The notes beneath the pieces were generated by a model that made no database searches, was not told the DNA's origin, and worked only from the letters and a program-made list of their open reading frames with translations. A program made the translations under genes and the position numbers. 64,000 nt of DNA from a virus. Where the stretch lies: IMG/VR virus record IMGVR_UViG_3300006923_000006, positions 1 through 64,000 of that record. One strand, written 5' to 3'. Of the stretch, positions 1-64,000 are shown piece by piece (positions within the stretch are counted from its first letter, which is position 1; each line of letters starts with the position of its first letter).

Positions 1-22
1 ATTATCGGAAAAATTATTTGCA

Positions 23-97
23 AATAATCTCAAGAAAACGCTTGCAATAGCCGATAAGTAGAGTAGAATAAGAGTATAGCCGTGGGGGAGGCTGCGC
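23..97 (+). repeat. Promoter-leader repeat, copy 1
   Basis: This segment is repeated at 213-286. Both copies begin with AATAATCTCAAG, continue with a TTGCAA box and GCCGATA, carry a -10 hexamer 16 bp after the TTGCAA box, and end in TGGGGGAGGCTGCGC. A shorter relative of the G-rich end follows the promoter at 1081-1108 (GTAGGGGAGGC). The arrangement looks like a promoter plus the first 25-30 transcribed bases copied as one unit. Confidence 0.7.
42..69 (+). promoter_or_regulatory. Sigma70-like promoter TTGCAA-16-TAGAAT
   Basis: TTGCAA at 42-47 and TAGAAT at 64-69 are separated by exactly 16 bp, the spacing seen throughout the left part of the window. It would drive the leader containing the G-rich block at 83-97. 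Confidence 0.55.
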
Positions 98-152
98 GGA
101 TTTATTTGGCTGTGACAGCCGCCGTACCACAGCGAATACTTGAAGGAAAAAT

Positions 153-314
153 ATGTATAATAACATGATTCTTCTAGGAAGTCAAGGTAATAATGCGCGG
201 AATTATTTAGGTAATAATCTCAAGATAATGCTTGCAATGGCCGATATGTATAGTATACTGAAAGTAGTCCTTGGGGGAGGCTGCGCTAATATATCTCGCT
301 GTGTACGTCCGTGA
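153..314 (+). CDS. Possible 53-residue protein, unknown
   Basis: An ATG follows a purine-rich ribosome-binding site (AAGGAAAAA) and opens 53 codons ending in TGA. I do not recognise the product. The reading frame runs through the second promoter-leader repeat, so it may be fortuitous. The good ribosome-binding site is the only positive evidence. Confidence 0.3.
   Translation: MYNNMILLGSQGNNARNYLGNNLKIMLAMADMYSILKVVLGGGCANISRCVRP
213..286 (+). repeat. Promoter-leader repeat, copy 2
   Basis: Second copy of the unit at 23-97, in the same orientation, about 190 bp downstream. It contains the promoter at 232-259 and the TGGGGGAGGCTGCGC block at 272-286. Confidence 0.7.
232..259 (+). promoter_or_regulatory. 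Sigma70-like promoter TTGCAA-16-TATACT
   Basis: TTGCAA (232-237) and a near-consensus TATACT (254-259) lie 16 bp apart. The spacer carries the GCCGATA motif that recurs in this family. Confidence 0.65.
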
Positions 315-403
315 ATTTGTCACAATGGCGGCAGCTACGGTCCTTTAGAATCGTCTGTAAGCTACGTTTAGCTAGTAGGGTATGATAATAGCCGAAATCT
401 AAT

Positions 404-424
404 AGCTCGCGTTACAAGCGAGCT
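404..424 (+). other. Perfect 7-bp hairpin, anticodon-arm-like
   Basis: AGCTCGC and GCGAGCT enclose the 7-base loop GTTACAA. Loop and stem resemble a tRNA-Val(UAC) anticodon arm, but I could not find a convincing T-arm or acceptor stem around it. The rest of 315-519 holds no gene that I can support. Confidence 0.35.
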
Positions 425-519
425 GAGACCCCTAGAATTGGATGATAGCCGAATTGTGGGGGTAGAATGTTTGGATGAAATCCGAAAACAAAGAATATAT
501 TTTTTCTTCAAGTTATTCC

Positions 520-547
520 TTGCAATGGTCGATACTTAGGGTAGACT
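520..547 (+). promoter_or_regulatory. Sigma70-like promoter TTGCAA-16-TAGACT
   Basis: TTGCAA at 520-525 and TAGACT at 542-547, 16 bp apart, with a CAAG-rich upstream element like the first two promoters. It precedes the small gene at 589. Confidence 0.6.
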
Positions 548-588
548 ACTAGCAATGAGAAAACGCCACAAAAACAAAGGAAGAAATT

Positions 589-765
589 ATGTCGAAGAAA
601 GATTTTGAAGCTATCGCTAGAACTATGTCGCAAGTTATGCCAGAAAACGAAGATTCTCTTGCATATGGACAATGGGCGCTAACGTGTGCTAGTTTGGCGT
701 TGCGGTTTTCGGCTCGATACCCACGATTTGACGAAGAAAAATTTCTAGCTGCATGCGAACAATAA
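589..765 (+). CDS. Conserved small phage protein (58 aa)
   Basis: A 58-residue protein with ATG preceded by AAAGGAAGAAA and a promoter 40 bp upstream. The N-terminus (KKDFEAIARTM) and the C-terminal RYPRFDEEKFLAACEQ match, from memory, a very common small protein of actinobacteriophages and other phages that ends in a pattern like NPRFDRxRFLAAC. The function of that family is not known to me. Confidence 0.75.
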   Translation: MSKKDFEAIARTMSQVMPENEDSLAYGQWALTCASLALRFSARYPRFDEEKFLAACEQ

Positions 766-811
766 GTCTATACACAGCAACGATTTGTGACGATTTGAGA
801 AAAAATGGAGT

Positions 812-1048
812 ATGGTTTTGGCACCGTCTGGATACAAAAACGCAAAAACGCAACACAAAAACTTCCAAAAATGGAAGAAAAATGACAAAAACGCAAAAAC
901 TTTTGCAAAAACTGTCAAAAATGTGTTGATTTTGGCAAAAAGTGTGATAGTTTTTGTGGTTTTGGCTGTTCATAACCTGATTTTGCCCAAAAACGCCGAA
1001 CAAAGGAGTATTTGGTATATTGGGTATGTTGGGTATTATAGGCAATAG
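812..1048 (+). CDS. Possible small basic membrane protein
   Basis: An ATG with a GGAG six bases upstream opens 78 codons. The N-terminal half is Lys/Asn-rich and reflects the repeated AAAAACGCAAAAAC sequence in the DNA. The middle (VLILAKSVIVFVVLAVHNL) could be one membrane helix. The low-complexity composition makes it doubtful. Confidence 0.25.
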   Translation: MVLAPSGYKNAKTQHKNFQKWKKNDKNAKTFAKTVKNVLILAKSVIVFVVLAVHNLILPKNAEQRSIWYIGYVGYYRQ

Positions 1049-1080
1049 GGACAAAACTATAAAAAACTCAAGGAATATGC

Positions 1081-1108
1081 TTGTAAATGACGAAAACTAG
1101 GGTAGGAT
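1081..1108 (+). promoter_or_regulatory. Sigma70-like promoter TTGTAA-16-TAGGAT
   Basis: TTGTAA (1081-1086) and TAGGAT (1103-1108) lie 16 bp apart, preceded by CTCAAGGAATATGC as in the repeats at the left end, and followed by a G-rich leader at 1123-1133. Confidence 0.5.
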
Positions 1109-1519
1109 ATAGGCAACTGACCGTAGGGGAGGCACGATAAATTTAATGTTAAAATAGGTAAGATAGGCAATTGGTAGTCTAGGTAACCTAGGAAAACAAC
1201 CTACCGACTGCGAGAATGTTAAAATGGGTAGTCTACGGGTTATGCATACTTCAAGGAAAATAGATAAACTTGCGGGATTTATCAGGAAAATTCCGCTTTT
1301 ATACTTGCTTTCTTCTTTATGTATGGTAGGTGGGGCTATTGGATAGAATAATGGGTTAGCGTATCGGATAGGGTTAGGATATCGCTAAGAACAGCCCTAG
1401 CATCGATTCTAAGGCGATTTGTAGCGTTTGGGCTGTAATCATAGGGTAACAGAAGAAAACGCGTCACAAGCGAAGCTAGGCAGTCAGAAAGAAAAATCGG
1501 GAAATTTCAAAATAGATTA
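1109..1519. other. Intergenic region without a supported gene
   Basis: I see no convincing reading frame here. The region holds the G-rich leader at 1123-1133 and a direct repeat of ATGTTAAAAT(A/G)GGTA at 1146-1160 and 1216-1230. An open frame runs from 1428 into the gene at 1587, but it has no ribosome-binding site at its start. Confidence 0.4.
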
Positions 1520-1547
1520 TTGCAATCGGGAAAATGTAGCCGATACT
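1520..1547 (+). promoter_or_regulatory. Promoter TTGCAA-16-GATACT
   Basis: TTGCAA 1520-1525 and GATACT 1542-1547 with the typical TAGCC just before the -10 box. It precedes the gene at 1587 by a 40-base leader. Confidence 0.65.
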
Positions 1548-1586
1548 CTTAGCAATGAAGGAAACAACAAACAAAGGAAAAACACA

Positions 1587-1709
1587 ATGCCCGATGGTAA
1601 CAAGCGAAAACGCCGACAATACAGCCTAGGCAAACTTGATAAGGCTAGGCAAACTTGGTATGCTTTGCATAGAAGCATTCGATTCAATCGAAGATTCGGA
1701 TTAAACTAA
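1587..1709 (+). CDS. Small basic protein (40 aa), unknown
   Basis: The chosen ATG lies 40 bases after the promoter and just after AAAGGAAAAA, which is why I prefer it to the longer open frame from 1428. The product is strongly basic (NKRKRRQYSLGKL...RFNRRFGLN), consistent with nucleic-acid binding, but I do not recognise it. Confidence 0.5.
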   Translation: MPDGNKRKRRQYSLGKLDKARQTWYALHRSIRFNRRFGLN

Positions 1710-1720
1710 AGGAAGCAAAA

Positions 1721-1948
1721 ATGTCACCTAAAAAACAATGGCGAGATAGTGTAAGAAGTTGGGCACATCTTATCGAGTTGTCACGGAACGATATGAAATT
1801 CTGGTTTGGTATGAGGCACGAAGATTCTCGTAGTTTTTCGTACTCAGAATGCCGACAGCGATTCTATCGTGCGAAAAAATCGCTCAAACTTAGCAAAAAA
1901 CGATTGGAAATTGCCACAACAAAATACTTGGCAAAATACAAAAGTTAG
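1721..1948 (+). CDS. Hypothetical basic protein (75 aa)
   Basis: The ATG has AAAGGAAGC seven bases upstream and follows the previous gene by 11 bases. The product is Lys/Arg/Trp-rich and probably helical throughout, with no cysteine motif or membrane segment. Function unknown. Confidence 0.65.
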   Translation: MSPKKQWRDSVRSWAHLIELSRNDMKFWFGMRHEDSRSFSYSECRQRFYRAKKSLKLSKKRLEIATTKYLAKYKS

Positions 1949-1951
1949 TTG

Positions 1952-1979
1952 TTGACATAGGCACAGACTAGGCTAGAAT
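1952..1979 (+). promoter_or_regulatory. Promoter TTGACA-16-TAGAAT
   Basis: Consensus TTGACA (1952-1957) and TAGAAT (1974-1979) 16 bp apart, starting 4 bp after the stop codon of the preceding gene. Confidence 0.7.
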
Positions 1980-2013
1980 TTAGGTAGTTACAAAACATTA
2001 ACAAGGCGAGAAA

Positions 2014-2187
2014 ATGAAAAACGCGACACCCTACACAATCACGCTATGTGGTATCAATTTTGACCCTACTGCCTTCACTAGTGCTGCTCAGTTTGGGCGG
2101 TTTGTTTGGGGAGTAATTTTTGCAGAAACTGAGAACGAAGAATGGGCAAACGATAGCGAATTTAAGGCTATGCGAGAATTTTCCTAA
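2014..2187 (+). CDS. Hypothetical protein (57 aa)
   Basis: ATG at 2014 follows AAGGCGAG and lies 35 bases after the promoter. The product has an uncharged middle (TLCGINFDPTAF, FGRFVWGVIF) and an acidic end. Its CGINFD motif also appears as CDGINFE in the 82-residue protein at 4701, so the two may be distant paralogues. Function unknown. Confidence 0.6.
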   Translation: MKNATPYTITLCGINFDPTAFTSAAQFGRFVWGVIFAETENEEWANDSEFKAMREFS

Positions 2188-2195
2188 AAAGGTTG

Positions 2196-2223
2196 TTGAC
2201 ATAGGCAAAAAGTAGCCGATACT
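2196..2223 (+). promoter_or_regulatory. Promoter TTGACA-16-GATACT
   Basis: TTGACA 2196-2201, GATACT 2218-2223, AAAAAGTAGCC in the spacer. It is nearly identical over 35 bp to the promoter at 4640-4667. Confidence 0.75.
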
Positions 2224-2247
2224 AGAAGCAAAACAAAGGAAGCAAAA

Positions 2248-2547
2248 ATGTTTTATCGACACCAATATTTGACTGGCGAAGCAAGCCATTTTCAATATTA
2301 CGCACAATTCGCTAGTGAATACGTGAAGCAAGTAGTGGAAATGGTGATTGGTCAAGACAGAATCAGCAAATCAAGAGACGAACATCTAAACGATATTCCG
2401 CTAGAAATATGGGATAGAATCGGCAGAATTATCTTGACATCTAAACTAGATGCGAAAATGCGAAGTCTAGGAGATTATCCTACGCTAGCCGGATTGGTTT
2501 GTATCGCAAAAAATGCAGCAAAACAACTTGACATAAGAAAAAACTAG
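2248..2547 (+). CDS. Hypothetical protein (99 aa)
   Basis: ATG at 2248 follows AAAGGAAGC and sits 25 bases after the -10 box of its own promoter. The product is predicted helical and mixed-charge (HFQYYAQFASEYVKQVVEMVIG, then LEIWDRIGRIILTSKL, each within the quoting limit when split). I recognise no family. The promoter of the next RNA element lies inside its last codons. Confidence 0.65.
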   Translation: MFYRHQYLTGEASHFQYYAQFASEYVKQVVEMVIGQDRISKSRDEHLNDIPLEIWDRIGRIILTSKLDAKMRSLGDYPTLAGLVCIAKNAAKQLDIRKN

Positions 2548-2555
2548 TATAAGAT
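2528..2555 (+). promoter_or_regulatory. Promoter TTGACA-16-TAAGAT, ahead of a tRNA-like RNA
   Basis: TTGACA 2528-2533 and TAAGAT 2550-2555 overlap the end of the preceding gene. The expected start point (about 2561) coincides with the first base of the closing stem of the RNA element at 2561-2671. Confidence 0.6.
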
Positions 2556-2560
2556 TATAA

Positions 2561-2671
2561 AATAGCTGGAGATTTCGGTTCAAATCCGATAGGTTTCTTC
2601 GGGAAATCACCTAGTAGCTAGGGTGTCGCGACATCACGCGATTTAGTTTAATCGGCAAAACACCAGCTATT
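2561..2671 (+). tRNA. tRNA-like element in permuted order (T-arm before D-arm)
   Basis: The ends form a perfect 9-bp helix: AATAGCTGG (2561-2569) with CCAGCTATT (2663-2671). Reading from the 5' end come GCTGG, a 4-5 base spacer, and TCGG-TTCAAAT-CCGA, which is a textbook T-arm. Near the 3' end comes TA-GTTT-AATCGGCA-AAAC-A-CCAGC, which is a textbook U8/A9, D-arm and 5' half of an anticodon stem. The order is therefore 3' half, linker, 5' half, as in circularly permuted tRNA genes, with GCTGG/CCAGC as the anticodon stem. The linker holds further hairpins (AGG-TTTC/GAAA-CCT and TCGCG/CGCGA), so the acceptor stem is uncertain. It could instead be a non-tRNA structured RNA. Confidence 0.45.
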
Positions 2672-2711
2672 CTATAATTTTATACTTGACAAACCCAAAA
2701 AGGAAGTTAAG

Positions 2712-2873
2712 ATGGACTATCGCAAATATCGTGCCAATCGGCCAAAAACGTCAACCAAACCGAAAATATCGCAAATATCGCATAAATCTCAATTTGAAAC
2801 GATTCGGATTGTACGCCAAACAATAGACGAAGAAGAAGAATCAATTGTGCGATATCAGGTTATCGGTAGATAA
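2712..2873 (+). CDS. Small basic protein (53 aa), unknown
   Basis: ATG at 2712 follows AAAAAGGAAG. The first half is Lys/Arg/Ser-rich with the repeated element KISQISHK, and the second half is acidic then beta-like (EEEESIVRYQVIGR). No family recognised. It may be co-transcribed with the RNA at 2561-2671. Confidence 0.5.
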   Translation: MDYRKYRANRPKTSTKPKISQISHKSQFETIRIVRQTIDEEEESIVRYQVIGR

Positions 2874-3000
2874 TAGCTCTAGAATCAACGCTAACGAACT
2901 AAAAGCAGACTAGGCTAGGATTATACCCAAACCAGCAAAAGGACGTTAGAAGCGAAGCTAGACAGCTAGAAACTAAACGATAAAATTCTCAAAAAGGTTG

Positions 3001-3028
3001 TTGCAATCATGAAAAATTAGCCGATAAT
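3001..3028 (+). promoter_or_regulatory. Promoter TTGCAA-16-GATAAT
   Basis: TTGCAA 3001-3006 and GATAAT 3023-3028, with TTAGCC before the -10 box. It is the first of two tandem promoters upstream of the ArdC-like gene. The rest of 2874-3159 shows no gene. Confidence 0.6.
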
Positions 3029-3086
3029 ACTTGTATTGAGAGAATGACAGCGACAAACGGAAAACAAAAACTTTCCAAAAAACTGT

Positions 3087-3114
3087 TTGACAATCAAAAC
3101 AAGTAGGCTAGAAT
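3087..3114 (+). promoter_or_regulatory. Promoter TTGACA-16-TAGAAT
   Basis: TTGACA 3087-3092 and TAGAAT 3109-3114. The second tandem promoter of the ArdC-like gene, 45 bases from its ATG. Confidence 0.65.
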
Positions 3115-3159
3115 GTAAGAGTAAAGCAAACGGAAACCACTACTAAAGGAAGCGAATCT

Positions 3160-4185
3160 ATGAACAAGAAGCAACGATTCTCAGTGTACAAAATGATTCA
3201 AGACGAATTAGTCGCGAAGCTAGAGGCTGGCGTGAATCCATGGAAGAAACCATGGAAAGGAGGAAGTGCTGGCTGGCCGAAAAACGTAATTAGCAATAAG
3301 CGATATCGTGGAATTAACGTTATGCTTTTAGCTATGCAAGGCCATGATTCGCCAAATTGGTTGACAGCAAACCAAGCGGCTAAGCTATGTGAGACATACG
3401 CAGCACAAGCAGAACGAAAACTAGACAAATCGTGCAAACTCTCTGAAATTTTTGTTCGGTCTGCCAAAAAAGGTAAGAAAGATTTCTATAAGGCCGTTGC
3501 CAAAGGCGAAAAATCAACGGTTGTTGTTTTCTACAATTTCAAGGACGTAGAACAAAAAGACGGTTCTACCAAATCTCAATATATGGGAATGCGATACTAC
3601 CGAGTCTTCAACGTTGCACAACTAGCCCCACAATTGCAGGACGAATTGAAAAAACGCGGCAAGTTTGGTGTTGACACTAGCAAAAACGATGATAAGCTAG
3701 ACTTTAGTCCTATCGAAGAATGCGAAGCAATCATCGACGGGTACGAAGACAAACCAGAAATCAAGCACGACAAACCACAAGCATACTATAGCCCCAGCAT
3801 AGACTATATCAACATGCCCAAAAAGGAGACGTTTGAATCCGAAGAAGGTTATTATGCTACCCTGTTTCATGAGGCTATCCATAGCACGGGACATACCAGC
3901 CGACTAGATAGGCTAGACCTAACGACATTTGGAAGCGAAAAATACAGCAAGGAGGAGCTAGTTGCCGAATTCGGTTCGGCTATGTTATGCGGAATTGCTG
4001 GAATTGAAAATGCTACGCTAGACAACTCTGCAAGCTACTTGTCAAGTTGGGCTAGTAAGCTAAAAGAAGAAGATTCGGAAAAATGGGTAATACAAGCTTG
4101 CCAAGCGGCGCAGAAAGCTTGTGACCACATCTTGCCGAAGGTAGAAGAGCCTAGCGAAGAAGTAGTAGCTACAGCAACAGCCTAG
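3160..4185 (+). CDS. ArdC-like anti-restriction protein (341 aa)
   Basis: The N-terminal ~130 residues (YKMIQDELVAKLEAGVNPWK, RYRGINVMLL) match the ssDNA-binding DUF1738 domain. The C-terminal part has the zincin motif FHEAIHSTGH, residues about 237-246, followed by SRLDR and KEELVAEFGSAMLC. This two-domain arrangement is that of ArdC/TraC-type proteins, known to bind single-stranded DNA and protect incoming DNA from restriction enzymes. It probably acts on injected DNA very early. It has two tandem promoters and AAAGGAAGC before its ATG, consistent with strong early expression. Full length, with all expected metal-binding residues visible. Confidence 0.9.
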   Translation: MNKKQRFSVYKMIQDELVAKLEAGVNPWKKPWKGGSAGWPKNVISNKRYRGINVMLLAMQGHDSPNWLTANQAAKLCETYAAQAERKLDKSCKLSEIFVRSAKKGKKDFYKAVAKGEKSTVVVFYNFKDVEQKDGSTKSQYMGMRYYRVFNVAQLAPQLQDELKKRGKFGVDTSKNDDKLDFSPIEECEAIIDGYEDKPEIKHDKPQAYYSPSIDYINMPKKETFESEEGYYATLFHEAIHSTGHTSRLDRLDLTTFGSEKYSKEELVAEFGSAMLCGIAGIENATLDNSASYLSSWASKLKEEDSEKWVIQACQAAQKACDHILPKVEEPSEEVVATATA

Positions 4186-4191
4186 CAGAAA

Positions 4192-4262
4192 TCGATTCTG
4201 ACGCACGCTTACCCAACTAGGGTAGGATTCTATCATAATCTCATATAGTGCGTCAGAATCGA
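4192..4262 (+). other. 15-bp perfect inverted repeat
   Basis: TCGATTCTGACGCAC (4192-4206) is exactly complementary to GTGCGTCAGAATCGA (4248-4262), with a 41-base centre. It lies directly after the ArdC-like gene and before the gene at 4299. No T-run follows, so it is not a simple terminator. It may be an operator, an RNA stem or a transcript-stabilising element. Confidence 0.7.
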
Positions 4263-4298
4263 CGCTAGAGGCTGAGAACAACAGCAAGGAAAAACAGA

Positions 4299-4643
4299 AT
4301 GCTCTACCACATCGAAGTAAAATGGCCGAAAAAAATCAAAAATAGCTTGCCATTTGGAAATAGGAAGCTAGAATATAGTCGTCACGCCAAGCAAGAAGCT
4401 AGGCAGGATAGATACGGCAACGTAATCTTGCCAGATTCGGTTGATATGGCAAACTGTAGCGTTTTTGAAGCAGAATGGAATGGTAAGCTAGTCAAGATAG
4501 CTATGCGAGTAAAGCTAGACGAGAAGCGAGATTTGGTGATTGTCGGCATTCCCCAAATGGGCGGGCTGTTTGTGAAAACGGTTTGGATTAACCTACGCAA
4601 CGACAGCCACAAAACATTAAACAAAAACAAATATTGTAGTTGA
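4299..4643 (+). CDS. Hypothetical protein, DUF4258-like (114 aa)
   Basis: The pattern YSRHAKQEARQDRYG, then an acidic middle and a hydrophobic strand pair (KLVKIAMRVKL, DLVIVGIP) ending in VKTVWINLRND, resembles small RelE/BrnT-fold proteins grouped as DUF4258. The assignment is by eye and weak. No antitoxin-like partner is adjacent. The ATG follows AAGGAAAAAC. Confidence 0.6.
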   Translation: MLYHIEVKWPKKIKNSLPFGNRKLEYSRHAKQEARQDRYGNVILPDSVDMANCSVFEAEWNGKLVKIAMRVKLDEKRDLVIVGIPQMGGLFVKTVWINLRNDSHKTLNKNKYCS

Positions 4644-4667
4644 CATAGGCAAAAAGTAGCCGATACT
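4640..4667 (+). promoter_or_regulatory. Promoter TTGACA-16-GATACT
   Basis: TTGACA 4640-4645 and GATACT 4662-4667, overlapping the stop codon of the preceding gene. The downstream AGAAGCATAAGA is shared with other family members. Confidence 0.75.
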
Positions 4668-4700
4668 AGAAGCATAAGAAACAACACAAAAGGAGAAACA

Positions 4701-4949
4701 ATGCGAACCAATCCTCAAGAAGGTTATTCGGCACAAGACAGACGAGATTACCTAGGACAATCAGAACAGAACGGATTCTCTAGTACGGTGCAAGCTACAA
4801 GCGCGGGTTTGGGCGGATTTCGGGCTACTGTGGTTTGTGATGGTATCAATTTTGAGTCTAAATTTTTTCCAGTTGAAAACAGGGGAGCGATTTGGATTGA
4901 TAAAGCATACGCAGAAATGAAGCAATGGTTAGGAGAATTTGGACTATGA
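4701..4949 (+). CDS. Hypothetical protein (82 aa)
   Basis: ATG at 4701 follows AAAAGGAGAAAC. The product begins polar and has a beta-rich second half (FRATVVCDGINFESKFF, RGAIWIDKAYAEMKQWL). Unknown family; see the shared GINF motif with the protein at 2014. Its stop codon overlaps the next start (ATGA). Confidence 0.65.
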   Translation: MRTNPQEGYSAQDRRDYLGQSEQNGFSSTVQATSAGLGGFRATVVCDGINFESKFFPVENRGAIWIDKAYAEMKQWLGEFGL

Positions 4950-5137
4950 ATAAATATCGATGGCCAGAATATAATTATGTTAGCCTACGAGAAGACGGGA
5001 AATATATGGCGGAAGTACAAAATAGGCTAGGCATAGGAGCTAGGTTGATTTTTAAGACTAGCGAAAAAGCTAGAAAATGGGCAGAAAAAACCGCGAAAAA
5101 GCTTGACATTACAATTAGTTGTAATATGTACATCTAG
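4946..5137 (+). CDS. Hypothetical protein (63 aa)
   Basis: I chose ATG 4946, which overlaps the upstream stop codon, over the longer frame. The product (YVSLREDGKYMAEVQNRL, FKTSEKARKWAEKTAKKL) resembles the small strand-strand-helix proteins often found in phages, such as AP2/Arm-like integrase domains, but this is only a shape similarity. Confidence 0.55.
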   Translation: MNKYRWPEYNYVSLREDGKYMAEVQNRLGIGARLIFKTSEKARKWAEKTAKKLDITISCNMYI

Positions 5138-5151
5138 GAAAGATAGGCAAA

Positions 5152-5451
5152 ATGAGCAAAACAACCACAAATGGCAAAGTAGGCAATTTGAGTATTCTGG
5201 CGATTAGTGGCAAACTAGACAATTTGGATAAAATCCTAGAATCCATCGCTAGAAATCTAATCACAATCGGCAACGGAAAACTAGGCAAAACGCAGAAGAT
5301 AGCCTTAGAACGTGCTATAGACAGCCTCAATGCTACAATATCGCCACTAAGCGAGCTAGAAGAGGCTGTAACGCTAGAAATCGATTCACACTTAGAAGGA
5401 ATGGCAAAACCAGAAAAAGACGTAGAGACGGCAGCTAGGGCGGTTTGTTGA
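5152..5451 (+). CDS. Hypothetical protein (99 aa)
   Basis: Begins MSKTTTNGKVGNLSI, preceded by AGGAAAGATAGGC. Mostly amphipathic helix with regularly spaced Leu/Ile, and the C-terminus is EKDVETAARAVC. No family recognised. Confidence 0.6.
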   Translation: MSKTTTNGKVGNLSILAISGKLDNLDKILESIARNLITIGNGKLGKTQKIALERAIDSLNATISPLSELEEAVTLEIDSHLEGMAKPEKDVETAARAVC

Positions 5452-5487
5452 GACATAAGAAAAACTCACAATCTCAAAAAATAACTG

Positions 5488-5515
5488 TTGCAATCGCTCA
5501 AAACTAGCCGATACT
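5488..5515 (+). promoter_or_regulatory. Promoter TTGCAA-16-GATACT
   Basis: TTGCAA 5488-5493, AAACTAGCC, then GATACT 5510-5515, followed by CATAAGAGAAAC. Confidence 0.7.
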
Positions 5516-5554
5516 TAAGACATAAGAGAAACGAAAAACAAACAGGAGCAAACA

Positions 5555-5839
5555 ATGGACTATCGCATAACATCGAAAGAATGTCGTGAAGCATGGTTTG
5601 AATATAAAAAAACCAATCCTAACGCAAAAGTAGTTTCGTTCGTTGCTGGTTGGAATGCTAAAGAAGGAGAACCGATGGAATTCAAAAACGCAAAAGAATC
5701 ATTTGAAAAAGCAATTAGGTCTGGCCGATTGTCAGAAAATGAGAATGCAACAAATTACGCGGGTTTGTATATGTATATGGGACATAGCAACAGCGTAGCA
5801 TTGTTCAAAAACATTGAAACGAGAAAATATCTAAAATAA
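5555..5839 (+). CDS. Hypothetical protein (94 aa)
   Basis: ATG at 5555 follows AGGAGCAAAC and its own promoter. The sequence has an EAWFEYKKTNP helix and WNAKEGEPMEF. No known domain recognised. Confidence 0.6.
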   Translation: MDYRITSKECREAWFEYKKTNPNAKVVSFVAGWNAKEGEPMEFKNAKESFEKAIRSGRLSENENATNYAGLYMYMGHSNSVALFKNIETRKYLK

Positions 5840-5842
5840 CTG

Positions 5843-5870
5843 TTGACAAACGCCAAAACTAGACGATACT
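5843..5870 (+). promoter_or_regulatory. Promoter TTGACA-16-GATACT
   Basis: TTGACA 5843-5848 and GATACT 5865-5870, starting 3 bp after a stop codon. It drives the structured leader at 5896-6011 and the genes at 6012 and 6167. Confidence 0.75.
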
Positions 5871-5895
5871 AGAAACATAAGACAGCGGATAACAA

Positions 5896-5981
5896 AAAGG
5901 AGAGAAAAACCGATGGGCTACTAAAGGGAAATTGAACCATACGGATAGGTGTATGGTGTATCCTAAAATCCTATCAGGATA
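5896..5981 (+). promoter_or_regulatory. Structured leader with mini-ORF and possible kissing loops
   Basis: A ribosome-binding site (AAAAAGGAGAG) precedes a 3-codon mini-ORF (ATG GGC TAC TAA). Two hairpins follow: CCATAC/GTATGG (5937-5956, loop GGATAGGT) and TATCCT/AGGATA (5959-5981, loop AAAATCCTATC). The loop segment GATAGG of the first is complementary to CCTATC in the second. It sits in the 5' leader of the gene at 6012. The function is unknown; a translational or ligand switch is possible. Confidence 0.5.
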
Positions 5982-6011
5982 GATAACGAAAACTCAATCA
6001 AGGAAAAAGTA

Positions 6012-6179
6012 ATGAACACTTTAGAAGATTTGCGAGAATGTTTGCAAGACGACATAATTTGCTGTATCGAATCTAACAATGAAATTGTACAAAGATATCC
6101 GCAATTGCTAGATTCGTTGTGCCAGATTGTAGTTGATAGAGTTAACGCATACCAAAAGGAAAATCAATGCCACAAGTAG
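6012..6179 (+). CDS. Small acidic protein (55 aa), unknown
   Basis: ATG at 6012 follows AAGGAAAAAGTA. The product is helical (LEDLRECLQDDIICCIES, QLLDSLCQIVVDRVNAY) with a Cys-Cys pair. Its 3' end overlaps the next gene by 13 bases. Confidence 0.55.
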   Translation: MNTLEDLRECLQDDIICCIESNNEIVQRYPQLLDSLCQIVVDRVNAYQKENQCHK

Positions 6180-6424
6180 AAGTAAAAATCGTGTTGTTTG
6201 ACGGTTGTGCAGAACGTGACACAACTGGCAAAAAAACTGGAAACTGGAGCCGAATTGCTGATGTATATGTAAAATCTGGCGACAAACCAGAAAAACGGGT
6301 TTACTGTGGAAATGGGCATTTTGGGTTTGATAGGGAATTTAAGGCGACAAACGAAGCTGTGGCTGCCATTATGGCACTCAATGTCAAAATGGCAGGCAGG
6401 GACGAATTTCTAGAAAACGTTTGA
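6167..6424 (+). CDS. Hypothetical protein (85 aa)
   Basis: ATG at 6167 has AAAAGGAAA upstream inside the preceding gene. The product is beta-rich (EVKIVLFDGC, SRIADVYVKSG, KRVYCGNGHFGF) and then helical. No family recognised. Confidence 0.6.
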   Translation: MPQVEVKIVLFDGCAERDTTGKKTGNWSRIADVYVKSGDKPEKRVYCGNGHFGFDREFKATNEAVAAIMALNVKMAGRDEFLENV

Positions 6425-6448
6425 CAAACGCCAAAAGTCTGTCATACT
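6421..6448 (+). promoter_or_regulatory. Promoter TTGACA-16-CATACT
   Basis: TTGACA 6421-6426 overlaps the stop codon of the preceding gene, and CATACT is at 6443-6448. The downstream leader (AGTGAAGCAAACGAAACCACTACTAA) resembles that of the ArdC-like gene. Confidence 0.65.
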
Positions 6449-6492
6449 ACTAGAGTGAAGCAAACGAAACCACTACTAAGGGAAGCGAAACA

Positions 6493-7035
6493 ATGGGACG
6501 CAAAGCAAAAATCGACAATCGCAAGCAACTAGACTTGGCTATCAGCGAAGAGCTAGGACCAGCTAAGAAGAGCGGAATTGGCAAAACCGAATTCTATGGA
6601 TTAGTCGCGAAAAATTACGGACAACGAGTTGACGGCAACGAAAACTATGTTAGCATTGGTTGGGTACAGCAAGCAATCAAACGGCACAAACTGACTATTG
6701 ATATTGAGTCTCAAAAAGGTATGCATACCCAAACTGGCGAACATGCCGAGAAAATGCGACAAGCTAGAGGCAAGCGAACTAGTCGCGCTGAAAAATTTGC
6801 AGCAAATCCCGCAATTGTAGAGGCTCACAAAAACTTGCGGCAAACCTTCCCTACCAAACAAAAAGTAGTTGACAAAATTGTAAACGATGGTAGCCTAAAG
6901 GCGGCAGTAGCCCTAAAATGTTGGGATTGTTCAGGTGGGCTATCGTCGGAAGTATCTAGCTGTGTACTGAACAACTGTCCACTATGGGCATTTCGACCAA
7001 ACGCAGAGAAATCCGAATTGGTAGAAATCAAGTAA
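6493..7035 (+). CDS. Phage protein with C-terminal Cys cluster (180 aa)
   Basis: The N-terminal two thirds is basic and helical. The C-terminus has CWDCSGG ... SCVLNNCPLWAFRP (residues ~142-167), a Cys4 pattern that I know from many phage proteins of unknown function ending in CPLxxFR. It is likely a zinc or iron-sulfur site. Promoter and AAGGGAAGC ribosome-binding site are both present. Confidence 0.75.
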   Translation: MGRKAKIDNRKQLDLAISEELGPAKKSGIGKTEFYGLVAKNYGQRVDGNENYVSIGWVQQAIKRHKLTIDIESQKGMHTQTGEHAEKMRQARGKRTSRAEKFAANPAIVEAHKNLRQTFPTKQKVVDKIVNDGSLKAAVALKCWDCSGGLSSEVSSCVLNNCPLWAFRPNAEKSELVEIK

Positions 7036-7079
7036 AATCGTGAGTATATTATTTTTCTTTAAGTATATGGAGTTAGAGT

Positions 7080-7370
7080 ATGTCAAGCACAATCTTTGAA
7101 AAATCTGTAGAATCTTTGCGGCGGTTTGTTTGGGCTAGGAAACTGGCAGGGAATCCAGTATCTAAAAGCGAGCTAGTAGAAATTCCTAGTTCAGTTGTCA
7201 ATGCGGCAGACATCGTGTCTACGACAACTGGAACCAGCGTATCGGGCTATCGGTCTAACAAACCCACTAACGAAATCCCTACTTGGACAATGGATAATAT
7301 GGATAGAGGAGGCAAGTTGGCAAGTCTAGCTAAAAACTATCAACTATGGCAAAGCGAACTAGCCGGATAG
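7080..7370 (+). CDS. Hypothetical protein (96 aa)
   Basis: ATG at 7080 follows GGAGTTAGAGT. No recognisable domain; an N-terminal helix (SVESLRRFVWARKLAG) is followed by a Ser/Thr-rich middle. Shares the string SELVEI with the end of the preceding protein. Confidence 0.55.
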   Translation: MSSTIFEKSVESLRRFVWARKLAGNPVSKSELVEIPSSVVNAADIVSTTTGTSVSGYRSNKPTNEIPTWTMDNMDRGGKLASLAKNYQLWQSELAG

Positions 7371-7446
7371 TCTATAAAGAGCACAGGTGAAGTACGGATT
7401 CCAGGTTTCGATTCTAACAAACGATTTCAGAAAAAGGTACAAAACT

Positions 7447-7689
7447 ATGGCAACGGCAACACAACGCGCTAAACGGCAAATCTCGCGGTCTCACGGGCAT
7501 CTAGTAGTAGTGGGCACAAGCAAAACCGGATTCCGACTAGCGGGAGCAACGTATGGGAAGACTGTTAGTTTTGGTAAGCTGCACAAACGACAAAAGGACG
7601 CTAAGCAAAGCGGTCTAGCTAAGTTTGGCAAGACAGCAAAGGCTAAAAAAATGGTTGAAAAAGATTTAGAATTGTTGTTGCAATCATGA
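7447..7689 (+). CDS. Hypothetical basic protein (80 aa)
   Basis: I chose ATG 7447, preceded by AAAAAGGTAC, over an open frame starting at 7387 without a ribosome-binding site. Lys/Gly-rich throughout (ATQRAKRQISRSHGHLVVVG), probably nucleic-acid binding. The following promoter begins in its last codons. Confidence 0.55.
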   Translation: MATATQRAKRQISRSHGHLVVVGTSKTGFRLAGATYGKTVSFGKLHKRQKDAKQSGLAKFGKTAKAKKMVEKDLELLLQS

Positions 7690-7705
7690 AAAACTAGCCG
7701 ATACT
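7678..7705 (+). promoter_or_regulatory. Promoter TTGCAA-16-GATACT
   Basis: TTGCAA 7678-7683, AAACTAGCC, GATACT 7700-7705. The predicted start lies at the beginning of the structured RNA at 7712-7792. Confidence 0.7.
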
Positions 7706-7711
7706 TACTTA

Positions 7712-7792
7712 CGTAAGAAAGACAGTAGGTGCTCAGGGGAGACGAGCATAAAAGCAATACCATAAGATACCCAACTTACCTACTATCTTTTT
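7712..7792 (+). ncRNA. Candidate small structured RNA with terminator-like end
   Basis: AAAGACAGTAGGT (7718-7730) pairs with ACCTACTATCTTT (7778-7790) with one mismatch. An inner hairpin TGCTC/GAGCA has the purine-rich loop AGGGGAGAC. Five T residues end the outer stem. A promoter lies just upstream, so an ~80-nt transcript ending in a Rho-independent terminator is plausible. The exposed AGGGGAG could pair with a ribosome-binding-site complement. It could equally be an attenuator of the gene at 7832. Confidence 0.5.
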
Positions 7793-7831
7793 AGAACTCA
7801 ACATCGTAACAATTTTTAAGAAAGTTGTAAA

Positions 7832-8074
7832 ATGAGATTGACAGAACAGGAAATCATTGATAAGATTAATGGAAAGAAAGAACTCTGTTTTCTAACGCCA
7901 TCGACGGCGGCAGAAGCGAGAACTAAAAACCGACTAAGAGACCATGGCCCAAAATTTGAGATTATCAAAAAGGGTACGCCGGTTTGTATGGATGGTAGTT
8001 GTGCGTTGTTAGTTCGTAGCGTGAAAACTGATTGGACGGGATGGTTAGAAAATATTCAAATTATCATTGACTAG
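7832..8074 (+). CDS. Hypothetical protein (80 aa)
   Basis: Starts MRLTEQEIIDKINGKKELCF with AAGAAAG upstream. The second half is beta-rich (KKGTPVCMDGSCALLVRSVK). No family recognised. Confidence 0.55.
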   Translation: MRLTEQEIIDKINGKKELCFLTPSTAAEARTKNRLRDHGPKFEIIKKGTPVCMDGSCALLVRSVKTDWTGWLENIQIIID

Positions 8075-8094
8075 CGACCAAAGTAGAGTAAACT
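8067..8094 (+). promoter_or_regulatory. Promoter TTGACT-16-TAAACT
   Basis: TTGACT 8067-8072 and TAAACT 8089-8094, followed by the family's AGAAGCATAAGACA. A ~110-base leader precedes the gene at 8209, with a small GCAAC-ATA-GTTGC hairpin near 8133-8146. Confidence 0.6.
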
Positions 8095-8208
8095 AGAAGC
8101 ATAAGACAAAAGGAGAACATTGATTCCTGTACTGCAAGCAACATAGTTGCAAACTAAAAATCTGTTGTTAAAAGAAAAAGTTGATAGATTCCTAGAAGAA
8201 AGCAACAA

Positions 8209-8664
8209 ATGAAAACCCTAATTATCCACCATTTAGAAACAATGTGGGAATCTGGTTACAAAAAATTCGGCACTACTTTCTCTGATATTGCTGAAAAAAT
8301 TGTTTGCTATCTAGAAGAATCGTGTTACGATAGAGTTATACTAACGCGGTTTGAGGATGATTCTTTTGAGGATGAACATTTTGATACGGGGCTAGTTCAC
8401 TATATTGGCGAAATATATGATTACGCCTATGGTTGGCACCGTGATAGTCTAGACCTAGAAGACGACAGCAAATTGCCAGACGATTTCACAGAAGGAGGAT
8501 ACCATAGCGATATCGTATACGTGCCAGATTGGGTAAAATCGCTCAAAACGCATCAGGTTAGCTTGTGCGGTGCGTTTGATGGAGAATGCATAGAGGATAT
8601 GGAAATTGCACTAACAGCGGCAGAAGTCAAATTTGAACGTCTCAACGCATTAATAGTAGGGTAA
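8209..8664 (+). CDS. Hypothetical acidic protein (151 aa)
   Basis: Acidic protein with many Asp/Glu runs (RFEDDSFEDEHFDTG, DLEDDSKLPDDF) and aromatic residues. No motif recognised. A DNA-mimic role is possible on charge alone, but nothing specific supports it. Confidence 0.6.
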   Translation: MKTLIIHHLETMWESGYKKFGTTFSDIAEKIVCYLEESCYDRVILTRFEDDSFEDEHFDTGLVHYIGEIYDYAYGWHRDSLDLEDDSKLPDDFTEGGYHSDIVYVPDWVKSLKTHQVSLCGAFDGECIEDMEIALTAAEVKFERLNALIVG

Positions 8665-8670
8665 CACAAA

Positions 8671-8853
8671 ATGAAATATTTAGATACTCATAGCCTAAAA
8701 GGTGAAACTATCAAAAAGGTAAACTTTGGTAATGACAACCTAAAAGAACGTAATAGTTATGGTGTAATAACAATCATTACAGAATCAGATAGAGAAATCA
8801 TTCTGTCTAGTAGTTACCTACATGGTGAAATCAGCATAAGAGAAAATCTTTAG
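8671..8853 (+). CDS. Hypothetical protein (60 aa)
   Basis: ATG at 8671 lies 7 bases after the previous stop. A short beta-rich protein (YGVITIITESDREIILSSS). Unknown function. Confidence 0.5.
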   Translation: MKYLDTHSLKGETIKKVNFGNDNLKERNSYGVITIITESDREIILSSSYLHGEISIRENL

Positions 8854-8861
8854 AATTCCAG

Positions 8862-8889
8862 TTGACAAACCCCAAAACTAGCCGATACT
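8862..8889 (+). promoter_or_regulatory. Promoter TTGACA-16-GATACT
   Basis: TTGACA 8862-8867, CAAAACTAGCC, GATACT 8884-8889 and the downstream AGTAGCATAAGACA. Confidence 0.75.
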
Positions 8890-8936
8890 AGTAGCATAAG
8901 ACAAAGCAACGACAACTAACACAAAAGGACGAAACA

Positions 8937-10229
8937 ATGTTACCAATTGAGTATCGCAACGCGACAGCGGACGAAAACGAAAAAGATTTTACAGTCTACG
9001 AAATCGAACTAGACGCGCTAGAATATCTAGCCGAGAAATTAACTAAGCTTGCCAAGCGAGCAAACAAGCTAGGAATGACGGCAAACCTAGATATTATCAG
9101 TTTTGGCGAGTTTTCCGTTGACTGTAAAACAAAGGACGGTATAAAATACCAGAGACATCTAATCAAACTAGCATTCGTAGGCACAACCGTCAAGTTTAAT
9201 GGTTGGGAATTTATCGCCACAATTAGCCCACTAGAGTCTGGTAACCTAGTGAATTGCGTACCAGGAAAAACTTATCCTGTAAGTCTACGTGATGTTACTA
9301 CAAATCGGTGTGACCATTGCAATGTCAACCGGCAACGCAACGAAGTATTTATTATTTTCAATGAAGAAGAAAATATCTATAAGGTAGTAGGCCGAACATG
9401 TATTCAAGATTTTCTAGGGCATTCTCCCGAAAAATTCCTTGCATTAGCTAGTTGGGTTGATTCTCTAGGCGAATTGTTCACAGAAGCAAGCGACAGCGAA
9501 AGTTTTGGGGGTGCAAACAGAGCGCCTATGTGGCCTATTGAAAGCTTTCTAAAGACGGCAAGCGTAATTATTAGGCGTCTAGGGTTTACTAGCAAAACAA
9601 AAGCATATGATGCGGGAACATGCTCTACGTATGATGAAATTATGTTTTTACTCAATCCTAGAAATCAAGCATACGCGGAAAAATTCGCTAGACTGCATAG
9701 TCTTTATCCTGAACAAATCGACAGCGACAAGACAGAGAAATCGCTAGAGTGGGTGCGCGGTCTGACAGACACAAGCAACGATTATATTTATAATCTTAAG
9801 ACAGCTAGTGAATTAGACTATGTTACCCATAAGACGGCGGGATTGTTGGCTAGTCTTATTCCTGCGTATGGTAGGGCAACAGAGAAAGAGAAAGAGAATA
9901 GCCTAGCTAAACAATCATCTAACCATATGGGCGAAGTAGGCAAGCGATACGGAATCTTGAATCTGAACGTACAATCCGTTAAATATTTTGACAACGAGTG
10001 GGGAACAAAAACTTTAGTTAATATGGTTGACAAAGCAGGAAACCGCTATACAATGTGGATTAGTGGGCAAGCGGTTGACGCACTAGAACAGGCTAACGAA
10101 AATTCCGCGATTGTTAATATTACAGCAACAGTCAAAGAGCATAAATCTTGGCAGGGTGTAAAGCAAACCCAACTAAGTAGGCCAGTTATGGGCGTTAAAG
10201 GGAAACACTTGAAAAATCTACTAACGTAA
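8937..10229 (+). CDS. Phage protein with zinc-knuckle-like CDHC motif (430 aa)
   Basis: A 430-residue protein with its own promoter and AAAAGGACG ribosome-binding site. At residues ~122-160 it has RCDHCNVNRQRNEVFII ... VVGRTCIQDFLG, which matches from memory a widespread phage/plasmid family in which a CxxC...C cluster precedes a DFLG motif. The C-terminal ~110 residues (NVQSVKYFDNEWGTKTLVN ... VNITATVKEHKSW) look like an OB-fold, suggesting nucleic-acid binding. No catalytic motif is visible. The function of the family is unknown to me. Confidence 0.8.
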   Translation: MLPIEYRNATADENEKDFTVYEIELDALEYLAEKLTKLAKRANKLGMTANLDIISFGEFSVDCKTKDGIKYQRHLIKLAFVGTTVKFNGWEFIATISPLESGNLVNCVPGKTYPVSLRDVTTNRCDHCNVNRQRNEVFIIFNEEENIYKVVGRTCIQDFLGHSPEKFLALASWVDSLGELFTEASDSESFGGANRAPMWPIESFLKTASVIIRRLGFTSKTKAYDAGTCSTYDEIMFLLNPRNQAYAEKFARLHSLYPEQIDSDKTEKSLEWVRGLTDTSNDYIYNLKTASELDYVTHKTAGLLASLIPAYGRATEKEKENSLAKQSSNHMGEVGKRYGILNLNVQSVKYFDNEWGTKTLVNMVDKAGNRYTMWISGQAVDALEQANENSAIVNITATVKEHKSWQGVKQTQLSRPVMGVKGKHLKNLLT

Positions 10230-10261
10230 ATTAAAAATTCCGTCAATAGGATTAGATAAAA

Positions 10262-10390
10262 ATGATTGAAGAAAATCAAAAGAAAGTAGTTGCAATCCTA
10301 GAACAGTCTGATATAGTATGGTCTAGATACGGAAGCGATACTATTGAAGAATTAGCAGACAAAATTGTAAAAAGGTTAAACAATGGATAA
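10262..10390 (+). CDS. Small protein (42 aa), unknown
   Basis: ATG at 10262, 42 codons, ending 8 bases inside the next gene. Predicted helical (IEENQKKVVAILEQSDIVWS). A TTGCAA-16-TATAGT promoter match (10290-10317) falls inside it and may serve the next gene. Confidence 0.45.
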   Translation: MIEENQKKVVAILEQSDIVWSRYGSDTIEELADKIVKRLNNG

Positions 10391-10751
10391 AACAAGCAAC
10401 GGTGGGCGACATGGTTTTTGGTATGAATACTGTAATAACTGCCAAATAGATACTGAACATATGTCGGTATTAGATGGTCAATGTTGTCTGTGTAAACAAC
10501 GCGAAGAATTAAGCTTTCCAGAACTACCTAGACCAATCTGCATAAAGTTTTGGGCAGAATGCTATGATGGCAAGCTATTAGCAAAAACGTTTGATAGTCC
10601 TAAAGAATCAGAAAATACAAAGCAATTCATAGCGAGAGTAAGGCGCACACTCGGATTAGATAAATACACTAGTCTAAAATTTCACTATTGGATTGACGAA
10701 GAATATGGAATTGCCACCAAGCAACTAGTATTTTCTTCTAAAAGTTTTTAG
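10383..10751 (+). CDS. Zinc-ribbon hypothetical protein (122 aa)
   Basis: CNNCQIDTEHM ... QCCLCKQ at residues ~18-39 forms a CxxC...CxxC zinc ribbon. The rest is alpha/beta with no known domain. The ATG overlaps the previous gene's end. Confidence 0.65.
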   Translation: MDKTSNGGRHGFWYEYCNNCQIDTEHMSVLDGQCCLCKQREELSFPELPRPICIKFWAECYDGKLLAKTFDSPKESENTKQFIARVRRTLGLDKYTSLKFHYWIDEEYGIATKQLVFSSKSF

Positions 10752-10760
10752 CTTTTAGTG

Positions 10761-10788
10761 TTGACATACGACAAAAGTAGCCGATACT
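10761..10788 (+). promoter_or_regulatory. Promoter TTGACA-16-GATACT
   Basis: TTGACA 10761-10766, AGTAGCC, GATACT 10783-10788. Its position rules out an ATG at 10789 as the start of the next gene. Confidence 0.75.
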
Positions 10789-10830
10789 ATGGGTAGTAAA
10801 GAACACAACACAACACCAAAGGAAAACACG

Positions 10831-11418
10831 ATGACAATTTCAATGAATCAAATTAAAACTTTCACGAGGGCTGCTTGTGAGGCTTGCGGTTGTCCAGAGT
10901 TGTTTGATAAGATTAACTATGAGTGTAGCAACAGACTAACTAACTCAATGGGTAGGGCACAAGTAAAGAACCGAATTGTACAACGATGGCATCCAGACAA
11001 AGGATTGCATCGTAAAAGAATCACAACGTATACAATGAAACTATCTACTAAGATTTGGGCAAGAGCAAATCAAGAAGAGCAAGAAGATACTATTATTCAT
11101 GAGGCTTGCCATCTAATTGACTACTATAAAAATGGTAGAATGAATGGCCATGGGCGAGTATGGAAACGATTAATGAGAGAATGTGGAATCAATACCCCTA
11201 AACGTTGTCATGATGTAGACCTAACAGGACTAACACAAACGCGGCGAAAACAGCCTAGACATACTGTCTATTGCAAATGTGAAAATGGCACAGAAATGGG
11301 CAATACACAATATAAACGAATGCTAAGCGGAACAAACTATACTTGTAATAAATGTAAAACAAGAGTAACAAAAGAACCGCAACTAACAACATGGGCGAAA
11401 ACAATGGGGATAAAATGA
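10831..11418 (+). CDS. SprT-like zinc metallopeptidase-fold protein (195 aa)
   Basis: IIHEACHLIDYY (HExxH) with a downstream HGRVWKRLMRECG is the SprT/Spartan signature. The C-terminus carries CKCENG ... CNKCKTR, a zinc ribbon typical of the family. SprT-like proteins in eukaryotes degrade DNA-protein crosslinks; the role in phages is not established. I chose ATG 10831 because it has AAAGGAAAA upstream and lies 43 bases past the -10 box, whereas the in-frame ATG 10789 abuts the -10 box. Confidence 0.85.
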   Translation: MTISMNQIKTFTRAACEACGCPELFDKINYECSNRLTNSMGRAQVKNRIVQRWHPDKGLHRKRITTYTMKLSTKIWARANQEEQEDTIIHEACHLIDYYKNGRMNGHGRVWKRLMRECGINTPKRCHDVDLTGLTQTRRKQPRHTVYCKCENGTEMGNTQYKRMLSGTNYTCNKCKTRVTKEPQLTTWAKTMGIK

Positions 11419-11507
11419 AAAATACAGTTTCAATGGTTGTAGTATTGACGGCATTTTTAGCCGGATATATATTGACTGAGTTTTTGTTTGGTGGATTCAC
11501 ATTCTAA
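11415..11507 (+). CDS. Single-pass membrane peptide (30 aa)
   Basis: Overlaps the SprT-like gene by 4 bases (ATGA). The 30 residues are almost entirely a membrane helix (VSMVVVLTAFLAGYILTEFL). Function unknown. Confidence 0.5.
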   Translation: MKNTVSMVVVLTAFLAGYILTEFLFGGFTF

Positions 11508-11525
11508 ATACTTGAAGGAAAAATT

Positions 11526-11714
11526 ATGTCTGACAAAGTAACGGTAACATTGACTAGAGGAGAAGCAGACCAATTGCGAATCATCGTAGATATGTATAAG
11601 TATAAATGGCTAACATATCTAGAAGAAAACAAACTGACCGCAAACGAAGCAAAGAGAACGATAATTAATCGACAGCTAGACATTTCAGAAAACCTTCTAG
11701 GAAAAATCTCATGA
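11526..11714 (+). CDS. Hypothetical protein (62 aa)
   Basis: ATG preceded by AAGGAAAAATT. TLTRGEADQLRIIVDMYKYK suggests a strand followed by helices. It overlaps the next gene by 4 bases. Confidence 0.6.
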   Translation: MSDKVTVTLTRGEADQLRIIVDMYKYKWLTYLEENKLTANEAKRTIINRQLDISENLLGKIS

Positions 11715-11965
11715 TAATGATTGAAAAATGTCCATATCGTTGTAGAATGTTTTGGTACGTAGCTTGTTGGGAAACCAAAATAGCTTATGTATATGACACT
11801 AAGAAAGAAGCGGAAATCAAGGCTAAGCAAATGAACACAGCTATGCCTCACAGAACATATAATGTAAGCTGGATTGAAGATAGTATGAAACGACACAACC
11901 GATGGAGTCTGCGTAAGGCTATCGGAGATTTTCATGTAAGCTATATGGGCAAAAAACTTCCCTAA
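11711..11965 (+). CDS. Hypothetical protein (84 aa)
   Basis: Start overlaps the previous stop (ATGA). FWYVACWETKIAYVYDTKKEA resembles the short strand-strand-helix domains common in phages. No function known. Confidence 0.55.
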   Translation: MIMIEKCPYRCRMFWYVACWETKIAYVYDTKKEAEIKAKQMNTAMPHRTYNVSWIEDSMKRHNRWSLRKAIGDFHVSYMGKKLP

Positions 11966-11973
11966 GTTTTTAG

Positions 11974-12001
11974 TTGACAAAACCCGATACTAGACTATAC
12001 T
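11974..12001 (+). promoter_or_regulatory. Promoter TTGACA-16-TATACT
   Basis: TTGACA 11974-11979 and consensus-like TATACT 11996-12001, 50 bases before the GP88-like gene. Confidence 0.75.
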
Positions 12002-12050
12002 ACACGAGTTAAGCAAACGACTACTATTTTTCCTTGAAGGATAGACTACA

Positions 12051-12887
12051 ATGGAAGCGACGACAGCGACAACTCTAGTATTTGGAATGAAAAATTCTAA
12101 ACTTATGCAACTGTCTAAAAAAACAAATCGTAAGGTAGCAGGTTTTGGTAAACTTGCTGGACATACTTGTTTGTTTGCAAAGGATTGTTTGTCTAAGGTT
12201 ATTAACGGCAAAGTTATTGACGGAAAACATACTAAATTTAGATGTTTTGCTGCTAGTAATGAGGCTCTATACACAAATGTTTATAAGTCTCATAAACTAA
12301 ACTCTAATCTAATAAAAAACGCGATAGCACTAGGTAAAAACGCGATAGTTGAATTGATTGTTAATAGTATTCCAAAGTCTGCGGAAACCGTAAGAATATT
12401 TACTAGTGGCGATTGGCAAACGCAAACAGAGTTTGATGCGTGGATGGAAGTAGCGGAACAACAGCCAGATATTTTGTTCTATGCTTATACTAAATCTTTA
12501 CCATTTTGGGTAAAAAGACTTGACAGCATTCCAAACAATGTTATACTTACAGCAAGTAAGGGCGGAAAACGAGACGATTTGATAGCTAAGCATAACTTGC
12601 GAGAAGCTATCGTAGTTTACTATGCAACTAACCTAGAAGCAAAGTCTGCTAAATATAATGGCCCAACGGCAGAATCACTAAATCTACCGATAGACAGCGA
12701 CGATAGTATAGCTGCTAACCCTACTAGAAAAAACGAAAACTTTTGTTTGATTATTCACAATGTCCAAAAATCTGGTTCAGAAGCTAGTGTAGCCTGGCAG
12801 AGACAAAAAACCAAAGTAGTTTCTTATCTAGATGCTGCCAAAGAACGAAAACGCATACTGTTAGAGAGGATTGCAAAAAATGGCTAA
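12051..12887 (+). CDS. GP88-family phage protein (278 aa)
   Basis: FGMKNSKLMQLSKKTNRKVA, then GHTCLFAKDCLSKV ... KHTKFRCFAASNEAL and a later SGDWQTQTEFDAWM match the actinobacteriophage gene product 88 family as I remember it: NSKL start, conserved cysteines around residues 40-70, RCYAA motif. The biochemical role of that family is unknown. Its conserved cysteines (TCLFAKDC, RCF) could bind metal. It has its own near-consensus promoter. Confidence 0.8.
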   Translation: MEATTATTLVFGMKNSKLMQLSKKTNRKVAGFGKLAGHTCLFAKDCLSKVINGKVIDGKHTKFRCFAASNEALYTNVYKSHKLNSNLIKNAIALGKNAIVELIVNSIPKSAETVRIFTSGDWQTQTEFDAWMEVAEQQPDILFYAYTKSLPFWVKRLDSIPNNVILTASKGGKRDDLIAKHNLREAIVVYYATNLEAKSAKYNGPTAESLNLPIDSDDSIAANPTRKNENFCLIIHNVQKSGSEASVAWQRQKTKVVSYLDAAKERKRILLERIAKNG

Positions 12888-13272
12888 ATTTCAAATTGGC
12901 GATACGGTTATAGTTCACGATACATTAGGCTATGATATAGGCGAAGCTGAGATTGTTGTGAATAGTAGAAATCACCTATATGGTGTACGTGGTTGGTCGC
13001 GAGATTTCAATGAAAAATTTAGAAAATGTTTTCATACTGATATAGTAGGGGAAATCGCTTATGTTAATATTGACGAAATACGGAAGGAAAATAAAATGAT
13101 TAAAACAATTGCTATCACATTCAAAGCTACACACAACCAAACAAGTTTTCCTTATACTCTAACCAAAGTAGTAGAACATTTGGGCGATTTGCGAGTAGGC
13201 GGGAAATATTCAAAAGAAAACGTACAGAAATTCGTTGACAATCCGAAATTCAAGGTTACAATTGTAGCATAA
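12880..13272 (+). CDS. Hypothetical protein, possibly with an internal start (130 aa)
   Basis: ATG 12880 overlaps the GP88 gene and follows AGAGAGGA. Residues 1-70 (FQIGDTVIVHDTLGYDIGEA) look like a small SH3/KOW-type barrel. An in-frame ATG at 13095 has its own strong ribosome-binding site (GGAAGGAAAATA), so a separate 59-residue product (MIKTIAITFKATH...) may also be made. Confidence 0.6.
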   Translation: MAKFQIGDTVIVHDTLGYDIGEAEIVVNSRNHLYGVRGWSRDFNEKFRKCFHTDIVGEIAYVNIDEIRKENKMIKTIAITFKATHNQTSFPYTLTKVVEHLGDLRVGGKYSKENVQKFVDNPKFKVTIVA

Positions 13273-13344
13273 CGGTTGATACAATATGACTAGCAAAATA
13301 AGTCCAGTACCATGGCATACTAGCGTGGACCCAGTATAACCGTT
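13271..13344 (+). ncRNA. Long bulged hairpin RNA element
   Basis: AACGGTT-(G)-ATAC (13271-13282) pairs with GTAT-AACCGTT (13334-13344) to give 11 bp with one bulged G. Inside, GTCCA/TGGAC closes a second stem around CCATGG. Weak T-rich sequence follows. It overlaps the stop codon of the preceding gene. It may be a 3' end structure or part of the leader of the gene at 13365. Confidence 0.5.
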
Positions 13345-13364
13345 TTATATAAAGGAATTAAGAA

Positions 13365-13901
13365 ATGAGAAAATTCTGTAAAAAATTCGGCAGCAATTGT
13401 TCGTTCTGGTGCGATAAACACCCTGGACATAGTGGTTTATGTGAAAACGGAATTAAATACTCTAAAATTCCATTTTTGGGCAATAAAGACCTTGCAAATG
13501 ACGATATAGTAGATTATAATCAAGCTATTACCAGGATGGCTAGTAAAAACCACGGAAGAGGCTATAAAGCTTGGCAATCGGCTATGTATCATATTGAGAC
13601 AATGGCACAAACTGTTGGAAAAATGATTGAATGGCGAAATAACTATGGTACAATCATGTTCTCTCAAAAACATTATGACGAGATTATAGCCAAACACAAT
13701 CACAAACAATCGTATATTAAAATGCCTGATGACGAAGAAGGTGGTGATTATCAATATTCTTATGGTTCTGGCCTTATGAGAGGACATAGTAACGTTCTTT
13801 TATATCAAGGCTTTTATCACGATGCTGTAATTGTTGGTCAAGGATTTTTGTATGAAATTCGTCCTATTCAAAAGTTTGTTAATCCGCCTATTATAACATA
13901 A
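13365..13901 (+). CDS. Hypothetical protein (178 aa)
   Basis: ATG after AAAGGAATTAAGAA. The N-terminus has CKKFGSNCSFWCDKHPGHSGLC, a Cys/His-rich segment (longer than one zinc knuckle when read in two parts). The rest is polar with no domain that I know. Confidence 0.6.
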   Translation: MRKFCKKFGSNCSFWCDKHPGHSGLCENGIKYSKIPFLGNKDLANDDIVDYNQAITRMASKNHGRGYKAWQSAMYHIETMAQTVGKMIEWRNNYGTIMFSQKHYDEIIAKHNHKQSYIKMPDDEEGGDYQYSYGSGLMRGHSNVLLYQGFYHDAVIVGQGFLYEIRPIQKFVNPPIIT

Positions 13902-13911
13902 GGGTAACTAC

Positions 13912-14331
13912 ATGCCAATTGGAACAACAGGGTTTGAAATTGAAGGTAACTTTAACGTTGATGTAATGCCATTCTATGGTAACAACAGAGACAAAAAAGT
14001 ATCTTATATGGCTCAAATAGAATATAAATTTGAGTATGACGATGAAGAAGTTACCGCTCTACCAGATACGGTAGTTATTAAGGAAATCAATTGCTGTTCA
14101 GAATCAGATGAAAGCCTGTATACTGTCTGGAATCCCGAACAAGTTACGCTAGGTAGAGAAAAAGACCAAATTAATCTAAAGAAACTGCTTGACGAATTCC
14201 GAAAACTATACTATGATATAAGAGATGAAGAGTTAAACGAATTCGCAACAGAAGAAGCGAACAAACTCTACGGCGAACAGCAAGCAATGCGAGACGATTA
14301 CGAAACTAAAATTCTTAGAGAAAACATTTGA
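13912..14331 (+). CDS. Hypothetical acidic protein (139 aa)
   Basis: N-terminal half beta-rich (GFEIEGNFNVDVMPFYG, MAQIEYKFEYDDEEV), C-terminal half a long acidic helix (LLDEFRKLYYDIRDEEL). No known family. Confidence 0.6.
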   Translation: MPIGTTGFEIEGNFNVDVMPFYGNNRDKKVSYMAQIEYKFEYDDEEVTALPDTVVIKEINCCSESDESLYTVWNPEQVTLGREKDQINLKKLLDEFRKLYYDIRDEELNEFATEEANKLYGEQQAMRDDYETKILRENI

Positions 14332-14355
14332 CACGGAAAGAAAGTAGAGTACACT
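14328..14355 (+). promoter_or_regulatory. Promoter TTGACA-16-TACACT
   Basis: TTGACA 14328-14333 spans the preceding stop codon, and TACACT is at 14350-14355. Confidence 0.65.
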
Positions 14356-14369
14356 TAAGGAAGTAAAGG

Positions 14370-14447
14370 TTGGCACTAAACGCCAAACACATTTTAACCC
14401 CTCAACATAAGTTGAGAATTTTGATTTGAGTTTATACTCAGGAAGGA
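14370..14447 (+). promoter_or_regulatory. 5' leader with three short hairpins
   Basis: TTGGC/GCCAA (14370-14386), CTCAAC-ATAA-GTTGAG (14401-14416, then AATTTT) and TGAGT-TTAT-ACTCA (14427-14440) follow the promoter. The last one ends at the ribosome-binding site GGAAGGA of the gene at 14455. The middle hairpin could be a weak terminator. The leader suggests post-transcriptional control or mRNA stabilisation. Confidence 0.45.
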
Positions 14448-14454
14448 CATTATT

Positions 14455-14913
14455 ATGTCAAACGAAACTACTGAAGCTGCTGTTGTTGTGCCGCGAAACA
14501 AAGCTGTTAACAAAGCTACTCTGTTGGCTGCTGTTTTTGCCGGTGCTGCTGCTGGTCAAACTCATGCCGAAGTGGCTACTGCGTTGTTCGGTGATGCGGA
14601 AAACTCGGCACAACATTTGTCTAGCCGGTTGACTGTATTGCGTACTGAAGATATGGTGCGACAATTGGCTGCTGAAAATCTTACCACTAAGCAAATCGCA
14701 AACGCGGAAGCTAAGGGTAAGAAAGAAGGCTTGCCAGGGTCTGTGGTAAATGCTCTTAAGGCTGCTCTTAAGGCTAAGAAAATCAGCACTAAGCCAAGCG
14801 AAGTTGACGCTAAGTTTAAGCGGATTCCTAAGCTTAAGAATCCCGGTCGGTCTGGTTCGTCTACGGTAGACGTTGTGTCGGATTTGATTAGCCAGTTGTC
14901 GGACAAAGGCTAG
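14455..14913 (+). CDS. Ala/Lys-rich, probably nucleic-acid-binding protein (152 aa)
   Basis: Alanine-rich, helical N-terminal half (ATLLAAVFAGAAAGQTHAEV) and a basic linker (KAALKAKKISTKPSEV, FKRIPKLKNPG). Codon use is richer in GCT/AAG than the neighbours, as in highly expressed phage genes. It has its own promoter, an elaborate leader and a following intrinsic terminator, so it is a stand-alone, probably abundant protein. I do not recognise a family. Confidence 0.65.
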   Translation: MSNETTEAAVVVPRNKAVNKATLLAAVFAGAAAGQTHAEVATALFGDAENSAQHLSSRLTVLRTEDMVRQLAAENLTTKQIANAEAKGKKEGLPGSVVNALKAALKAKKISTKPSEVDAKFKRIPKLKNPGRSGSSTVDVVSDLISQLSDKG

Positions 14914-14931
14914 AGTTTGTGAGCATAGGTT

Positions 14932-14957
14932 AACGGTTATCCTTTAAAACCGTTTTT
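14932..14957 (+). terminator. Intrinsic terminator
   Basis: AACGGTT (14932-14938) pairs with AACCGTT (14948-14954) and runs into five T residues, 19 bases after the stop codon of the 152-residue protein gene. Confidence 0.8.
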
Positions 14958-14958
14958 A

Positions 14959-15136
14959 AGCCTCTGTGGTGTAACAGGTTAGCACGCTGATTGTTAGTAT
15001 GTGTTGTGGACCAAACAGACTAAGCGAGTTGACTGTAATCAACTCTAACTTAGATTCTTAGTAGGAAAGCACTAATATTTACAGATATTAGTCAGAAACC
15101 ATCAGAAGAATTGTGTTCGAGTCCTTTTGGAGGCTC
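14959..15136 (+). tRNA. tRNA-Asn-like gene with ~104-nt insertion in the anticodon loop
   Basis: AGCCTCT (14959-14965) pairs with GGAGGCT (15129-15135) as a 7-bp acceptor stem. GTGTAACAGGTTAGCAC is a good D-arm. The sequence then reads CTGA-TTGTTA and, 104 bases later, A-TCAG; joining 14996 to 15101 gives the loop TTGTTAA with anticodon GUU. The T-arm side has TTCGAGTCC, but its stem is poor. The insertion itself is structured: GAGTTGA/TCAACTC and CTAATAT/ATATTAG hairpins, and CAGACTAA and TTAGTC segments reminiscent of a group I P7. An intron at position 37/38 is my reading; the junctions are not proven and a degenerate tRNA is possible. Confidence 0.55.
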
Positions 15137-15166
15137 TTATTTCTAAAGACAAATAAGGAGTTAAAA

Positions 15167-15304
15167 ATGCAAGTTGGTGATTCGGCAATTTTTCGTGGCC
15201 GTTGGGTCGAAATTGAAAGTGTTCATGAGGATGGCTATTGGGTTATTGACCAAGACGGAGAAGGTTATCATGCGAAGCCTGATGAATTTGACCATGTTTA
15301 TTGA
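15167..15304 (+). CDS. Small protein (45 aa), unknown
   Basis: ATG after AAGGAGTTAAAA. A compact beta-type sequence (VGDSAIFRGRWVEIESVHED) resembling a small SH3-like barrel. Function unknown. Confidence 0.5.
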   Translation: MQVGDSAIFRGRWVEIESVHEDGYWVIDQDGEGYHAKPDEFDHVY

Positions 15305-15321
15305 ATTGGTACAATCGTATA

Positions 15322-15489
15322 ATGAAAAAACATAAACTTTGGCCAGGACGAATCAAACACGACAGACACGGTTATTATTTTACTGTGTTCTGTCCAAAGA
15401 CTAAAAGATTCTATGCTGGCGAAAGAAGGGTTAGTGATGACCGAGAAGCTAGATTCCTAATGTATAAGTATATCAGAATGGTAGGATAA
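15322..15489 (+). CDS. Hypothetical basic protein (55 aa)
   Basis: The product (KKHKLWPGRIKHDRHGYYFT) is strongly basic. ATG 15322 is used, but a TTG at 15301 overlapping the previous stop is an alternative. Unknown function. Confidence 0.5.
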   Translation: MKKHKLWPGRIKHDRHGYYFTVFCPKTKRFYAGERRVSDDREARFLMYKYIRMVG

Positions 15490-15490
15490 A

Positions 15491-15694
15491 ATGATAGAAA
15501 AAAACCAAATAAGAGTTGACGGCGGGGGAAACTCGTATACAGTAATAGATATGAGATATCACAATCCAGCAACTAACAAATATGTTAAACAATGGTTACT
15601 ACTTAGGAATTCTAAAGACAAAGACGACTGGGCTCATAATAAAGACAGATGGTGTGACGAAGATTCAATCTTAAAACTGACGAAAGCAAAGTAA
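15491..15694 (+). CDS. Hypothetical protein (67 aa)
   Basis: Starts 1 base after the preceding stop. A small mixed-charge protein (RVDGGGNSYTVIDMRYHN), unknown family. Confidence 0.5.
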   Translation: MIEKNQIRVDGGGNSYTVIDMRYHNPATNKYVKQWLLLRNSKDKDDWAHNKDRWCDEDSILKLTKAK

Positions 15695-15979
15695 ATGAAT
15701 CCAAAACATGTTAAATCTGGTGTAAAAATTCGCGTTAAACGCACATCTATCAACCGTAAGTTTGGCGTATCCTGTTCTAATATATGGGAAGCTAACAACA
15801 GAAAACTTTGGCCCGGTGAAATTGGTACAATCGTAGAATACCAAGGAAATGGATGGCGGGGATTAAAAGCAGAGTTTGAGCAAGGTAGAACTATTCAAGT
15901 TGGTACGTTATACGAAGATTCAGAAAATTGGGAAATTGAAGTTGACAAACTAGAAGACTTTGCTATCATAAAAGCATAA
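15695..15979 (+). CDS. Hypothetical protein, SH3-like (94 aa)
   Basis: Starts directly after the previous stop. KSGVKIRVKRTSIN ... PGEIGTIVEYQGNGWRGL looks like a KOW/SH3-type barrel. No family named. Confidence 0.5.
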   Translation: MNPKHVKSGVKIRVKRTSINRKFGVSCSNIWEANNRKLWPGEIGTIVEYQGNGWRGLKAEFEQGRTIQVGTLYEDSENWEIEVDKLEDFAIIKA

Positions 15980-15990
15980 CAAAACAATAC

Positions 15991-16139
15991 GGAGAAGTGG
16001 CAACTATTGGTTAATGTTGCACCAGATTATATAAAACTGGTTTTGTACATTAGGACCGTTTACTAGTGATGACCCTATCTGACAGTATTCGCGATACTGT
16101 TAAGAGTGACAAATGATGGTTCAATTCCATCCTTCTCCA
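15991..16139 (+). tRNA. Class II tRNA-like (Leu-type) gene with insertion
   Basis: GGAGAAG (15991-15997) and CTTCTCC (16132-16138) form a perfect acceptor stem. GATGG-TTCAATT-CCATC (16115-16131) is a perfect T-arm. TGGCAAC...GTTGCA resembles the D-arm of leucine tRNAs. CAGTATTCGCGATACTG can be a long variable arm. The total length (149) is about 60 bases too long. CCAGA at the expected anticodon stem can pair with a nearby CTGG (11-base loop) or with ATCTG some 50 bases later, so part of 16025-16080 is probably inserted sequence. I cannot decide the anticodon. Confidence 0.6.
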
Positions 16140-16164
16140 GCCTATACTTTAAGGAAAAATAACA

Positions 16165-16416
16165 ATGGACACTAAACTAATCAAATCGGGATTGTCACTA
16201 GTCTGGGCAGGATTGTTTAATAGTTCGCGTTTTACCAAAGAAGAAAAAGTATGGTTGGTAAGTGGTCGTAAAATTGCGGCTATCAGGTCAATTAAAGACA
16301 GACTTGGTTATAATCTTGCCCATGCTATTGCACATATTAGAAAGTATGGTATAAAAGAAGGACTGGTTGACGCGAATTGGCAAAAGAGTATGCAAAAATA
16401 TGAGAAAGATGTCTAG
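16165..16416 (+). CDS. Hypothetical protein (83 aa)
   Basis: ATG after AAGGAAAAATAAC. Helical (RKIAAIRSIKDRLGYNLAHA). LGYNLAHAIAHIRKY resembles the pattern found in ribosomal L7/L12 C-terminal-like phage proteins, but this is only suggestive. Confidence 0.55.
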   Translation: MDTKLIKSGLSLVWAGLFNSSRFTKEEKVWLVSGRKIAAIRSIKDRLGYNLAHAIAHIRKYGIKEGLVDANWQKSMQKYEKDV

Positions 16417-16432
16417 AATTTTTCCTCAAAAT

Positions 16433-16507
16433 AACCGGACAGACTCGAAGCTGTCACACAGGTAGGTCGGGAAGGCCATAGCTAGAAAGCCCTGCCTGCG
16501 GTTTTTT
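16433..16507 (+). terminator. Three-way-junction RNA ending in a T-run
   Basis: AACCG (16433-16437) pairs with CGGTT (16499-16503). Inside are the hairpin GACAG/CTGTC and the stem CAGGTAG/CTGCCTG enclosing GGGAAGGCCATAGCTAGAAA. Six T residues follow. This is more elaborate than a normal intrinsic terminator and could be a ligand-responsive or processed RNA with terminator function. Confidence 0.6.
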
Positions 16508-16526
16508 CCTAAAGAAAGGGACTACC

Positions 16527-16952
16527 ATGACGAATTTTGGTTGGAGTTATCCTCCTGGTTGTAATAGTGTTCCTGGTGACGAACCAGACCCAAATGAAGA
16601 TTTGCCTACGGTTGACGAATTTTGTGAATATATGGGTATTGCCGATATCTGTTGTTGTCTGCGAGCCATAGACATACATAATATGGAAGCAGTTGACATT
16701 ATGATTGCCAATACTGACGAATGGTTAACGCCAGGCGACAGACGAAAACTAAAAACATGCCATAATGAAGACCCTATCGAAAAAATCAGGGTTCGCGGTA
16801 TTGCTTGGGACGGTAGTGATTGGGAATGGAGCGAAATAATTGACTTGACAAAACCCGAATCTACTCTAGAATGTGTAGACCAAGCGAGAGAAAACTTTAA
16901 CGAAGCACTAGCGGGACATCAAGCAGAGAGTGGAGAAGGAGAAATCAGTTGA
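16527..16952 (+). CDS. Hypothetical acidic protein (141 aa)
   Basis: ATG after AAGAAAGGGA. Acidic, with Cys run ADICCCLRAID and a Pro/Asp-rich N-terminus. No family recognised. It ends in TTGA, shared with the next start. Confidence 0.6.
   Translation: MTNFGWSYPPGCNSVPGDEPDPNEDLPTVDEFCEYMGIADICCCLRAIDIHNMEAVDIMIANTDEWLTPGDRRKLKTCHNEDPIEKIRVRGIAWDGSDWEWSEIIDLTKPESTLECVDQARENFNEALAGHQAESGEGEIS
16845..16872 (+). promoter_or_regulatory. Internal promoter TTGACA-16-TAGAAT
   Basis: TTGACA 16845-16850 and TAGAAT 16867-16872 lie inside the preceding gene and would serve the gene at 16949. Confidence 0.5.
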
Positions 16953-17320
16953 ATTTTCCAAAATATCGAGTACAAGTAGTACAGCGGGGACGAAATTTTG
17001 CCGAAACAGTAGTAGCGGCATATTATGGCAAACGCCAAGTTTTTCAAGGAAAGAGAAAAGATTACAGAAACTGGCTACAATTCCCAGAAAAAACATGCAC
17101 ATGCGATTGTGGTAATATAATCAACATTCCTAAACGTATTGACAAAGAAGAATGTTACTATGATGTTAGTAATGTTCGTTGTTTAAAATGCGGGCGGGAA
17201 TCAGGTGGAGGAAATTGCGAGACGGGCGAAATTGGAGGATGGATTCTAGAACCTTCTTTACGCGAACATGAAAACCCATTATTTAATGAAGACACAAACG
17301 AGTGGTTGGGTAGAGACTAA
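16949..17320 (+). CDS. Zinc-ribbon hypothetical protein (123 aa)
   Basis: The start is probably TTG 16949, overlapping the upstream TGA, with GAAGGAGAAA upstream; no ATG fits. CTCDCGN ... VRCLKCGRES forms a CxC...CxxC ribbon. It begins with a strand-strand-helix unit (YRVQVVQRGRNFAETVVAAY). Confidence 0.6.
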   Translation: MNFPKYRVQVVQRGRNFAETVVAAYYGKRQVFQGKRKDYRNWLQFPEKTCTCDCGNIINIPKRIDKEECYYDVSNVRCLKCGRESGGGNCETGEIGGWILEPSLREHENPLFNEDTNEWLGRD

Positions 17321-17346
17321 GCATATTTATTTAGAAAGGAATTAAA

Positions 17347-17889
17347 ATGACTAAAGGAACAACCTTCGCAACAATAGAGGCTTTCACAGTAGTTAGTCTT
17401 AAAAAGAATGAGGAATTTACCAATCCAGTCATCCATCACTGGAGACGTAATGTTATGCTAGGTGCGGATTATAAAAATGCAGTAGTAAAGCATGATAAAA
17501 ATCCGCTATTCAAACCACAACCTATGTGGAATGCTAAAGCTACCTACGAACATCCTTATATGGTAGTCCATCGCGACACAGGACAACGATATATTAGATA
17601 TTTTCTTCTTAAAGGTAAACCGTCGATTGATAGCTACTACGATTCTGAAACTGGCGAGTTTATTGATAAACAAAGACTAACACCATATTTTAGAAAAAAA
17701 CGACCGCAAAAACGCCAAAATCACCCATTTCAAACGAGCGGGGGAGTTAAGCCTAGTAATGTCTATCCGCGAACGCTAAAAATCTATGGCGAAAAAATTG
17801 GGATTTATTCAACTGGGCTGCTTGAAATTCAAGCAAACAAGCGTACAATCTATGCACAAGACTTGGTTGAGGAATTTAACAAACTCTAG
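17347..17889 (+). CDS. Hypothetical protein (180 aa)
   Basis: ATG after AAAGGAATTAAA. Basic, aromatic-rich, with a Lys/Arg-rich stretch (FRKKRPQKRQNHPFQ). No domain recognised. Confidence 0.6.
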   Translation: MTKGTTFATIEAFTVVSLKKNEEFTNPVIHHWRRNVMLGADYKNAVVKHDKNPLFKPQPMWNAKATYEHPYMVVHRDTGQRYIRYFLLKGKPSIDSYYDSETGEFIDKQRLTPYFRKKRPQKRQNHPFQTSGGVKPSNVYPRTLKIYGEKIGIYSTGLLEIQANKRTIYAQDLVEEFNKL

Positions 17890-17917
17890 TATTACAAAAC
17901 ATTCAAGGGAGAAAACA

Positions 17918-18112
17918 ATGCCTAGCAAATGGGAAGATAATAGTATCCAGTTTCCAAGATTGATTGCAGAAGCAGAAGCAGCGGGGCTGTGGGACAACAC
18001 ATCTGACGATTTCCGATTGATGTGTGACTCAATGGATTTGGATACAGAGGAAGTATTTGAAATAATCGAAAGAGCGCAAACAGTGTGGGATAAAATTAAA
18101 AAGGAAACGTAA
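17918..18112 (+). CDS. Hypothetical acidic protein (64 aa)
   Basis: ATG after AAGGGAGAAAAC. Helical and acidic (PRLIAEAEAAGLWDNTSDDF). Ends TAATG, sharing bases with the next start. Confidence 0.6.
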   Translation: MPSKWEDNSIQFPRLIAEAEAAGLWDNTSDDFRLMCDSMDLDTEEVFEIIERAQTVWDKIKKET

Positions 18113-18285
18113 TGTATGAAATCTCTATTCGGACTAAAAGCGGAAAATCATTTAAAAACTGTTGGTTAAGACATAAATACAAAATATTCCATACCGAGAA
18201 AGAAGCAATGCAATGGGCGGATTCTTTTGATGAACCAGTAATTATTAACTGGTGTAGATTTGTCAGAGGAGCATGGGGAGCATGA
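18112..18285 (+). CDS. Hypothetical protein (57 aa)
   Basis: Start overlaps the previous stop (TAATG) and AAAAAGGAAACG lies just upstream. MYEISIRTKSGKSFKNCWLR has the strand-strand-helix look of other small proteins in this window. Confidence 0.5.
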   Translation: MYEISIRTKSGKSFKNCWLRHKYKIFHTEKEAMQWADSFDEPVIINWCRFVRGAWGA

Positions 18286-18467
18286 TAGACGACCAGAATA
18301 ATGCTACAGCGATTCTAATAGGGATTGTATGTGTGTCAATTGCTACTGCATATCTATATGGCAGTCAACCAGTCGGATGGTTGGTTTTTGGTGGCTGTTT
18401 TATATTTTTTGGTACTTTTTTTAGCCTTTTTAATCTATGGTACAATACTAGAAAGAAAAAGAAATGA
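18273..18467 (+). CDS. Two-pass membrane protein (64 aa)
   Basis: Two hydrophobic segments (AILIGIVCVSIATAYLYG and GWLVFGGCFIFFGTFFSLF) and a basic C-terminus (RKKKK) define a small membrane protein, positive side inside. ATG 18273 has AGAGGA upstream; ATG 18282 is an alternative. Confidence 0.55.
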   Translation: MGSMIDDQNNATAILIGIVCVSIATAYLYGSQPVGWLVFGGCFIFFGTFFSLFNLWYNTRKKKK

Positions 18468-18880
18468 ACAAACATAAGTATATAGTATTCCCAGTATATG
18501 ACAGTCAAGGTTTACGTAGAGTAATAATAGACAGAGCGAAAGAACTCCGATATAGAGACATATATGATATTATTGGACAGACTAAACACAACAAAAAAGA
18601 CGCTATACTGCTTAATACAAAAGCTGGAACCATTATGCATTGTAATACTCCATATAATGATATGGACCATCAAATGGGAGACTTACAAACGTTTTTTGAA
18701 TCAGACCGCTATCAATATAGAAAACCTCTAAAAATAGATGAACCCCAGGGTTCAACTTTTTATTGTTTAAAAATAGATGAACATGTAGTACAGTTTCATG
18801 ATAATTGTATTTATGTTTGGGGTCAAAAAGTAGAAAAAGAAATGATTAGGAAAATCGCCAAAGAAATGGGGATTATTTAA
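18464..18880 (+). CDS. Hypothetical protein (138 aa)
   Basis: Overlaps the previous stop (ATGA). Mixed alpha/beta, with no recognised motif. Confidence 0.6.
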   Translation: MNKHKYIVFPVYDSQGLRRVIIDRAKELRYRDIYDIIGQTKHNKKDAILLNTKAGTIMHCNTPYNDMDHQMGDLQTFFESDRYQYRKPLKIDEPQGSTFYCLKIDEHVVQFHDNCIYVWGQKVEKEMIRKIAKEMGII

Positions 18881-19206
18881 TGGAAGCTTGTAGTATATGT
18901 GGCGAGCCTAATAAAAAACTAGACACAGTACATACCAAGTGTTTATCACAACTACAAACATTATGTCATAAGTTTAATGCTGTACTTGAAATTAATAACT
19001 TATACACTGTGCCCAATTTACGAAAATTCATAACAGACGCTAAAAAAGAATCCAACGATGTTAAGCGACTCAAGAGAATCCTAGCTACTTATAAATTTAC
19101 AAACATAGCCTCTTTGCAAAGATATATTCGCGAATCCAAAAAACGAGACCAACTAGAAAAATGGCGGAAAATGGAAAAAAGAGCTATAGGAGCAGACGAT
19201 GATTGA
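18880..19206 (+). CDS. Zinc-binding hypothetical protein (108 aa)
   Basis: CSICGEPNKKLDTVHTKC at the N-terminus suggests a treble-clef-type zinc site; the remainder is a basic helical rod. It overlaps the NMNAT-like gene by 8 bases, so it may belong to the same operon. Confidence 0.6.
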   Translation: MEACSICGEPNKKLDTVHTKCLSQLQTLCHKFNAVLEINNLYTVPNLRKFITDAKKESNDVKRLKRILATYKFTNIASLQRYIRESKKRDQLEKWRKMEKRAIGADDD

Positions 19207-19786
19207 ACAATTAACAAAGCAAGGAAACCGATGTTATTATGAAAATCATTATTATAGATACTACGAACCTAACAAACTCTGGATTTATAGCGGAACATTT
19301 AATCCCCTGCATTCAGCACATTTAGAAATTTTCTTTCACGCAAAACGCAAGATTGGAGAAAAAGACTATCTTTCTTTTGAGACTCCGCTAAAACCATTTG
19401 ACAAAGAAGAAAAAGAGCGTAAACTAGAAGCAGTAGTTCAGCAATTCAATAATCTCTGTCTTCCTTTAATAGTTAGTGATTTTTCTAGCTTTATTGAAAA
19501 AAGAAAAAGACTTGGTGGATTGAATGGTTGTAATTTTGTAGTTGGCGACGATACTTTTAAAAGAATTTTTGACATATCGTATTATCATAACAGCAAAGCA
19601 GCAATGGAGAATTGTCTGGAATCATTAATAGGGTCCAAATTTCTAGTTTATCCTAGACATATGGGACAAACCGAATACAATATAGTATTAGATGATTTTC
19701 CGTATTTACGCGACAATTTCACTTTTGTTAGTGATTTTGCACCGGAGAATATATCATCGACTCAATTGCGGGAACAATCTGTATAG
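19199..19786 (+). CDS. NMN/NaMN adenylyltransferase-like protein (195 aa)
   Basis: YSGTFNPLHSAHLEI (residues ~31-45) is the nucleotidyltransferase motif GxFNPxHxxH, and ENISSTQLREQ near the C-terminus matches the ISSTxxR motif. Together these define the NMNAT/NadD-type family, which joins ATP to (nicotinate or nicotinamide) mononucleotide to make NAD(+) or its acid form. The gene for nicotinamide phosphoribosyltransferase lies 340 bases downstream, so NMN is the likely substrate. Length is usual for a single-domain enzyme. The start overlaps the preceding gene. Confidence 0.85.
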   Translation: MIEQLTKQGNRCYYENHYYRYYEPNKLWIYSGTFNPLHSAHLEIFFHAKRKIGEKDYLSFETPLKPFDKEEKERKLEAVVQQFNNLCLPLIVSDFSSFIEKRKRLGGLNGCNFVVGDDTFKRIFDISYYHNSKAAMENCLESLIGSKFLVYPRHMGQTEYNIVLDDFPYLRDNFTFVSDFAPENISSTQLREQSV

Positions 19787-19877
19787 TTGGACTAGTTTTA
19801 ATATTGTTTTTAACAGGATTGTGGCCACTTCTTTTCATTATTGGCCTATTAAGTTGGTCACTACATTAAGGAAAAAT

Positions 19878-20063
19878 ATGTTTGTTAAATTCCTAGATGC
19901 TTTTTGTAATGCTGTTCTTACAATTATATTTTTGCTGGCGGCTGGCGGCTCAATCTGGGTATTACTAATGCTGGCAGCATTGGGATTCACAACCAACCCT
20001 TTCGCTACTGTTATGGGTATTATACTAATTCCATCTTTTATTTATGCTTTTTGTAAATTATAA
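19878..20063 (+). CDS. Small membrane protein (61 aa)
   Basis: ATG after AAGGAAAAAT. Two hydrophobic segments (AVLTIIFLLAAGGSIWVLL; VMGIILIPSFIYAFC). It lies between NMNAT- and NAMPT-like genes. Another hydrophobic open frame without a clear start covers 19757-19869. Confidence 0.5.
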   Translation: MFVKFLDAFCNAVLTIIFLLAAGGSIWVLLMLAALGFTTNPFATVMGIILIPSFIYAFCKL

Positions 20064-20123
20064 AAGAAAATCCAACATGGTGGTAAATTTGGATTTTTTA
20101 GAAAATGGTAACAGGAGTAAAAC

Positions 20124-21662
20124 ATGAACTTAACAGAATTCGCAAAAGGCAGAGTACAGATTCCATTCCCACTACAAGCAGACGCCTATACTATTGCTGG
20201 TGAGTGTTTGGCTAGTCCACAAGCTAAAAAGCAATCAACATACAATCTTACCAATCGGCGTAGTCCCGCAGAAGCTTGGCCAGACGTAGCCCAAGATTCT
20301 CGCATGGTGTTTTTTGGTTTGACACACTTTATCAGAAATCATTTAACCCAACATATTACCCACGAACAGATAGACCAAACCATTAAGTTTATGCAAACAG
20401 CACATTCGTTTGGTGGACAACTAAACTTTGACCCAAAACCGTGGCGAAGGGTAGTCAATGAATTTCAAGGTTATATGCCAATTCAAATCGTAGCATTGCC
20501 AGAAGGAAGTACATTCTTTCCTAATGAACCAGTAATACAAGTTTTTTCTCTTGATGAAGGTTTTGGAGAAATGGCGGCACATATCGAAGCTGTAATGCTA
20601 GGTATGGTATCTATTGCTACTGCTAGAGCTACGCTAGGTAGACATTGGTTAGAACAAATCCGAAACTATGTTAGACGAGACGTAGGGCACGATAAAGATA
20701 TTGTAGACCAAACTGCTAGATTTATGATTCATGATTTTGGTATGCGAGCTAGTAGTACGTCAGAGGAATCCGAATTACTAGGTTTGGCTCACCTATTAGT
20801 ATTTCATGGTACTGACACCTTTAACGCGGCGTATTTGGCTAGACAACTAGGAGCAGAACCACCAACGGGAACTAGTATTCTAGCATTAGCACACCGAATT
20901 GTGCAAGGATGGGATACAGAACACTGTGCCTTCTTTAACCAATATTGTGCTAGTCAAAAGTCTAACAAAGTTGCAAGTTATGTTGCAGATTGTTATAATT
21001 TTGACAAAGCTGTTAATCGTTTGGCTGAAATGGCCGACAAAGACAGAACAACAATTGTTGCCAGACCAGACAGTGGAGATTATGTCCAGAATGTTCTTGA
21101 CATCTTAAATAGTTCAGATAAAATTAGGTATATCCAAGGCGATAGTATGACGCCTACCAAAATTAACAACCTTATGAACCATCTATTAGACGAAGGTTTT
21201 CCAGCAACACAACGCGGAATTTTTGGCGTAGGAGGATATCTACGCAATACACCTAACAGAGATTCGCTAAGCAGTGCTTACAAACTATCTGCTGTTAGTG
21301 GATTAAATCCGAAAGTTAAACTTAGCGAGATTGAAGAAAAGGCTAGTATTCCTGGTCCTAATATTCTGACAAGAGAACATTGTAGTATTTACAGTCCAAC
21401 TACTTTTATGACTTATGAGGCAGACGCACAAGGTAAAGACGCACAGGTAGTATACTATGATGGTAACATGGTGAGTAAAGAATGTTTTGGTGATGTATGC
21501 TTGGAACCTTTTTCTGACATTCAATCGCGATGTATTAATGATTTTGATAAGTGGGAAAGCGTAGCAAAAAGACAACCAAATCTAGGACTAGGTAAGTTTA
21601 ATCTTTTTTCTACTGAAGTTAAACGTATTAGAAAAGAGACTTTTAACAAGTATAGGAATTAA
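20124..21662 (+). CDS. nampt: Nicotinamide phosphoribosyltransferase (512 aa)
   Basis: The motifs of NAMPT are in order: HDFGMRASSTSEES (cf. DFGYRGVSS), HGTDTFNAAYLA, ARPDSGD, YIQGDSM and GIFGVGGYL, all of which line the phosphoribosyl and nicotinamide sites in known enzymes. It converts nicotinamide plus PRPP to NMN. At 512 residues it is the usual full length. The neighbours, an NMNAT upstream and a Nudix hydrolase 3 bases downstream, complete a nicotinamide-to-NAD+ salvage route. In phages this gene pair is known to restore NAD+ depleted by NADase defence systems (NARP2-type), which is the likely role here. AACAGGAG ribosome-binding site. Confidence 0.95.
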   Translation: MNLTEFAKGRVQIPFPLQADAYTIAGECLASPQAKKQSTYNLTNRRSPAEAWPDVAQDSRMVFFGLTHFIRNHLTQHITHEQIDQTIKFMQTAHSFGGQLNFDPKPWRRVVNEFQGYMPIQIVALPEGSTFFPNEPVIQVFSLDEGFGEMAAHIEAVMLGMVSIATARATLGRHWLEQIRNYVRRDVGHDKDIVDQTARFMIHDFGMRASSTSEESELLGLAHLLVFHGTDTFNAAYLARQLGAEPPTGTSILALAHRIVQGWDTEHCAFFNQYCASQKSNKVASYVADCYNFDKAVNRLAEMADKDRTTIVARPDSGDYVQNVLDILNSSDKIRYIQGDSMTPTKINNLMNHLLDEGFPATQRGIFGVGGYLRNTPNRDSLSSAYKLSAVSGLNPKVKLSEIEEKASIPGPNILTREHCSIYSPTTFMTYEADAQGKDAQVVYYDGNMVSKECFGDVCLEPFSDIQSRCINDFDKWESVAKRQPNLGLGKFNLFSTEVKRIRKETFNKYRN

Positions 21663-21665
21663 GTA

Positions 21666-22160
21666 ATGCCACTACCTAAAATGGGTGTAACTGCCGACGT
21701 AGCATGGTTTCATATTAAACTAAACGAATATATGAATACTAGTGAAGTATACTTTCTGACAGTCAAACGTAAAAACGAACCGTATCGATACTGTCATGCT
21801 TTGCCGGGAGGTTTTGTTGAACTAAACGAGACTCTTAAACAAGGTGCTAGACGGGAATTGTTTGAAGAGACCCACGGCAATATTGATATGAAACGCCTAC
21901 ACTTTGTTATGATGCTAGACGGAGTTAAACGAGACCCAAGAGGCAGAACGATATCTGCTGTATTTACTACAATGACTTTTGGTGGTTGGAATGATACTTT
22001 TAGTTTTCCAGAACTAGAAGCTGGTGATGATGCAAGTGATTTAAAATGGATGAAACTAGATAATACTAATTTGTTGGCGTTTGACCACCATCTAGCTGTT
22101 GAACAAGCTTTTGCTAAGGCTAGTGAAATCTTTAAAATACCACAAGGAGCAATAGTATGA
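21666..22160 (+). CDS. Nudix hydrolase, ADP-ribose pyrophosphatase-like (164 aa)
   Basis: The Nudix box is complete: GGFVELNETLKQGARREL followed by FEETHG (GX5EX7REXXEEXG), residues ~43-66. The following RDPRGRTIS is typical of ADP-ribose pyrophosphatases, which split ADP-ribose into AMP and ribose-5-phosphate. Beside NAMPT this would remove ADP-ribose produced by NAD+ cleavage and feed PRPP precursors. A Nudix domain is part of the NARP2-type NMNAT in some phages; here it is a separate protein. Confidence 0.9.
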   Translation: MPLPKMGVTADVAWFHIKLNEYMNTSEVYFLTVKRKNEPYRYCHALPGGFVELNETLKQGARRELFEETHGNIDMKRLHFVMMLDGVKRDPRGRTISAVFTTMTFGGWNDTFSFPELEAGDDASDLKWMKLDNTNLLAFDHHLAVEQAFAKASEIFKIPQGAIV

Positions 22161-22366
22161 TAGAATTGGTAGTAGCTGTTTTTATATGGGTTATAATCAT
22201 AATTATTTCTGTATGTGCATTCTGGTCCACAACTTTGTTTAGCCTAATATGTTATAGTGAATACTTAGGCTTAAAAGCTAAAAAACGACTAAACCAGATA
22301 AGAGAAAAAGAACGCAAAGCCAATGCGGTATGGGAAAAAGGACTTAGAAGGAAAATAAATGAATAA
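22157..22366 (+). CDS. Membrane-anchored small protein (69 aa)
   Basis: Overlaps the Nudix stop (ATGA). One long hydrophobic segment (LVVAVFIWVIIIIISVCAFW) followed by a basic helix (LGLKAKKRLNQIREKERK). Function unknown. Confidence 0.55.
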   Translation: MIELVVAVFIWVIIIIISVCAFWSTTLFSLICYSEYLGLKAKKRLNQIREKERKANAVWEKGLRRKINE

Positions 22367-23150
22367 CTTTGGCGATAGAATGAAAAGTTATGAAAAAGCT
22401 TTTGATATCAGACTAAAACCACCATTTGTACTCCGTCTTGATGGCAGAAGTTTTTCTAAGTTTACTAAACAATTTAAAACTATAGACCATCATCCTTTCT
22501 CTGACGAGTTTAGTGATTGTATGGATTTAACATTGTCTCAACTTATGAGAGAAACCAATGCTAGATTCGGATACACACAAAGCGATGAAATTAGCCTATT
22601 GTTTACACAAGATAACCCAGAAAGTCAAACATTCTTTGATGGCAAACTACAAAAACTATGTAGTATAACCTCATGTATAGCCGCTAATACTTTTAATGAT
22701 AATCATGAGTATGGATTAGCTCAGTTTGATTGTCAGGGTTTTAATTTATCAGACGATGAAGTGTGGAATTACTTTTTTTGGCGAGAAAAAGACGCTGTCC
22801 GCAACAGTGTTAGTATGTTGGCCAGACATTATTTTTCACATAAAGAATGTCATAAAAAACCTACTGGTCAACTGATTGAAATGCTGCTAGATTTTGTTAA
22901 CGTAGATTGGTATAAAACGATAGATGACAGATTTAAATGGGGAAAACACGTAAAGTCTATACGAGTAGAACGCCGATACTCAACAATGGAAATCGCCAAA
23001 CTGCCAAGAAAACACGCCGCGAGAAAAAATCCAGAACTTTTAGTTGCAAGGAAAGAAATTCGTGATATGATACCATTGTTCAAAGCGAGAAACCACGGTT
23101 TTAGTCAACAAAAATTCCTCATGCAAGAAGACGCTTATGGTGTTAAATAG
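22359..23150 (+). CDS. Thg1-like 3'-5' RNA polymerase (263 aa)
   Basis: FVLRLDGRSFSKFTK (residues ~23-37) and YTQSDEISLLF (~72-82) are the two metal-binding motifs of the Thg1 superfamily, which adds nucleotides to RNA 5' ends in the reverse (3'-5') direction. Eukaryotic Thg1 adds G-1 to tRNA-His; bacterial and archaeal Thg1-like proteins repair 5'-truncated tRNAs, which is the likelier role here. The gene is full length and followed 13 bases later by an RNA ligase gene. The ATG overlaps the preceding gene after AGAAGGAAAA. Confidence 0.9.
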   Translation: MNNFGDRMKSYEKAFDIRLKPPFVLRLDGRSFSKFTKQFKTIDHHPFSDEFSDCMDLTLSQLMRETNARFGYTQSDEISLLFTQDNPESQTFFDGKLQKLCSITSCIAANTFNDNHEYGLAQFDCQGFNLSDDEVWNYFFWREKDAVRNSVSMLARHYFSHKECHKKPTGQLIEMLLDFVNVDWYKTIDDRFKWGKHVKSIRVERRYSTMEIAKLPRKHAARKNPELLVARKEIRDMIPLFKARNHGFSQQKFLMQEDAYGVK

Positions 23151-23163
23151 GTAACAATATACA

Positions 23164-24153
23164 ATGAATAAAAGCACACATAAATGTCCTGTTGTAACAA
23201 TCAAGATGGAACCACACCCAAACGCAGACCGTTTAGCAGTTGTACGAGTAGATGATTATACTGTTTGCGTAGCTAAAGATATGTGGGAAGATGGTCAAAA
23301 GGCTGCTTATATTCCTATTGAAAGTATTGTTGATACTGATATGCCAATGTTTAGCTTCCTTAAAAAGAACAAGAGATTCCAAAAGATTAAAACATGTAAA
23401 CTTCGTGGTGTTTACTCACAAGGTGTTCTTATTCCTGTAGACAATAGTTACGAATTAGGAACAGACTTAGCCGAACATTTTAATGTTCGTCATGACGACC
23501 CAGAAGCTAAGTTTGAGGCTAATTGTAAAAGTAGCGAAATCGCTGGTCCTAGTAGTTGGGCTGAAATCCCTAAATATGACGTTGACGCTTTGTTAAAGTA
23601 TGGTAGTGATTGGTTTAATGAAGATGAAGATGTTATGGTAACGGAAAAGGTTCATGGTACTAACTTCCGTTGTCTTTACTGTGCTGACACTGGAAAGTTT
23701 TATGTTGGTAGCCGTAAACAATGGCTTGCAGAACAAGATGGTTGTTTGTATTGGAAAATATTTCGGAATTGTCCAGAACTAGCTACTTTCTGTAAAGAAA
23801 ATCCTCAATACATGTTTAGAGGAGAAGGTTATGGTATGCAAAAACACTATACTTATGGTATTACTGATGGTAAGTATGGAGTAGTAGGTTTTGACCTTAT
23901 GTATAAGAATAGAACATATGTTAGTTCTCGACTTCTTAGGAACATGCTAAAAACATATGATATCCCGCAAGTGCCATTAGTTGGTGTGTATGGTTACAAT
24001 CTTGAACTAATGCAAGAACTAGCAGAAGGTCCAAGTCTACTCGGTGGTAGTTCTCCAAGAGAAGGCATTGTTGTCAAACCTCTTAAAGAATGTCAAAGCG
24101 ATACGTTTGATAGGGTTATTCTTAAACTTATTGGTAGTGGATATAAAGGATAA
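23164..24153 (+). CDS. Rnl5-type ATP-dependent RNA ligase (329 aa)
   Basis: An N-terminal OB-fold module (residues ~1-110: HPNADRLAVVRVDDYTVC) precedes a nucleotidyltransferase domain with motif I VTEKVHGTNFR (Lys the adenylylated residue), FRGEGYG, EGIVVKP (motif IV) and ILKLIGSGY (motif V). This order, OB-fold first, is that of the Deinococcus DraRnl (Rnl5) family, known to seal 3'-OH/5'-phosphate nicks in RNA. Directly downstream of the Thg1-like gene, it suggests an RNA end-repair pair. Confidence 0.9.
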   Translation: MNKSTHKCPVVTIKMEPHPNADRLAVVRVDDYTVCVAKDMWEDGQKAAYIPIESIVDTDMPMFSFLKKNKRFQKIKTCKLRGVYSQGVLIPVDNSYELGTDLAEHFNVRHDDPEAKFEANCKSSEIAGPSSWAEIPKYDVDALLKYGSDWFNEDEDVMVTEKVHGTNFRCLYCADTGKFYVGSRKQWLAEQDGCLYWKIFRNCPELATFCKENPQYMFRGEGYGMQKHYTYGITDGKYGVVGFDLMYKNRTYVSSRLLRNMLKTYDIPQVPLVGVYGYNLELMQELAEGPSLLGGSSPREGIVVKPLKECQSDTFDRVILKLIGSGYKG

Positions 24154-24156
24154 TTA

Positions 24157-24777
24157 ATGCTGTGTACAACCTGTAATAAAGACAAAAAAGAACTTCAAGG
24201 AAAAAATCAGGTATGTTATCGATGTAGAAACTCTAAAAATGCGGGATTTATCAAGAAAATGCCCAAAACACCTAAACAGCCGAAACCAGACAATGTAGTA
24301 TACGGCAAGTGTTCTGAGTTGGTTGATAGGATTACCATACATACGGGGCCAGAGCCAACTAAGCTTAGGGCAGGAATTGCTGATTCTCTATTTGTAATCG
24401 GTACTACAAAAATCGCGGAACTTAACCACATACCGATAGATGTTGTGCTGGCTAGTTCTGATTTTGAGTGGAATATTCAAAATATAGAAAACGTGGATTA
24501 CGTGGCGATTGTCCTAAACAAAGCTTGCGAAAAACCCGAAACTATGTTACAGTTGGGTTTGTTGTTGGGTTCTGGTGCGGGCAACTTTTCACCAGAAGTA
24601 GGTATAGTTTTGGGAAATAAAAAGCTTGACAATCCCGTGAGGTCGCTTATAACTAGATACAAGACACATAAGATTTTTCCTTCAAGGAATTTGCTTATGC
24701 GAGATATTCGAGAACGATTCTCTTACGTGTGGTTACAAGATACCTCTTTAACAAGACCAGATTATCTAAATTTATGA
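24157..24777 (+). CDS. Zinc-ribbon protein of unknown function (206 aa)
   Basis: CTTCNKDKKEL ... QVCYRCRNSK forms an N-terminal CxxC...CxxC ribbon. The C-terminal 150 residues look like a Rossmann-type alpha/beta domain (DSLFVIGTTKI, DVVLASSDFEW, DYVAIVLNKAC). I do not recognise the family. It lies between the RNA ligase and a DNA methyltransferase. Confidence 0.6.
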   Translation: MLCTTCNKDKKELQGKNQVCYRCRNSKNAGFIKKMPKTPKQPKPDNVVYGKCSELVDRITIHTGPEPTKLRAGIADSLFVIGTTKIAELNHIPIDVVLASSDFEWNIQNIENVDYVAIVLNKACEKPETMLQLGLLLGSGAGNFSPEVGIVLGNKKLDNPVRSLITRYKTHKIFPSRNLLMRDIRERFSYVWLQDTSLTRPDYLNL

Positions 24778-24823
24778 ATCATTCTGTTAGAGGATACAAT
24801 ATGAAAATCATAGGTGAAGCTAT

Positions 24824-25537
24824 ATGAAATACATGGGTAGCAAAAATCGTCATGCTAAACATATCTTACCTATTGTCTTAAAAGACCGAACAGAAGACCA
24901 ATGGTATGTTGAACCTTTTGTTGGTGGTTTTAATGTGATTGATAAAGTAGACGGCAAAAGAATAGGTAACGATATTCACTTTTATTTAACAGAGTTATTT
25001 AAGGCTGTTCGTGACGGATGGGAACCTCCTTCTGTAGTACCAGAAGACCTATATAAACACATTAGGCTAGATAAAAAGAATTACAGTCCAGAATTGGTTG
25101 GTTTTGTAGGTTTTGGCTGTTCGTATTCTGGTAAGTGGTTTGGTGGTTACGCAAGAGGAAACGACAGTAAGGGCAATCCGCGAAATTACGCCAACGAGAG
25201 TCGGAAAAATATTCTTAAACAAGCTGACAAGATTAAAAATGTAATAATTGAGAATGCGTACTACTGGAATTTACACATACCACCCAAAAGCATTATCTAC
25301 TGTGACCCTCCATACGCCAATACTACCAAATATGCTGAAGATTTTAATCATGAAAAATTTTGGGAGTGGACTAGACAACGAGTAAAAGAAGGGCATAATG
25401 TCTTTATAAGTGAGTACACGGCACCAAGCGATTTTGTTTCTGTGTGGGAAAAATCGGTTAATAACACTTTAGTTAAAAATACTGGTTCAAAACGTGGTAT
25501 TGAAAAGCTTTTTGTATGGAGAAATAATGAACGATAA
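24824..25537 (+). CDS. Dam-type (D12 class) adenine DNA methyltransferase (237 aa)
   Basis: KYMGSKNRHAKHILP (cf. the KWAGGK motif), VEPFVGGFNV (FxGxG-like SAM site) and IIYCDPPYANT (DPPY catalytic motif) identify a D12-class N6-adenine methyltransferase. Dam enzymes usually methylate GATC, but this window appears to contain no GATC (see findings), so the target may differ. An 8-codon mini-ORF (24801-24827) with AGAGGA overlaps its start, suggesting translational coupling. Confidence 0.88.
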   Translation: MKYMGSKNRHAKHILPIVLKDRTEDQWYVEPFVGGFNVIDKVDGKRIGNDIHFYLTELFKAVRDGWEPPSVVPEDLYKHIRLDKKNYSPELVGFVGFGCSYSGKWFGGYARGNDSKGNPRNYANESRKNILKQADKIKNVIIENAYYWNLHIPPKSIIYCDPPYANTTKYAEDFNHEKFWEWTRQRVKEGHNVFISEYTAPSDFVSVWEKSVNNTLVKNTGSKRGIEKLFVWRNNER

Positions 25538-25718
25538 AGAAAAAGTAAACGGCTTTATTAAACAACGTAGTGTCTTAGTAAGCTTCTGTAAGGCTTGCGA
25601 AATATATACGGTTCATTGTCCAGAATGTCAGGCTAACTATTGTGGTGTTGGATGCTCGTGTAATAAGACGTTTCTTAAACTTCAACAACATGCATTAGAT
25701 GTACTATTTGACCAATAG
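25527..25718 (+). CDS. Cys-rich small protein (63 aa)
   Basis: Overlaps the methyltransferase end. CKACEIYTVHCPECQANYC and CSCN make at least one zinc site. Unknown role. Confidence 0.55.
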   Translation: MNDKEKVNGFIKQRSVLVSFCKACEIYTVHCPECQANYCGVGCSCNKTFLKLQQHALDVLFDQ

Positions 25719-25739
25719 ATAGACTTAAGGACAAACAAG

Positions 25740-26504
25740 ATGAACCAGATAATAAATAAAATCTATAACGAAAATTGTCTTGCAACTACAAAAAGAATGC
25801 CAGATGATTTTGTAGACTTGACGGTAACTTCTCCACCATATGACGACCTAAGAAAATACAACGAATATTCGTTTGATTTTGAAAGTGTTGCTAAAGAACT
25901 GTTAAGAATAACTAAACCAAATGGCGTTATTACATGGGTGGTTTCTGACAGTAGTATCGGTGGTGGAGAAACACTAACGTCTTTTAAACAGGCTTTGTTT
26001 TTCAGAGATATTGGTTTTACAATTAATGATACTATGATTTATACAAAACCAAACAGAAGACCTAGACAATATAGCGCACATAGATATGAACAAATTTTTG
26101 AGTATATTTTTGTATTAGTCAAAGGAACGAAAAGTAAAACATTTAATCCCATAGAAGAAAAGTGTTTAAACGCTGGCAAAACGATTAACTTTTCGTCTAG
26201 GGACCACGACGGCGATAAAATAAATACTAAAAAAACAGTGAAAGTAAAAAAGACAAAAAGAAAAGGTAATATATGGCACTACACTAACAATAGTACTGGA
26301 ATAAATCATCCAGCTATATTTCCTGAACAATTAGCAAAAGATATGATTATAAGCTGGAGTAATGAAAACGATATAGTGTATGACCCCTTTATGGGCAGTG
26401 GAACCACTGCTAAAGTATGTATTCTAAATAACAGAAATTATATTGGTTCTGAAATATCAGCAGAATACTGTAAAATAGCTAAACAAAGGATACTAAATGG
26501 CTAA
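25740..26504 (+). CDS. DNA methyltransferase, TSPPY type (254 aa)
   Basis: VTSPPYDDLRKY (motif IV, residues ~30-41) comes before DPFMGSGTTAKV (motif I, ~217), the beta-class order of N4-cytosine or N6-adenine methyltransferases. It is full length for a stand-alone enzyme without a cognate endonuclease nearby. It overlaps the PARP gene by 8 bases. Likely protects phage DNA from host restriction. Confidence 0.9.
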   Translation: MNQIINKIYNENCLATTKRMPDDFVDLTVTSPPYDDLRKYNEYSFDFESVAKELLRITKPNGVITWVVSDSSIGGGETLTSFKQALFFRDIGFTINDTMIYTKPNRRPRQYSAHRYEQIFEYIFVLVKGTKSKTFNPIEEKCLNAGKTINFSSRDHDGDKINTKKTVKVKKTKRKGNIWHYTNNSTGINHPAIFPEQLAKDMIISWSNENDIVYDPFMGSGTTAKVCILNNRNYIGSEISAEYCKIAKQRILNG

Positions 26505-28059
26505 TAAACTCAAGCGTAGCACAATCCCAACAGGACATACCAAAAACGATTTTCAATGTTATGGTCCTCCTGCTCTTAAAGATGGTCAATTTGACGGTAC
26601 TATGATTTGTGATATGGGTTGTTTTAAACAAGGAGAATGTGATTCAAATAAATACTATAATGCCGCAGTAGTTCAATCTAATGTTAACAAAGGGTGGTAC
26701 ACGTATTTTGAATATGGTCGTACAGGACAATCTTCTAAGCCACAATTTCAATTTATCGAATGTAGTTCAAAAGAAGAAGCACAAAGAGAGTATTGTAAGC
26801 AACTACATTCAAAAAATGATAAACGCGGTATGTGGGTTAATCATCCCATTCTTGGTCGTCAGTTACAACCTAAACCAAACAAGGATTGCTATCTAGTAAG
26901 ACCACAAGCAACTAGAAGTACTGGTTTACCTAGTGCTAAGACTATTGTTGCAGAGTCAGAGGTAAAGGTTAAGACAACTTCAAGGAAAAATACTATTAAA
27001 TCCGCGATTGATACCCAAACAGCTAGTCTTTTGCGAGATTTGAATGTGGGAACGGTTAATTACACTCGTAGTAGTATGGCCGATAGTGCTTTACCTACTA
27101 TATCTGCTATTGCGGAAGCTAGGATGATTTGCGATGAAGCTACGAAGGTGGCTAACACCTTAACCGACGATTTTGAACACAACAAAGAACTTGTAAATCT
27201 AACTAATATGTTGTATGGTCGTATTCCCAAAAAGAAAGACCGCAAAGATACTAATTGGGTATTGACACCGCAAAATATTGCTATGTGGCGACAAGACCTA
27301 GACGCTTTCGAGTCTGCTAGTGGTGCCGCAATTGACATTGAAGAAATTACGGAATGTCCACTGTCTGCTATGAATTTACGCAAACTTAAGTACGTGCCTA
27401 AAAACTCAGAAAAAGGCGGGTTTATCTATGACTGGATGAAATCCGCAAGTAAAAATGTACACCGGCAATACGGTAGTCTTAAGATTAAAAATCTGTGGTA
27501 TGTTGAGAGAGTTGGCGATATTGATAAGTTGGCTACGGCACAAAAAAGAATTGCTAACAATCCCGTACCTAAAAATGCAGAAAAACCACTGTTTCAACCA
27601 CGGAAAAGACTTGACACAATTGACAAAGAACTGTATACTAATAGTGGTACACATATGATGTTTCATGGTACTCGTTCTGTTAACGTGACGGGAATTCTAA
27701 GAGAAAGCCTACGAATGCCAAAAACTCTTTCTAATGTAGTTATTACAGGCAGTATGTTTGGTGACGGGCTATATTGGGCTGATGACTGGCGAAAATCCGC
27801 AGGTTATACATCTTTGCGTAATAGTTATTGGTCAGGTGGTGATGGTCGTGTTAAAAACCGAAATGCTTTTATGTTTGTGTGTGATGTTGCGTTAGGTAGA
27901 CCATGGATTGCTCCTAGTAGCGGTGCTTATAACGGACCACCAAAAGGTTATCATTCTATCTTTGGTAAATCAGGTCGCTCTGGTGTACAAAACAATGAAT
28001 TTATTACTTTTAATCTAGATACTCATAGACTTAGGTATCTTGTGGAGTTTGACGCATGA
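26497..28059 (+). CDS. Poly/mono(ADP-ribose) polymerase with WGR domain (520 aa)
   Basis: Residues ~55-130 contain the WGR-type segment GWYTYFEYGRTGQ. The C-terminal ~200 residues have the PARP catalytic triad motifs: MMFHGT (His), GDGLYWADD (Tyr) and NNEFITFN (Glu), i.e. the H-Y-E set of chain-forming PARPs. A helical regulatory-like domain (ISAIAEARMICDEATKVA) precedes the catalytic domain, as in eukaryotic PARP1/2. It transfers ADP-ribose from NAD+ to protein or DNA. The N-terminus (CYGPPALKDGQFDG) is unfamiliar. PARPs are rare in phages. A WGR-ligase and a macro domain follow in the same operon. Confidence 0.92.
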   Translation: MANKLKRSTIPTGHTKNDFQCYGPPALKDGQFDGTMICDMGCFKQGECDSNKYYNAAVVQSNVNKGWYTYFEYGRTGQSSKPQFQFIECSSKEEAQREYCKQLHSKNDKRGMWVNHPILGRQLQPKPNKDCYLVRPQATRSTGLPSAKTIVAESEVKVKTTSRKNTIKSAIDTQTASLLRDLNVGTVNYTRSSMADSALPTISAIAEARMICDEATKVANTLTDDFEHNKELVNLTNMLYGRIPKKKDRKDTNWVLTPQNIAMWRQDLDAFESASGAAIDIEEITECPLSAMNLRKLKYVPKNSEKGGFIYDWMKSASKNVHRQYGSLKIKNLWYVERVGDIDKLATAQKRIANNPVPKNAEKPLFQPRKRLDTIDKELYTNSGTHMMFHGTRSVNVTGILRESLRMPKTLSNVVITGSMFGDGLYWADDWRKSAGYTSLRNSYWSGGDGRVKNRNAFMFVCDVALGRPWIAPSSGAYNGPPKGYHSIFGKSGRSGVQNNEFITFNLDTHRLRYLVEFDA

Positions 28060-28331
28060 TAAATAAAAGACCAGACGAATTTAAATCCCTAGCGGGTAAA
28101 GTAGACCACTTAGAATATTGTGCTAAATATGAAAACACAGAAGTAGGCGAACATTGGTCTGCTTTATCTCGTTTGTGCGGATATACTTATTGTATGGATG
28201 ATGATTTTGTTAAAGCTTTAGAAGCAGAAGTTGATAGTCAAATCATGTTTTTACATTCAGACTGGGAATGGGTAGAAGAAGAAGAAACATATACTCGTAA
28301 AACCAAACGACTTAAACACTACGGAGAATAA
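28056..28331 (+). CDS. Hypothetical acidic protein (91 aa)
   Basis: Overlaps the PARP stop (ATGA) and lies in the PARP-ligase operon. Acidic and Trp-rich (FLHSDWEWVEEEETY). Function unknown. Confidence 0.55.
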   Translation: MINKRPDEFKSLAGKVDHLEYCAKYENTEVGEHWSALSRLCGYTYCMDDDFVKALEAEVDSQIMFLHSDWEWVEEEETYTRKTKRLKHYGE

Positions 28332-28332
28332 T

Positions 28333-28548
28333 ATGAGTTTTTTCAAACCAAAAGGTATTCTGTTTGCTGTTTATATGAAAAGCGGTAACGTAATTAGATT
28401 TCGGGCTAATGATTTGGAATATATAAACGGTAAACAAACCGGCGGTAATCTAATCAAAGAAATGTCTTGGGCACATGTTTCAAACAAACTTAAATTATCT
28501 ACCATTGACGTAGACCAAATTGAAGCTATTGTAAGGGAATCAGAATGA
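28333..28548 (+). CDS. Hypothetical protein (71 aa)
   Basis: Beta-type sequence (GILFAVYMKSGNVIRFRAND). Starts 1 base after the previous stop and overlaps the ligase start (ATGA). Unknown. Confidence 0.55.
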   Translation: MSFFKPKGILFAVYMKSGNVIRFRANDLEYINGKQTGGNLIKEMSWAHVSNKLKLSTIDVDQIEAIVRESE

Positions 28549-29660
28549 AACTACCAACACTCTACAAACGCTCAAGCGTAGGTAAGTTACAGTCGTGGAA
28601 TATATGGTGTGGTGATGGCTTTTTTGAAATAGATTGGGGACAAGTTGACGGTGCAAGACAACTTAAACTCAAAAATAACATCAAGGGAAAAAATATTGGT
28701 AAAGCCAATGAGACCGATAGTCTAGAGCAAGCTGCATTTGAGGCAAGAAGCAAATGGAAAAAGCAAATTGATAAGGGGTATTCGGAAACTATCCCGGCAG
28801 AAGACGAGAAAAAGTTTTTGCCTATGCTTGCACAAAGATATGATAAACACGCAAAGAAAATTACTTTTCCTGCATACTGGCAACCCAAACTAGATGGTCT
28901 AAGGTGTACTGCTCATTTTGAGAACAATAAGGTTGTGCTTAAATCTAGACGTAATAAGGTGTTTTCTGTTTTACAACATATTGAAGAACATCTTTGGCCT
29001 CGTATGGATGAAAATATTGTTTTTGATGGAGAATTATATACTCATGGCGAAGATTTTCAAAAACTGGTATCTGCTATTAAACGTGATGAAAAATCGGATT
29101 TTAGTAACAAAATTCAATTACATGTTTATGACATTTACTTTAAAGACGAACCTGATATGAGTTTTGAACGAAGATGGCAAGAATTGTCATTGTTTTTCCC
29201 TGTTTTTGAATATAAAAATCCCACCAAACATAAAGTATGTCTAGTCCGTACCAAACCTGTAAATAATGTTCAACACGTTCTTAATGCTCAAGAACTCGCG
29301 TTAGCGTGGGGTTATGAGGGAATCATGCTTCGCAACTCTCACGGGACTTATGAAGTTGACCGTCGCTCATATAATTTGCAAAAAGTCAAAAAATTCCTTG
29401 ACAAAGAGTACAAAATAGTCGATACTAAAGAAAACGAAAACATGAAAGGAACTTGTGTCTTTGTTTGTGTGACCGAAACCGGCACGCGATTTAAGGTTAT
29501 GCCAGAAGGAAACCAACAACAACGCCAAGAATACTGGAAAAATTCCGATAAATACATTGGAAAACTCTTGACAGTTAAGTTTTTTGAGTATACAACTAGT
29601 GAAAACCCCGTACCAAGATTTCCGATTGGAACCGGAATTAGAAATTCTTGGGATATGTAA
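28545..29660 (+). CDS. WGR-fused ATP-dependent polynucleotide ligase (371 aa)
   Basis: Residues ~10-80 form a WGR-like domain (LQSWNIWCGDGFFEIDWGQV). The rest is an ATP-dependent ligase: motif I YWQPKLDGLRC (adenylylated Lys), ENIVFDGELYTHG (motif III), LHVYDIYF, GYEGIMLRN (motif IV), LQKVKKF (motif V), and a C-terminal OB domain (GTRFKVMPEGNQQQR). WGR domains in PARPs read DNA breaks, so this is plausibly a break-directed DNA ligase working with the phage PARP two genes upstream. RNA as substrate cannot be excluded. Confidence 0.9.
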   Translation: MKLPTLYKRSSVGKLQSWNIWCGDGFFEIDWGQVDGARQLKLKNNIKGKNIGKANETDSLEQAAFEARSKWKKQIDKGYSETIPAEDEKKFLPMLAQRYDKHAKKITFPAYWQPKLDGLRCTAHFENNKVVLKSRRNKVFSVLQHIEEHLWPRMDENIVFDGELYTHGEDFQKLVSAIKRDEKSDFSNKIQLHVYDIYFKDEPDMSFERRWQELSLFFPVFEYKNPTKHKVCLVRTKPVNNVQHVLNAQELALAWGYEGIMLRNSHGTYEVDRRSYNLQKVKKFLDKEYKIVDTKENENMKGTCVFVCVTETGTRFKVMPEGNQQQRQEYWKNSDKYIGKLLTVKFFEYTTSENPVPRFPIGTGIRNSWDM

Positions 29661-29671
29661 GGAGAATCATA

Positions 29672-29845
29672 ATGCCCTGCCGTGAACCCTGTTTCTATTG
29701 TGATGATTTACAAGTTGTTGATGAACCAGTATGCCATTTGTGTGAATGTAACGAACCTCACAGCAGTTGTGATGATAGTTACTATATTGTCATAGAATGT
29801 CCAGTATGCCAAGAGGAGGATGAAAGGATAGATAATGCAAACTAA
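29672..29845 (+). CDS. Cys-rich zinc-binding protein (57 aa)
   Basis: ATG after AAGGAGAATC. Twelve cysteines within 57 residues (CREPCFYCDD, CHLCEC, CPVCQ), i.e. at least two zinc sites. It overlaps the macro-domain gene. Unknown partner. Confidence 0.6.
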   Translation: MPCREPCFYCDDLQVVDEPVCHLCECNEPHSSCDDSYYIVIECPVCQEEDERIDNAN

Positions 29846-30371
29846 ATACCATATTGGAGATGCAACACGACCAATCATGGACAATGGGGGTAATCACCTT
29901 ATATTGCACGTTTGTAATGATTCGGGAGGATGGTCAAGTGGTTTCGTTATGGCTCTTAGTAAAAGATGGAAAGAGCCAGAATCAAGATATAAAACTTGGC
30001 ATCTTAATAATGAAGAATTGTTTGGAGTGCAAAATAATCCATTTAAACTTGGTCGTGTTCAATACTTTAAAGTAGACCACCGTTTATGGGTAGGCAACAT
30101 GATTGCTCAATCAGACCCTGGTGGATTTGAAGATTTCCCGCCAATTCGGTATCAGTCTCTCGAAGAGTGTTTTATGCGAATTCGAGCGAATGCGGTGGAA
30201 GGTCTAGCAAACGATGCTATAATTACTTTTCATGGACCCCGATTTGGTTCGGCTTTAGCTGGAGGAAAATGGTCAAAAGTTATAGGGATTATGGAACGAG
30301 TTTTTGAACACGTTGATATTGAATTCCATGTGTATGACCTAGAAGAAATAGAAGGAACAATCTATGAGTAA
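29835..30371 (+). CDS. Macro-domain protein, ADP-ribose binding/processing (178 aa)
   Basis: LILHVCNDSGGWSSGFVMAL (residues ~22-41) is the macro-domain nucleotide-binding loop with the NDxGxxxxGF pattern, and AIITFHGPRFGSALAGG (~130) is the second glycine-rich loop. Such domains bind ADP-ribose and remove it from proteins, RNA 2'/5' ends or O-acetyl-ADP-ribose, or dephosphorylate ADP-ribose-1''-phosphate. In an operon with a PARP it is likely the eraser. The link to RNA ligases in this window also fits processing of ADP-ribosyl products of RNA repair. Confidence 0.88.
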   Translation: MQTKYHIGDATRPIMDNGGNHLILHVCNDSGGWSSGFVMALSKRWKEPESRYKTWHLNNEELFGVQNNPFKLGRVQYFKVDHRLWVGNMIAQSDPGGFEDFPPIRYQSLEECFMRIRANAVEGLANDAIITFHGPRFGSALAGGKWSKVIGIMERVFEHVDIEFHVYDLEEIEGTIYE

Positions 30372-30389
30372 ATTACAGGAAATATTAAA

Positions 30390-31439
30390 ATGAACAAAAT
30401 AAAAATTACTTACAGTAAAAACGTAAACAAATACTATATTAGTAACGACAAGGGAAGTTTATCACAATATCTTAGTAGAGATTTACAATGGAATCTTTCG
30501 TGTATCACCTGTTGGTATAAAACAAAAGGAGAAGCACAAAAGACCGTTGATAGATACTTGGAAAAATGGAAAAGTATTCAACACAATCGTCACGGTTATT
30601 ACATAGTGATTGGTCGTCGTCAATGGGTGTCTAAAAACCTAAAAATAATTGATGACACCAATGGTAGTTCGCCAAAATGGTCAGGATATCATACCACATA
30701 TCAAGACGCTGTTGACACATATAACAAATACCTATTAAACACAAAGGAGAAAGAAATGCAAGACAACACAAATTCAGAATGGGAAGATGACGTTGATGAA
30801 ATCCTAGACACTTTTTGTGCTTTGGACCAGGTATTTACTGCTTATGACGTAAGTAAAGAGGTTCAGCGTGTAAGGAAAGATAATGATTTGTCTTTTGTTC
30901 GTCATGACACTATGAAAAACTATATTCATGCTCAAATGCTTGCTGAAAAAATGAGTGTACGTCAAGACGGTTTGTATGCTAGAGAACTACGCGATAGCGT
31001 CAATAGTATGCGACTACCTAGTAGAGCATGGGTGTACTCACCCGTTACGAATGATGCAGACGACACAGACGATACGAACGACAACACATGTGACAACAAC
31101 AACAGTAGTGGTTGTGCTACTGGTTGTGGTAATGTATGTAGGAAGCCTTCTACGGGAGTTAATTTCGACAAACGTGGTGGTGTATGTATCTCTAATAAGC
31201 TACTATCACAAATTGGCGTACATGCTGGAGATATGGTGCGGATTTACGAAAATGGCGTTAATAGCTTTTTGGTAAGCAAAGACCCAATTACTGGAACTCA
31301 ACCACTTGCTACATACACAGCTACACATAGCGGTAATGTTCGTCCTCGCAAAAAGGTGATTGAACAATGTGGATTGTGTGGACAAAACCTAGTTGGTCAG
31401 ATTAATGGTGGCAAACTTATTGTCGCTACAAAAGGATGA
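30390..31439 (+). CDS. Hypothetical protein with AbrB-like C-terminal domain (349 aa)
   Basis: The N-terminal ~110 residues hold two strand-strand-helix repeats (YSKNVNKYYISNDKG; HNRHGYYIVIGRRQWVS). After an Asp/Asn/Cys-rich linker (DDTDDTNDNTCDNNNSSG, CATGCGNVC), residues ~250-300 (NFDKRGGVCISNKLLSQIGV) resemble an AbrB-type swapped-hairpin DNA-binding domain. An in-frame ATG at 30756 with AAAGGAGAAAG could start a separate 227-residue form. A 9-codon ORF couples it to the macro-domain gene. Confidence 0.6.
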   Translation: MNKIKITYSKNVNKYYISNDKGSLSQYLSRDLQWNLSCITCWYKTKGEAQKTVDRYLEKWKSIQHNRHGYYIVIGRRQWVSKNLKIIDDTNGSSPKWSGYHTTYQDAVDTYNKYLLNTKEKEMQDNTNSEWEDDVDEILDTFCALDQVFTAYDVSKEVQRVRKDNDLSFVRHDTMKNYIHAQMLAEKMSVRQDGLYARELRDSVNSMRLPSRAWVYSPVTNDADDTDDTNDNTCDNNNSSGCATGCGNVCRKPSTGVNFDKRGGVCISNKLLSQIGVHAGDMVRIYENGVNSFLVSKDPITGTQPLATYTATHSGNVRPRKKVIEQCGLCGQNLVGQINGGKLIVATKG

Positions 31440-31921
31440 ATAATATGCTAATAATTATGAGGTCAATTCCCGGCGCGGGAAAATCAACTCTTGCCCAAAA
31501 AATAAAAGACAAACTAGAAAGTCCTCTGTGTTATATTTGCAGTACAGACGACTACTGGAAACGACCAGACGGTTTATACGACTTTAACTTCAAGCTATTG
31601 GACACTGCTCACACATGGAATTTTATTCGTGTGTGCTACGAACTAAGATTAAATCACGATGTAATCGTCGATAATACTAACACGACTTGGAAAGAATTTT
31701 CTAAGTATGTGATGTTTGCTAAAGAACACGGACACGAAGTCTTTCTAGCCGAACCCGAAACCGACTGGAAATTTGATGCTCAAAAATGTTTCGAGAAAAA
31801 TACACACGGTGTTCCACTAGAATCAATTCAGAAAATGCTTGACAGGTGGGAAAATTCTGCTACAATTTGTAAAACTCATGATTTGCGGTATTTTGATGTA
31901 AACTATAATTACAATTTTTAG
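31436..31921 (+). CDS. Polynucleotide kinase-like P-loop protein (161 aa)
   Basis: SIPGAGKSTLAQKI is the Walker A loop, STDDYW the substrate-side Asp motif, and VDNTNTTWKEF the typical N4BP2/PNK family motif. Similar to the kinase domain of T4 Pnk without the phosphatase domain; it would phosphorylate RNA or DNA 5'-OH ends. Its overlap with the upstream gene and position 9 bases before a T4 Rnl1-type ligase strongly suggests a kinase-ligase pair for tRNA repair. Confidence 0.85.
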   Translation: MNNMLIIMRSIPGAGKSTLAQKIKDKLESPLCYICSTDDYWKRPDGLYDFNFKLLDTAHTWNFIRVCYELRLNHDVIVDNTNTTWKEFSKYVMFAKEHGHEVFLAEPETDWKFDAQKCFEKNTHGVPLESIQKMLDRWENSATICKTHDLRYFDVNYNYNF

Positions 31922-31930
31922 GAAAACAAG

Positions 31931-33031
31931 ATGCTAGAAGTACAAAAATGGTTGCGAGAATTCAACTGTCTTGACAGACTAAAAGACCAACTTGGTATCA
32001 AGTCTACCGTACACGAAGACGGGCGGGTTATCTTGAACTACGGAATGATTGATAGTCCCAAGCGGCATAAAATTGTACGAGAATGCAGAGGCTTAGTTCT
32101 TGACAGTAAAGATGATTGGAACTTAGTAGCTCGGTCGTTTTTTCGGTTTTTTAATTTGAATGAAATACCGGAAGAAACTGACGAATTCGTATGGGAAAAT
32201 TGTAATATCCAACATAAAGAAGATGGTTCTTTGTTGGTAGTCTATTACTATAAAGGCCAATGGCATGTTAACACTAGAGCAAGTTTTTCAACTGGTCAAG
32301 TCGGAGACAATCCGATTACATTCCGCGAACTTGCCTTAAAAGCTATTCCAGAAAGCTTTTGGAACAACGCCAATAAATCTAGCACTTACGTATTTGAATT
32401 GTGTTCATTGTATAACAAGATTGTACGTACATATCAAACACCTACTGTATTTCTTCTTACAGTATTTGATGGACTACATGAAATTGCTCCTAATTTTGTA
32501 GATAGTGAAGCTAGAATTACGGGTGTACAAAGACCACAAAGTCTACGTTTTGAAAATATCGAACAGGTTCAAGAATATCTCAACATAGAATCTAATAAAG
32601 ACAAAACATTTGAGGGAGTGGTATTAAGAGATATTAATAATCTGCGTATTAAATGTAAAAACCAAAATTATCTTTGTTTACACAGAATGAGTAATAATGG
32701 GTCTCCGTGTAGTCCTAAAAATGTATTACCCTTTGTGCTTGCTGGCGAATTAGATGAATTGTTTTTGTTTTTCCCCGAAGTTAAAGAATACGCATTACAA
32801 ATTAAAGCCAAAGTTGATAAATGGCAACAAGAGATAGACGACTTATGGTATGTGTGGGGCGATATTGAAAATCAAAAAAAGTTTGCCCTTCGCGTTAAAG
32901 ACCATCCGTTTTCTGGCTGTTTGTTTAAGGCTAGAAAAATGAGTACCAATCCTGTTGACGAATTTAAAAACAATCCTAACGCTATTTTAAAGAGATTACT
33001 TAAAAGATATGAAAACAAATTATTTATATAA
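31931..33031 (+). CDS. T4 Rnl1-type RNA ligase (366 aa)
   Basis: HKEDGSLLVVYYY contains motif I (KEDGS, Lys adenylylated), RECRGLVLD upstream is typical of the family, FEGVVLRD is motif IV and RIKCKNQNYL motif V. The C-terminal domain is helical, as in T4 Rnl1. T4 Rnl1 with Pnk reseals tRNA cut in the anticodon loop by host anticodon nucleases; the same two activities are adjacent here. It is the second RNA ligase in the window, besides the Rnl5 type at 23164. Confidence 0.92.
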   Translation: MLEVQKWLREFNCLDRLKDQLGIKSTVHEDGRVILNYGMIDSPKRHKIVRECRGLVLDSKDDWNLVARSFFRFFNLNEIPEETDEFVWENCNIQHKEDGSLLVVYYYKGQWHVNTRASFSTGQVGDNPITFRELALKAIPESFWNNANKSSTYVFELCSLYNKIVRTYQTPTVFLLTVFDGLHEIAPNFVDSEARITGVQRPQSLRFENIEQVQEYLNIESNKDKTFEGVVLRDINNLRIKCKNQNYLCLHRMSNNGSPCSPKNVLPFVLAGELDELFLFFPEVKEYALQIKAKVDKWQQEIDDLWYVWGDIENQKKFALRVKDHPFSGCLFKARKMSTNPVDEFKNNPNAILKRLLKRYENKLFI

Positions 33032-33067
33032 TGAGAATTGCCTTGATACAATGGCAAGAGTGGAAAC

Positions 33068-33808
33068 ATGACAATTAAACAACACTTCTTTTCTATATAT
33101 TTATTCATAATGTTAATTCAGCCGTGTTTTGGTAAGATTCCTCACAATTTGGTTACAGAAGACCACTTTTCATATGTAGAAATTAATCACCTATACGACG
33201 CTAACACGGGAAGGTTTTTGCTTGACCAAATTATTTTTTACGACTGGGTAATTGACGGTTATACACTAAATAAAACAACAGAAAAACAGGTAGTTCAAGC
33301 ATGGATACTAATCAAAAACGCTAGATTCTTAAGTGTTAAAAAAGATGACGGTGTTATGGAAATTGTATTTCATCCACAAAACAGCCAATACTCTGACGAA
33401 TATAAAAAGCTAAACAAAGAATTTAAAGATAAACAAGAAAAGAAACACTTGACTAAAGTCAAGAAAGAATTGATTGAAAGATATGGTAAAATATTAGCAG
33501 AAGTAAAGTTTAAACGTATTAAAGACAAAAAACTATATTCTATTAAAATAGTTGATTATGTACCACCTTTTATTGGTAGTTCAATGGTTCCTACTAAAAT
33601 AGGTAATAAATATATGTGTGTATTTCATCATGGTAAAGTTCTTAGACGTATTACATGTGACTCTTTCGTAGAAACATGGACAACAATTGACCCAGAAACG
33701 TTGAATAGAGACTTTTGGGGAAAAGACAACAGAAAAGGCTTAACTAAACCAGACAGAGGACTTATGTGGCTTCTAGAAGAACAAAAGAAAGCACAAAAAC
33801 CTAATTAG
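33068..33808 (+). CDS. Secreted protein of unknown function (246 aa)
   Basis: A signal peptide (FFSIYLFIMLIQPCFG) precedes a beta-rich domain (FSYVEINHLYDANTGRF, LDQIIFYDWV). I have an impression of this VEINHxYD...DQIIFYDW pattern from phage and planctomycete genomes but cannot name the family. The mature protein is Lys-rich. A 15-codon mini-ORF (33031-33078) overlaps its start. Confidence 0.65.
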   Translation: MTIKQHFFSIYLFIMLIQPCFGKIPHNLVTEDHFSYVEINHLYDANTGRFLLDQIIFYDWVIDGYTLNKTTEKQVVQAWILIKNARFLSVKKDDGVMEIVFHPQNSQYSDEYKKLNKEFKDKQEKKHLTKVKKELIERYGKILAEVKFKRIKDKKLYSIKIVDYVPPFIGSSMVPTKIGNKYMCVFHHGKVLRRITCDSFVETWTTIDPETLNRDFWGKDNRKGLTKPDRGLMWLLEEQKKAQKPN

Positions 33809-33844
33809 AAAAGGAGATTAGCTAGTGTATAGCGTCCCATAAAA

Positions 33845-33877
33845 GTTTGACAAAACTTAAACGACATATTGTCAAAC
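33845..33877 (+). other. 9-bp perfect inverted repeat
   Basis: GTTTGACAA (33845-33853) and TTGTCAAAC (33869-33877) flank 15 bases. The first arm contains a TTGACA box but no -10 hexamer stands at 16 bp. It lies in the gap between the secreted protein and the metallophosphoesterase and may be an operator. Confidence 0.55.
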
Positions 33878-33938
33878 ATAACCTACCAGCAATGGAAAGA
33901 AAATGGGATAGAATTGTTGTTTGATAAAGGAGGGTCTG

Positions 33939-34521
33939 ATGAATCAATGGATTACTTCAGACAGTCACTTTCGGTCATCGTAATATATGCGGGCCAGAAG
34001 TTTCAGATTGGGATAGAGGATATAGAAACTTTGACAATATTGAAGAGATGAACAATACTCTTGTTAATAACATTAACAGTGTAGTTAAGAATAAAGATGT
34101 TCTATGGCATCTTGGAGATTGGGCATTTGGTCCAAAATCTTTATTTCATACCTACAGAGAACGTATTAATTGTGAAGACATTCGTCTAATTTACGGAAAT
34201 CATGACAAATATATTCGTAAAACACCAGAATTACGAGATATGTTTACCGCTTGTTATGATTATAAAGAAATTAGAATGGGTAAAACTCTAGTATGTATGA
34301 TGCATTACCCTTTGGGTAGTTGGAACGAAATTGGCCGTGGTAGTATTAACCTTTTCGGACATACCCATAATAGTTATTCTAGAACGATTGGTCGCCAAAT
34401 GGACGTTGGTGTTGACCGTCACAACTTTTTTCCTCTAAATTTGGAAGATTTGGTTGACAAAATGAAAAAACAGGATATTGTCACAGTGGACCATCACGAT
34501 GACGAAACTTCTTATCACTAA
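33939..34521 (+). CDS. Metallophosphoesterase, needs a +1 frameshift (about 193 aa)
   Basis: ATG 33939 follows AAAGGAGGG and encodes MNQWITSDSHF, after which an extra base shifts the frame; skipping C 33972 continues as GHRNICGPEVSDWD. Joined, SDSHFGHRN is the first metal motif of calcineurin-type phosphoesterases, and the rest follows in order: WHLGDWAFG, IYGNHDKY, MMHYPLGSW and LFGHTHNS. The break is at TTT-CGG, where a slip of the Phe tRNA from TTT to TTC would give the right frame and CGG is a rare-looking codon here. It may be programmed frameshifting, a real mutation or a sequencing error. The downstream ORF alone would start at 34048 without the first motif. Confidence 0.75.
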
Positions 34522-34532
34522 ACAGGAGAAAA

Positions 34533-34853
34533 ATGTATCCAAAATTTAACATTGCTTTGTTTCTAGGTAGTTTTGTACTAATTCTAGTTGGAATCTGTAT
34601 GATTAACCTAAGTTCTGCACAAAGCGACGATTGTCCACCTAAAATCAGTGTTAAAGAGATTGACAAAATTGATTTTTGGGTTCCTCACGAATACGGCACT
34701 ATTCACGTTGGACGACAAACAATTGGTAAACAGAATTACTTGATTTTCAGCTATAGATGCATTTGGAAAAAAGAAGATTCACAAAAAATTATTAAAACAA
34801 TGAAGGATATTGATATACCATGTCTAAAAAGAAAAATACATTACACAGATTAA
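34533..34853 (+). CDS. Exported or membrane-anchored protein (106 aa)
   Basis: ATG after ACAGGAGAAAA. N-terminal hydrophobic segment (IALFLGSFVLILVGICMINL) followed by SSAQS, either a signal peptide or anchor. The rest is beta-type. Overlaps the next gene. Confidence 0.6.
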   Translation: MYPKFNIALFLGSFVLILVGICMINLSSAQSDDCPPKISVKEIDKIDFWVPHEYGTIHVGRQTIGKQNYLIFSYRCIWKKEDSQKIIKTMKDIDIPCLKRKIHYTD

Positions 34854-35449
34854 AAGGCACTAAAATTTACCAAATAGGACCAATTGATAATGTAAAAGAC
34901 GGAGGAGTAGAATGGCGAGAATATATGTCTGGTTTTTTGTGGTCTTTAGGTTGTGGTGTATTAAACCCATGTGATAAACCAACCACATACGCTGATGAAT
35001 CAGAAGAGACTCGCAAAACAATTCAACAACTAAAACAAGATGGAATTAATTATCAATCTTGGGAAGAAAACGAACACTACCCGTCTACAATAAAAGCTAT
35101 AGACCAAAAAATAGTAGATATCATGAAGCCAATCGTAAACATCGATTTACGCATGGTAGATTCCGCAGACTTTATGGTTATGTACATCGATACCGACACA
35201 CATATGTGTGGCTCATATGGTGAACAAGCTATGGCGTGTCTACAACGCAAACCTGTTATCATCTATTGTAAACAAGGTAAGTATAGCGTACCTAATTGGC
35301 TGTGGGGAATTTGCAAACCAGAAATGTTTTTCTCTTCGTGGGAAGAAGTAAAAGAATATCTAATACACATCAACCAAGATAACAATATTGACAGATTAGG
35401 ACGATGGCATTTCTTTGACCAGGAGAAAATATATGGCAACGCCAACTAA
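34820..35449 (+). CDS. Nucleoside 2-deoxyribosyltransferase-like protein (209 aa)
   Basis: IYQIGPIDNVKDGGVEWREY and LNPCDKPTT match the N-terminal motifs of the NDT-like superfamily, and VDSADFMVMYIDTD ... GSYGEQAMACLQRKPVI contains the acidic substrate and E-containing helix. These proteins exchange or hydrolyse bases on (deoxy)nucleosides or nucleotides. It may serve nucleotide recycling; relatives also act in NAD-related signalling, so the substrate is open. Confidence 0.7.
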   Translation: MSKKKNTLHRLKGTKIYQIGPIDNVKDGGVEWREYMSGFLWSLGCGVLNPCDKPTTYADESEETRKTIQQLKQDGINYQSWEENEHYPSTIKAIDQKIVDIMKPIVNIDLRMVDSADFMVMYIDTDTHMCGSYGEQAMACLQRKPVIIYCKQGKYSVPNWLWGICKPEMFFSSWEEVKEYLIHINQDNNIDRLGRWHFFDQEKIYGNAN

Positions 35450-36323
35450 TTGGTATATTAGTAAATTTCCAGAATCTCTATATCAAATTAGTCCATCAAA
35501 TAAAGAATCTTACGTAAATCGAGTACTCAAAGGCAAAAAGATAATGTCTGAGAGTACTTGTTGTATTTGTGGACTAGCTAGAGATATTCAAAAGACTTTA
35601 CCTTTTACTATCGCTAGAATAGAACGTCTTGGTCAAATGTTTAAAGACTATGCTGTTATAGTATATGAAAATGATTCGGAAGACGGTACTGTTTTTTATC
35701 TCAACAGGTGGGCTAGTGAAAATCCGCGAGTATTTATTGAGTCAGAAGTCTTAAACAAACCAAAACACGGCAGTGTAGATACTCACGAACGCACTGTTGA
35801 TATGGCCGAATGTAGAAACAAACTATTAAATATCGCATTAAAAACGGATTCTTTTATACAAAACAACGACCATAAATTTGACTACGTGTTTATGCTGGAT
35901 ATGGATTTAGAGGGTGGATATAGTTATGAGGGTATTTGTAATAGTATTGGCTGGAATGATTTTGATGGTATTGGCTCTAATGGCATTTTTTATAGAATAG
36001 TAGAACACGAAGGCAAAGAAGTCAATCAAAGACTGTTTTATGATGCGTGGGCATTTAGGCGACTAGGACATGATAAACCACACGCACACGAAGAAATTAA
36101 CATACTCAGATACGAAAGAGGAGAAGAACCTTTTGAGGTTATATCTAATCATAACGGTATGACTATTTATAAGGCAGATTGTCTACGTATTCCTGGTCTT
36201 AAATACAAAGCTGGCGATTGTGACCACGTTACGCTTAATAAACAACTTAGAGAACACGGTAAGAAAATCTGTCTTAACCCATCACAAATAACTCTTTATA
36301 ACAAACATGGATACGTAATATGA
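35433..36323 (+). CDS. GT-A-fold glycosyltransferase (296 aa)
   Basis: ATG 35433 follows AGGAGAAAAT. YAVIVYENDSEDGT, ECRNKLLNIAL and YVFMLDMDLEGGYS give a GT-A nucleotide-sugar fold with a DxD motif. It is the first of a block of glycosyltransferase, sulfotransferase and methyltransferase genes, probably modifying a glycan on phage particles or the host surface. Confidence 0.75.
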   Translation: MATPTNWYISKFPESLYQISPSNKESYVNRVLKGKKIMSESTCCICGLARDIQKTLPFTIARIERLGQMFKDYAVIVYENDSEDGTVFYLNRWASENPRVFIESEVLNKPKHGSVDTHERTVDMAECRNKLLNIALKTDSFIQNNDHKFDYVFMLDMDLEGGYSYEGICNSIGWNDFDGIGSNGIFYRIVEHEGKEVNQRLFYDAWAFRRLGHDKPHAHEEINILRYERGEEPFEVISNHNGMTIYKADCLRIPGLKYKAGDCDHVTLNKQLREHGKKICLNPSQITLYNKHGYVI

Positions 36324-37312
36324 TATCAGTAGTAATACCAACACATAAACCAAACATAAAACTATTACGTATGGCTCTACAAGCTTTAGCTACTCAATCT
36401 TTAGATAAAGATAAATACGAAGTAATATTGGTAGAGAATCCCGATTTTACTGAAGAAGTTCAAGATATTGTATATGATTTTACAAACAAAATGAGAATAA
36501 GTCGTATTAGTTCTAGTCTTGGTTCTAACAACGCCAGAAACGAAGGCATCGAACATTCTCAATATGATTTAATCGCCCTAATGGATGACGATTGTGCTCC
36601 AAACGTATCTTGGTTGGCTAGACTTGTTTCTCTTAGGGGTGTGTATCCAGAAGCAGGCGTTATTGCAGGTCCACTACTTCTAGACTATGTTGATATTCCT
36701 AGACCGTTTTGGCTGACTGGTGATTTAGAGTATTTGCTAAGCCGTGTCTACTGGGATAATCCACCTACCGTACCATACGGACCATTTGACTTAAAAGGAC
36801 ATTTAGACAACACATGGATAGTATCAGCTAATTTATGTTTTACTAAAGAAAGATGGAAAGCTGTTGGTGGATTTAACGGAGATATTGGCTACCATGGGCT
36901 AAGTCACAGAATTGGCAACGACGAACTAGAGTTTGTTATTAACTGTTCTAAACTGGGGAAAATAGAAATACTCTACGACAACGCTCTTATGGTACAACAC
37001 CTAATTCCAAAAGATAGATGTAATATAGACTACTTAATAAAAAGAGCATACGGACAAGGTTTTGCCGATGCTGTAATGTGGCAACAAAACAACCCCACAA
37101 AATTAGTGGGAGATTTTTACCACGATTATCTACAAAACAAATTGTTTGAAGTCTCACGATTATCAGTACAAGAGGTTAGAGAAGACCTTAAACAAGAAGA
37201 TAACACTAGGTTATACTTGACTAATGTTATTAAATGCAAAACATCATATCTTGTTGGAGCACAACATAGTATTTTAGGAGAAGACCCTTGGCAAAAACTA
37301 AATCAATTATAG
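36320..37312 (+). CDS. Family 2 glycosyltransferase (330 aa)
   Basis: SVVIPTHKPNIKLLRMAL, NARNEGIEHSQYDLIALMDD and DDDC are the typical GT2 start, donor-binding and DxD motifs; ANLCFTKERWKAVGGFN is the acceptor-side motif. Overlaps both neighbours (ATGA upstream; the next TTG lies inside its end). Confidence 0.9.
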   Translation: MISVVIPTHKPNIKLLRMALQALATQSLDKDKYEVILVENPDFTEEVQDIVYDFTNKMRISRISSSLGSNNARNEGIEHSQYDLIALMDDDCAPNVSWLARLVSLRGVYPEAGVIAGPLLLDYVDIPRPFWLTGDLEYLLSRVYWDNPPTVPYGPFDLKGHLDNTWIVSANLCFTKERWKAVGGFNGDIGYHGLSHRIGNDELEFVINCSKLGKIEILYDNALMVQHLIPKDRCNIDYLIKRAYGQGFADAVMWQQNNPTKLVGDFYHDYLQNKLFEVSRLSVQEVREDLKQEDNTRLYLTNVIKCKTSYLVGAQHSILGEDPWQKLNQL

Positions 37313-37971
37313 TCTGCCCTGGTAGGTGTGGAAGCACACTCTTAATTAGGAGTCTAAAAAAATACTATCCAATAACAGAAGAAGTATGTTCTGATGTTAA
37401 AAGAGGAAATCCAGAAGACGACTTTATAATGGATAGCGAATGGGCTAAATATTTCAATAACGATGCATCAAAACTAGAATGTCCAGAATTCTTAGACTTT
37501 ACGTTTGAACACGTAGACGTTGTCAAATTACAATACTTTCAATTTATAAATAACCCCGTATTAATAGAATACATGAAGAAGAAAAATATTATACATCTAT
37601 ACCGGAAAAATCGCTTAAATCGCTTGGTCTCTGAGAGGACTGCTAGAAGAAATAAACGATGGCATGACCATTCGGATTTAAAGCCTGTTATAATTTCCGC
37701 ATTTGATATCAAAAACATTATTAGAGGAGACATTAGACTATGGGAGCAGGTTCAAGAGACGTTTGATATAACTACTACTATTACATATGAGGGACTGATT
37801 TCAGATTGGGAAAGAGTTATTGAGATTTTCCAGAAACAACACCAGTGGAAGAAACACGCGGTTGAAAAAGCGGTTTCACAATCTATAACCAAACCTATTA
37901 ACGAAATGATACTAAATTATGATTTATTACAAGGAAACTTAGATGAATGCGAACACTACCTACCAGTTTGA
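37288..37971 (+). CDS. Sulfotransferase (227 aa)
   Basis: IIVCPGRCGSTLL is the 5'-phosphosulfate-binding loop of PAPS-dependent sulfotransferases, and IHLYRKNRLNRLVSE the 3'-phosphate motif. The start is TTG 37288, inside the preceding gene, with AGGAGAAG upstream. It probably sulfates the glycan built by the neighbouring enzymes. A second, unrelated-looking sulfotransferase lies at 63032. Confidence 0.8.
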   Translation: MAKTKSIIVCPGRCGSTLLIRSLKKYYPITEEVCSDVKRGNPEDDFIMDSEWAKYFNNDASKLECPEFLDFTFEHVDVVKLQYFQFINNPVLIEYMKKKNIIHLYRKNRLNRLVSERTARRNKRWHDHSDLKPVIISAFDIKNIIRGDIRLWEQVQETFDITTTITYEGLISDWERVIEIFQKQHQWKKHAVEKAVSQSITKPINEMILNYDLLQGNLDECEHYLPV

Positions 37972-38509
37972 TAACGACTGGTTTTCTAGCAGGATACCCA
38001 ATTTTGAAAGCATTTTAGTAAGCAAATTTAACTTTTGCGAATTTCATGGTTTAGAAATCGGCGTTAATGAAGGTCGATGCTCATTTTGGTTTGCAGAAAA
38101 CCTACTTAAATATCACCCAAAGTCTACACTTGACGTAGTAGATGTAGAATTTAGACCAAACTTCTGGAAAAATCACGAAATTTGTCCACATAGAGAGCAA
38201 ATTATACCTCACGAAACCTATTCATATATTTTCCTTAAAGAATGTCGTAAGTTGTTTGATTTCATATACTTAGACGGTAATCATTGTTCTAGCAACACAG
38301 TTGAAGATGCCGTCATGGCATGGAGATTGCTAAAAAAAGGAGGAATCTTAGCATTTGACGATTATACTTGGGAAGTAGAAATGTGGGATGGGACTCGCCC
38401 AAAAGAAGGAATTGACGCTTTTTTACAAGCTTATGAGGGAAAATACGAGATTTTGATTAAAAAACACCAAGTTTGGATACAAAAAACGACTGAAGAAAAA
38501 ATGATTTAG
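37943..38509 (+). CDS. SAM-dependent methyltransferase, class I (188 aa)
   Basis: FHGLEIGVNEGRCSFWFAEN is motif I (GxxxG) and FDFIYLDGNHCSSNTVEDA the LDGxH motif of the Methyltransf_24/CmcI-type family that often acts on sugars. LLKKGGILAFDDY completes the fold. Last gene of the glycan-modification block. Confidence 0.8.
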   Translation: MNANTTYQFDNDWFSSRIPNFESILVSKFNFCEFHGLEIGVNEGRCSFWFAENLLKYHPKSTLDVVDVEFRPNFWKNHEICPHREQIIPHETYSYIFLKECRKLFDFIYLDGNHCSSNTVEDAVMAWRLLKKGGILAFDDYTWEVEMWDGTRPKEGIDAFLQAYEGKYEILIKKHQVWIQKTTEEKMI

Positions 38510-38512
38510 TTG

Positions 38513-38540
38513 TTGCAAATCCACGCAACTGGTGTATACT
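38513..38540 (+). promoter_or_regulatory. tmRNA promoter TTGCAA-16-TATACT
   Basis: TTGCAA 38513-38518 and TATACT 38535-38540. The -10 box ends 12 bases before the mature 5' end of the tmRNA. Confidence 0.75.
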
Positions 38541-38552
38541 TTATTAGAGTTT

Positions 38553-38846
38553 GGGCCAGAATTAGAATCGATTCGGCAAAAGACGACAGAACTGCATGTG
38601 GTAGTTGGACGAATGGCTACTTTAAAAATCGTCTAAAATGTTAATTGGCAACAATTTGCAATTGGCTGCGTAAGCAGGTGAGGTTGTTTAGTACCTTATA
38701 ACCCAAACTAAACTGGAGACCCCGATGGTTTATGGAAACCGTTCATAAACGGAACCAAACGCTGATTCTCGCCATGGCGGGTAAACATGTAGACGTTTTG
38801 TTTGATGTTGTTAGAAGACGCGAAGTGCAACTCTTCGCCTGGTCCA
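38553..38846 (+). ncRNA. ssrA: tmRNA (transfer-messenger RNA)
   Basis: GGGCCAG (38553-38559) pairs with CTGGTCC (38839-38845), followed by A. The T-arm is CGAAG-TGCAACT-CTTCG. After the 5' acceptor strand come GAATCGATTCGGC and ACTGCATGTGG, equivalents of conserved tmRNA elements. A pseudoknot (GTAG/CTAC with GACGA/TCGTC) follows, then the tag frame GGC AAC AAT TTG CAA TTG GCT GCG TAA (GNNLQLAA), with the stop in the loop of CTGC-GTAA-GCAG as in known tmRNAs. Further paired regions (GTTTAG/CTAAAC, CCGTTCATAAACGG) fit PK2-PK3. The LAA end marks tagged proteins for ClpXP-type proteases. The exact resume codon is inferred. 294 nt, slightly shorter than bacterial ones (about 350). Confidence 0.93.
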
Positions 38847-39004
38847 TTTATATTTTCCCCCCAGAATTGATTGATTTTTGTAAAAACGTAGTAAAACACA
38901 ATAATCATTAATCTAGTTACACACGATTGGGAAGGTTGGAATGGAAAAATCGATTTAAACGAAGTAGAATGGGTAATTGACATTACCAGAAAGAAAACAA
39001 AATA
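38847..39004 (+). other. Short spacer with a possible gene remnant
   Basis: From about 38893 to 39004 an open frame without a start codon reads NLVTHDWEGWNGKIDLNEVE and ends ITRKKTK-stop just before the next gene. It may be the tail of a gene broken by tmRNA insertion, or chance. Confidence 0.3.
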
Positions 39005-39907
39005 ATGCACATAATTGAAAGACTAACTAAAAACAAAGTAATACAACCTCCGCAGTGGTTACCCACTAATGTACACTATCTCGTAATTACTGGTAGTGAG
39101 AGTTATGGTGTATCTTCTGGTAATTCAGACATTGATGTTAAAGGTATATCCATTCCTCCTAAAAACATGTTATTCCCACATTTAGATGGTAAAATTCCAG
39201 GTTTTAATTGGCCAAGCGAAAAAGAATACAACAAAAAAACCAATTGGCAATCACACCACAATCATGATGTAAGCACAGGTAAAGAATACGACCTTGATAT
39301 TAAGTCTATTACTAGGTTTTTCTTTTTAGCATACGGTTGTAATCCTGATATTATTGACAGTCTATTTGTTCCTCCAAGGTGTATATTGTTTGAATCTAAA
39401 GCAGGACAACTAATGAGAGACGAGAGACATTTGTTTCTGTCTAAACTAGGTTGGAATAAGTATAAAGGATACGCTTATGGACAAGTCCGTAGATATCTTT
39501 ATGGTGATGATTACAAACCAGAAGGTAAAAGAATAAAAATCGTAGAACAATATGGCTATGATACCAAAGGTGCTTATCACGTAGTTCGTCTTCTTAACGA
39601 GATTGAGCAAATTCTAACCACTGGCGATTTAAATTTAGAAATCAACAGAGAACAACTCAAAAGTATTCGTAACGGCGAATGGACCAAAGAACAGATTCTG
39701 GAATATTTTCACAATAAAGAAAAACAACTTGAGAAAATTTACTTAGAATCAGACCTACAAGCAAAACCAGACAAAGAAAAAATCGAAGAATTGCTTCGCG
39801 AATGTCTGAAAATACAGTATAATGAACTTGAAATCGTGATTGACAAAAACAAAGACCGCAAGACATTAGAAATGGTCTATAGTCTACTACAGGAAAGGAT
39901 GTATTAG
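39005..39907 (+). CDS. RlaP-like nucleotidyltransferase (300 aa)
   Basis: YLVITGSESYGVSSGNSDID (residues ~25-44) is the pol-beta GS...DxD active-site motif of the PF10127/RlaP group. A helical C-terminal domain follows. RlaP-type proteins were named for their association with RNA ligases in RNA repair operons (Burroughs and Aravind). Coming right after a tmRNA gene and in a genome segment with two RNA ligases and a Thg1-like polymerase, a role in RNA end repair is a reasonable inference; its substrate is not known. Confidence 0.78.
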   Translation: MHIIERLTKNKVIQPPQWLPTNVHYLVITGSESYGVSSGNSDIDVKGISIPPKNMLFPHLDGKIPGFNWPSEKEYNKKTNWQSHHNHDVSTGKEYDLDIKSITRFFFLAYGCNPDIIDSLFVPPRCILFESKAGQLMRDERHLFLSKLGWNKYKGYAYGQVRRYLYGDDYKPEGKRIKIVEQYGYDTKGAYHVVRLLNEIEQILTTGDLNLEINREQLKSIRNGEWTKEQILEYFHNKEKQLEKIYLESDLQAKPDKEKIEELLRECLKIQYNELEIVIDKNKDRKTLEMVYSLLQERMY

Positions 39908-40467
39908 TGTTTGATGCAATAACAGAGACTAACTATCGTTTTGTTTTTACTATGACTGGTGGTGGAACAGAATTTATTGGAAACCTACTTTCTGGTGGTG
40001 GTTTGTCAAAACATGTACTATCATGTAATGTCCCTTATTCACAAAGAGCATTAAGAAATTACATTGCTAGATGGCACCCTACCCCAAGTCATGTACATTC
40101 TCATAAAATTGACAAATACGTTTCTGAAGAAACAGCAATCACTATGGCAACATCGTCTTTTTATGAAGGCCATACTTTAACAGACGATACTGAAGTAGTA
40201 GGACTAGGTTGTACTTCTGCTTTACAACGTAGAGGAGACGACAGAGAAGGCAGAGAGTATAAAGCGTTTTGTGCTTTGTGTTCAGATGAATTAGGATTAA
40301 AAACATTCAAACTTGAACTTAATAAATCTAATAGAAAAGAACACGAAGAAATGAATGCTTGTTTTATTCAAGAGTGTTTGTTGAGATTTTTAATCAATGA
40401 TACAGAAAGAACATTACACACACCACAAAAATGGGAAGGATTTAAGGATTTTACAGAATGCGTCTAA
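39907..40467 (+). CDS. CinA/PncC-like protein (NMN amidohydrolase family) (186 aa)
   Basis: TMTGGGTEFIGNLLSGGGLS, VPYSQRALRNYI and ATSSFYEGHTLTDD...VGLGCTSAL match the CinA C-terminal (PncC) family variant beginning TGGGS. PncC enzymes deamidate NMN to nicotinate mononucleotide, another entry to NAD. Key residues of this variant are not certain to me, so activity is unproven. Start GTG 39907 overlaps the previous TAG, with AGGAAAGGA upstream. Confidence 0.7.
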   Translation: MFDAITETNYRFVFTMTGGGTEFIGNLLSGGGLSKHVLSCNVPYSQRALRNYIARWHPTPSHVHSHKIDKYVSEETAITMATSSFYEGHTLTDDTEVVGLGCTSALQRRGDDREGREYKAFCALCSDELGLKTFKLELNKSNRKEHEEMNACFIQECLLRFLINDTERTLHTPQKWEGFKDFTECV

Positions 40468-41522
40468 ATTTGTATGCACCTACTAACAAACTAAGCTACG
40501 GAATTTGCGGAACAAACATCTTAAAATGCCTATGTCAAGAAGGAGTTGAGGTAAGCTATTTTCCTATTGGCCCATCATTACCAGACAAAGAGATTAAAAA
40601 ATGTCATGAAAGAGCTATGGTCGGTTATGATAGAAATGCTCCTTGTGTTAAGATATGGCATCAACATGGACTACAAGAAATGGTTGGAAGCGGGTTGCAT
40701 GTCGGCTATCCTATTTTTGAGTTGGATACTTTTACTCCCGTGGAACTCCATAGTCTTAGTAATTGTGATGCTCTCTTTGTTTGTTCACATTGGGCCAAAA
40801 AAATTATAGAAAAATACATAGACGTGCCTACTCGTGTTGTTCCTTTAGGTGTTGACAGAAGTATTTTTAATCCTACGACCAGCTACAGAACACCAAGAGA
40901 TACAGTGTTTTTAGCGTCTGGAAAGTGGGAAATACGAAAAGGTCACGATTTTTTAGCAGAAGCGTTCAACAAAGCGTTCAATAGTGACGATAATGTACAA
41001 CTGTGGATGGCGTGTAGTAACCCTTTCCTCACGGAGGAACAAACCAATAAATGGCATACTTACTATAAACAACAATGTGGTGACAAAGTTAGATTTATTC
41101 CATATGTTGATACTCAATCTCAACTTGCAGATTTAATGAGTAAAGTAGACTGTGGCGTATTCTTATCAAGAGCAGAAGGATGGAATCTTGGTCTTTTAGA
41201 AATGATGGCTATGGGAAAACAAGTAATAACAACAGATTATTCTGGACATACAGAATTTTGTCATGGTAAAAATTCATTATTAATCGATACAGAACAGGTT
41301 GAACCAGCAAACGACGGTATTTGGTTTCATGGACAAGGCAATTGGGCGAAACTTGGTGATAAACAATTAGAACAAACTATACATACGCTTAGATTAATAC
41401 ATCAAGAAAAAAATAAGAAAGGGTCTCTTGACGTAAACACATGCGGAATTGATACAGCAAAAAAATACACTTGGACTAACAGTGCTAAAACCATAATTAA
41501 GCACCTAGGAGAATTGAATTGA
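40458..41522 (+). CDS. GT4-type glycosyltransferase (354 aa)
   Basis: FLASGKWEIRKGHDFLAEAF and LSRAEGWNLGLLEMMAMGKQ followed by VITTDYSGHTEFC are the nucleotide-sugar binding motifs of GT-B glycosyltransferases (EGWxxxxLEAMA-like). The C-terminal region is intact. The ATG overlaps the preceding gene. Confidence 0.88.
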   Translation: MRLNLYAPTNKLSYGICGTNILKCLCQEGVEVSYFPIGPSLPDKEIKKCHERAMVGYDRNAPCVKIWHQHGLQEMVGSGLHVGYPIFELDTFTPVELHSLSNCDALFVCSHWAKKIIEKYIDVPTRVVPLGVDRSIFNPTTSYRTPRDTVFLASGKWEIRKGHDFLAEAFNKAFNSDDNVQLWMACSNPFLTEEQTNKWHTYYKQQCGDKVRFIPYVDTQSQLADLMSKVDCGVFLSRAEGWNLGLLEMMAMGKQVITTDYSGHTEFCHGKNSLLIDTEQVEPANDGIWFHGQGNWAKLGDKQLEQTIHTLRLIHQEKNKKGSLDVNTCGIDTAKKYTWTNSAKTIIKHLGELN

Positions 41523-42040
41523 GAACTTTAATTGAATGCGAAACATTGGCCGAAAAAATTCTTTGTAAACACTTTCCTATTATGTCAAAAGACCACGAAG
41601 CAATTGGAAAAGTAGTTGAATACATCCTTAAAGCAGAACAAAAATATGACCCCACTCTGTCAAAACGTATGACAGAAAACACTTGGGTGGTTTACTATGG
41701 TAAACTTGGTGCTAGAAAATATTACAACGATACTTTCTTAAAAAGACAAAAAGAACAGAAAAAAGTCCTTTCATTAGACTATGTTTACGATGATGGCATT
41801 AACCTTGAAAAAATGATTGGCAAGAATTCTCCGCCCGAACAATCTTTGATGTGCGAAGAAATCATGACTTTCATTAAAAACAACACAGATTTAACAACAA
41901 CGCAAAAACAATGTTTCATGCTTAAAAACACCGAATACAAAACCTATAGGGACATTGGGAAAAAGTTAGGAATTAGTTACGAAATGGCAAGATTAAACAA
42001 CAATAAAGTAATTAAAAAGGTCAGGGAGGCTTTCGAGTGA
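41519..42040 (+). CDS. Sigma70-family-like factor (173 aa)
   Basis: The C-terminal region (LTTTQKQCFMLKNTEYKTYR, DIGKKLGISYEMARLNNNKV) is a sigma region 4 helix-turn-helix, and the N-terminal half (MTENTWVVYYGKLGARKYY) may be a reduced region 2. The start is TTG overlapping the upstream TGA, with AGGAGAAT. It could direct host RNA polymerase to middle/late phage promoters that differ from the TTGACA-16 family. Confidence 0.72.
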   Translation: MRTLIECETLAEKILCKHFPIMSKDHEAIGKVVEYILKAEQKYDPTLSKRMTENTWVVYYGKLGARKYYNDTFLKRQKEQKKVLSLDYVYDDGINLEKMIGKNSPPEQSLMCEEIMTFIKNNTDLTTTQKQCFMLKNTEYKTYRDIGKKLGISYEMARLNNNKVIKKVREAFE

Positions 42041-42387
42041 AGATTTTTGTAGACTTAATAATTGCCGCGATTGACTTGACAAAAAACGAAAAAAAGGTTA
42101 TTATACTTGAGGACGGGCTACCTTGTCGAGAAGTAAACGATGATTTGGATTGTGTTTACAAAAAATTATTCAGCGAATTAGCAAACGTGTCTCCAGACTA
42201 TCCTGATTACGTTTTAGTTTCGGCATACAAACAATCGGATGAAGTTCATATAGTTTATGCCTGTATGATTCCCGAAACTATTAAAATTAAAAAAGCAGAG
42301 TGGAGAAATATTTCTAATGTTCAAAACGATTCGGAATTTAGTTTGGATGGCAAAAAGGCCATTTATGAAGCCGCATATAGAATCTAA
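42037..42387 (+). CDS. Hypothetical protein (116 aa)
   Basis: GTG start inside the end of the sigma-like gene. Alpha/beta sequence (VSAYKQSDEVHIVYACMIPE) with no known family; the acidic and aromatic pattern is faintly like a degenerate Nudix fold. Confidence 0.5.
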   Translation: MKIFVDLIIAAIDLTKNEKKVIILEDGLPCREVNDDLDCVYKKLFSELANVSPDYPDYVLVSAYKQSDEVHIVYACMIPETIKIKKAEWRNISNVQNDSEFSLDGKKAIYEAAYRI

Positions 42388-42400
42388 AGCTATTATCGTC

Positions 42401-42697
42401 ATGTCTTATAACCCAGAAGCAAAAGGAGCACAATTTAATATTAGTTTTGATGGTGATGATGCTAAAACTATAGCTAAACTAGCATTCGTAGGTTTTAACG
42501 GCGGTTTTCCTAGCCAACTTGAACAATGGTTATTAAACAACAAAGACAATGCAGAACAAGCAATAGAACTATACCACGCTATGGTAGACGAACAACATAA
42601 TCAAGAACAAACAATCCGCAATATGTTAACTCCTCCTAAAACTACTGACGAACCTATTATTTGTCCAACACAAATGTTTATTACAGAAAAAAGCTAA
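42401..42697 (+). CDS. Hypothetical protein (98 aa)
   Basis: ATG 42401 is chosen; earlier in-frame ATGs at 42347 and 42317 overlap the previous gene. Helical, acidic, Gln-rich C-terminus. No family. Confidence 0.5.
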   Translation: MSYNPEAKGAQFNISFDGDDAKTIAKLAFVGFNGGFPSQLEQWLLNNKDNAEQAIELYHAMVDEQHNQEQTIRNMLTPPKTTDEPIICPTQMFITEKS

Positions 42698-42699
42698 TT

Positions 42700-43194
42700 A
42701 TGGATACACATAACCCAATCTTTCTAACAGTTGACGACATATTGGTTACACAATCGGGTTTACGAAATCCAAAAAATCTAGCCAGTATGTATAAGTATTT
42801 AACATCTGGAAAGCAGTTTCACAGACCTGTGATATATCATATGGATGATGGCAAATATTATATTCATAATGGACACCATAGATTAACAGCAATGTATTTT
42901 GCTGGCTTTTTTCAGGTCGATAACACAATGGTTAATATTATCGATTTTCAAGTAAGTAAATTTCAGGAAATCAACCACGACGTTGGGTGGGTTACACCAT
43001 ATAATATTCAAACTCATGTACGACTGCCAAACTTAAGTTCGTGGAAAAAAACAGTCGAATACATGAAAAAAGTATATACTCTTAAAGAAGTTAATCGTAT
43101 TATTGAAGTTTCTGGTCATTTTTACAGTATTCCGCGAAAAATACATTCTATTGTAGATTTCGCAAGAAACTATAGAGGATTTATTGATGATTAG
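42700..43194 (+). CDS. ParB/Sulfiredoxin-fold protein (164 aa)
   Basis: RPVIYHMDDGKYYIHNGHHR followed by LTAMYFAG is the ParB-like nuclease/CTPase motif (xxxxGNHRxxA). N-terminal VDDILVTQSGLRNP fits the family start. Stand-alone ParB-like domains are common in phages, with unclear roles. Confidence 0.78.
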   Translation: MDTHNPIFLTVDDILVTQSGLRNPKNLASMYKYLTSGKQFHRPVIYHMDDGKYYIHNGHHRLTAMYFAGFFQVDNTMVNIIDFQVSKFQEINHDVGWVTPYNIQTHVRLPNLSSWKKTVEYMKKVYTLKEVNRIIEVSGHFYSIPRKIHSIVDFARNYRGFIDD

Positions 43195-43456
43195 TAGTAT
43201 GTTGTTTTTGTTGGGTATAATGAGTTTTAGTTACTTACTTGGTAGTTCTGTTGGTAAGTATTGGGTAAGTAATTACACAAGCGGAGAAAGTTTTGTATTT
43301 ATCTGTTTAACTTTTTGGTCTCTTTTTTCTACCTTGCTAATTGGACCAGTAATGTTAACTTATATGGTGATGTGGATGTTAACTCTAGGAATGGTTTATG
43401 TACTTGGCGAATTAATTTATCCTTTATGGATTATGATTCCAAGTAACAAACTGTAA
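43187..43456 (+). CDS. Membrane protein, 2-3 helices (89 aa)
   Basis: Nearly all hydrophobic (MLFLLGIMSFSYLLGSSVG; FICLTFWSLFSTLLIGPVML; WMLTLGMVYVLGELIYPLWI). Size and topology would suit a holin, but nothing else supports that. Confidence 0.55.
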   Translation: MISSMLFLLGIMSFSYLLGSSVGKYWVSNYTSGESFVFICLTFWSLFSTLLIGPVMLTYMVMWMLTLGMVYVLGELIYPLWIMIPSNKL

Positions 43457-43467
43457 AAGGACAAGTA

Positions 43468-44502
43468 ATGAAACAATATTTGGATATAGTTAGGAATATT
43501 TTACAAACAGGAACTCCAAAAAACCCAGTTAGAGTAGGTTCTGATGGTAAAGTAGAAAAGGTTGAAAACGAAACGATAGGATTGCCTAACATATTTTTTA
43601 GTCATGATATGGCTGATGGTTTTCCTTTGTTAACTACTAAAAAAGTACACTTTCATAGTGTTGCTGTTGAATTAGAAGGTTTTCTAAAAGGTATTACCGA
43701 TAAGTCTTGGTATCAAGAACGCAAATGTAGTATATGGAACGAATGGGCTAATGACGATGCATGTCGAGACTTTTACGAAAAAAATTACAGACAACCATAT
43801 TTAAGAGATAAAGCAGCAGGTTTAGGTGACCATATTGATGATTTTGGCTTAGTTCCTTATCCAGAAGTTAAAACAATGATTGCAAAATCAGTCTCAGACC
43901 TTGGACCTGTCTATGGTTATCAATGGCGTAATTTTGGTCAACAATACGGTTCAAAAGAATTAGTAGCGGACGACCACGACTGGACATTCCAAAGTAACGG
44001 ATTAAAACATGGACACGACCAGCTTAAAGATGTATTAAACACACTTAGAGATAATCCAACAGATAGGCGTATGGTAATATCTGCTTGGAATCCAAATCAA
44101 AAACATATCATGGCATTACCTCCTTGTCATTTAATGTGGATTGTGACGGTTTATAATGGTAAAGTCAATCTACATTGGACGCAACGTTCGGTATGTACGG
44201 GATTAGGGTTATGCTTTAACATAGCAAGCTATGGTTTATTACTAACAATGTTGGCTAAACACGCAAACTTAGAAATTGGAAACCTGTCTGGCTCATTAAT
44301 TGACTGTCATATTTACGAAGACCACATAGCTCCATTGTCAGAACAAATTAAAAGACAACCAAAACAATTGCCGCAAATCCAAATAGACAACAATAATGAT
44401 GATGACAAATATCCTTTTGATTTACTAAGATGGACACATAAGAACTATAAATTAATAGACTATGATTATCATCCACGTATTAAAATGAATGTTACCGTTT
44501 AA
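43468..44502 (+). CDS. thyA: Thymidylate synthase (344 aa)
   Basis: FPLLTTKKVHFHSVAVELEG, GPVYGYQWRNFG, LPPCHLMWIVTV (catalytic Cys) and a C-terminal KMNVTV tail identify a ThyA-type enzyme making dTMP from dUMP. The substrate motif usually written QRSxDxxLGLPFN reads QRSVCTGLGLCFN here: the conserved Asp is Cys and the Pro is Cys, while the Asn is kept. That may mean altered substrate handling (for example a modified pyrimidine), or just divergence. AAAGGACAAG ribosome-binding site. Confidence 0.92.
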   Translation: MKQYLDIVRNILQTGTPKNPVRVGSDGKVEKVENETIGLPNIFFSHDMADGFPLLTTKKVHFHSVAVELEGFLKGITDKSWYQERKCSIWNEWANDDACRDFYEKNYRQPYLRDKAAGLGDHIDDFGLVPYPEVKTMIAKSVSDLGPVYGYQWRNFGQQYGSKELVADDHDWTFQSNGLKHGHDQLKDVLNTLRDNPTDRRMVISAWNPNQKHIMALPPCHLMWIVTVYNGKVNLHWTQRSVCTGLGLCFNIASYGLLLTMLAKHANLEIGNLSGSLIDCHIYEDHIAPLSEQIKRQPKQLPQIQIDNNNDDDKYPFDLLRWTHKNYKLIDYDYHPRIKMNVTV

Positions 44503-44503
44503 A

Positions 44504-44617
44504 ATGTTTTATACATACCTTTTTTTAATTCTGTATGTAATCAATCCTCCTGATACACCAATTGCCTACGGAAAATTAAAAGGAAGTCCCAAAATAAAGT
44601 CTACAAAAGGAAAATAA
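44504..44617 (+). CDS. Small exported or membrane peptide (37 aa)
   Basis: ATG 44504, two bases after the ThyA stop. A short hydrophobic start (FYTYLFLILYVINP) and a basic tail. It overlaps the next start (TAATG) and supplies that gene's ribosome-binding site. Confidence 0.4.
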   Translation: MFYTYLFLILYVINPPDTPIAYGKLKGSPKIKSTKGK

Positions 44618-45303
44618 TGATAAAAACAATTGAATGGGAAAGTTATGAATACAAGTACGACACTCTACAAAACCGTATTCATGCAGACACAGACACAGAA
44701 GAAGATACTTCTTACGAAGACGCTCCAGACGATATGGATATGGATATGGATACGTTACTAACAAACGAAGCTAATTCAACGTTGGTACAAACACCAATTG
44801 GTGTATTTAACGTCTCTGATAGTATGAATCCGTTCAAACACTACAAATTTTGGCTAGGACACACAAATTTTAATATCTCACCAGAAGTCATCAGGATAAT
44901 CAAAAACATTCCTGGTGTAGAAGTATTGCGACCTATTAGTAGATATAGGTTTTTTATTGGTATTGGTAAACTTTTTAACTTATCTGATATACAAGGAATT
45001 ATAACAAAAGAATTAATAGAAAATCCTATTGAAAGTAAAATAGATTTAATTAATAACTCAGAAATAGAAGATAGAGTCATTTCATTGATTAATAATTGTA
45101 GTCAAAGTTATGCCGAGTGGATGATTTATATTTTTCCAAACGGCGAAATTGATTATATCTATAAAGGACAAGAAGACTATCAAGCTTGGGTTGAAGCATA
45201 CAAACAGTCTTTTAACATATCGGGTGGTATTCTTATAGGGTCAGATGATGTCAACAAAAATCAAAAGAAGAAACCTATCACAAACAAGCGAACTAATATA
45301 TGA
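44617..45303 (+). CDS. Hypothetical protein (228 aa)
   Basis: Acidic N-terminal region with an Asp-Met tandem repeat (DDMDMDMDT, from repeated GATATG), then an alpha/beta part (FNISPEVIRIIKNIPGVEVL; YRFFIGIGKLFNLSDI). Not recognised. Overlaps the ClpP-like gene by 59 bases. Confidence 0.6.
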   Translation: MIKTIEWESYEYKYDTLQNRIHADTDTEEDTSYEDAPDDMDMDMDTLLTNEANSTLVQTPIGVFNVSDSMNPFKHYKFWLGHTNFNISPEVIRIIKNIPGVEVLRPISRYRFFIGIGKLFNLSDIQGIITKELIENPIESKIDLINNSEIEDRVISLINNCSQSYAEWMIYIFPNGEIDYIYKGQEDYQAWVEAYKQSFNISGGILIGSDDVNKNQKKKPITNKRTNI

Positions 45304-45955
45304 TATACACGAGCATTGTATAAATACCGACAGTAGAGAAATATTCTTACATTCCAATCTATACCTTGAAGAAGAAAAAGGTGTAGATTTTGCTATGGCT
45401 GTACAGTTTGAAAAGAATATGCGATTGCTAAACAAGTTAGGTGACTTGCCTATTTTAGTACATATGCATACGATTGGTGGTGAGTGGGAGGCTGGAATGG
45501 CAATCTATGATACCATAAAATATAGCAAATCTCCTGTGGTTATAGTAGCATACGCCAATGCTCGTTCTATGAGTAGTATTATTTTACAAGCAGCAACAGA
45601 ACACGGCAGAATAATGATGCCGAGTTCTGTTTTTATGTACCACCACGGAACTATGGGTCATGAGGGTCATACTATTGAGTATTTGACAGTTGCTAAAGAA
45701 CTAGAGAAAAGTATGGATACAATGTTAGATATTTACGTTAATAAGTGTCAATACGGTGAAATATTTACGGGATGGACAGATAAAAGAATCCGCAACCAAC
45801 TCAAAAAAGAGATGGAGCAAAAGATGGATGTTTATCTAAATGCTGACGAAACAGTAGAACACGGATTTGCTGATGCAGTCATAGGAACAGAAGGATATGA
45901 GACTATAGAAGACGCACTAACTACTGTTAAACACCTAATGGATGACGAATGTTAA
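45245..45955 (+). CDS. ClpP-like serine protease (236 aa)
   Basis: HTIGGEWEAGMAIYDTI, NARSMSSIILQAATE (Ser), SSVFMYHHGTMG (His) and NADETVEHGFAD (Asp) reproduce the ClpP fold and triad. ClpP-like proteins in phages often mature the head, or may work with ClpX on tmRNA-tagged proteins, which would be interesting given the phage tmRNA; the family is closer to stand-alone forms. ATG 45245 or 45248. Confidence 0.88.
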   Translation: MMSTKIKRRNLSQTSELIYDIHEHCINTDSREIFLHSNLYLEEEKGVDFAMAVQFEKNMRLLNKLGDLPILVHMHTIGGEWEAGMAIYDTIKYSKSPVVIVAYANARSMSSIILQAATEHGRIMMPSSVFMYHHGTMGHEGHTIEYLTVAKELEKSMDTMLDIYVNKCQYGEIFTGWTDKRIRNQLKKEMEQKMDVYLNADETVEHGFADAVIGTEGYETIEDALTTVKHLMDDEC

Positions 45956-46599
45956 GAGAACTAATAATATCCGATAAAAATACATCACAAGAAGATTTAC
46001 TTAAATATTTCGGAGCATCATCAAATTATCTGGTTGATAGGCTGTGTATGCCAGCGGGATTAATTCCGCAATTACACCCATATGTCGATGATTTTTCATA
46101 TATTTCTTCCTTAATTGACTTTCCATATGGTTGGTCAAGTTCTAAAAATAGAGTTTCCGAAATCATATCGGCTTACCACATGGGTATTAAAACGATGGAT
46201 TTTGTACTAAGTCCTTACCACATAACGAACTTCAACGTATTAAAAATACAAAAAGAACTCGAAACTCTATCTAATCTCAAAAAAGAATATTCCATAGAAT
46301 TACGGCCAATTCTTGAATATCGTCTATTCGATGTTGTAAACTGTATATCTGTTGGTGAAATACTGATGAATTTTGGTTTCAAAACCATCGTAGTATCTAC
46401 GGGAACTATGGTTGATGACAAAAACGATAACATGTTGGTATCATTAGAGTTATCTGACATTGGACTAGACGTTATAACATGTAGTCGTCTAATGTCAAAG
46501 ACATTCATGTCAGATTTAGACTCTATTGAGGTTTACGGAGTACGTTTTTGCTCTATTTTCGCCGCAGAAACTGCTTTAGGTCAATTAACTACTCAATAA
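45949..46599 (+). CDS. DeoC-like TIM-barrel protein, catalytic Lys replaced (216 aa)
   Basis: LCMPAGLIPQLHPYVDD, ISSLIDFPYGWSS, GIKTMDFVLSPYH, LRPILEYRLFD and TIVVSTGTM follow the order of deoxyribose-phosphate aldolase motifs. The Schiff-base Lys that normally precedes TSTG is Val (IVVSTG), and no second Lys motif is visible, so ordinary aldolase activity is unlikely. It may be a non-enzymatic or re-purposed barrel. Confidence 0.7.
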   Translation: MLRELIISDKNTSQEDLLKYFGASSNYLVDRLCMPAGLIPQLHPYVDDFSYISSLIDFPYGWSSSKNRVSEIISAYHMGIKTMDFVLSPYHITNFNVLKIQKELETLSNLKKEYSIELRPILEYRLFDVVNCISVGEILMNFGFKTIVVSTGTMVDDKNDNMLVSLELSDIGLDVITCSRLMSKTFMSDLDSIEVYGVRFCSIFAAETALGQLTTQ

Positions 46600-46684
46600 T
46601 ACGTAATGGTGTATAATATATTAGGACTAGGATTATATGTGGAATTAAAGGAACACATAGTAAATTTAATTTGGAGTTTTAAAT
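46600..46684 (+). promoter_or_regulatory. Upstream region of a probable virion gene, AT-rich -10
   Basis: GTGTATAATATATTAGGA contains a strong TATAAT without a TTGACA box at 16 bp; the same GTGTATAATA occurs at 58915-58924 before another gene. It may be a late-type promoter recognised with a phage factor. AATTTGGAGTTTTAAAT supplies the ribosome-binding site. Confidence 0.4.
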
Positions 46685-47245
46685 ATGTCAACTACAAAAG
46701 CAATTTCCGGCAACACTCAAAAAAATGATGGCGGAACAATTCTTAAAGCCGGTAATATTACACGTACCGACTTCAACGCTATCTCAGTACAAAACGTTTC
46801 TGAGCAGACTACAGAATACGGTTCTAAAGTATTTATTCCTACGGGTGTAGATTCTTCTGGTAATCTTGGTGTTCGTGCTGCAAACGGAACCAAGCAGGTT
46901 GGAAAACAAGATTCTGACAACTGGCTAATGATGTACGGTGTGGCTCACAACATCGCGGGTGTTAGTAGCAACATTTTGCGTTCTGCTTCTAGCCAATATC
47001 CTGGTATCCAACAACGTCCAGTACCACGTACTCACCACATTCGTTTAGACGAATCTTCTTGGGATTATGTGACTGGTGCTGTTACTAAAGGTGGTAGCGA
47101 AGGTACTTCGGTCAATTTCCACAAACCAGAAGGTTCTGGTGTTCTCGATAAAGGCGCTTTCCCAACCAATGCTATTCCTGGCCAATTAGTGTATATGGTT
47201 AAAGGTATCATCCCAACACAAGACCAATATAAGGCGATAACATAA
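46685..47245 (+). CDS. Probable virion protein (186 aa)
   Basis: Gly/Ser/Thr/Asn-rich, beta-type sequence without Cys, with well-used codons, its own AT-rich promoter region and a strong terminator. This is the usual profile of an abundant particle protein such as a decoration protein. No family recognised. Confidence 0.55.
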   Translation: MSTTKAISGNTQKNDGGTILKAGNITRTDFNAISVQNVSEQTTEYGSKVFIPTGVDSSGNLGVRAANGTKQVGKQDSDNWLMMYGVAHNIAGVSSNILRSASSQYPGIQQRPVPRTHHIRLDESSWDYVTGAVTKGGSEGTSVNFHKPEGSGVLDKGAFPTNAIPGQLVYMVKGIIPTQDQYKAIT

Positions 47246-47270
47246 TATAATCCTGTTATATAATTAAATT

Positions 47271-47309
47271 AAAGCCCACCTATAGTCTTTAAGCTTGGGT
47301 GGGCTTTTT
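47271..47309 (+). terminator. Strong intrinsic terminator
   Basis: AAAGCCCACC (47271-47280) pairs with GGTGGGCTTT (47298-47307) and runs into a five-T tract. It isolates the probable virion protein gene. Confidence 0.92.
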
Positions 47310-47323
47310 ATTGGAGAATCATA

Positions 47324-47746
47324 ATGGCAGAATATGGTATTATAGCAGGTATAGTTGTTATAACAATGGCTCTGGTCAAAATTATTGAAAGTTTTGTTTC
47401 TAAGACATTTGACGATGCTAAAGATAAAAGAATGATAGACTGTATTAACGCAATCAACAAAAACGTCAATATGTCAGAACAAAGACTAGACAATAAAATA
47501 TCAACAATACAAACAGAAATACAACACGTTGCCAGTGTTTCCAAGGAGTTGTTTGATATGCACAACAGATATGACACTGACGGAACACCAATTTGGTATG
47601 TTCCTCGCTCGTGGGCGGAAAACCAAAAAGAGATATTAGAGTGTTTGAACGAAGTCTCTCATTGTATTGACCAAGTGTCTAGAACACAAGAACGTATGAT
47701 AGTTGTATTAGATAAGTTATTTAACAATCTTCAAAATACACGATAA
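47324..47746 (+). CDS. Membrane-anchored coiled-coil protein (140 aa)
   Basis: One N-terminal helix (IIAGIVVITMALVKIIESFV), then a long heptad-rich rod (INKNVNMSEQRLDNKISTIQ). The layout is like small phage membrane proteins near lysis genes (holin- or spanin-like), but this is only topology. TTGGAGAATC ribosome-binding site. Confidence 0.55.
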   Translation: MAEYGIIAGIVVITMALVKIIESFVSKTFDDAKDKRMIDCINAINKNVNMSEQRLDNKISTIQTEIQHVASVSKELFDMHNRYDTDGTPIWYVPRSWAENQKEILECLNEVSHCIDQVSRTQERMIVVLDKLFNNLQNTR

Positions 47747-47757
47747 AGGCAAACAAG

Positions 47758-48384
47758 ATGATAATTAAATATCAAGATTGCAAAGATTTAATAGAAGAAG
47801 CAGATGTCTTATTGTTTAGACATGGTAATTTTCCTTCTATTGGATGGTGGATTGGTAAGTATAGTCAAAGTCCATATTCTCATGTTGGATTAGCTCATTG
47901 GGAGAATGGAGTATTAAATTGTGTAGAATTTAGAGAATTTATTGGCAGTAGAAACAAAAGCTTACTTAAACAAGTAGCTATAAACCCTGATAGAATTGAC
48001 GTATATAAGCCATCTAGACTGTTTTCAGAACCAATTATTGAAAAAGAAAACGACAAATTCGGAATTGTTTGGAAAGACAAAGTTTTGACAAAGGAAATTC
48101 GGAATAACATTACACAAGAAGCCATTGGACTTGTTGGTAAGCCATATGGTTGGAGTGTAATTTGGCGTAACATTAAAAGCTTTATACCGTTTTTACGTTT
48201 GTCTCAAGACCAAACCAAGGGTAATGATATAGTTAATAATTTTGTATGTTCTACCTTAATTACATATGCTTATAGACTACATTATGTAGACCCAATTCCT
48301 TTTTTAGCTGACACTTATACGCAACCAGGAGATTTACCCAGGTCTAATTTGTTTCATTATGCCTTTACAATAGGCGGATTTTAA
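47758..48384 (+). CDS. Permuted papain-fold (YiiX/C92-like) hydrolase (208 aa)
   Basis: EADVLLFRHGNF, WIGKYSQSPYSHVGLAHWEN (catalytic His) and NFVCSTLITYAYR (catalytic Cys) are the His-first, Cys-later motifs of the YiiX/YebB-type permuted NlpC/P60 superfamily, which cleaves amide or peptide bonds in peptidoglycan or lipids. Probably an envelope-active enzyme. Another member is at 60300. Confidence 0.82.
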   Translation: MIIKYQDCKDLIEEADVLLFRHGNFPSIGWWIGKYSQSPYSHVGLAHWENGVLNCVEFREFIGSRNKSLLKQVAINPDRIDVYKPSRLFSEPIIEKENDKFGIVWKDKVLTKEIRNNITQEAIGLVGKPYGWSVIWRNIKSFIPFLRLSQDQTKGNDIVNNFVCSTLITYAYRLHYVDPIPFLADTYTQPGDLPRSNLFHYAFTIGGF

Positions 48385-49094
48385 TGATAAAAGAACAAAC
48401 TATGTTTGGCGCAGCTGTGTTGATGTTGGGGATTTCTAATTTGTTTACGGGGTTTTTGACAGCCGAACAAATTTTAAAATCTTCGTGTAGAATTCAAGTA
48501 GACAACAGTTCTTTTGGTTCTGGTACAGTTTTTAAAGAAACAACAGATAAATACTACATCATTACAGCGGGACATGTGGTTACTAATATAATCCCAATAT
48601 TACATCAAACAATATTACAAGAGGGAAAAGACATAGAAGTTGTGTTTTTTGACGGAGTAGGTAAATCTACTACGGTCAAAGCAAAAATTGTTTCTAATTT
48701 TTTTCTATCTGAGACCAATTTTATGGTTCCCTCTGCCAAAGATTTGTGTATAATCTCGATAGAAAAGAAAAATTTAAGACATTTTACACCAACGGTTATT
48801 CCTCTGGCTAATGAAATGTTAATATTTGAAGGAAAAAATATAAAAGGTGTTGGTTGGGCACACGGAGCTTGGCCTACATACTGGCAAGGAAGGATTATAA
48901 AGCATAATAGGCATGTAACCTATATTAATATGAAAACACTTGGTGGTCAATCAGGCAGTGCGATATTAATGGATACGCCAAACGGAACCAGAATAGTAAG
49001 TATTATCAACTGGTCTTTTGGGCGTTTCGATGGGTATGGTGGCGGGATTTCATTAAAGACAATAAAATCGCTAATTAGGAATGAAATAACATGA
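48384..49094 (+). CDS. Secreted trypsin-like serine protease (236 aa)
   Basis: The N-terminus is hydrophobic (FGAAVLMLGISNLFTGFLTA), a signal peptide or anchor. YIITAGHVVTN (His), SAKDLCIISIE (Asp) and TLGGQSGSAILMD (Ser) give the trypsin/DegS triad. An exported phage protease is unusual. It may process secreted neighbours or host envelope proteins. Confidence 0.85.
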   Translation: MIKEQTMFGAAVLMLGISNLFTGFLTAEQILKSSCRIQVDNSSFGSGTVFKETTDKYYIITAGHVVTNIIPILHQTILQEGKDIEVVFFDGVGKSTTVKAKIVSNFFLSETNFMVPSAKDLCIISIEKKNLRHFTPTVIPLANEMLIFEGKNIKGVGWAHGAWPTYWQGRIIKHNRHVTYINMKTLGGQSGSAILMDTPNGTRIVSIINWSFGRFDGYGGGISLKTIKSLIRNEIT

Positions 49095-49801
49095 AAAGAA
49101 TTGTATTAGCCCTATTGATATGTTTGTGTACATCTATTACACAAGCTCAAATCAAGGGGCCAGACAAAGTAGACGCTCACACGCCTATAGTTCTGGAGGC
49201 TGGAAGGAAAGCAGAACACAAAGATGAACAAATAACATATATTTGGAAAATCTTTAACAAGAGCAGAGATGGAGCTACGGCCAAAAAAATCACACTACAA
49301 GACGGTCAAGTAGTGCATGTTTGGGCTGAACCTGGAAAATATGATATTAATCTAATAATGATTATTGTTGATTTTGAAAACCGTAAAATGAATTACGAAG
49401 AACATTATCAAGGGTTAGAGATAATTGGAGTATTACCAGTTCCAGTACCTACGCCGACACCAACTCCTACACCAACACCGACACCACAACCTACAGCATT
49501 CAAAGAATTGGTAAGTCAAGCATTGAGTAAAGTAAATCCAGATAGTACAAGTTACGCCAAGCAAATTGGTCAAAACTATCTTGTAACAGCAGAAGACGCA
49601 GAACCAGATTGGTTACCGCGAGATTTACTAGGCTCAGTTAACACATTACATAGCTCAAGTCTTCCTACTAGTGCAATAGTTGGGTGGACGGATTTTTTCA
49701 AAGAGCTAAACAAAGCATTTGCAACTCTTAAATTAGAATCTGACGACCTAGAAGGACATATTAAGGCTTTCAAAGATGTTAGTGAGGTTCTTAAAAATTA
49801 G
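49091..49801 (+). CDS. Secreted PKD-like protein with Pro-Thr linker (236 aa)
   Basis: Signal peptide (RIVLALLICLCTSITQAQ), a PKD/Ig-type domain (KVDAHTPIVLEAG ... YIWKIFNKS ... HVWAEPGKYDINLIMI), a linker of Pro-Thr repeats (VPVPTPTPTPTPTPTPQP) and a helical C-terminal domain. The linker arises from tandem CCGACACCAACTCCTACA-like DNA repeats. Probably a surface-binding or periplasmic protein. Overlaps the protease stop. Confidence 0.7.
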   Translation: MKRIVLALLICLCTSITQAQIKGPDKVDAHTPIVLEAGRKAEHKDEQITYIWKIFNKSRDGATAKKITLQDGQVVHVWAEPGKYDINLIMIIVDFENRKMNYEEHYQGLEIIGVLPVPVPTPTPTPTPTPTPQPTAFKELVSQALSKVNPDSTSYAKQIGQNYLVTAEDAEPDWLPRDLLGSVNTLHSSSLPTSAIVGWTDFFKELNKAFATLKLESDDLEGHIKAFKDVSEVLKN

Positions 49802-49810
49802 GAAAATATT

Positions 49811-50143
49811 ATGAGTATGTTAGAAAAAGTAGCTGGTGAACTTAGTGATGAACTTGCTGAAGATGGTATGTATGGTTTTGATTGGGAACTTATTCTTGAA
49901 TTTGTTATGGAAATTTTGGTTGATTGCTTTAATAATGAAGACGAACTTATGGAATCTGCCAGAAATCCAACAAGACTACAAAAGGCTGCTCTGTCGCTTA
50001 AAATTCGCAGAGAAGGATTGGCAAGAGGCTGGAAAGCTTCCAGAAAATTCCGTAATAAAATGTTAGCAAAATCAGCAGAAATGAGTGAAGAACAATTGTG
50101 TGGATGTTATCAAGAAGCTTATCACACTATGTACGGAGATTAA
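49811..50143 (+). CDS. Hypothetical helical protein (110 aa)
   Basis: Acidic first half (LSDELAEDGMYGFDWELILE), basic second half (SLKIRREGLARGWKASRKFR). No family. Lies between exported hydrolases. Confidence 0.55.
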   Translation: MSMLEKVAGELSDELAEDGMYGFDWELILEFVMEILVDCFNNEDELMESARNPTRLQKAALSLKIRREGLARGWKASRKFRNKMLAKSAEMSEEQLCGCYQEAYHTMYGD

Positions 50144-50144
50144 T

Positions 50145-51146
50145 ATGCCTAGCGTAAACTCAAGTATAATGAGAGTGGAAGATTATGATTCTATTCCCTC
50201 TCCACAAGATTTGGTCAACGCATATTCCAACGGTTTTAAAGGCGTTAGAATAGACAGAGCATCTTACTACTCTATGGACAGGGTCATTAATCGCGTTGTT
50301 CATGATTTTAAAGACGTTTACAAAGACGCCAGAGGTAAAGCACATCTTCCATATAAAGTGGTGACAATAAAAGAACCACAATTCGGAAGATATGAAAGCC
50401 AAACCACTGGCGACTGTGTTAGTCATGCTACCAGAAACAGCGGTATGCTTGACTATTGTATAGATACCGTATTCGGACTAACTGAATACAGCGGTAGATT
50501 TGCTACAGAGAACATCTATGGTCATCGTGGTCATGGAGGCCAAGGAGCAAACTGCTCAAGACTAGCATCATATGTGGGTCCAAATGGTCCCGGTGGTTTT
50601 CTAGTAAGGAAAAAATATGGTAGTGGTAGAAATTCTGTAGACCTTAGCGTATACAACAGTCGCACAGGGCATAATTGGGGAAGAAGCGGAACTCCTAAGT
50701 GGCTGAGTGAAATAGCAGATGATAACAAAGCCTTGAAAGTCTATTCTATCAAAAGTATGGACGATGTTATTACATCTTTATCTTTAGGTTACGGAATTTC
50801 TTTCTGTTCAAGTTACGGATTTTCATCTAAACGTAATGAAGATGGCGTATCAGAACAAAGAGGTTCATGGGCTCACGCGATGGCGTGGATTGGCGTAGAC
50901 GATACAGATTGGGCACACCAAAATTATGGTGGGCCATTAGTTTTAATACAAAATTCGTGGGGTCCGAATTGGAATGGTGGTCCCAAGCGGCACGAACAAC
51001 CTGACGGTAGTTTTTGGATTCGTGCTAGTGTTGCTAATAAAATGATTCGCAACGGTGCCGGATACGCTATAGCGTCCGTCCGTGGTTTTAATCCCGTACT
51101 TGTCCTAGATACAATGGGGCGTTTACAACAAGAGAGTAAATCGTAA
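50145..51146 (+). CDS. Papain-like (C1A) cysteine peptidase (333 aa)
   Basis: QTTGDCVSHATRNSGMLDYC (catalytic Cys, residues ~84-103), GSWAHAMAWIGVDDTD (His) and VLIQNSWGPNWNGGP (Asn) are the C1A triad motifs in order. ATG 50145 shares the TAATATG junction with the preceding gene. No signal peptide, so it may be in the particle or act in the cytoplasm; the neighbours are exported. Confidence 0.85.
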   Translation: MPSVNSSIMRVEDYDSIPSPQDLVNAYSNGFKGVRIDRASYYSMDRVINRVVHDFKDVYKDARGKAHLPYKVVTIKEPQFGRYESQTTGDCVSHATRNSGMLDYCIDTVFGLTEYSGRFATENIYGHRGHGGQGANCSRLASYVGPNGPGGFLVRKKYGSGRNSVDLSVYNSRTGHNWGRSGTPKWLSEIADDNKALKVYSIKSMDDVITSLSLGYGISFCSSYGFSSKRNEDGVSEQRGSWAHAMAWIGVDDTDWAHQNYGGPLVLIQNSWGPNWNGGPKRHEQPDGSFWIRASVANKMIRNGAGYAIASVRGFNPVLVLDTMGRLQQESKS

Positions 51147-51385
51147 TGTTAAATAATTTTTTCCTTCAAGTATTTTTATATACACTGTTGCTCAGCACAA
51201 CAGCTATGGCTGCGCCTATGGACTATAACCAAATTCCACAGACTGAGGCTATTTATAGCTGGTTGCCTAGTAAATATATGAGTTATGATAATGTACCTCA
51301 ACTTAATGAAGAAAAATTTAACTTTAACACCGTAAGAAATAGAACTGCCCGTAGATTTCGGTTATTTCGGCTTTTTAGACGATAA
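51146..51385 (+). CDS. Small secreted protein (79 aa)
   Basis: Signal peptide (FFLQVFLYTLLLSTTAMAAP), a Tyr/Pro/Asn-rich body and an Arg/Phe-rich tail (NRTARRFRLFRLFRR) that could be membrane-active or antimicrobial-like. Last gene of the exported block. Confidence 0.6.
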   Translation: MLNNFFLQVFLYTLLLSTTAMAAPMDYNQIPQTEAIYSWLPSKYMSYDNVPQLNEEKFNFNTVRNRTARRFRLFRLFRR

Positions 51386-51398
51386 CCTCCTTGCAAAT

Positions 51399-51429
51399 GG
51401 GCAGTCTTAATCGGCTGCCTATTTTTTTT
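51399..51429 (+). terminator. Intrinsic terminator
   Basis: GGCAG (51400-51404) pairs with CTGCC (51415-51419), followed closely by eight T residues. Ends the transcript of the exported-protein block. Confidence 0.8.
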
Positions 51430-51439
51430 GATTTTTTGC

Positions 51440-51467
51440 TTGACAGCGGTGAAAAATTCCGTATTAT
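51440..51467 (+). promoter_or_regulatory. Promoter TTGACA-16-TATTAT
   Basis: TTGACA 51440-51445 and TATTAT 51462-51467, again 16 bp apart, directly after a terminator. Confidence 0.75.
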
Positions 51468-51498
51468 CTAGATAAAGAGTTTAGAGATTGACAAGAAC

Positions 51499-51525
51499 AA
51501 AGCCGTAAGGCTTTCATTAAGCCTT
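51499..51525 (+). promoter_or_regulatory. Mutually exclusive hairpins in a leader
   Basis: AAAGCC-GTAA-GGCTTT (51499-51514) competes with AAGGCTT-TCATT-AAGCCTT (51507-51525), since both use GGCTT. The leader runs from the promoter at 51440 to the radical SAM gene at 51584, so an RNA switch is possible. Confidence 0.5.
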
Positions 51526-51583
51526 GAGACTGGAATAAAGACAGAAAGACCCCGACTAGACGACTGGAATAGAGGAAAAATTA

Positions 51584-52399
51584 ATGCCAACAATGGAAAT
51601 CACGACAGTGAGCAGTTGTAAAAACGCATGTGCTTACTGTCCGCAGGCTTTGCTGAAGAAGTCGTACAACGCAGATAAATATATGAGTTTGGAAACTTTT
51701 CAAAAATGTGTTGACAAAATTCCAAAAGACGTTACGATTGATTTTGCTGGATACGTTGAACCGTTTTTGAATCCGCAATGTATGAACATGATTGAATATG
51801 CTGTTGAGGCTGGATACGAAGTAAGAATTTTTACAACTTTGGTCGGAATAACCTTGACAGACGTAGAAAGGTTGAGTAAACTAAAAATAGCTGAAATCGT
51901 CTTACATTTACCTGACAACGATAACGTGATGAAAGCTGGTATTGATGATAAATATGTTAAAGTTGCTAAAGAATTTGACCGAACAGTAAAGTATAAGAGT
52001 GCTCACGTATTTGGAACTTTACATCATAAATTAAGACCGATATTTCCGTTTTGTATAGACAAACCCAGTACCCACCTACATAGTAGGGCAAATAACTTAT
52101 CAGAGAAAGTAGAGTGTAAACGACATGATTACGTTCGCGGTATTATTATGTGTGGCGTTATTCAGAGGCATTCTGTTACGAAGTATGGAATTAGGTTTAA
52201 TCATAATGTCTTACTACCCGATGGAAGTGTTGGTCTATGTTGCATGGATTACGGTCAACAACACCAGATTGGGAATCTGGTTTTAGAGGATTACGAAGAC
52301 TTATTTAAAAGCAAAGCATACGAAAGAGTTATGCGTGGTCTCCATGACGAACAGGAAAGTATTCTTTGTAGAACATGTAAGGAAACGGTGAAAGTGTAA
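51584..52399 (+). CDS. Radical SAM protein with SPASM-like C-terminus (271 aa)
   Basis: CKNACAYCP (residues ~12-20) supplies the CxxxCxxC iron-sulfur motif. The barrel follows (TIDFAGYVEPFLNPQCMNMI). C-terminal cysteines in PDGSVGLCCMDYG ... ILCRTCKET resemble a SPASM/twitch auxiliary cluster. Substrates of such enzymes are peptides, proteins or sugars; none can be named here. GAGGAAAAATT ribosome-binding site. The frame stays open for 24 codons after the stop codon. Confidence 0.85.
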   Translation: MPTMEITTVSSCKNACAYCPQALLKKSYNADKYMSLETFQKCVDKIPKDVTIDFAGYVEPFLNPQCMNMIEYAVEAGYEVRIFTTLVGITLTDVERLSKLKIAEIVLHLPDNDNVMKAGIDDKYVKVAKEFDRTVKYKSAHVFGTLHHKLRPIFPFCIDKPSTHLHSRANNLSEKVECKRHDYVRGIIMCGVIQRHSVTKYGIRFNHNVLLPDGSVGLCCMDYGQQHQIGNLVLEDYEDLFKSKAYERVMRGLHDEQESILCRTCKETVKV

Positions 52400-52446
52400 T
52401 GCAGATTAAGACAATTAACAGTTGGTGAATGTATAACTAAAATGGC

Positions 52447-52471
52447 TAAACACTTAAAAGAACGTAATCTT
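52447..52471 (+). other. Hairpin next to a ribosome-binding site
   Basis: CGTAATC-TTT-GATTACG within 52462-52480 stands just before GGAAAGGAAAAAGA of the gene at 52493. It lies in the short region that continues the radical SAM frame. Boundaries are approximate. Confidence 0.35.
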
Positions 52472-52492
52472 TGATTACGGAAAGGAAAAAGA

Positions 52493-52816
52493 ATGAGTAT
52501 TGCAAAATCGTTTGTTCTAAAAAGAAGCATGGGTTCTTTTGTCTCTAAAAGCGGATTAGAAATTTGTTCAGGTGGATTGAATGCCGTATTTACTATTCCA
52601 GAAGAAGTAGAAGAGATTAGTTTTGAATTCTTTGAAAGAAATGGTAAGTATCGTGTCCCTGTGTCTATAAAATACGACTATGGAGATTTAGAAATTCAAA
52701 ACGAAAACACTGGACAACTTACAAATTTGTTTGATTGTAAAGCCGAAAAGCCTCTTTTGAGAATCTTAAAACAATATGTTGGAAAAGAAATCTTTGTTGA
52801 ATGTTTGTATGATTAA
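52493..52816 (+). CDS. Hypothetical protein (107 aa)
   Basis: ATG after GGAAAGGAAAAAG. Beta-rich sequence (GGLNAVFTIPEEVEEISFEF; NGKYRVPVSIKYDYGD). No family recognised. Confidence 0.6.
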   Translation: MSIAKSFVLKRSMGSFVSKSGLEICSGGLNAVFTIPEEVEEISFEFFERNGKYRVPVSIKYDYGDLEIQNENTGQLTNLFDCKAEKPLLRILKQYVGKEIFVECLYD

Positions 52817-52823
52817 TCAAAAA

Positions 52824-52856
52824 TCCTATGACTTGATTTGACATAGGAAAATCAAG
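52824..52856 (+). other. Two overlapping stem possibilities
   Basis: TCCTATG/CATAGGA (52824-52848) has in its loop CTTGATTT, which is complementary to AAATCAAG (52849-52856). The connecting loops look too short for a stable pseudoknot, so the two stems are probably alternatives. It lies between the gene at 52493 and the GC-rich gene at 52898. Confidence 0.45.
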
Positions 52857-52897
52857 GACCGGCTAATTATGACATACGACACACAACATGGAGTAAA

Positions 52898-53278
52898 ATG
52901 ATGACAACCCTCAGATGTACAGTCGAAGAATTAACCGCGTTTGATAGCATCGACTGCGATTGTGAAATTGCAGTCACATACAGCGTGGAAGCTGGCGACG
53001 ACGGCGACTATTGGACTCCACCAACGGGTCCAACCATCGACCTGGAAGATTGGAAATTCACGGCGGTGATGACATACAACGCCGCTGGCGAACGTGTGAC
53101 GCCTGAGTCGTTCGGTTTCACGGTCGAAGAAATTAAGGAAAATCTGACCGAGCAAGTCGAAGCGTATATCGACGCTATCGACGACGAGGACGTGTTTGAG
53201 CAAGCTGGGCAAGATGAGGAAGGTGCGCGAGAGGCGTACTATGAGGATAAGCTTGAGCGACAACGCTTAGGCGAATAA
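52898..53278 (+). CDS. GC-rich acidic protein, probably acquired (126 aa)
   Basis: The DNA is visibly GC-rich (GACGACGGCGAC, AACGCCGCTGGCGAA) compared with the AT-rich surroundings, and codons such as CTG, GCC and GTG are used that are rare nearby. The protein is strongly acidic (FDSIDCDCEIAVTYSVEAGD; YIDAIDDEDVFEQAGQDEE). I cannot name a family. Next to tRNA-Leu and an HNH remnant, it looks like a recent insertion. Confidence 0.7.
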   Translation: MMTTLRCTVEELTAFDSIDCDCEIAVTYSVEAGDDGDYWTPPTGPTIDLEDWKFTAVMTYNAAGERVTPESFGFTVEEIKENLTEQVEAYIDAIDDEDVFEQAGQDEEGAREAYYEDKLERQRLGE

Positions 53279-53297
53279 TAATCGACGTAACCCCATA

Positions 53298-53317
53298 CGC
53301 CGTAAGGAGTTACGGCG
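53298..53317 (+). terminator. 8-bp perfect hairpin before tRNA-Leu
   Basis: CGCCGTAA-GGAG-TTACGGCG lies 20 bases after the GC-rich gene and 7 bases before the tRNA. No T-run follows, so it may be a processing or 3'-end stabilising stem rather than a terminator. Confidence 0.5.
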
Positions 53318-53324
53318 AAATGGA

Positions 53325-53397
53325 GGGCGCATAATCCAACAGTAGAGATAACACTCTTAAACAGTGTCCAGTCTCGGTGCAAATCCGAGTGCGCCTA
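53325..53397 (+). tRNA. tRNA-Leu(UAA)-like with short variable loop
   Basis: GGGCGCA/TGCGCCT acceptor, ACACT-CTTAAAC-AGTGT anticodon arm (anticodon UAA) and CTCGG-TGCAAAT-CCGAG T-arm, 73 nt. The D-region is weak (ATCC...GAGAT). Leucine tRNAs normally have a long variable arm; this one has only CCAG, and the T-loop begins TG instead of TT. Charging with leucine is therefore not certain. Confidence 0.8.
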
Positions 53398-53460
53398 CTT
53401 GTATAATACAATGTTCTGTCCGAGGCACGAACGAATAACAAAAACAGCGGTTCAACTTCG

Positions 53461-53637
53461 TTATCTATTTTTATTATCAATTACCATTTGACATAATTCA
53501 ATAAATTTATCAACAGTTAAACTGTTTTTTGCTATATTAGCCTCTTTAATACAAATACCTAAATTATCAAGAGTGTTTTTACCTCCTTTTGATACTGGAA
53601 TTATATGGTCAAAGTTGATGTTATAGGTTATGACGAA
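53461..53637 (-). pseudogene. HNH endonuclease remnant (C-terminal piece)
   Basis: On the minus strand, 58 codons read ITYNINFDHIIPVSKGGKN, TLDNLGICIKEANIAKNSLT, then VDKFIELCQ and stop at 53461. This is the second half of an HNH homing-endonuclease domain (DHIxPxSxGG, N...N..K). The upstream half with its start is missing; an in-frame TAA lies at 53638-53640. The only minus-strand coding sequence I can support in the window. Confidence 0.75.
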
Positions 53638-53694
53638 TTAACCCTTGAACAAAAGGCTAGTATTCCACTGAGATACCGAAAGAAAGATTGGTAG
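53605..53694 (+). CDS. Possible small protein or gene tail (29 aa)
   Basis: ATG 53605 opens VKVDVIGYDELTLEQKASIP-LRYRKKDW and stops 2 bases before the next ATG. It lies opposite the HNH remnant and has no clear ribosome-binding site, so it may be the tail of a gene cut by the insertion. Confidence 0.4.
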   Translation: MVKVDVIGYDELTLEQKASIPLRYRKKDW

Positions 53695-53696
53695 TG

Positions 53697-54011
53697 ATGA
53701 AAATAGAAAACGTATCAATTATCCCAGATTTAGGAATACAGGTAGTAATTTCTTTGCGTGTTTACATGGGTGCTCAGAATTATAAAAAAGAACAGCCAGA
53801 CGTTGACTCACCAAGATGGCGAAATATGGCTAAACGTATTTTAAGCGAAGTATGCGAAAACACAGAGTTGGATACAAAAGATTTTACATTCTCTGAAATA
53901 AATGTTGGTATGGAAGATGTACGTTTTTACGAAACACGGCAAGAATTTCAATTCTCATTTAAAAAGCAGTCTGCGGCACGCAGTGGGGAAAACAAATGTC
54001 AGGAAAAATAG
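53697..54011 (+). CDS. Hypothetical protein (104 aa)
   Basis: ATG 53697 chosen over TTG 53688. The product is alpha/beta (NVSIIPDLGIQVVISLRVYM) with a basic tail. Unknown. Overlaps the next gene by 16 bases. Confidence 0.55.
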   Translation: MKIENVSIIPDLGIQVVISLRVYMGAQNYKKEQPDVDSPRWRNMAKRILSEVCENTELDTKDFTFSEINVGMEDVRFYETRQEFQFSFKKQSAARSGENKCQEK

Positions 54012-54292
54012 TAACGGTAAAACTAACTAGTGGTGAAGAATTTTTTGGTAAATTACTTAATAGCGATGACGAAGGACTATTGATTGAAAAACCAGTTACA
54101 ATGACACCTACTCAACAGGGTATGTCGTTGGTTCCTCCTGCTTTAACAGCAGAACACGCCGACGTGTTGTTTAAACATGTTCATATTTTGCTTTCTGGTG
54201 ATACCAGAGAAGAATTGGCTGGTGCTTGGGAAGAAAACTTTGGTAATGGATTAACTGTTGCTAAGAAGCCTGGACTGATTGTGCCAGGGTAA
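53996..54292 (+). CDS. Sm-like-fold protein (98 aa)
   Basis: KIVTVKLTSGEEFFGKLLN followed by DDEGLLIEKPVTM reads like the two Sm motifs (VxLxxGxxxxGxL...). A stand-alone Sm-like protein might bind RNA; similar small proteins occur in marine T4-like phages. By-eye assignment. Confidence 0.6.
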   Translation: MSGKIVTVKLTSGEEFFGKLLNSDDEGLLIEKPVTMTPTQQGMSLVPPALTAEHADVLFKHVHILLSGDTREELAGAWEENFGNGLTVAKKPGLIVPG

Positions 54293-54303
54293 CAGAATTA
54301 TAA

Positions 54304-54411
54304 TGTCGAGGGTGGGAGGTCAGTTGGACTGTGCATAATGTTCAGTCCTTAATCTCGACAAGGTTTATATCCTTGTAGAAGTCGGAGCATCCCCGGCACT
54401 CCTCTACTTTT
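54304..54411 (+). ncRNA. Structured, possibly tRNA-derived RNA
   Basis: GTCGAG (54304-54309) pairs with CTCGAC (54354-54359) around a perfect GGACTG/CAGTCC hairpin with an 11-base loop. Then come AAGG/CCTT and GTAGA...TCTAC enclosing GTCGG-AGCATCC-CCGGC, which looks like a T-arm. The arms recall a tRNA, but no acceptor stem fits. It sits just before tRNA-Lys. Confidence 0.45.
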
Positions 54412-54413
54412 AT

Positions 54414-54485
54414 GGACTTATGGTGTAACCAGAAGCACAAAATCCTTTTAAGATTTGAGTCACGGGGCGGTTCCGTGTGGGTCCA
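54414..54485 (+). tRNA. tRNA-Lys(UUU)
   Basis: GGACTTA/TGGGTCC acceptor, GTG...CAC D-stem, AAATC-CTTTTAA-GATTT anticodon arm and CACGG-GGCGGTT-CCGTG T-arm, 72 nt including the discriminator. The T-loop GGCGGTT departs strongly from the usual TTCRANT. Confidence 0.82.
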
Positions 54486-54606
54486 CTTTAACTTAGTTGT
54501 AAAAATCCATTGTCAAATTCTCAATGGTGATTTCGACATAAAGCAACGTTAAAAACCTTATCAAAGAAACCATAGTTGAATTTAATGTGTTAGGAAAAAA
54601 ATTATA
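54486..54606 (+). other. Leader of the GMP reductase gene
   Basis: Contains the hairpin CCATTG-TCAAATTCT-CAATGG (about 54508-54528) and a weak ribosome-binding site (TTAGGAAAAAA). No other gene seen. Confidence 0.35.
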
Positions 54607-55821
54607 ATGAAAGTTGAAGATGGGCTTAAACTAGATTTTTCCGATGTTCTAATCAAACCCCGTAGAACATTGGCATATAGTAGAAATTCAGTCAATCTTA
54701 ACAGAGATTTTTCCTTCATGTATTCACCTAAAAAATGGGAAGGTATCCCAATTTTTGCAGCAAACATGGATACAACTGGCACCTTTGCTATGGCTAAAGC
54801 GTTACAACAATATAAACTTGTAACATGTCTACATAAACAATATAGCTATGAACTAGTTTGTGAGTTTTTTCTAAATAATCAGCTAGATTATGACTATACT
54901 TGGGTAAGCACAGGAATTACCGACAAAGACCTAGAAAGACTAAAAAAAATACTACAACATTGTCCAAATGTTAATATTTGTGTTGATGTTGCTAATGGTT
55001 ACAATCAAGACTTTGTAGAAAAAATAGCTTATATTCGTTCGCTTTCTCCAGAAAGCATTATTATGGCAGGGAATGTTTGTACTGCTGAAATGGCACAAGA
55101 ATTAGTTATTGGTGGTAAAGCAGATATTGTTAAAGTTGGTATTGGTCCTGGTTCTGTATGTACCACCAGACTCGTTTCTGGTATTGGATATCCACAGTTG
55201 TCAGCAATTATGAATTGTGCAAACACCGTTCATGGTTTAAACAGTGGGCCTAAACGTATGGCTCTTATTTGTGCTGATGGAGGATGCGTTTATTCAGGCG
55301 ATATAGCGAAGGCTTTTGGAGGAGATGCTGATTTTTGTATGTTGGGTGGGATGTTTTCTGGTTGCGAAGAAAACGAAGGAGAATGGGAATATCATATTGA
55401 TAGAGAAGACAAATATGAGCGGTATAATCTATATGAGCATTCTGATAATTTTATAACAGCATTAGTAAAAAGTGGAGGTATAGTAAAATTTCCAAATAAA
55501 CAACATATGGATAGCCCGCATGTTTTGGTTCCAAAATATTCTAAACAAAAGAAAAGCTTAAAATTCCATGGTATGTCATCTTCTAAAGCACAAGGTGCTA
55601 ATTTAGCTAAACATCGTTCGTCGGAAGGAAAAGAGGTACATATTCCTTACAAGGGTATGGTTAGCGAAGTGTTAGATGGAGACAATGGTATTCTTGGCGG
55701 TTTACGTTCTGCTTGTAGTTATGTTGGCGTCAAAGAACTTAAAAACTTTGCAGATGCTGTTACATTTATTAGAGTAAATAATCAACATAATACGGTGTAT
55801 GGAACAGGATTGGAAAAATAA
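54607..55821 (+). CDS. guaC: GMP reductase (404 aa)
   Basis: LKLDFSDVLIKPRRT, GIPIFAANMDTTGTFAMA, VKVGIGPGSVCTTR (catalytic Cys loop) and DGGCVYSGDIAKAFGGDAD followed by FCMLGGMFSG are the motifs of GMP reductase, which returns GMP to IMP. No CBS domain, so GuaC rather than IMP dehydrogenase. At 404 residues it exceeds the usual ~347 by a ~50-residue insertion (about residues 275-325, before KKSLKFHGMSS). Serves purine supply. Confidence 0.92.
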   Translation: MKVEDGLKLDFSDVLIKPRRTLAYSRNSVNLNRDFSFMYSPKKWEGIPIFAANMDTTGTFAMAKALQQYKLVTCLHKQYSYELVCEFFLNNQLDYDYTWVSTGITDKDLERLKKILQHCPNVNICVDVANGYNQDFVEKIAYIRSLSPESIIMAGNVCTAEMAQELVIGGKADIVKVGIGPGSVCTTRLVSGIGYPQLSAIMNCANTVHGLNSGPKRMALICADGGCVYSGDIAKAFGGDADFCMLGGMFSGCEENEGEWEYHIDREDKYERYNLYEHSDNFITALVKSGGIVKFPNKQHMDSPHVLVPKYSKQKKSLKFHGMSSSKAQGANLAKHRSSEGKEVHIPYKGMVSEVLDGDNGILGGLRSACSYVGVKELKNFADAVTFIRVNNQHNTVYGTGLEK

Positions 55822-55847
55822 CACTACGTGATTATAAGGAAAAAATA

Positions 55848-56153
55848 ATGAAAATAAAAAACTGGCAACTACTAAACAGCCTTAGAAGTAAAGAATGTTT
55901 TCCTCAATGTAACGAATGGTCTTTGGCAGATTGGGGAAATGCTATGGCGGTCGAAACGGGCGAAGCCTGTAATATTATCAAAAAGATGTCGCGAGACAGT
56001 GTTGATTTAAAAGAAGAACTAGGAAAAGAACTTGCTGATATTGTTGCTTACGTTGCTTTACTGGCTAATGCTGCCAACATAGATTTAGAGAAAGCTATGA
56101 TTGATAAGTTTGACGAAGTGTCTATTAAGTTAGGCTCAAATTATAGAGCATAA
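55848..56153 (+). CDS. MazG-like nucleotide pyrophosphohydrolase (101 aa)
   Basis: MAVETGEACNIIKKMSRD and KEELGKELADIVAYVALLAN give the ExxE...ExxD helices of the all-alpha NTP pyrophosphatase family. Such phage enzymes clear (d)NTPs or lower (p)ppGpp. Next to guaC it fits purine handling. Confidence 0.82.
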   Translation: MKIKNWQLLNSLRSKECFPQCNEWSLADWGNAMAVETGEACNIIKKMSRDSVDLKEELGKELADIVAYVALLANAANIDLEKAMIDKFDEVSIKLGSNYRA

Positions 56154-56164
56154 AGGGCGGAAAA

Positions 56165-56458
56165 ATGAAAAAAGTATCTTTTCTAAAAACCCCTCACAAA
56201 AATTGGATTACTTCAACAAAAATTCCGCTATCTTGTTATTGGGTTGTAATTCCTCACGATGGAGACCAATTAGATGGTACTCCATACGAAATAGCTTATG
56301 TGTATTTTGATGGAAAATGGTCTGTAAGAAGAATTGGAATGTCTCAATATTTTTCAATTTATGATTTTACATTTGTCAAACCAATAGAAATATCAGAAAA
56401 CGAATACAATATTATAATTAAAGATTGTCAAGAAAAATTTGGGAACGAATCATGGTAG
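56165..56458 (+). CDS. Hypothetical protein (97 aa)
   Basis: ATG after AAGGGCGGAAAA. Beta-type (SCYWVVIPHDGDQLDGTP; EIAYVYFDGKWSVRRIG). No family. Confidence 0.55.
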   Translation: MKKVSFLKTPHKNWITSTKIPLSCYWVVIPHDGDQLDGTPYEIAYVYFDGKWSVRRIGMSQYFSIYDFTFVKPIEISENEYNIIIKDCQEKFGNESW

Positions 56459-56532
56459 AAGAAACATTACTAGAACTAACTAAGATAGAATTTGTAAATA
56501 GGTGTTGGAAAATTATAAAAGGAGAATATTAA
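56452..56532 (+). CDS. Small peptide (26 aa), possible coupling ORF
   Basis: ATG 56452 overlaps the previous gene's end, and TAATG shares bases with the next start. VEETLLELTKIEFVNRCWKI is a single amphipathic helix. The end of this ORF carries the AAAAGGAGAA ribosome-binding site of the next gene. Confidence 0.4.
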   Translation: MVEETLLELTKIEFVNRCWKIIKGEY

Positions 56533-57593
56533 TGAACAATCCCGTTAGGGTATTTGGACTTGGGAAAATGGGTATAGCTGTAGTCCATGCTTTGAAAAAA
56601 CTTGGCTATACCAATATCCATACATACGATATAACCACACTGATTGATAAAGAAACAGACGATATAACACAACACACCTGTGATGGCGGATTTAATTACT
56701 CAGAAGCTGTATCGAAAGACACCATAGGTGTTCTTTCGTGTATGCCTTACCATCAGAATTTACCTTTAGCTAAAGCGTGTATTGATAAAGGTGTACCATA
56801 CACTGATTTAGGCGGGCGAGTTGACGTATCTCAAGCTATTAATGATTATGCTAAAGAAAAAAATGCCACGGCAGTAACAGACCTTGGATTAGCACCAGGA
56901 TTGGTCAATCTGGAAGTTATGCACGAAGTACTTCAGGCAAAAACATTTGGAATGACTCCTACAGTTGCCAACATGTCGTGTGGCGGAATACCAGACACTA
57001 ATGTAGACAATATTCTAAATTATCAATGTACATGGTCTATGGACGGTTTAGTAAACGAATACGTAGATAACTGTCAAGCATTGATTGATGGGAACATTCA
57101 AGAAGTTATGAGTTTAACCAATGACTTTAGATTAGATTTTGATAAAATTCATTTTGAATCTTCTAGAACAAGTGGTGGAGCAGCACATACTCTTGAATGG
57201 ATGCAAAAACAAGGTGTGTTAAACAGCGAGTATCAAACAATTAGAAACCCAGGTCATTTTAATGTTGTTAGAACTATTTTGGGTGACAATAAAGATGCAG
57301 ACCTTTTGGAATCTATATTTCAGAAATGTGGTTACACAAGTAAAGACATGGTGGTTTGGTCATCAAACGTCTTCACTAAAGAAGGGTATAAAAAACTAAC
57401 ACTAAGTGGTATTCGTCATAACAGCGTTTTTACCGCTATGCAACAATGTACTGCTTTTCCTTTTGTTGCTGCTGCTGATGTCGTATTTAAATCTGGTAAT
57501 AATAGTCGTGGATATGATGTTATTCTTGATAATTATGATAAATTTCAATCCAATCTTAATGATATTGGTTTTAAACCACAGGCAGTCAAATGA
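56532..57593 (+). CDS. Saccharopine-dehydrogenase-family oxidoreductase (353 aa)
   Basis: VRVFGLGKMGIAVVHALKKL is the Rossmann GxGxxG loop, and MPYHQNLPLAKACIDKGVPY, TDLGG and VTDLGLAPGLVNLEV are motifs of the saccharopine dehydrogenase/carboxynorspermidine group, acting on amino acids or polyamine precursors. Start ATG 56532 chosen (AAAAGGAG upstream). Very unusual in a phage; the substrate is unknown. It overlaps the fructose-bisphosphatase gene by 4 bases. Confidence 0.85.
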   Translation: MNNPVRVFGLGKMGIAVVHALKKLGYTNIHTYDITTLIDKETDDITQHTCDGGFNYSEAVSKDTIGVLSCMPYHQNLPLAKACIDKGVPYTDLGGRVDVSQAINDYAKEKNATAVTDLGLAPGLVNLEVMHEVLQAKTFGMTPTVANMSCGGIPDTNVDNILNYQCTWSMDGLVNEYVDNCQALIDGNIQEVMSLTNDFRLDFDKIHFESSRTSGGAAHTLEWMQKQGVLNSEYQTIRNPGHFNVVRTILGDNKDADLLESIFQKCGYTSKDMVVWSSNVFTKEGYKKLTLSGIRHNSVFTAMQQCTAFPFVAAADVVFKSGNNSRGYDVILDNYDKFQSNLNDIGFKPQAVK

Positions 57594-58567
57594 AAAACAT
57601 ATCTTTAGATTTAGTCAGAGTTACGGAAGCTGGGGCAATTCACGCATCAAAATGGGTTGGTTCTGGAAATAAAGAACTAGCAGATAAAGATGCCTCACAA
57701 GCTATGCGTGATAGATTTAATCAAATGGATTTTTGTGGTTTAATTAAAATTGGCGAAGGTAAGAAAGATAAGTCGTTTGGTCTCTATGAAGGAGAAATAG
57801 TAGGGAAAGCAAGTTATACTGCGGATTTTATGACAGAAGCAACAAGAAAGCTTTACCGCCACTTACAAGGACATACGGTGTGTGATATTGCTATTGACCC
57901 TATTGAGGGGACTACTCCTACTGTGTACGGTGGACCAGAAGCTATGTCTGTGGTTGCAATAGCTAATAAAGACTCTATGTATACTACGGAAAACTATTAT
58001 ATGGACAAACTAGTTTGGGGTCCAACAACAAACAAGTTTAAAATTAAGCCATCTTTGCGGTATTCTATTAAGAAAAATATACAAATTCTCTCGGAAGCAC
58101 TTGACAAGCCTTACGATAGGGTTATTATATGTGTGCTAGACCGTGTGCGTAACTTAGACAGGATTGAAAAACTGCGGAAATTAGGCGTTAGACTCAAGCT
58201 TATTAAAGACTGTGATGTTTCTGGTGGTATTGCTGCGTGTTTGAATAGGTCTGGTGTAGATTGTTATATGGGTATTGGTGGTTCTCCAGAGGGTGTAATT
58301 ACGGCTGCTGCTGTTAAGGGTCTTGGTGGAGGCATGGAAATCCGCGACGTAACCAAAGATGGCGAACGTTGGTTTACAAAGACTGGTAGTATCGTAGCAT
58401 TAAACAAGCTGATTGATGGAGGATGTGCTTTTTCTGCAACTGGAATTACTACAGGTAGTATTTTGGATGGAGTGAAGATTATTAACGGCAAATATGTTAC
58501 CCATAGTATGTTTATGAGAAGTGAAAGTAAAACTGTACGTTGGTTAAGGACTGAACATGGAAACTAA
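57590..58567 (+). CDS. glpX: Class II fructose-1,6-bisphosphatase (325 aa)
   Basis: IGEGKKDKSFGLYEGE, CDIAIDPIEGTTPTVYGGPE, CVLDRVRNLDRIEKLRKLG, LIKDCDVSGGIAA, GIGGSPEGVITAAAVKGLGG and ATGITTGSILDGV match the GlpX motifs in order. The metal and phosphate ligands look intact. Length is near the bacterial 336. It makes fructose-6-phosphate, which could feed the pentose phosphate path and nucleotide synthesis, as carbon-redirecting genes do in cyanophages; inference. Confidence 0.93.
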   Translation: MKNISLDLVRVTEAGAIHASKWVGSGNKELADKDASQAMRDRFNQMDFCGLIKIGEGKKDKSFGLYEGEIVGKASYTADFMTEATRKLYRHLQGHTVCDIAIDPIEGTTPTVYGGPEAMSVVAIANKDSMYTTENYYMDKLVWGPTTNKFKIKPSLRYSIKKNIQILSEALDKPYDRVIICVLDRVRNLDRIEKLRKLGVRLKLIKDCDVSGGIAACLNRSGVDCYMGIGGSPEGVITAAAVKGLGGGMEIRDVTKDGERWFTKTGSIVALNKLIDGGCAFSATGITTGSILDGVKIINGKYVTHSMFMRSESKTVRWLRTEHGN

Positions 58568-58910
58568 AGATGAATTTATTATGCCTAAAAGGCAGGAAGT
58601 ACAAATAACAGAAGATAACACGCACAAAAAAGGTACTCGTTCTAATATAAGAGTTTGGACAGAAGATGGTGGTGATGTTTATGAATTAGATGGTTCTTTG
58701 TGTACGGAATTACATGAAGACAAACAGATAATGATTTATGGTTTGTTGGGTGAAAAACGAATTATGACAGTCACACCAGAACATGACGCGGAAGATAGTG
58801 GGATGTATGCGGTAATTCAACACTGGGAAAATTTGAATACTACAAGGAAAAATTACATTTGTACATATTTTATTGACAAAAGTATTTCTTTGAGGGCTGA
58901 TTTTTCATAA
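58557..58910 (+). CDS. Hypothetical protein (117 aa)
   Basis: ATG inside the end of glpX. Beta-rich acidic protein (TRSNIRVWTEDGGDVYELDG; IMIYGLLGEKRIMTVTPEHD). No family known. Confidence 0.55.
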   Translation: METKDEFIMPKRQEVQITEDNTHKKGTRSNIRVWTEDGGDVYELDGSLCTELHEDKQIMIYGLLGEKRIMTVTPEHDAEDSGMYAVIQHWENLNTTRKNYICTYFIDKSISLRADFS

Positions 58911-58988
58911 TTTTGTGTATAATAAAGAGGAACTATGAATACAAACAATAAATAATCAGCAGGGTATACCCCTGCTAGGGGGTGTGTC
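58911..58988 (+). promoter_or_regulatory. AT-rich promoter-like box and leader hairpin
   Basis: GTGTATAATAAAGAGG repeats the GTGTATAATA seen at 46614. A 6-codon mini-ORF (ATG AAT ACA AAC AAT AAA TAA) and the hairpin AGCAGGG-TATAC-CCCTGCT (58958-58976) follow, ending just before GGGGGTG, the ribosome-binding site of the gene at 58989. Confidence 0.5.
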
Positions 58989-59321
58989 ATGAGTGAATAT
59001 TTAGGTGATGTAACTGCAAAAATAGTTGTTCAAGCAGAAGGCAAAAACTACAAAATAGACCCAGTGACGGTATTATTGGTCGCCAGAGTAGTAGTTAACT
59101 TAGTAAAAGCTTTAAAAGCTTGCAATAAACACACAGGCTCAGCGGTCAAAACGACCAAAAATATAACTCGCAGAGAACGTAACATTATAAAACGCGAGTT
59201 AAAAAAAGAGTTTGGTTTTTGGGGTTATTGGAAAAACGGCAGAAAATACGTAGATTCCATCGTAAAAACCTCTTCAGAATGTAATGAAGAAGACATTGTA
59301 AAACTATATTCAGAGATTTAA
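58989..59321 (+). CDS. Hypothetical protein with membrane-like helix (110 aa)
   Basis: A hydrophobic stretch (PVTVLLVARVVVNLVKAL) and a basic rest (RRERNIIKRELKKEFGFWGY). Unknown; it precedes the secreted protease. Confidence 0.6.
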   Translation: MSEYLGDVTAKIVVQAEGKNYKIDPVTVLLVARVVVNLVKALKACNKHTGSAVKTTKNITRRERNIIKRELKKEFGFWGYWKNGRKYVDSIVKTSSECNEEDIVKLYSEI

Positions 59322-59333
59322 AAGGAGAATTGT

Positions 59334-60287
59334 ATGAGATTCAGGGTGGGATTTGTAGCAGTATTAGCACTAATGTTGACGACTTCTGTAGGTTTTGGTA
59401 ATGATGTTATTAAACACTTACAAGATGTTAGCGTTACAATCAAGTCAGAAGGAGCGTTTGGTGGCGGGCAAGGGTCTGGAGTTATTGTAACTCGCGATGT
59501 TGAAGTGAGCAAAGGAAAGACAGTAAAAGTCAACTTTGTGTGGACAGCAGCCCATGTTATTGATAATCTACGCACTGTTCGCAAAGTAGTAGACCCACAA
59601 ACCGGAGTAACAAAAAGCGTTATTGATTTCAAACCCGCACATATTGTCAAAGAATTAGTAGAAAATGGCAGACGAGTCGGTGAAGTCAAAATGGAAGCAG
59701 TTGTTATCAAGTATTCCCATTCGGAAGAAGGCGAAGACTTGGCTTTGCTTATGGTGAGAAAACGAGATTTTGTACAAGCAAATTCCAATTTTTTCCTTGA
59801 TACAGAAGAAGACTCTGAAAATCTACAAGCTATTGATTTGGGTACGGAATTGTATCATGTTGGTTCGCTATTAGGGCAGTTTGGTAGTAATTCATTGACT
59901 ACTGGTGTTATTTCACAGGTTGGACGAGTACTTGACCTATCGAGTGGTGAAGGTACTGTATTTGACCAAACAACGGTAACAGCTTTTCCTGGTAGTTCTG
60001 GTGGTGGTGTTTTCTTGAAAGACGGACGATATATTGGTATGTTGGTTCGTGGTGCTGGCGAGACGTTCAATCTTATTGTTCCAGTACGTAGAATGCATAC
60101 GTGGGCAAAAGAAAATAAAGTAGAATGGGCTATGAACAAATCAGTAAAAATACCTACGCTAAAAGAGTTGCGTAAAATTACTGTTGATGACAGTGTGTCT
60201 CAAGACACAGACAAAACAGAACGTTCAGAAGACTCAAAACAATATGACTTCTTGTTTAAATACACTCCGGTAGAAACGAAAGAATAG
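59334..60287 (+). CDS. Secreted trypsin-like serine protease (317 aa)
   Basis: Signal peptide (VGFVAVLALMLTTSVGFG) followed by a DegP-type protease domain: FVWTAAHVIDN (His), EGEDLALLMV (Asp), TVTAFPGSSGGGVFLKDG (Ser). A ~50-residue charged tail without PDZ domain. Second exported trypsin-like protease in the window, not closely similar to the one at 48384. Confidence 0.9.
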   Translation: MRFRVGFVAVLALMLTTSVGFGNDVIKHLQDVSVTIKSEGAFGGGQGSGVIVTRDVEVSKGKTVKVNFVWTAAHVIDNLRTVRKVVDPQTGVTKSVIDFKPAHIVKELVENGRRVGEVKMEAVVIKYSHSEEGEDLALLMVRKRDFVQANSNFFLDTEEDSENLQAIDLGTELYHVGSLLGQFGSNSLTTGVISQVGRVLDLSSGEGTVFDQTTVTAFPGSSGGGVFLKDGRYIGMLVRGAGETFNLIVPVRRMHTWAKENKVEWAMNKSVKIPTLKELRKITVDDSVSQDTDKTERSEDSKQYDFLFKYTPVETKE

Positions 60288-60299
60288 GAGGTACTAACA

Positions 60300-60737
60300 A
60301 TGGAGTCTGGCGACATCTTACTTAGTAGATGGATTGATGACTCTAATAATAGTACTCCTGGCTATTGGAATCATACGGCTCTATATGTTGGTAACGGCCA
60401 ACTTATAGAGTCCGTTTTTGGTAAAGGAGTAATTATTAGCGAGTTTGAGGAATGGAAACACAACGTTGGTAGATATTGTGTACTTCGACCAGAAAACTCA
60501 CACAAAATCAACAAAAATAAAACAATTTCCTTTGCAAAATCAAAAATAGGAGTAAAATATAGTATGTTTTCTTCTATCAGTCGTATTTGGAGAATGTTTG
60601 GGGTTAATTGCGTAAGTCTAGTCAGACAATCATACAACAGAGGAGGCTTAAAAGTTAAGTGGAAATATCCTGATTGTATACATGATGATACTAGACTTAA
60701 AATTGTAGAAATAACAACACTATCATTGGAAGAATAA
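60300..60737 (+). CDS. Permuted papain-fold (YiiX/NlpC-like) hydrolase (145 aa)
   Basis: ESGDILLSRWIDD, YWNHTALYVGNGQLIESVFG (His) and GVNCVSLVRQSYNRGG (Cys) are the permuted NlpC/P60 motifs. Smaller relative of the protein at 47758. ATG after AGGAGGTACTAAC. Confidence 0.8.
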   Translation: MESGDILLSRWIDDSNNSTPGYWNHTALYVGNGQLIESVFGKGVIISEFEEWKHNVGRYCVLRPENSHKINKNKTISFAKSKIGVKYSMFSSISRIWRMFGVNCVSLVRQSYNRGGLKVKWKYPDCIHDDTRLKIVEITTLSLEE

Positions 60738-60800
60738 GCCGAAAGACCCAGTGTAACGGCACCTGTCTTGAAAACAGACTTAGCTCTTAAAAGACTAGAA
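60738..60800 (+). tRNA. Partial tRNA-Ser(UGA)-like sequence
   Basis: GACCCAGTGTAACGGCACC resembles a D-arm and CTGT-CTTGAAA-ACAG an anticodon arm with UGA. A T-arm candidate (GGTTCGTATCC, about 60830) has a poor stem, and no acceptor partner for GCCGAAA is found. It may be a decayed or interrupted tRNA; the downstream gene starts inside the region where its 3' half should be. Confidence 0.35.
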
Positions 60801-60823
60801 ATAGAAGTAGAAAGACTACAAAA

Positions 60824-61168
60824 ATGGGACGGTTCGTATCCAACGACATTGTTTGGTGGCGACAATCTCATGGGTCAAAATCTACTGTTGAATGTTCCAG
60901 TGGAAAAAGGAAACGACAAACGAATTGGTTAAACTCTATTTTACAAGCGTTTAGACTTGAAAATAAAATACGTTCTGTTGAAAGAGACCGAAAAGCAGCA
61001 GAAAAGAAAGCAAAAAGAGACGATGCTATTCACAATACTCCTGTTATTAGAACGTATGACTATAAAAAAGGAACAGTAAAAGACCACCGTACAGGAAAAA
61101 TAGCAAGTTTAAAACAAGTTGTGCAAAAAGGTAGAATAGACCTTTTAAAAGACAAGGAAATCAAATGA
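60824..61168 (+). CDS. Hypothetical basic protein (114 aa)
   Basis: Strongly basic, Lys/Arg helix (KIRSVERDRKAAEKKAKRDD). ATG 60824 lacks a good ribosome-binding site and lies within the tRNA-like region, so the true start may be later. Unknown role. Confidence 0.5.
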   Translation: MGRFVSNDIVWWRQSHGSKSTVECSSGKRKRQTNWLNSILQAFRLENKIRSVERDRKAAEKKAKRDDAIHNTPVIRTYDYKKGTVKDHRTGKIASLKQVVQKGRIDLLKDKEIK

Positions 61169-62247
61169 GAGTTTTAATAGTTGGTGATTCCGTATTTGAA
61201 GGTAAAAAAGAACCTAATGTTGGTTTTTATCTTGAAAAAATTATGTTTAATGACCATATCTTAAATAGAGCGGTTGCAGGTAGTGACTTAGTTGAAATTA
61301 AAGAAAGACTAGTACAAGACATTACTGACCATAACCCAGACTATGTTGTTTTGCAGGGTGGTGTTAATGATATTGCTGAAAACGTTAATACACAAGACAT
61401 TACTCAAAGGTATCAAGATTTAATTAACGAAACACTTAATGCAGGAATACCAGCAAGTAAGATTATTGTTACCACTATTTCTCCTTGGTTAAGTCAAGAC
61501 GGAGAAGTTGATTACCTAACTACCGCTTCTGTTAATGATTGGATTAGACAACAATCTAGTCACCTACAATTAGAAACATATATGTTGTTGGAAGATGGAA
61601 ATGGTCAGTTACTTCCAGAATATTCTGTAGATGGCACACATATTAACGGAAATGGTGCTAAAGAGGTTGCTATAGAGATTCAAGATGTAATCAATTTTGA
61701 CAACGGAGATACTAATCATTATAAAAGATATGACCCTACAACTATAGTAACAGACGACTTTAACAGACAAGACGATTGGTTGGGTGATAAATGGTCAGAT
61801 ATTAGACATAATATTAAGCCAGTAAACGGAGTTGCTAAAAGTAGGTATGGTTCTGATATAAGTACCTCTATTTTGAATCAGCAGTTTTACGGCAACGTGT
61901 TTGTTTCGTGTTTGATTAAACCAAATGCTATAAGTAGTTTTGGTGCTATAGTTTTTACCGATGGTAATTGGCGTAATATTAACCAATTTTCATATTCAGG
62001 AAACGGCAACAAATTTGAAGTTGTAGAAATAAAAAACAATCGTGTTCGTAGACAAATAGAAAAAATTTACGATATGCAAGAAGACGAATACTTAATGTCT
62101 GTTAGGCTAGATGGTCATAATTATACATACTATATTAACGGACAGCAAATTGGTTCTTGTTTTATTACTACTCAGTTACCTTTTAAAATTGGAATAATGG
62201 CTGCAAGACTCTGTGAAATCAGAAATTTTGTAGCTGTTCAGGATTAA
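61165..62247 (+). CDS. SGNH/GDSL hydrolase with C-terminal LamG-like domain (360 aa)
   Basis: LIVGDSVFEG (block I Ser), VVLQGGVNDIAE (GxND) and SVDGTHINGNGAKEVA (DxxH) mark an SGNH esterase/deacetylase (residues 1-175). Residues ~190-360 are a beta-sandwich (VTDDFNRQDDWLGDKW ... YTYYINGQQIG) typical of concanavalin-like domains. Probably removes acyl groups from a host polysaccharide, perhaps as a particle protein. Overlaps the previous stop. Confidence 0.82.
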   Translation: MRVLIVGDSVFEGKKEPNVGFYLEKIMFNDHILNRAVAGSDLVEIKERLVQDITDHNPDYVVLQGGVNDIAENVNTQDITQRYQDLINETLNAGIPASKIIVTTISPWLSQDGEVDYLTTASVNDWIRQQSSHLQLETYMLLEDGNGQLLPEYSVDGTHINGNGAKEVAIEIQDVINFDNGDTNHYKRYDPTTIVTDDFNRQDDWLGDKWSDIRHNIKPVNGVAKSRYGSDISTSILNQQFYGNVFVSCLIKPNAISSFGAIVFTDGNWRNINQFSYSGNGNKFEVVEIKNNRVRRQIEKIYDMQEDEYLMSVRLDGHNYTYYINGQQIGSCFITTQLPFKIGIMAARLCEIRNFVAVQD

Positions 62248-62265
62248 ACAGGATAAATATCAAAC

Positions 62266-62667
62266 ATGGGTAAACACAACAAAACAATAGCTTTAGATTT
62301 AGATGCAACCATTGCTCAATATAATGGATTTAAGATTAACGGAAGATTTAATATTGGAGACCCAATTCCTGGTGCAAGAGAATTTGTAAAAACATTAAGG
62401 AAAAAATATAGTATTTTGATTTACACATGTCGTTGTAATGTGTCTAGCAGCCGGGATTCGCAACAACATTCAGACCCTGCTAAGTTTCTTCAGGAAATTG
62501 TTCAGGAATGGCTTGACAAACACGGAATTCCATACGATAATGTATACGTAGGACAAGGGAAACCACACGCGAATTATTTTATTGACGACCGTGGGGTGCG
62601 GTGTAATCACAAGGAAGACCCCAATGCCTACGAGAATATTTTGAACTTTATTTTAGGAGATAAGTAA
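62266..62667 (+). CDS. HAD-superfamily phosphatase (133 aa)
   Basis: TIALDLDATIAQY (motif I DxD), ILIYTCRCNVSS (motif II) and ANYFIDDRGVRCN (motif III DD) give a short HAD phosphatase of the BT4181 type with no cap. Second Asp of motif I is kept; the usual Gly after it is Ala. Substrate unknown. Confidence 0.8.
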   Translation: MGKHNKTIALDLDATIAQYNGFKINGRFNIGDPIPGAREFVKTLRKKYSILIYTCRCNVSSSRDSQQHSDPAKFLQEIVQEWLDKHGIPYDNVYVGQGKPHANYFIDDRGVRCNHKEDPNAYENILNFILGDK

Positions 62668-62771
62668 TGTGCTGTGGTCCTAAAATTCCGCAATTAATTG
62701 ACGTTGTTTTAATTCCATATTTCTTCTTGAAGTTCTGTTGTAAAGAATATTGGAATAAGGAAAGATACTGA
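62667..62771 (+). CDS. Small Cys-rich peptide (34 aa)
   Basis: ATG 62667 overlaps the preceding stop. CCGPKIPQLIDVVLIPYFFL and FCCKEYW combine a hydrophobic helix with two Cys pairs. Unknown. Confidence 0.4.
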   Translation: MCCGPKIPQLIDVVLIPYFFLKFCCKEYWNKERY

Positions 62772-62781
62772 TTAAAAATCA

Positions 62782-62852
62782 GGACCATGAGTGTGATAGA
62801 AGCACAATTCTCTTCTAAAGAATTAGAACTGGAGCGTAACCAGTATGGTCTA
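62782..62852 (+). tRNA. tRNA-Arg(UCU)
   Basis: GGACCAT/ATGGTCT acceptor (one G-U), GTG...CAC D-stem, ATTCT-CTTCTAA-AGAAT anticodon arm (anticodon UCU) and ACTGG-AGCGTAA-CCAGT T-arm, then discriminator A: 71 nt. The T-loop AGCGTAA is non-canonical. UCU reads AGA, a codon used heavily in this AT-rich genome. Confidence 0.85.
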
Positions 62853-62959
62853 CTAGAGAAGTTAGAGTCCTCGCCATAAAACGGTATATTGACTAAGTAC
62901 ACGTTAATATATTATTGTCACTAACAGTTATACTATCATCTTGTGATAAGGCGAGATAA
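62853..62959. other. Spacer between tRNA genes
   Basis: No gene seen. Contains CTCGCC...GGCGAG (about 62872-62877 and 62950-62955), a possible long-range stem flanking AT-rich sequence. Confidence 0.3.
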
Positions 62960-63028
62960 GCCAAGATATGCTGGTGCAAAAGCTGCTTTCATAAGGCAGT
63001 ACTGAGGGTTCGTTTCCCTCTCTTGGCT
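62960..63028 (+). tRNA. tRNA with CAU anticodon (Met/Ile type)
   Basis: GCCAAGA/TCTTGGC acceptor, CTGCT-TTCATAA-GGCAG anticodon arm (anticodon CAU), GAGGG-TTCGTTT-CCCTC T-arm, discriminator T: 69 nt. The D-arm is short (GCT...AGC). It could be elongator Met or a lysidine-modified Ile tRNA. The next gene starts 4 bases after its end. Confidence 0.75.
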
Positions 63029-63031
63029 CTT

Positions 63032-63967
63032 ATGAGACATTTATTTTTACTATCGCCCATGAAAACGGGTTCTACTATTATGTGGAAAATGCTACGCGAC
63101 TGTAGTAATGTTGCTGCAATGGAGTTAGACGAAGGTGAAAAATACTGGTGTCAATACCCACACTATCTACATCCTTGGGCACCCGTCACAGGTTGTCACG
63201 GCTTACCTACTAGGAATGTCGGTTTATACGAATCCGAATCAAGATACCCGTGGGACAGAATTAAAGAAGTATGGAACACAGCGTGGGATAAGAAAAACGA
63301 CGACAGACTTTATGTTGAAAAATCTCCACCAAATGTTTTCCGATGGGAAATGCTAGACAGAGAATTTGAAAACTGTTTCTTTATTGCGATATTAAGAAAT
63401 CCTTACTCTTGGATTGAGTCTATGATAGACCACTTTGGTAGTAAAGATAAAATAATGGCTGCTGAACATTTTGTAACAGACTGGGTAACATACACCTTGC
63501 GAGTTAAACAAGCAAAAGAAGCGTTGGGCGACCGAATGTTGATTACTCAATACGAAAATTTAGATGGTTTGCTGGATTTTGCAGAGATTGTGCCGGAAAT
63601 TTCCGAGATAAAACTTGACACCCTGGTGAACAACACGTATACTCGTATTGAACATATGACGTTGGCGAGATTGAAAATTATTTCTAAAACCTTTTTAGGT
63701 GATTGCAAGTCTTACAGACATGTCGCGTCATTACAGCAAATGCAAGAAGCGTTGTTATTTTCTAAGTACGGATTGTTGAATACAGAATACGGAACAGATA
63801 AGAGAGTTTTGCCTGTATCTCAAAAGTGGACTGGTGATTACTTGTTAAAGTATGAAAAGTTTAGAAACGACAGATTTACAGATTGGACAAACAATGGTAT
63901 GCCTGAATGGATGTTAAATTTAGGTATTTATGACAAAGTACTAGTTGATATTGTAGAAAGTTGTTAA
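63032..63967 (+). CDS. Sulfotransferase-like protein (311 aa)
   Basis: LLSPMKTGSTIMWKML is the PAPS 5'-phosphosulfate loop, VEKSPPNVFRWEML the second substrate motif and AILRNPYSWIESMI the 3'-phosphate motif. ATG 63032 is chosen, since the upstream TTG lies within the tRNA. Translation from an mRNA whose 5' end is made by tRNA processing would leave almost no leader. Confidence 0.85.
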   Translation: MRHLFLLSPMKTGSTIMWKMLRDCSNVAAMELDEGEKYWCQYPHYLHPWAPVTGCHGLPTRNVGLYESESRYPWDRIKEVWNTAWDKKNDDRLYVEKSPPNVFRWEMLDREFENCFFIAILRNPYSWIESMIDHFGSKDKIMAAEHFVTDWVTYTLRVKQAKEALGDRMLITQYENLDGLLDFAEIVPEISEIKLDTLVNNTYTRIEHMTLARLKIISKTFLGDCKSYRHVASLQQMQEALLFSKYGLLNTEYGTDKRVLPVSQKWTGDYLLKYEKFRNDRFTDWTNNGMPEWMLNLGIYDKVLVDIVESC

Positions 63968-63968
63968 T

Positions 63969-64000
63969 ATGAAAGCTAAATTTTACCAAGTTGGTGGTTG
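63969..64000 (+). CDS. Start of a probable tRNA/poly(A) nucleotidyltransferase (partial)
   Basis: The window ends after MKAKFYQVGG. FYQVGG is the usual opening of the head domain of CCA-adding and poly(A) polymerase-like enzymes (LVGGxVRD) seen in phages. With only 10 residues this is tentative, but it fits the tRNA-rich surroundings. Confidence 0.45.
   Translation, partial: MKAKFYQVGG

Follow-up and report, generated by a model that had tools for sequence, protein, structure and literature searches.

The virus of IMG/VR record IMGVR_UViG_3300006923_000006 (163,651 bases) is a large tailed phage with a bacterial host. It carries six RNA-end enzymes with intact catalytic motifs: a Thg1-like protein, an Rnl5-type ligase, a polynucleotide kinase (PNK)-type kinase, a T4 Rnl1-type ligase, RlaP and a short CCA-type nucleotidyltransferase. 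Together these probably constitute a counter-defence RNA-repair set, with genes for rebuilding NAD+ in the same region. The RNA-repair role is proposed because of the enzyme families, their intact motifs, the co-occurrence of Rnl1, PNK, CCA enzyme and RNA ligase genes in other viruses, and recurrent gene islands. The set is an unusually complete case of an already known viral strategy, the reversal of self-damage of infected bacteria.

Gene content and organization

The window is the whole stretch of DNA analysed here, positions 1 to 64,000 of the record (64,000 nucleotides). Gene identities were obtained from Pfam, PHROG and NCBIfam scans (Table 1). These scans bore out all six enzymes named in the first-pass annotation, as well as the adjacency of Thg1-like protein and Rnl5-type ligase, that of kinase and Rnl1, and the positions of RlaP and the CCA-type enzyme. 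Profile searches were needed because single-protein scans of IMG/VR with Thg1, Rnl1 and NAMPT returned no close relatives. An Rfam gathering search of the window gave no matches and missed the two tRNAs as well.

Table 1. Features of the window discussed in the text.
Feature	Position	Strand	Evidence
NMN adenylyltransferase-like protein (HIGH nucleotidyltransferase; NMNAT)	19199..19786	+	PF01467 2e-6, TIGR00482 1e-7; both weak
NAMPT/NAPRT-family phosphoribosyltransferase, NAD+ salvage	20124..21662	+	NF006629 3e-60, below cut-off; PF04095 3e-16
Nudix hydrolase	21666..22160	+	PF00293 2e-13
Thg1-like protein (predicted TLP type), 3'-5' nucleotidyltransferase	22359..23150	+	PF04446 1.4e-22; phrog_4717 6e-61
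Rnl5-type RNA ligase, N-terminal OB fold	23164..24153	+	PF09414 1e-20; PF21189 1e-12
Uncharacterised protein	24157..24777	+	3 nt after Rnl5; N-terminal Cys-rich zinc-ribbon-like stretch
WGR + PARP-type ADP-ribosyltransferase (interleaved, non-RNA-end)	26497..28059	+	PF00644 4e-19; PF05406 3e-8
ATP-dependent DNA ligase (interleaved)	28545..29660	+	PF01068 8e-23; phrog_114 5e-76
Putative macro-like phosphatase	29835..30371	+	phrog_335 'phosphatase' 2e-21; no Pfam match; macro assignment from the sequence
Predicted 5'-OH polynucleotide kinase-type P-loop kinase	31436..31921	+	AAA_33; phrog_505 polynucleotide kinase 4e-12
T4 Rnl1-family RNA ligase	31931..33031	+	PF09511 8e-21; phrog_562 7e-43
Metallophosphoesterase (MPE)	34048..34521	+	PF12850 3e-7; N-terminal motif out of frame in record
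RlaP (RNA-ligase-associated Pol-beta nucleotidyltransferase)	39005..39907	+	PF10127 8e-16
tRNA-Leu(UAA), short variable loop, CCA not encoded	53325..53398	+	ARAGORN
tRNA-Met(CAU), CCA not encoded	62960..63029	+	ARAGORN
CCA-adding-type nucleotidyltransferase, start	63969..64000, runs on past window	+	phrog_24229 2e-45; PF01743 3e-23

The Thg1-like protein and Rnl5-type ligase genes belong to a tightly packed run, NAMPT-Nudix-orf69-Thg1-Rnl5, and the NMNAT, NAMPT and Nudix genes are their immediate upstream neighbours. The protein that follows the Rnl5-type ligase had no match in Pfam and PHROG scans. Between this pair and the kinase-Rnl1 pair lie two DNA methyltransferases, the WGR-PARP protein, the ATP-dependent DNA ligase and a protein that appears macro-like. 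The kinase, Rnl1 and metallophosphoesterase genes span at most 3.1 kb.

Enzyme families and catalytic residues

Residues D28, G29, D76 and E77 of the Thg1-like protein are invariant among 10 sequences, and the metal-binding D-G and SDE motifs are present. The best PDB match of its profile is BtTLP (4kgk, 4e-78), with eukaryotic-type Thg1 at 5e-23 to 6e-27. HINNLYN is the motif of tRNA-His-type Thg1; the viral protein has VRNSVSM in its place. On sequence grounds it is of the bacterial TLP (end-repair) type and not of the eukaryotic tRNA-His type. Thg1 matches were found in 124 phage records and in at least 580 IMG/VR stretches. We know of no job established for this widespread phage protein.

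The Rnl5-type ligase has the domain layout of its family, an N-terminal OB fold and a C-terminal nucleotidyltransferase domain with motifs I-V, in which K162, E221, E300 and K321 are invariant. It scores 114 bits against TIGR02306/DRB0094, below the equivalog cut-off of 151, and its closest solved relatives are the Naegleria Rnl5-type ligases (3e-7). In Rnl1, K96-x-D98-G99, E156, E228, K241 and K243 are invariant, and both KxDG and the motif V lysines are present. The name of phrog_562 refers to tail-fibre attachment, in which Rnl1-family proteins can also take part, a point against the repair reading. RlaP has the GS...DxD motif with G30, S31, D42 and D44 invariant. The CCA-type enzyme, read beyond the window, is 227 aa long and has the DVD and RRD motifs and a class II head domain; with regard to the class II body and tail, this length compares with ~245 positions in the short phage family phrog_24229.

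The best PDB match of the kinase profile is T4 PNK (2e-16), and the predicted model (pLDDT 84) has the Clostridium thermocellum 5'-OH polynucleotide kinase (CthPnkp kinase) as its best fold match. Judged by profile and model, the protein is a 5'-OH polynucleotide kinase domain. At 161 aa it consists of the kinase domain only, aligning to positions 3-145 of 295 of phrog_505, and the C-terminal 3'-phosphatase domain of T4 Pnkp is absent; 3'-end healing must therefore come from another protein. The metallophosphoesterase, a candidate 3'-end healer, is out of frame in the record. Its homologues adjoin Thg1 or PNK in viral loci L025, L012 and L060, and that of L025 is intact.

tRNA genes

None of the five tRNA genes of the virus encodes CCA, and its tRNA-Thr(GGU) has a G1-A72 mismatch. 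Both features would suit a maturation of the tRNAs encoded by the phage, in which CCA-less genes are completed by the CCA enzyme and 5' ends are corrected by Thg1. This explanation is unlikely. Among 305 tRNA genes in Thg1-bearing viral DNA, most position-1 mismatches are in initiator tRNA-Met, and without these initiators the genes show no excess of 5' defects. A tRNA-His gene is absent from the virus. Genomes G027 and G028 encode CCA in 49/50 of their tRNA genes and nonetheless carry a CCA enzyme. The initial suggestion of a maturation of the odd tRNA genes of the window finds no support in these data as far as Thg1 is concerned, and a role of Thg1 as fixer of 5'-defective phage tRNAs was dropped; a maturation role for the CCA enzyme is possible in the present virus. 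Since the phage tRNAs have no excess of 5' defects, repair of cut tRNA is favoured over their maturation, and for phage Thg1 the data point towards end repair.

Co-occurrence and gene neighbourhoods in other viruses

Co-occurrence was examined in 45 other Thg1-bearing viral records with length-corrected z values and with ThyA as the control. Rnl1, PNK and CCA enzyme genes co-occur (odds ratio 10-12, z 2.8-3.0), as does Rnl1 with other RNA ligases (odds ratio 24, z 2.7), whereas ThyA has no such association with RNA-repair genes. After length correction, the co-occurrence of RlaP with RNA ligases is weaker (z ~1.2-1.4), and the links of Thg1 to RlaP and Rnl1 have z values of 1.6 and 0.8. Association beyond genome-size effects is thus observed for Rnl1, PNK and CCA enzyme and is weaker for RlaP and Thg1.

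The same data bear on the reading that the substrates of the ligases and the kinase are DNA ends and that these enzymes serve to repair phage DNA together with the WGR-PARP protein and the ATP-dependent DNA ligase. These two genes are interleaved among the RNA-end genes, and T4 PNK-type kinases also accept DNA as a substrate. However, Rnl1 and Rnl5 both represent families of RNA ligases, the substrates of RlaP, CCA enzyme and Thg1 are RNAs, and the RNA families co-occur with each other. A DNA-end role is therefore very unlikely.

With regard to position, Rnl1 and PNK lie within 10 kb of each other in 8/12 genomes, against 1.3 expected (P ~5e-5). The nearest neighbours of Thg1 differ among viruses, its proximity to ThyA (6/20) equals its proximity to RlaP (6/20), and RNA-repair genes are no commoner around Thg1 than around ThyA (14/59 vs 7/27 lineages). 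Free variation of the neighbours among relatives, named in the first-pass annotation as evidence against a toolkit, is thus seen in part for Thg1, as judged by the ThyA control, and is not seen for the Rnl1-PNK pair. Specific clustering of Thg1 with RNA-repair genes was not established against ThyA loci; a first clustering match, in 7 loci, resembled an ORF antisense to Thg1 and was disregarded.

Multi-gene RNA-repair islands are nevertheless seen repeatedly, in unrelated viruses, and several include Thg1, although overall not above the ThyA control. In the cultured Vibrio phage D181 (L008), CCA enzyme, RlaP, Thg1, Rnl1 and PNK lie inside 10 kb. Locus L023 holds two Rnl1 genes, RlaP, PNK and Thg1 inside ~8 kb; L078 holds NAMPT, MPE, Rnl1, Thg1, an RNA ligase and RlaP; and L060 holds RlaP, a PNK with phosphatase, MPE and Thg1. 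The tight gene orders RlaP-PNK-Thg1 and Thg1-MPE-PNK are recurrent. Because its neighbourhoods are no richer than those of ThyA, the case for counting Thg1 as part of the set depends chiefly on co-occurrence and on a small number of islands.

NAD+ genes

Under mild dereplication, NAMPT, NAPRT or NMNAT genes occur near Thg1 in 9/64 lineages and around ThyA in 0/40 (p 0.012). Stricter grouping gives 7/59 vs 0/27 (p 0.09), and this enrichment is treated as a lead only because its significance is lost there. A reciprocal scan centred on NAMPT found Thg1 in 5/80 loci, compared with 0/80 around ThyA. The anti-defence gene Acb1 is also found near Thg1 in viruses, in addition to NAMPT/NAPRT.

The counts under mild dereplication, together with the similarity of Thg1 and ThyA neighbourhoods in RNA-repair content and in proximity, speak for two modules brought near each other by chance: an NAD+/ADP-ribose block (NMNAT, NAMPT, Nudix, PARP and the macro-like protein), with Thg1 and Rnl5 as its passengers, and an ordinary T4-like PNK-Rnl1 pair. 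The apparent toolkit would then arise incidentally, as large phages crowd their middle-stage accessory genes together. This could well be so, though we lean against it: the genome-level co-occurrence of Rnl1, PNK, CCA enzyme and RNA ligase is specific, and tight orders that include Thg1 recur. A rather doubtful proposal is that the Thg1-like proteins of viruses form part of a joint damage-reversal unit that encodes both the repair of RNA ends and the rebuilding of NAD+, on one transcript and with a biochemical or regulatory link between the two. Under that proposal the tight NAMPT-Nudix-orf69-Thg1-Rnl5 run would be a single transcript directed against both tRNA-cutting and NAD+-depleting defences.

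Proposed function

The counter-defence RNA-repair set would act when infected bacteria cut tRNAs with effectors of the PrrC/RloC, VapC, Cas13a, PARIS or retron type. The kinase would phosphorylate the 5'-OH end of the cut tRNA, RlaP may restore a nucleotide lost at the cut, and Rnl1 would reseal the anticodon loop. Trimmed 3' ends would be rebuilt by the CCA enzyme and trimmed 5' ends by the TLP-type Thg1, with the opposite strand as template, and the predicted Rnl5 may seal 3'-OH RNA/5'-phosphate nicks within paired regions. The suggestion of the first-pass annotation that tRNAs cleaved at various sites are repaired fits the families, the motifs, the co-occurrence and the islands L008, L023, L060 and L078. 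The NAMPT, NMNAT and Nudix genes could restore NAD+ taken by NADase defences, so the whole region looks like a site of host self-damage reversal. If the NAD+ association is true, a single anti-depletion strategy would comprise both RNA repair and the rebuilding of NAD+. The island of Vibrio phage D181 makes the repair role open to deletion tests against tRNA-cutting defences.

Comparison with known systems

The Pnkp of Clostridium thermocellum is a kinase-metallophosphoesterase-ligase. It provides the best fold match of the phage kinase, and the corresponding three genes lie close together here; unlike in that protein, they are separate, the metallophosphoesterase frame is interrupted and the ligase is of the Rnl1 family. 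The arrangement also resembles T4 tRNA repair by Pnkp and Rnl1 (Amitsur 1987, reference 47 of PMC12409363) in its adjacent kinase and Rnl1 genes, conserved kinase fold and conserved Rnl1 motifs. It differs from T4 in the missing 3'-phosphatase domain and in the additional Rnl5, Thg1, RlaP and CCA enzymes.

An RNA-repair complement of RlaP, CCA enzyme, Thg1, PNK and Rnl1, with NAD+ countermeasures and macro domains, has been described in jumbo phages, and a counter-defence role was proposed for it (PMC7824862, 2021). The family list and the proposed role are the same here; however, the present genome of 164 kb is below jumbo size and yet holds nearly the whole list. Thg1 was termed sporadic in that work (PMC7824862), in contrast to the number of phage records and IMG/VR stretches that match here. 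Bacterial gene neighbourhoods of the type Thg1-PNK-MACRO-RNA ligase were reported earlier (PMC2904730, 2010). The phage likewise has Thg1 near PNK, a putative macro-like protein and RNA ligases, but its set is phage-borne and Thg1 adjoins Rnl5 and NAMPT-Nudix rather than PNK. With phage NAD+ reconstitution pathways such as NARP1 (PMC12774641), and with canonical NAMPT-NMNAT salvage, the virus shares NAMPT-family and NMNAT genes, here borne by a phage; unlike in NARP1, no Adps-like gene was recognised beside the predicted NAMPT-family gene, whose product may use PRPP or ADPR-PP as its substrate. Counter-defence repair of cleaved tRNA was proposed previously (PMC7824862, PMC2904730), and the set described here is an already proposed kind of phage RNA repair, new as an unusually complete instance.

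Predicted RNA-repair genes of the window

Every gene that the first-pass annotation had assigned to a dense RNA end-repair toolkit was confirmed by curated profile matches in the window, the initial 64 kb of an IMG/VR virus record totalling 163,651 bases. Four of the enzymes (the Thg1-like protein, the Rnl5-type ligase, Rnl1 and RlaP) are full length, and catalytic residues are kept in all six (five by alignment to viral relatives, the CCA-type enzyme by its own sequence). The Thg1 profile matched BtTLP (4kgk), a bacterial Thg1-like protein, at 4e-78, much above the eukaryotic-type tRNA-His enzymes. The kinase consists of one domain and has no phosphatase domain; its family profile gave T4 polynucleotide kinase as the top match (2e-16), and its predicted fold (pLDDT 84) matched Clostridium thermocellum 5'-OH polynucleotide kinase best, followed by T4 Pnkp.

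Features of the window
Feature	Position	Remark
NAMPT	20124	first packed run
Nudix	21666	first packed run
Thg1-like protein	22359-23150	first packed run
Rnl5-type ligase	23164-24153	first packed run
WGR-PARP	26497-28059	between the runs
PNK-like kinase	31436-31921	second packed run
Rnl1	31931-33031	second packed run
Metallophosphoesterase	33940-34521 (34048)	split frame
RlaP	39005-39907	
Clp protease	45245-45955	
tRNA-Leu(UAA)	53325-53398	
IMP dehydrogenase/GMP reductase	54607-55821	
Saccharopine dehydrogenase-like	56502-57593	
tRNA-Met	62960-63029	
Sulfotransferase-like	63023-63967	TTG start
CCA-type enzyme	from 63969	

The first packed run (NAMPT, Nudix, orf69, Thg1, Rnl5, orf206) has spacings of -8 to +13 nt, and the second terminates in orf349, PNK and Rnl1, spaced by -4 and +9 nt. 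Because two DNA methyltransferases, WGR-PARP, an ATP-dependent DNA ligase and a macro-like protein lie between them, the region is not devoted to RNA repair only. The metallophosphoesterase resembles genes adjoining Thg1 or PNK in three other viral loci (L025, L012, L060), where intact relatives are present; in the window record its N-terminal metal-binding motif is in a different frame from the remainder, through either assembly error or decay.

Only 15 phage records contain the WGR-PARP fusion. Phage LR756511 (595 kb) has a copy that shares 53% identity with that of the window across 99%, and this phage also carries Thg1, Rnl1, an Rnl5-type ligase and RlaP, although dispersed. Further unusual phage metabolic genes of the window are IMP dehydrogenase/GMP reductase, saccharopine dehydrogenase-like and Clp protease genes.

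Recurrence among viruses

RNA-repair gene islands clearly recur among viruses. Vibrio phage D181 carries CCA, RlaP, Thg1, Rnl1 and PNK inside 10 kb, and the viral loci L023, L060, L078 and the L025 group hold three to six RNA-repair genes each. Thg1 matches were found in 124 phage records and at least 580 IMG/VR stretches. Other families were searched in 46 Thg1-bearing records including that of the window, with statistics on the 45 others; the panels are of moderate size, many of the IMG/VR records being fragments, ORF calling was simple, ThyA was the sole control gene and some p-values shift with lineage grouping. Among the 45, Rnl1, PNK and CCA co-occur (OR 10-12; z 2.8-3.0 when length-corrected). 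Rnl1 is also associated with other RNA ligases (OR 24), and ThyA showed no association. Rnl1 and PNK were at most 10 kb apart in 8/12 genomes (1.3 expected), and the same closeness was seen for Rnl1 and a further RNA ligase in 7/15 (1.8 expected). Thg1-RlaP proximity (6/20) only equalled that of Thg1 and ThyA (6/20). RlaP (20/45 vs 3/25) and Rnl1 (16/45 vs 3/25) were commoner with Thg1 than in 25 ThyA-bearing records without it, both differences fading once length was fitted.

An unnamed family of ~170 aa (L064:8994-9491 and relatives), for which a Pfam search gave no match, lies directly upstream of Thg1 at six loci, including Vibrio phage D181.

Phage tRNAs and proposed mechanism

Maturation of odd tRNA genes had been suggested as a role of the enzyme set; were Thg1 to act in this way on tRNAs of the phage itself, 5' defects would be expected in their genes. 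A position-1 mismatch was present in 15/305 tRNA genes of Thg1-bearing viral DNA, mostly initiator tRNA-Met, in which it is normal, and this role was rejected. Five tRNA genes are present in the virus; there is no tRNA-His among them, and all five lack CCA. The CCA-type enzyme of this virus could be a tRNA maturation enzyme. Two other Thg1-bearing genomes (G027, G028) encode CCA in 49/50 tRNA genes and nonetheless possess the enzyme, which is therefore not a mere maturation enzyme in such viruses.

The variable loop of the window tRNA-Leu(UAA) is short (class I), which is unusual in bacterial tRNA-Leu. Neither window tRNA reached the Rfam tRNA threshold, and the assigned start of the sulfotransferase-like gene overlaps the 3' part of tRNA-Met.

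In the probable mechanism, modelled on T4 Pnkp/Rnl1 and jumbo-phage proposals and with every activity taken from the enzyme's family, the kinase would ready 5' ends and Rnl1 would reseal anticodon loops; RlaP and the CCA enzyme would put back lost 3' nucleotides, the Thg1-like protein 5' nucleotides, and Rnl5 would close nicks in paired RNA. The 3'-end healing step would fall to a further protein.

NAD+ genes and comparison with known systems

NAMPT, NAPRT or NMNAT was found within 10 kb of Thg1 in 9/64 lineages, vs 0/40 for ThyA (p 0.012; 7/59 vs 0/27, p 0.09, under stricter lineage grouping). Thg1 was present in 5/80 NAMPT-centred loci and ThyA in 0/80. One viral group has the anti-CBASS gene acb1 a few kb away from Thg1 (called by PF23474 in L046 and by clustering in L062, L064, L072 and L083). 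Together these neighbours are suggestive, short of proof, of shared counter-defence regions. In another group (L085, L087, L094, L095), NAMPT, PRPP synthetase-like, SIR2, HAD-like and Nudix genes cluster with Thg1, with NADAR additionally in L085, L087 and L095; the arrangement is NARP1-like.

Bacterial Thg1-PNK-MACRO-RNA ligase neighbourhoods were described in 2010 (PMC2904730), and an RNA-repair function was put forward for jumbo phages in 2021 (PMC7824862). To these the present analysis adds figures for the co-occurrence, a negative outcome for the tRNA-maturation idea and a lead concerning NAD+ genes. The set of the window virus is unusually complete for its kind and lies in a sub-jumbo genome.

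Follow-up and report, generated by a model that had tools for sequence, protein, structure and literature searches.

A 64,000-nt stretch from a large phage (IMG/VR virus record IMGVR_UViG_3300006923_000006, positions 1 to 64,000; hereafter the window) encodes a poly/mono(ADP-ribosyl) transferase (PARP) in one gene chain with an ATP-dependent DNA ligase and a macrodomain ADP-ribosyl hydrolase. The most consistent neighbour of the PARP in other phages is not the ligase, but a protein with an unnamed domain, here called FTA. We tentatively propose that the PARP is a DNA-end-activated ADP-ribosyltransferase, which would be controlled by the FTA protein, reversed by the hydrolase and used in phage-host conflict, with the ligase probably a bystander.

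Gene chain and its surroundings

Six plus-strand ORFs from 26497 to 30371 overlap or nearly abut, and the chain starts inside a methylase gene (25740-26504). The first-pass annotation had placed PARP, ligase and macrodomain genes in this chain; all three are found at these positions, and the similarity scores for the PARP, the ligase, the ligase WGR domain and the macrodomain are far above chance. No function is assigned to the ORFs at 28056-28331 (91 aa) and 28333-28548 (71 aa), both on the + strand and without a credible family match, or to the Cys-rich ORF at 29648-29845 (65 aa, + strand), which is likewise without a family match. Counts of promoter and terminator patterns across this stretch of genes were close to the shuffled expectation, and an Rfam scan of the window returned no family at gathering score. 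Also on the + strand lie genes resembling NMN adenylyltransferase (NMNAT; 19199-19786) and nicotinamide phosphoribosyltransferase (NAMPT; 20124-21662), and a Nudix gene (21666-22160) that resembles the Nudix half of NMNAT/Nudix enzymes. This cassette at 19-22 kb is a plausible NAD+ supply for the ADP-ribosylation genes.

The PARP has a WGR-HD-ART-like architecture

The 520-aa PARP (26497-28059, + strand) matches the Pfam PARP family with 69.2 bits (cut-off 26.7) and, in its N-terminal part, the WGR family with 33.9 bits (cut-off 22). Its WGR domain (aa about 37-125, 26605-26871) is followed by a helical, HD-like and putatively regulatory domain (aa about 173-291, 27013-27369) and by the ART catalytic domain (27376-28056), in which the H-Y-E triad of H390, Y426 and E501 is intact and invariant in 28/28 relatives. 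The DNA-contact residues of the WGR domain, with positions taken from PARP2 (PMC8190142), are invariant among the relatives aligned as well (N51, K52, G74, R75 and K106), and the WGR profile retrieves the WGR domains of PARP1, PARP2 and PARP3. The W of the motif is a Y in the window protein (YGR), as is usual in bacterial PARPs (PMC5966428). As determined with Foldseek, the AlphaFold2 model (pTM 0.80) matches DNA-bound human PARP1 WGR-HD-ART over 542 aligned columns (E 2e-22), and also DNA-bound PARP2. The helical region has no match to Pfam PARP_reg; it is visualized between WGR and ART in the secondary structure of the model and is covered by the full-length Foldseek match. The order of WGR, helical and ART domains is common to the window protein and human PARP1, PARP2 and PARP3, with the equivalents of N129, K130 and R153 conserved, whereas zinc fingers and BRCT are lacking in the window PARP and identity in the structural alignment is about 17%. 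The PARP resembles the human enzymes and probably senses broken DNA.

The same three domains, the H-Y-E triad and the YGR motif occur in WGR-PARPs of bacteria and phages (C. difficile CD160 PARP; Xanthomonas phage XacN1, BBA65562.1; Klebsiella phage FBKp34), from which the window clade differs by extra sequence at the N terminus (aa 1-45) and by an insertion that follows the WGR domain. As lone query, the PARP had no match in the viral contig set, and a two-sequence PARP alignment yielded a single one, a frameshifted and truncated WGR remnant (L003). Phage PARPs have already been noted (PMC7824862, PMC9503650); in the open-access literature we found them listed and no study of them, and the phage-PARP literature found does not mention their FTA partner or hydrolase neighbours.

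The ligase N terminus is a divergent WGR fold

The 371-aa ATP-dependent DNA ligase (28545-29660, + strand) consists of a nucleotidyltransferase domain (Pfam DNA_ligase_A_M, 81.6 bits) and an OB domain, and its catalytic motifs are intact, with K115, D117, G118, R120, D161, G162, E163, E258, G259, R263, K280 and K282 invariant. Its N-terminal domain (aa 1-80, 28545-28784) has no WGR match in Pfam. By hhalign it matches WGR at 93.4% with a score of 41.2 (column shuffles, n=100, reach at most 15.8), and its predicted structure (pLDDT about 92) has the WGR protein 2ra8 as first PDB match (E 0.035, probability 1.00). As judged by profile and predicted fold, the domain is a divergent WGR fold. Compared with the PARP WGR motif, only the G is invariant, W is present in 1/36 ligases and the R position is mostly Q; the set of W-G-R and N-K residues typical of PARP WGR domains is not conserved in the ligase N terminus. 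The earlier reading that PARP and ligase each carry a WGR domain thus withstood structural comparison of both segments, the ligase copy being the divergent one.

The domain is probably a nick-DNA-binding one. Its profile matches the N-terminal domain of the ASFV DNA ligase AsfvLIG at 70-119 (PMC6344480). The DNA-contacting AsfvLIG residues K85, N86, K89, N91, Q98 and S105 align with K49, N50, K53, N55, Q62 and S69 of the window ligase, and this AsfvLIG-type loop/helix is kept across ligases (n=36; N50 in 34/36, N55 in 34/36, Q62 in 36/36, K or R at K53 in 35/36 and K49 in 25/36). With 120 aa and 7 strands, the AsfvLIG domain exceeds that of the window ligase in size; it was published as a novel fold (PMC6344480). 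NCLDV and phage ligases carry the same N-terminal domain as the window ligase.

Such ligases are not confined to phages with a PARP: matches over at least 80% of the window ligase occur in 1,016 phage records, and a PARP is present in 1/50 sampled contigs with a window-type ligase. The notion that the WGR-ligase fusion is rare was dropped, this ligase type being common in phages. Probably, the ligase is a bystander, an ordinary viral nick-sealing enzyme sharing the operon.

An FTA-domain protein is linked to the PARP

The PARP-linked partner (30390-31439, + strand) combines the FTA domain (aa 124-228, 30759-31073; hmmsearch E 1.8e-27 with a profile built from 8 sequences, the window one among them) with a C-terminal segment of weak AbrB/MazE-like resemblance; a MazE domain is detected in its homologue L188. 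No credible family was found for the FTA domain in Pfam or the PDB. FTA genes occur in 31/108 PARP loci vs 0/80 control ligase loci (raw Fisher p 4e-9, ignoring relatedness), corresponding to 14/47 PARP clusters at 60% identity and 6/21 at 45%. In phage PARP loci they always lie on the same strand, downstream of the PARP. When viral contigs were scanned with nothing but the FTA domain, six were retrieved, and all six encode a PARP, one of them previously not known. FTA is not a universal partner, because it is absent near 77/108 PARPs.

Among 392 Planctomycetota genomes, PARP and FTA are present in the same two and are adjacent there (2 of the 7 seeds of this FTA search came from Planctomycetota). 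In the Planctomycetota loci L184 and L182, a window-type PARP lies 45 and 7 bp, respectively, downstream of an RT_XIII gene (516-518 bits) that encodes an FTA domain at its N terminus and is preceded by a SWIM_XIII gene (607-635 bits). This neighbourhood is seen in 2/7 bacterial loci; one further locus has FTA alone. The type XIII retron (PADLOC RT_XIII, SWIM_XIII, WGR_XIII) has a WGR protein among its listed components. A search of L182 and L184 for a retron RNA found none. In contrast, the phage PARP has no adjoining RT or SWIM gene, and the phage FTA domain is joined to the MazE/AbrB-like segment instead of an RT; the window genes scanned near the PARP include neither RT_XIII nor SWIM_XIII, the pair being seen only in L182 and L184. 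The retron beside FTA and PARP in some bacteria is of an anti-phage type.

ADP-ribosyl hydrolases near the PARP

The 178-aa macrodomain protein (29835-30371, + strand) has no Pfam match; similarity and residues predict an ADP-ribosyl hydrolase of the SCO6735/BT1257 type (BT1257, 110 bits; SCO6735, about 103 bits across the whole domain). In the alignment with SCO6735, which cleaves thymidine- and Asp/Glu-linked ADP-ribose (PMC9411070), the equivalents of catalytic H24, V25, N27 and Q85 are kept, and the window protein differs by Ala at the G128 equivalent. In huge phages, an ADP-ribosyl hydrolase is often encoded near window-type PARPs, ARH in the relatives and the macrodomain in the window. 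ARH is unrelated to the macrodomain. It lies within 10 kb of the PARP in 6/10 records having ARH vs 0.6 expected, with 5 of these 6 from one clade (p 0.04 after collapsing), and L188 is a further PARP locus with hydrolase linkage. An eraser in all PARP phages was rejected, as ARH occurs in 10/50 and a PF01661 macrodomain in 19/50 records, mostly far from the PARP.

Proposed mechanism and alternatives

The core of the module that we favour would comprise the WGR-HD-ART PARP, the FTA-domain protein and an ADP-ribosyl hydrolase, here the macrodomain. Binding of the WGR domain to a 5'-phosphorylated DNA end or nick would relieve the helical domain, and the ART domain would move ADP-ribose from NAD+ onto an acceptor close by, which might be DNA, a DNA-bound protein of host or phage, or the PARP molecule. 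Restraint or direction of the PARP would come from the FTA protein, whose MazE/AbrB-like part may contact DNA or the promoter of the operon. The macrodomain would strip mono-ADP-ribose from Asp/Glu or thymidine, and nicotinamide released by the PARP could be recycled by the phage NAMPT and NMNAT. By association, such a module most likely serves conflict between phage and host or between phages, and not routine repair. Rather more doubtful is a further proposal, namely that FTA regulates, by binding a PARP to which it is dedicated, an effector module not recognised before, in which FTA-RT_XIII would control the WGR-PARP in bacteria, and FTA-MazE, PARP and hydrolase would represent in phages a hijacked or neutralised defence or a weapon against rivals.

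We consider it unlikely that the genes form a repair circuit, in which the PARP marks phage DNA breaks, the WGR-ligase is recruited to these nicks and closes them, the mark is erased by the macrodomain and the NAD+ cassette provides the fuel. Such a circuit agrees with the shared gene chain, two real WGR domains and the NAMPT, NMNAT and Nudix genes close by, with a PARP two genes from a ligase in Cellulophaga phage phi4:1, and with an ATP ligase within 6 kb of the PARP in 11/24 records vs 2.5 expected. With related phages collapsed, however, this linkage amounts to 4/16 vs 1.5 expected (p 0.04), and the window ligase type is common without a PARP. Among the window-type PARP records searched, a WGR-ligase adjoins the PARP only in the window and in LR756511 (L002), a 595-kb phage; in G001, PARP and ligase are 108 kb apart, and the remaining records had no ATP-ligase match. 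The control contigs and the position test ruled out the ligase as a conserved PARP partner. The dedicated trio of writer, sealer and eraser postulated in the first-pass annotation is therefore only partly supported: a hydrolase near the PARP is a repeated pattern, but the ligase is not specifically linked, and the full trio, expected to be conserved in related phages, was found only in the window.

No better are the chances that the PARP modifies host proteins like T4 Alt and Mod, the ligase and macrodomain being independent genes together by chance. Host takeover has been proposed for phage PARPs (PMC7824862, PMC9503650) and ARTs are frequent in jumbo phages (PMC9503650), but it leaves both the recurrent FTA partner and the hydrolase linkage unexplained, and the WGR-HD architecture speaks for a DNA-controlled enzyme. 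Slightly less probable still, the macrodomain may counter DarT-like DNA ADP-ribosylation by the host rather than erase the marks of the phage's own PARP. For SCO6735, reversal of DarT marks and protection of cells are on record (PMC9411070), most PARP relatives have no macrodomain neighbour, and in G003 and G005 related macrodomains lie about 44-74 kb from the PARPs, so that the macrodomain could serve another purpose. Yet in the window it is encoded downstream of the PARP at a distance of a few genes, whereas relatives have a nearby ARH instead, and G000 has no ARH.

The conserved partner gene and the hydrolase neighbour provide testable handles on phage PARP function, and the link to the type XIII retron suggests that retrons can use a break-sensing ADP-ribosyltransferase as effector. 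A WGR fold in the common N-terminal domain of viral ligases, if shown, would also account for the domain of the ASFV ligase, which was reported to lack known relatives.

PARP and its gene chain

The first-pass annotation placed a PARP, a ligase and a macrodomain protein in one overlapping gene chain, and this observation is confirmed. Within the 163,651-base record, the chain starts with a methylase (25740-26504) and proceeds through the PARP (26497-28059), two short open reading frames, the ligase (28545-29660), a 65-aa open reading frame and the macrodomain gene (29835-30371); next lies a gene (30390-31439) carrying a domain named FTA in this analysis, after its F-T-A motif. A D12-class and an N6/N4-type DNA methyltransferase gene (24824-26504) are located immediately 5' of the PARP, the second, ending at 26504, overlapping the PARP start. 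The chain is flanked by an RNA-repair neighbourhood (22359-24153 and 31436-33031) encoding Thg1-like, DRB0094-type RNA ligase, polynucleotide-kinase-like and T4 Rnl1-type RNA ligase proteins; tRNA-Leu (taa) and tRNA-Met (cat) are found at 53325-53398 and 62960-63029.

The PARP scores above the Pfam curated cut-offs for the catalytic domain and WGR alike. Residues H390, Y426 and E501, as well as N51, K52, G74, R75 and K106 of the WGR domain, are invariant in 28 relatives, and the structure model (pTM 0.80) matches DNA-bound PARP1 and PARP2 across the WGR, helical and ART domains. Together, these data bear out a PARP with an intact H-Y-E triad and a WGR domain. PARPs in jumbo phages have already been noted, with host modification as the suggested role (PMC7824862, PMC9503650). 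In the related phage contig L003, what is left of the PARP is a frameshifted N-terminal stretch with the WGR (7947-8376), followed by no catalytic domain. Very large plasmids, 300-1,170 kb in size, also carry WGR-PARP genes (L009-L013 and other plasmid matches); their hosts include Vibrio, Pseudomonas, Variovorax and Paenibacillus, and in Pseudomonas sp. FeN3W the PARP is followed by an RNA 2'-phosphotransferase gene.

A widespread ligase with a divergent WGR domain

The ligase possesses the full set of adenylation motifs. Pfam returned no WGR match for the window protein itself, and among 36 relatives WGR was the top family (4 matches, best E 0.009). Profile-profile comparison of the ligase N-terminus with PARP WGR domains gave 93.4% and a score of 41.2, compared with a best score of 15.8 for 100 column-shuffled control profiles. 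The predicted fold of residues 1-80 is confident (pLDDT about 92), and its top PDB match is 2ra8 (modest E of 0.035, probability 1.00), which the PARP WGR profile itself finds at 7e-9. Matches in a viral model library include pithovirus, solivirus and asfa-like virus DNA ligases, a phage WGR protein and a phage NAD+ ADP-ribosyltransferase. Because profile comparison, predicted fold and structural matches agree, the proposed WGR domain of the ligase stands, but in divergent form, with the motif's W and R mostly not retained.

In addition, the ligase profile hits the ASFV DNA ligase within its N-terminal domain (window 28545-28784; PDB 6imj 70-119; E 1.9e-4). That domain, described as a novel fold, is linked here to the WGR-like domain of phage ligases. 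The ASFV residues known to contact nicked DNA (PMC6344480) align with window K49, N50, K53, N55, Q62 and S69, positions mostly conserved in 36 phage ligases. On the simplest reading of these alignments, the WGR domain would be the ligase's own nick-binding part.

PARP and the WGR-ligase occur together in the 595-kb phage LR756511, and in another compared record, G001, they lie 108 kb apart; the other window-type PARP records searched gave no ATP-ligase match. An ATP ligase is located within 6 kb of the PARP in 11 of the 24 records having one (2.5 expected), but after collapsing related phages in 4 of 16 (1.5 expected; p 0.04, a rough value, with positions and collapsing entered by hand). One large phage-contig clade (L134-L150 and relatives) carries a T4-type DNA ligase 2-5 kb upstream of the PARP and is devoid of an FTA gene. 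At least 80% of the window ligase is covered in 1,016 phage records, and when 50 contigs were sampled for this ligase type, just one encoded a PARP. The idea of a writer, sealer and eraser operon thus holds in part: the PARP core and a nearby hydrolase remain, but the sealer most probably belongs to a WGR-bearing type of viral ligase that is ordinary and widespread.

Hydrolases near the PARP

ADP-ribosyl hydrolase (ARH) genes, unrelated to the macrodomain, follow the PARP, in the same orientation, in L002, L094, L095, L096, L098 and L188, and one precedes it in L106. Among 10 records having ARH, 6 place it within 10 kb of the PARP (0.6 expected); five of these represent one clade, and the collapsed test yields 2 of 6 (p 0.04, equally rough owing to manual entry). 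The window record lacks ARH and has the macrodomain in its place. In phage locus L112 (8800-10229), an FTA gene separates a divergent PARP from a PF01661 macrodomain gene 1.3 kb downstream. On DNA, the hydrolase SCO6735 takes off ADP-ribose linked to thymidine; on protein, it acts on ADP-ribose attached to Asp/Glu (PMC9411070). Since the window macrodomain retains equivalents of SCO6735 H24, V25, N27 and Q85, it could reverse the PARP's modification or defend against DarT-like toxins of the host.

The FTA partner and type XIII retrons

The FTA domain (~95 residues) recurs in genes that neighbour other PARPs. A profile built from 8 phage copies, the window copy among them, finds L182, L184, L180, L141, L112 and others absent from the seeds. 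Iterated searching detected FTA at 31 of 108 PARP loci versus 0 of 80 control loci (raw Fisher p 4e-9, ignoring relatedness); with the PARPs clustered at 60% identity, 14 of 47 clusters have FTA, and at 45%, 6 of 21 do. Scanning viral contigs with the domain alone retrieved six, five of them known PARP contigs; the sixth, new contig has a PARP gene too, with about 14 kb between it and FTA. Two of 392 Planctomycetota genomes have a PARP; FTA is confined to these two as well, next to the PARP. Pfam and PDB searches with the domain revealed no credible relative; the C-terminal part of the FTA protein is MazE-like in L188.

Window-type PARPs at 46-53% identity reside among ordinary bacterial genes in Planctomycetota contigs, which derive from metagenome bins and may be imperfectly assigned. 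In two bacterial loci, SWIM and reverse transcriptase genes of a type XIII retron lie directly 5' of the PARP (L182 1270-5070; L184 5167-8956). PADLOC identifies SWIM_XIII (607-635 bits) followed by RT_XIII (516-518 bits), whose N-terminus is an extra FTA domain, and the PARP starts 45 bp (L184) or 7 bp (L182) downstream. PADLOC lists a WGR protein as an additional type XIII component, and one bacterial PARP gives a weak match to it through its WGR domain. L180 carries FTA outside an RT_XIII/SWIM_XIII neighbourhood; L178, L179 (with little sequence downstream of its PARP) and L181 gave no FTA match.

An open-access literature search found no description of the FTA partner, of a PARP-hydrolase neighbourhood in phages or of a type XIII retron with a PARP; as most subscription papers were outside its scope, these negatives are not proof of novelty. 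The interesting core is the PARP together with its regulator-like FTA partner, with a hydrolase close by.
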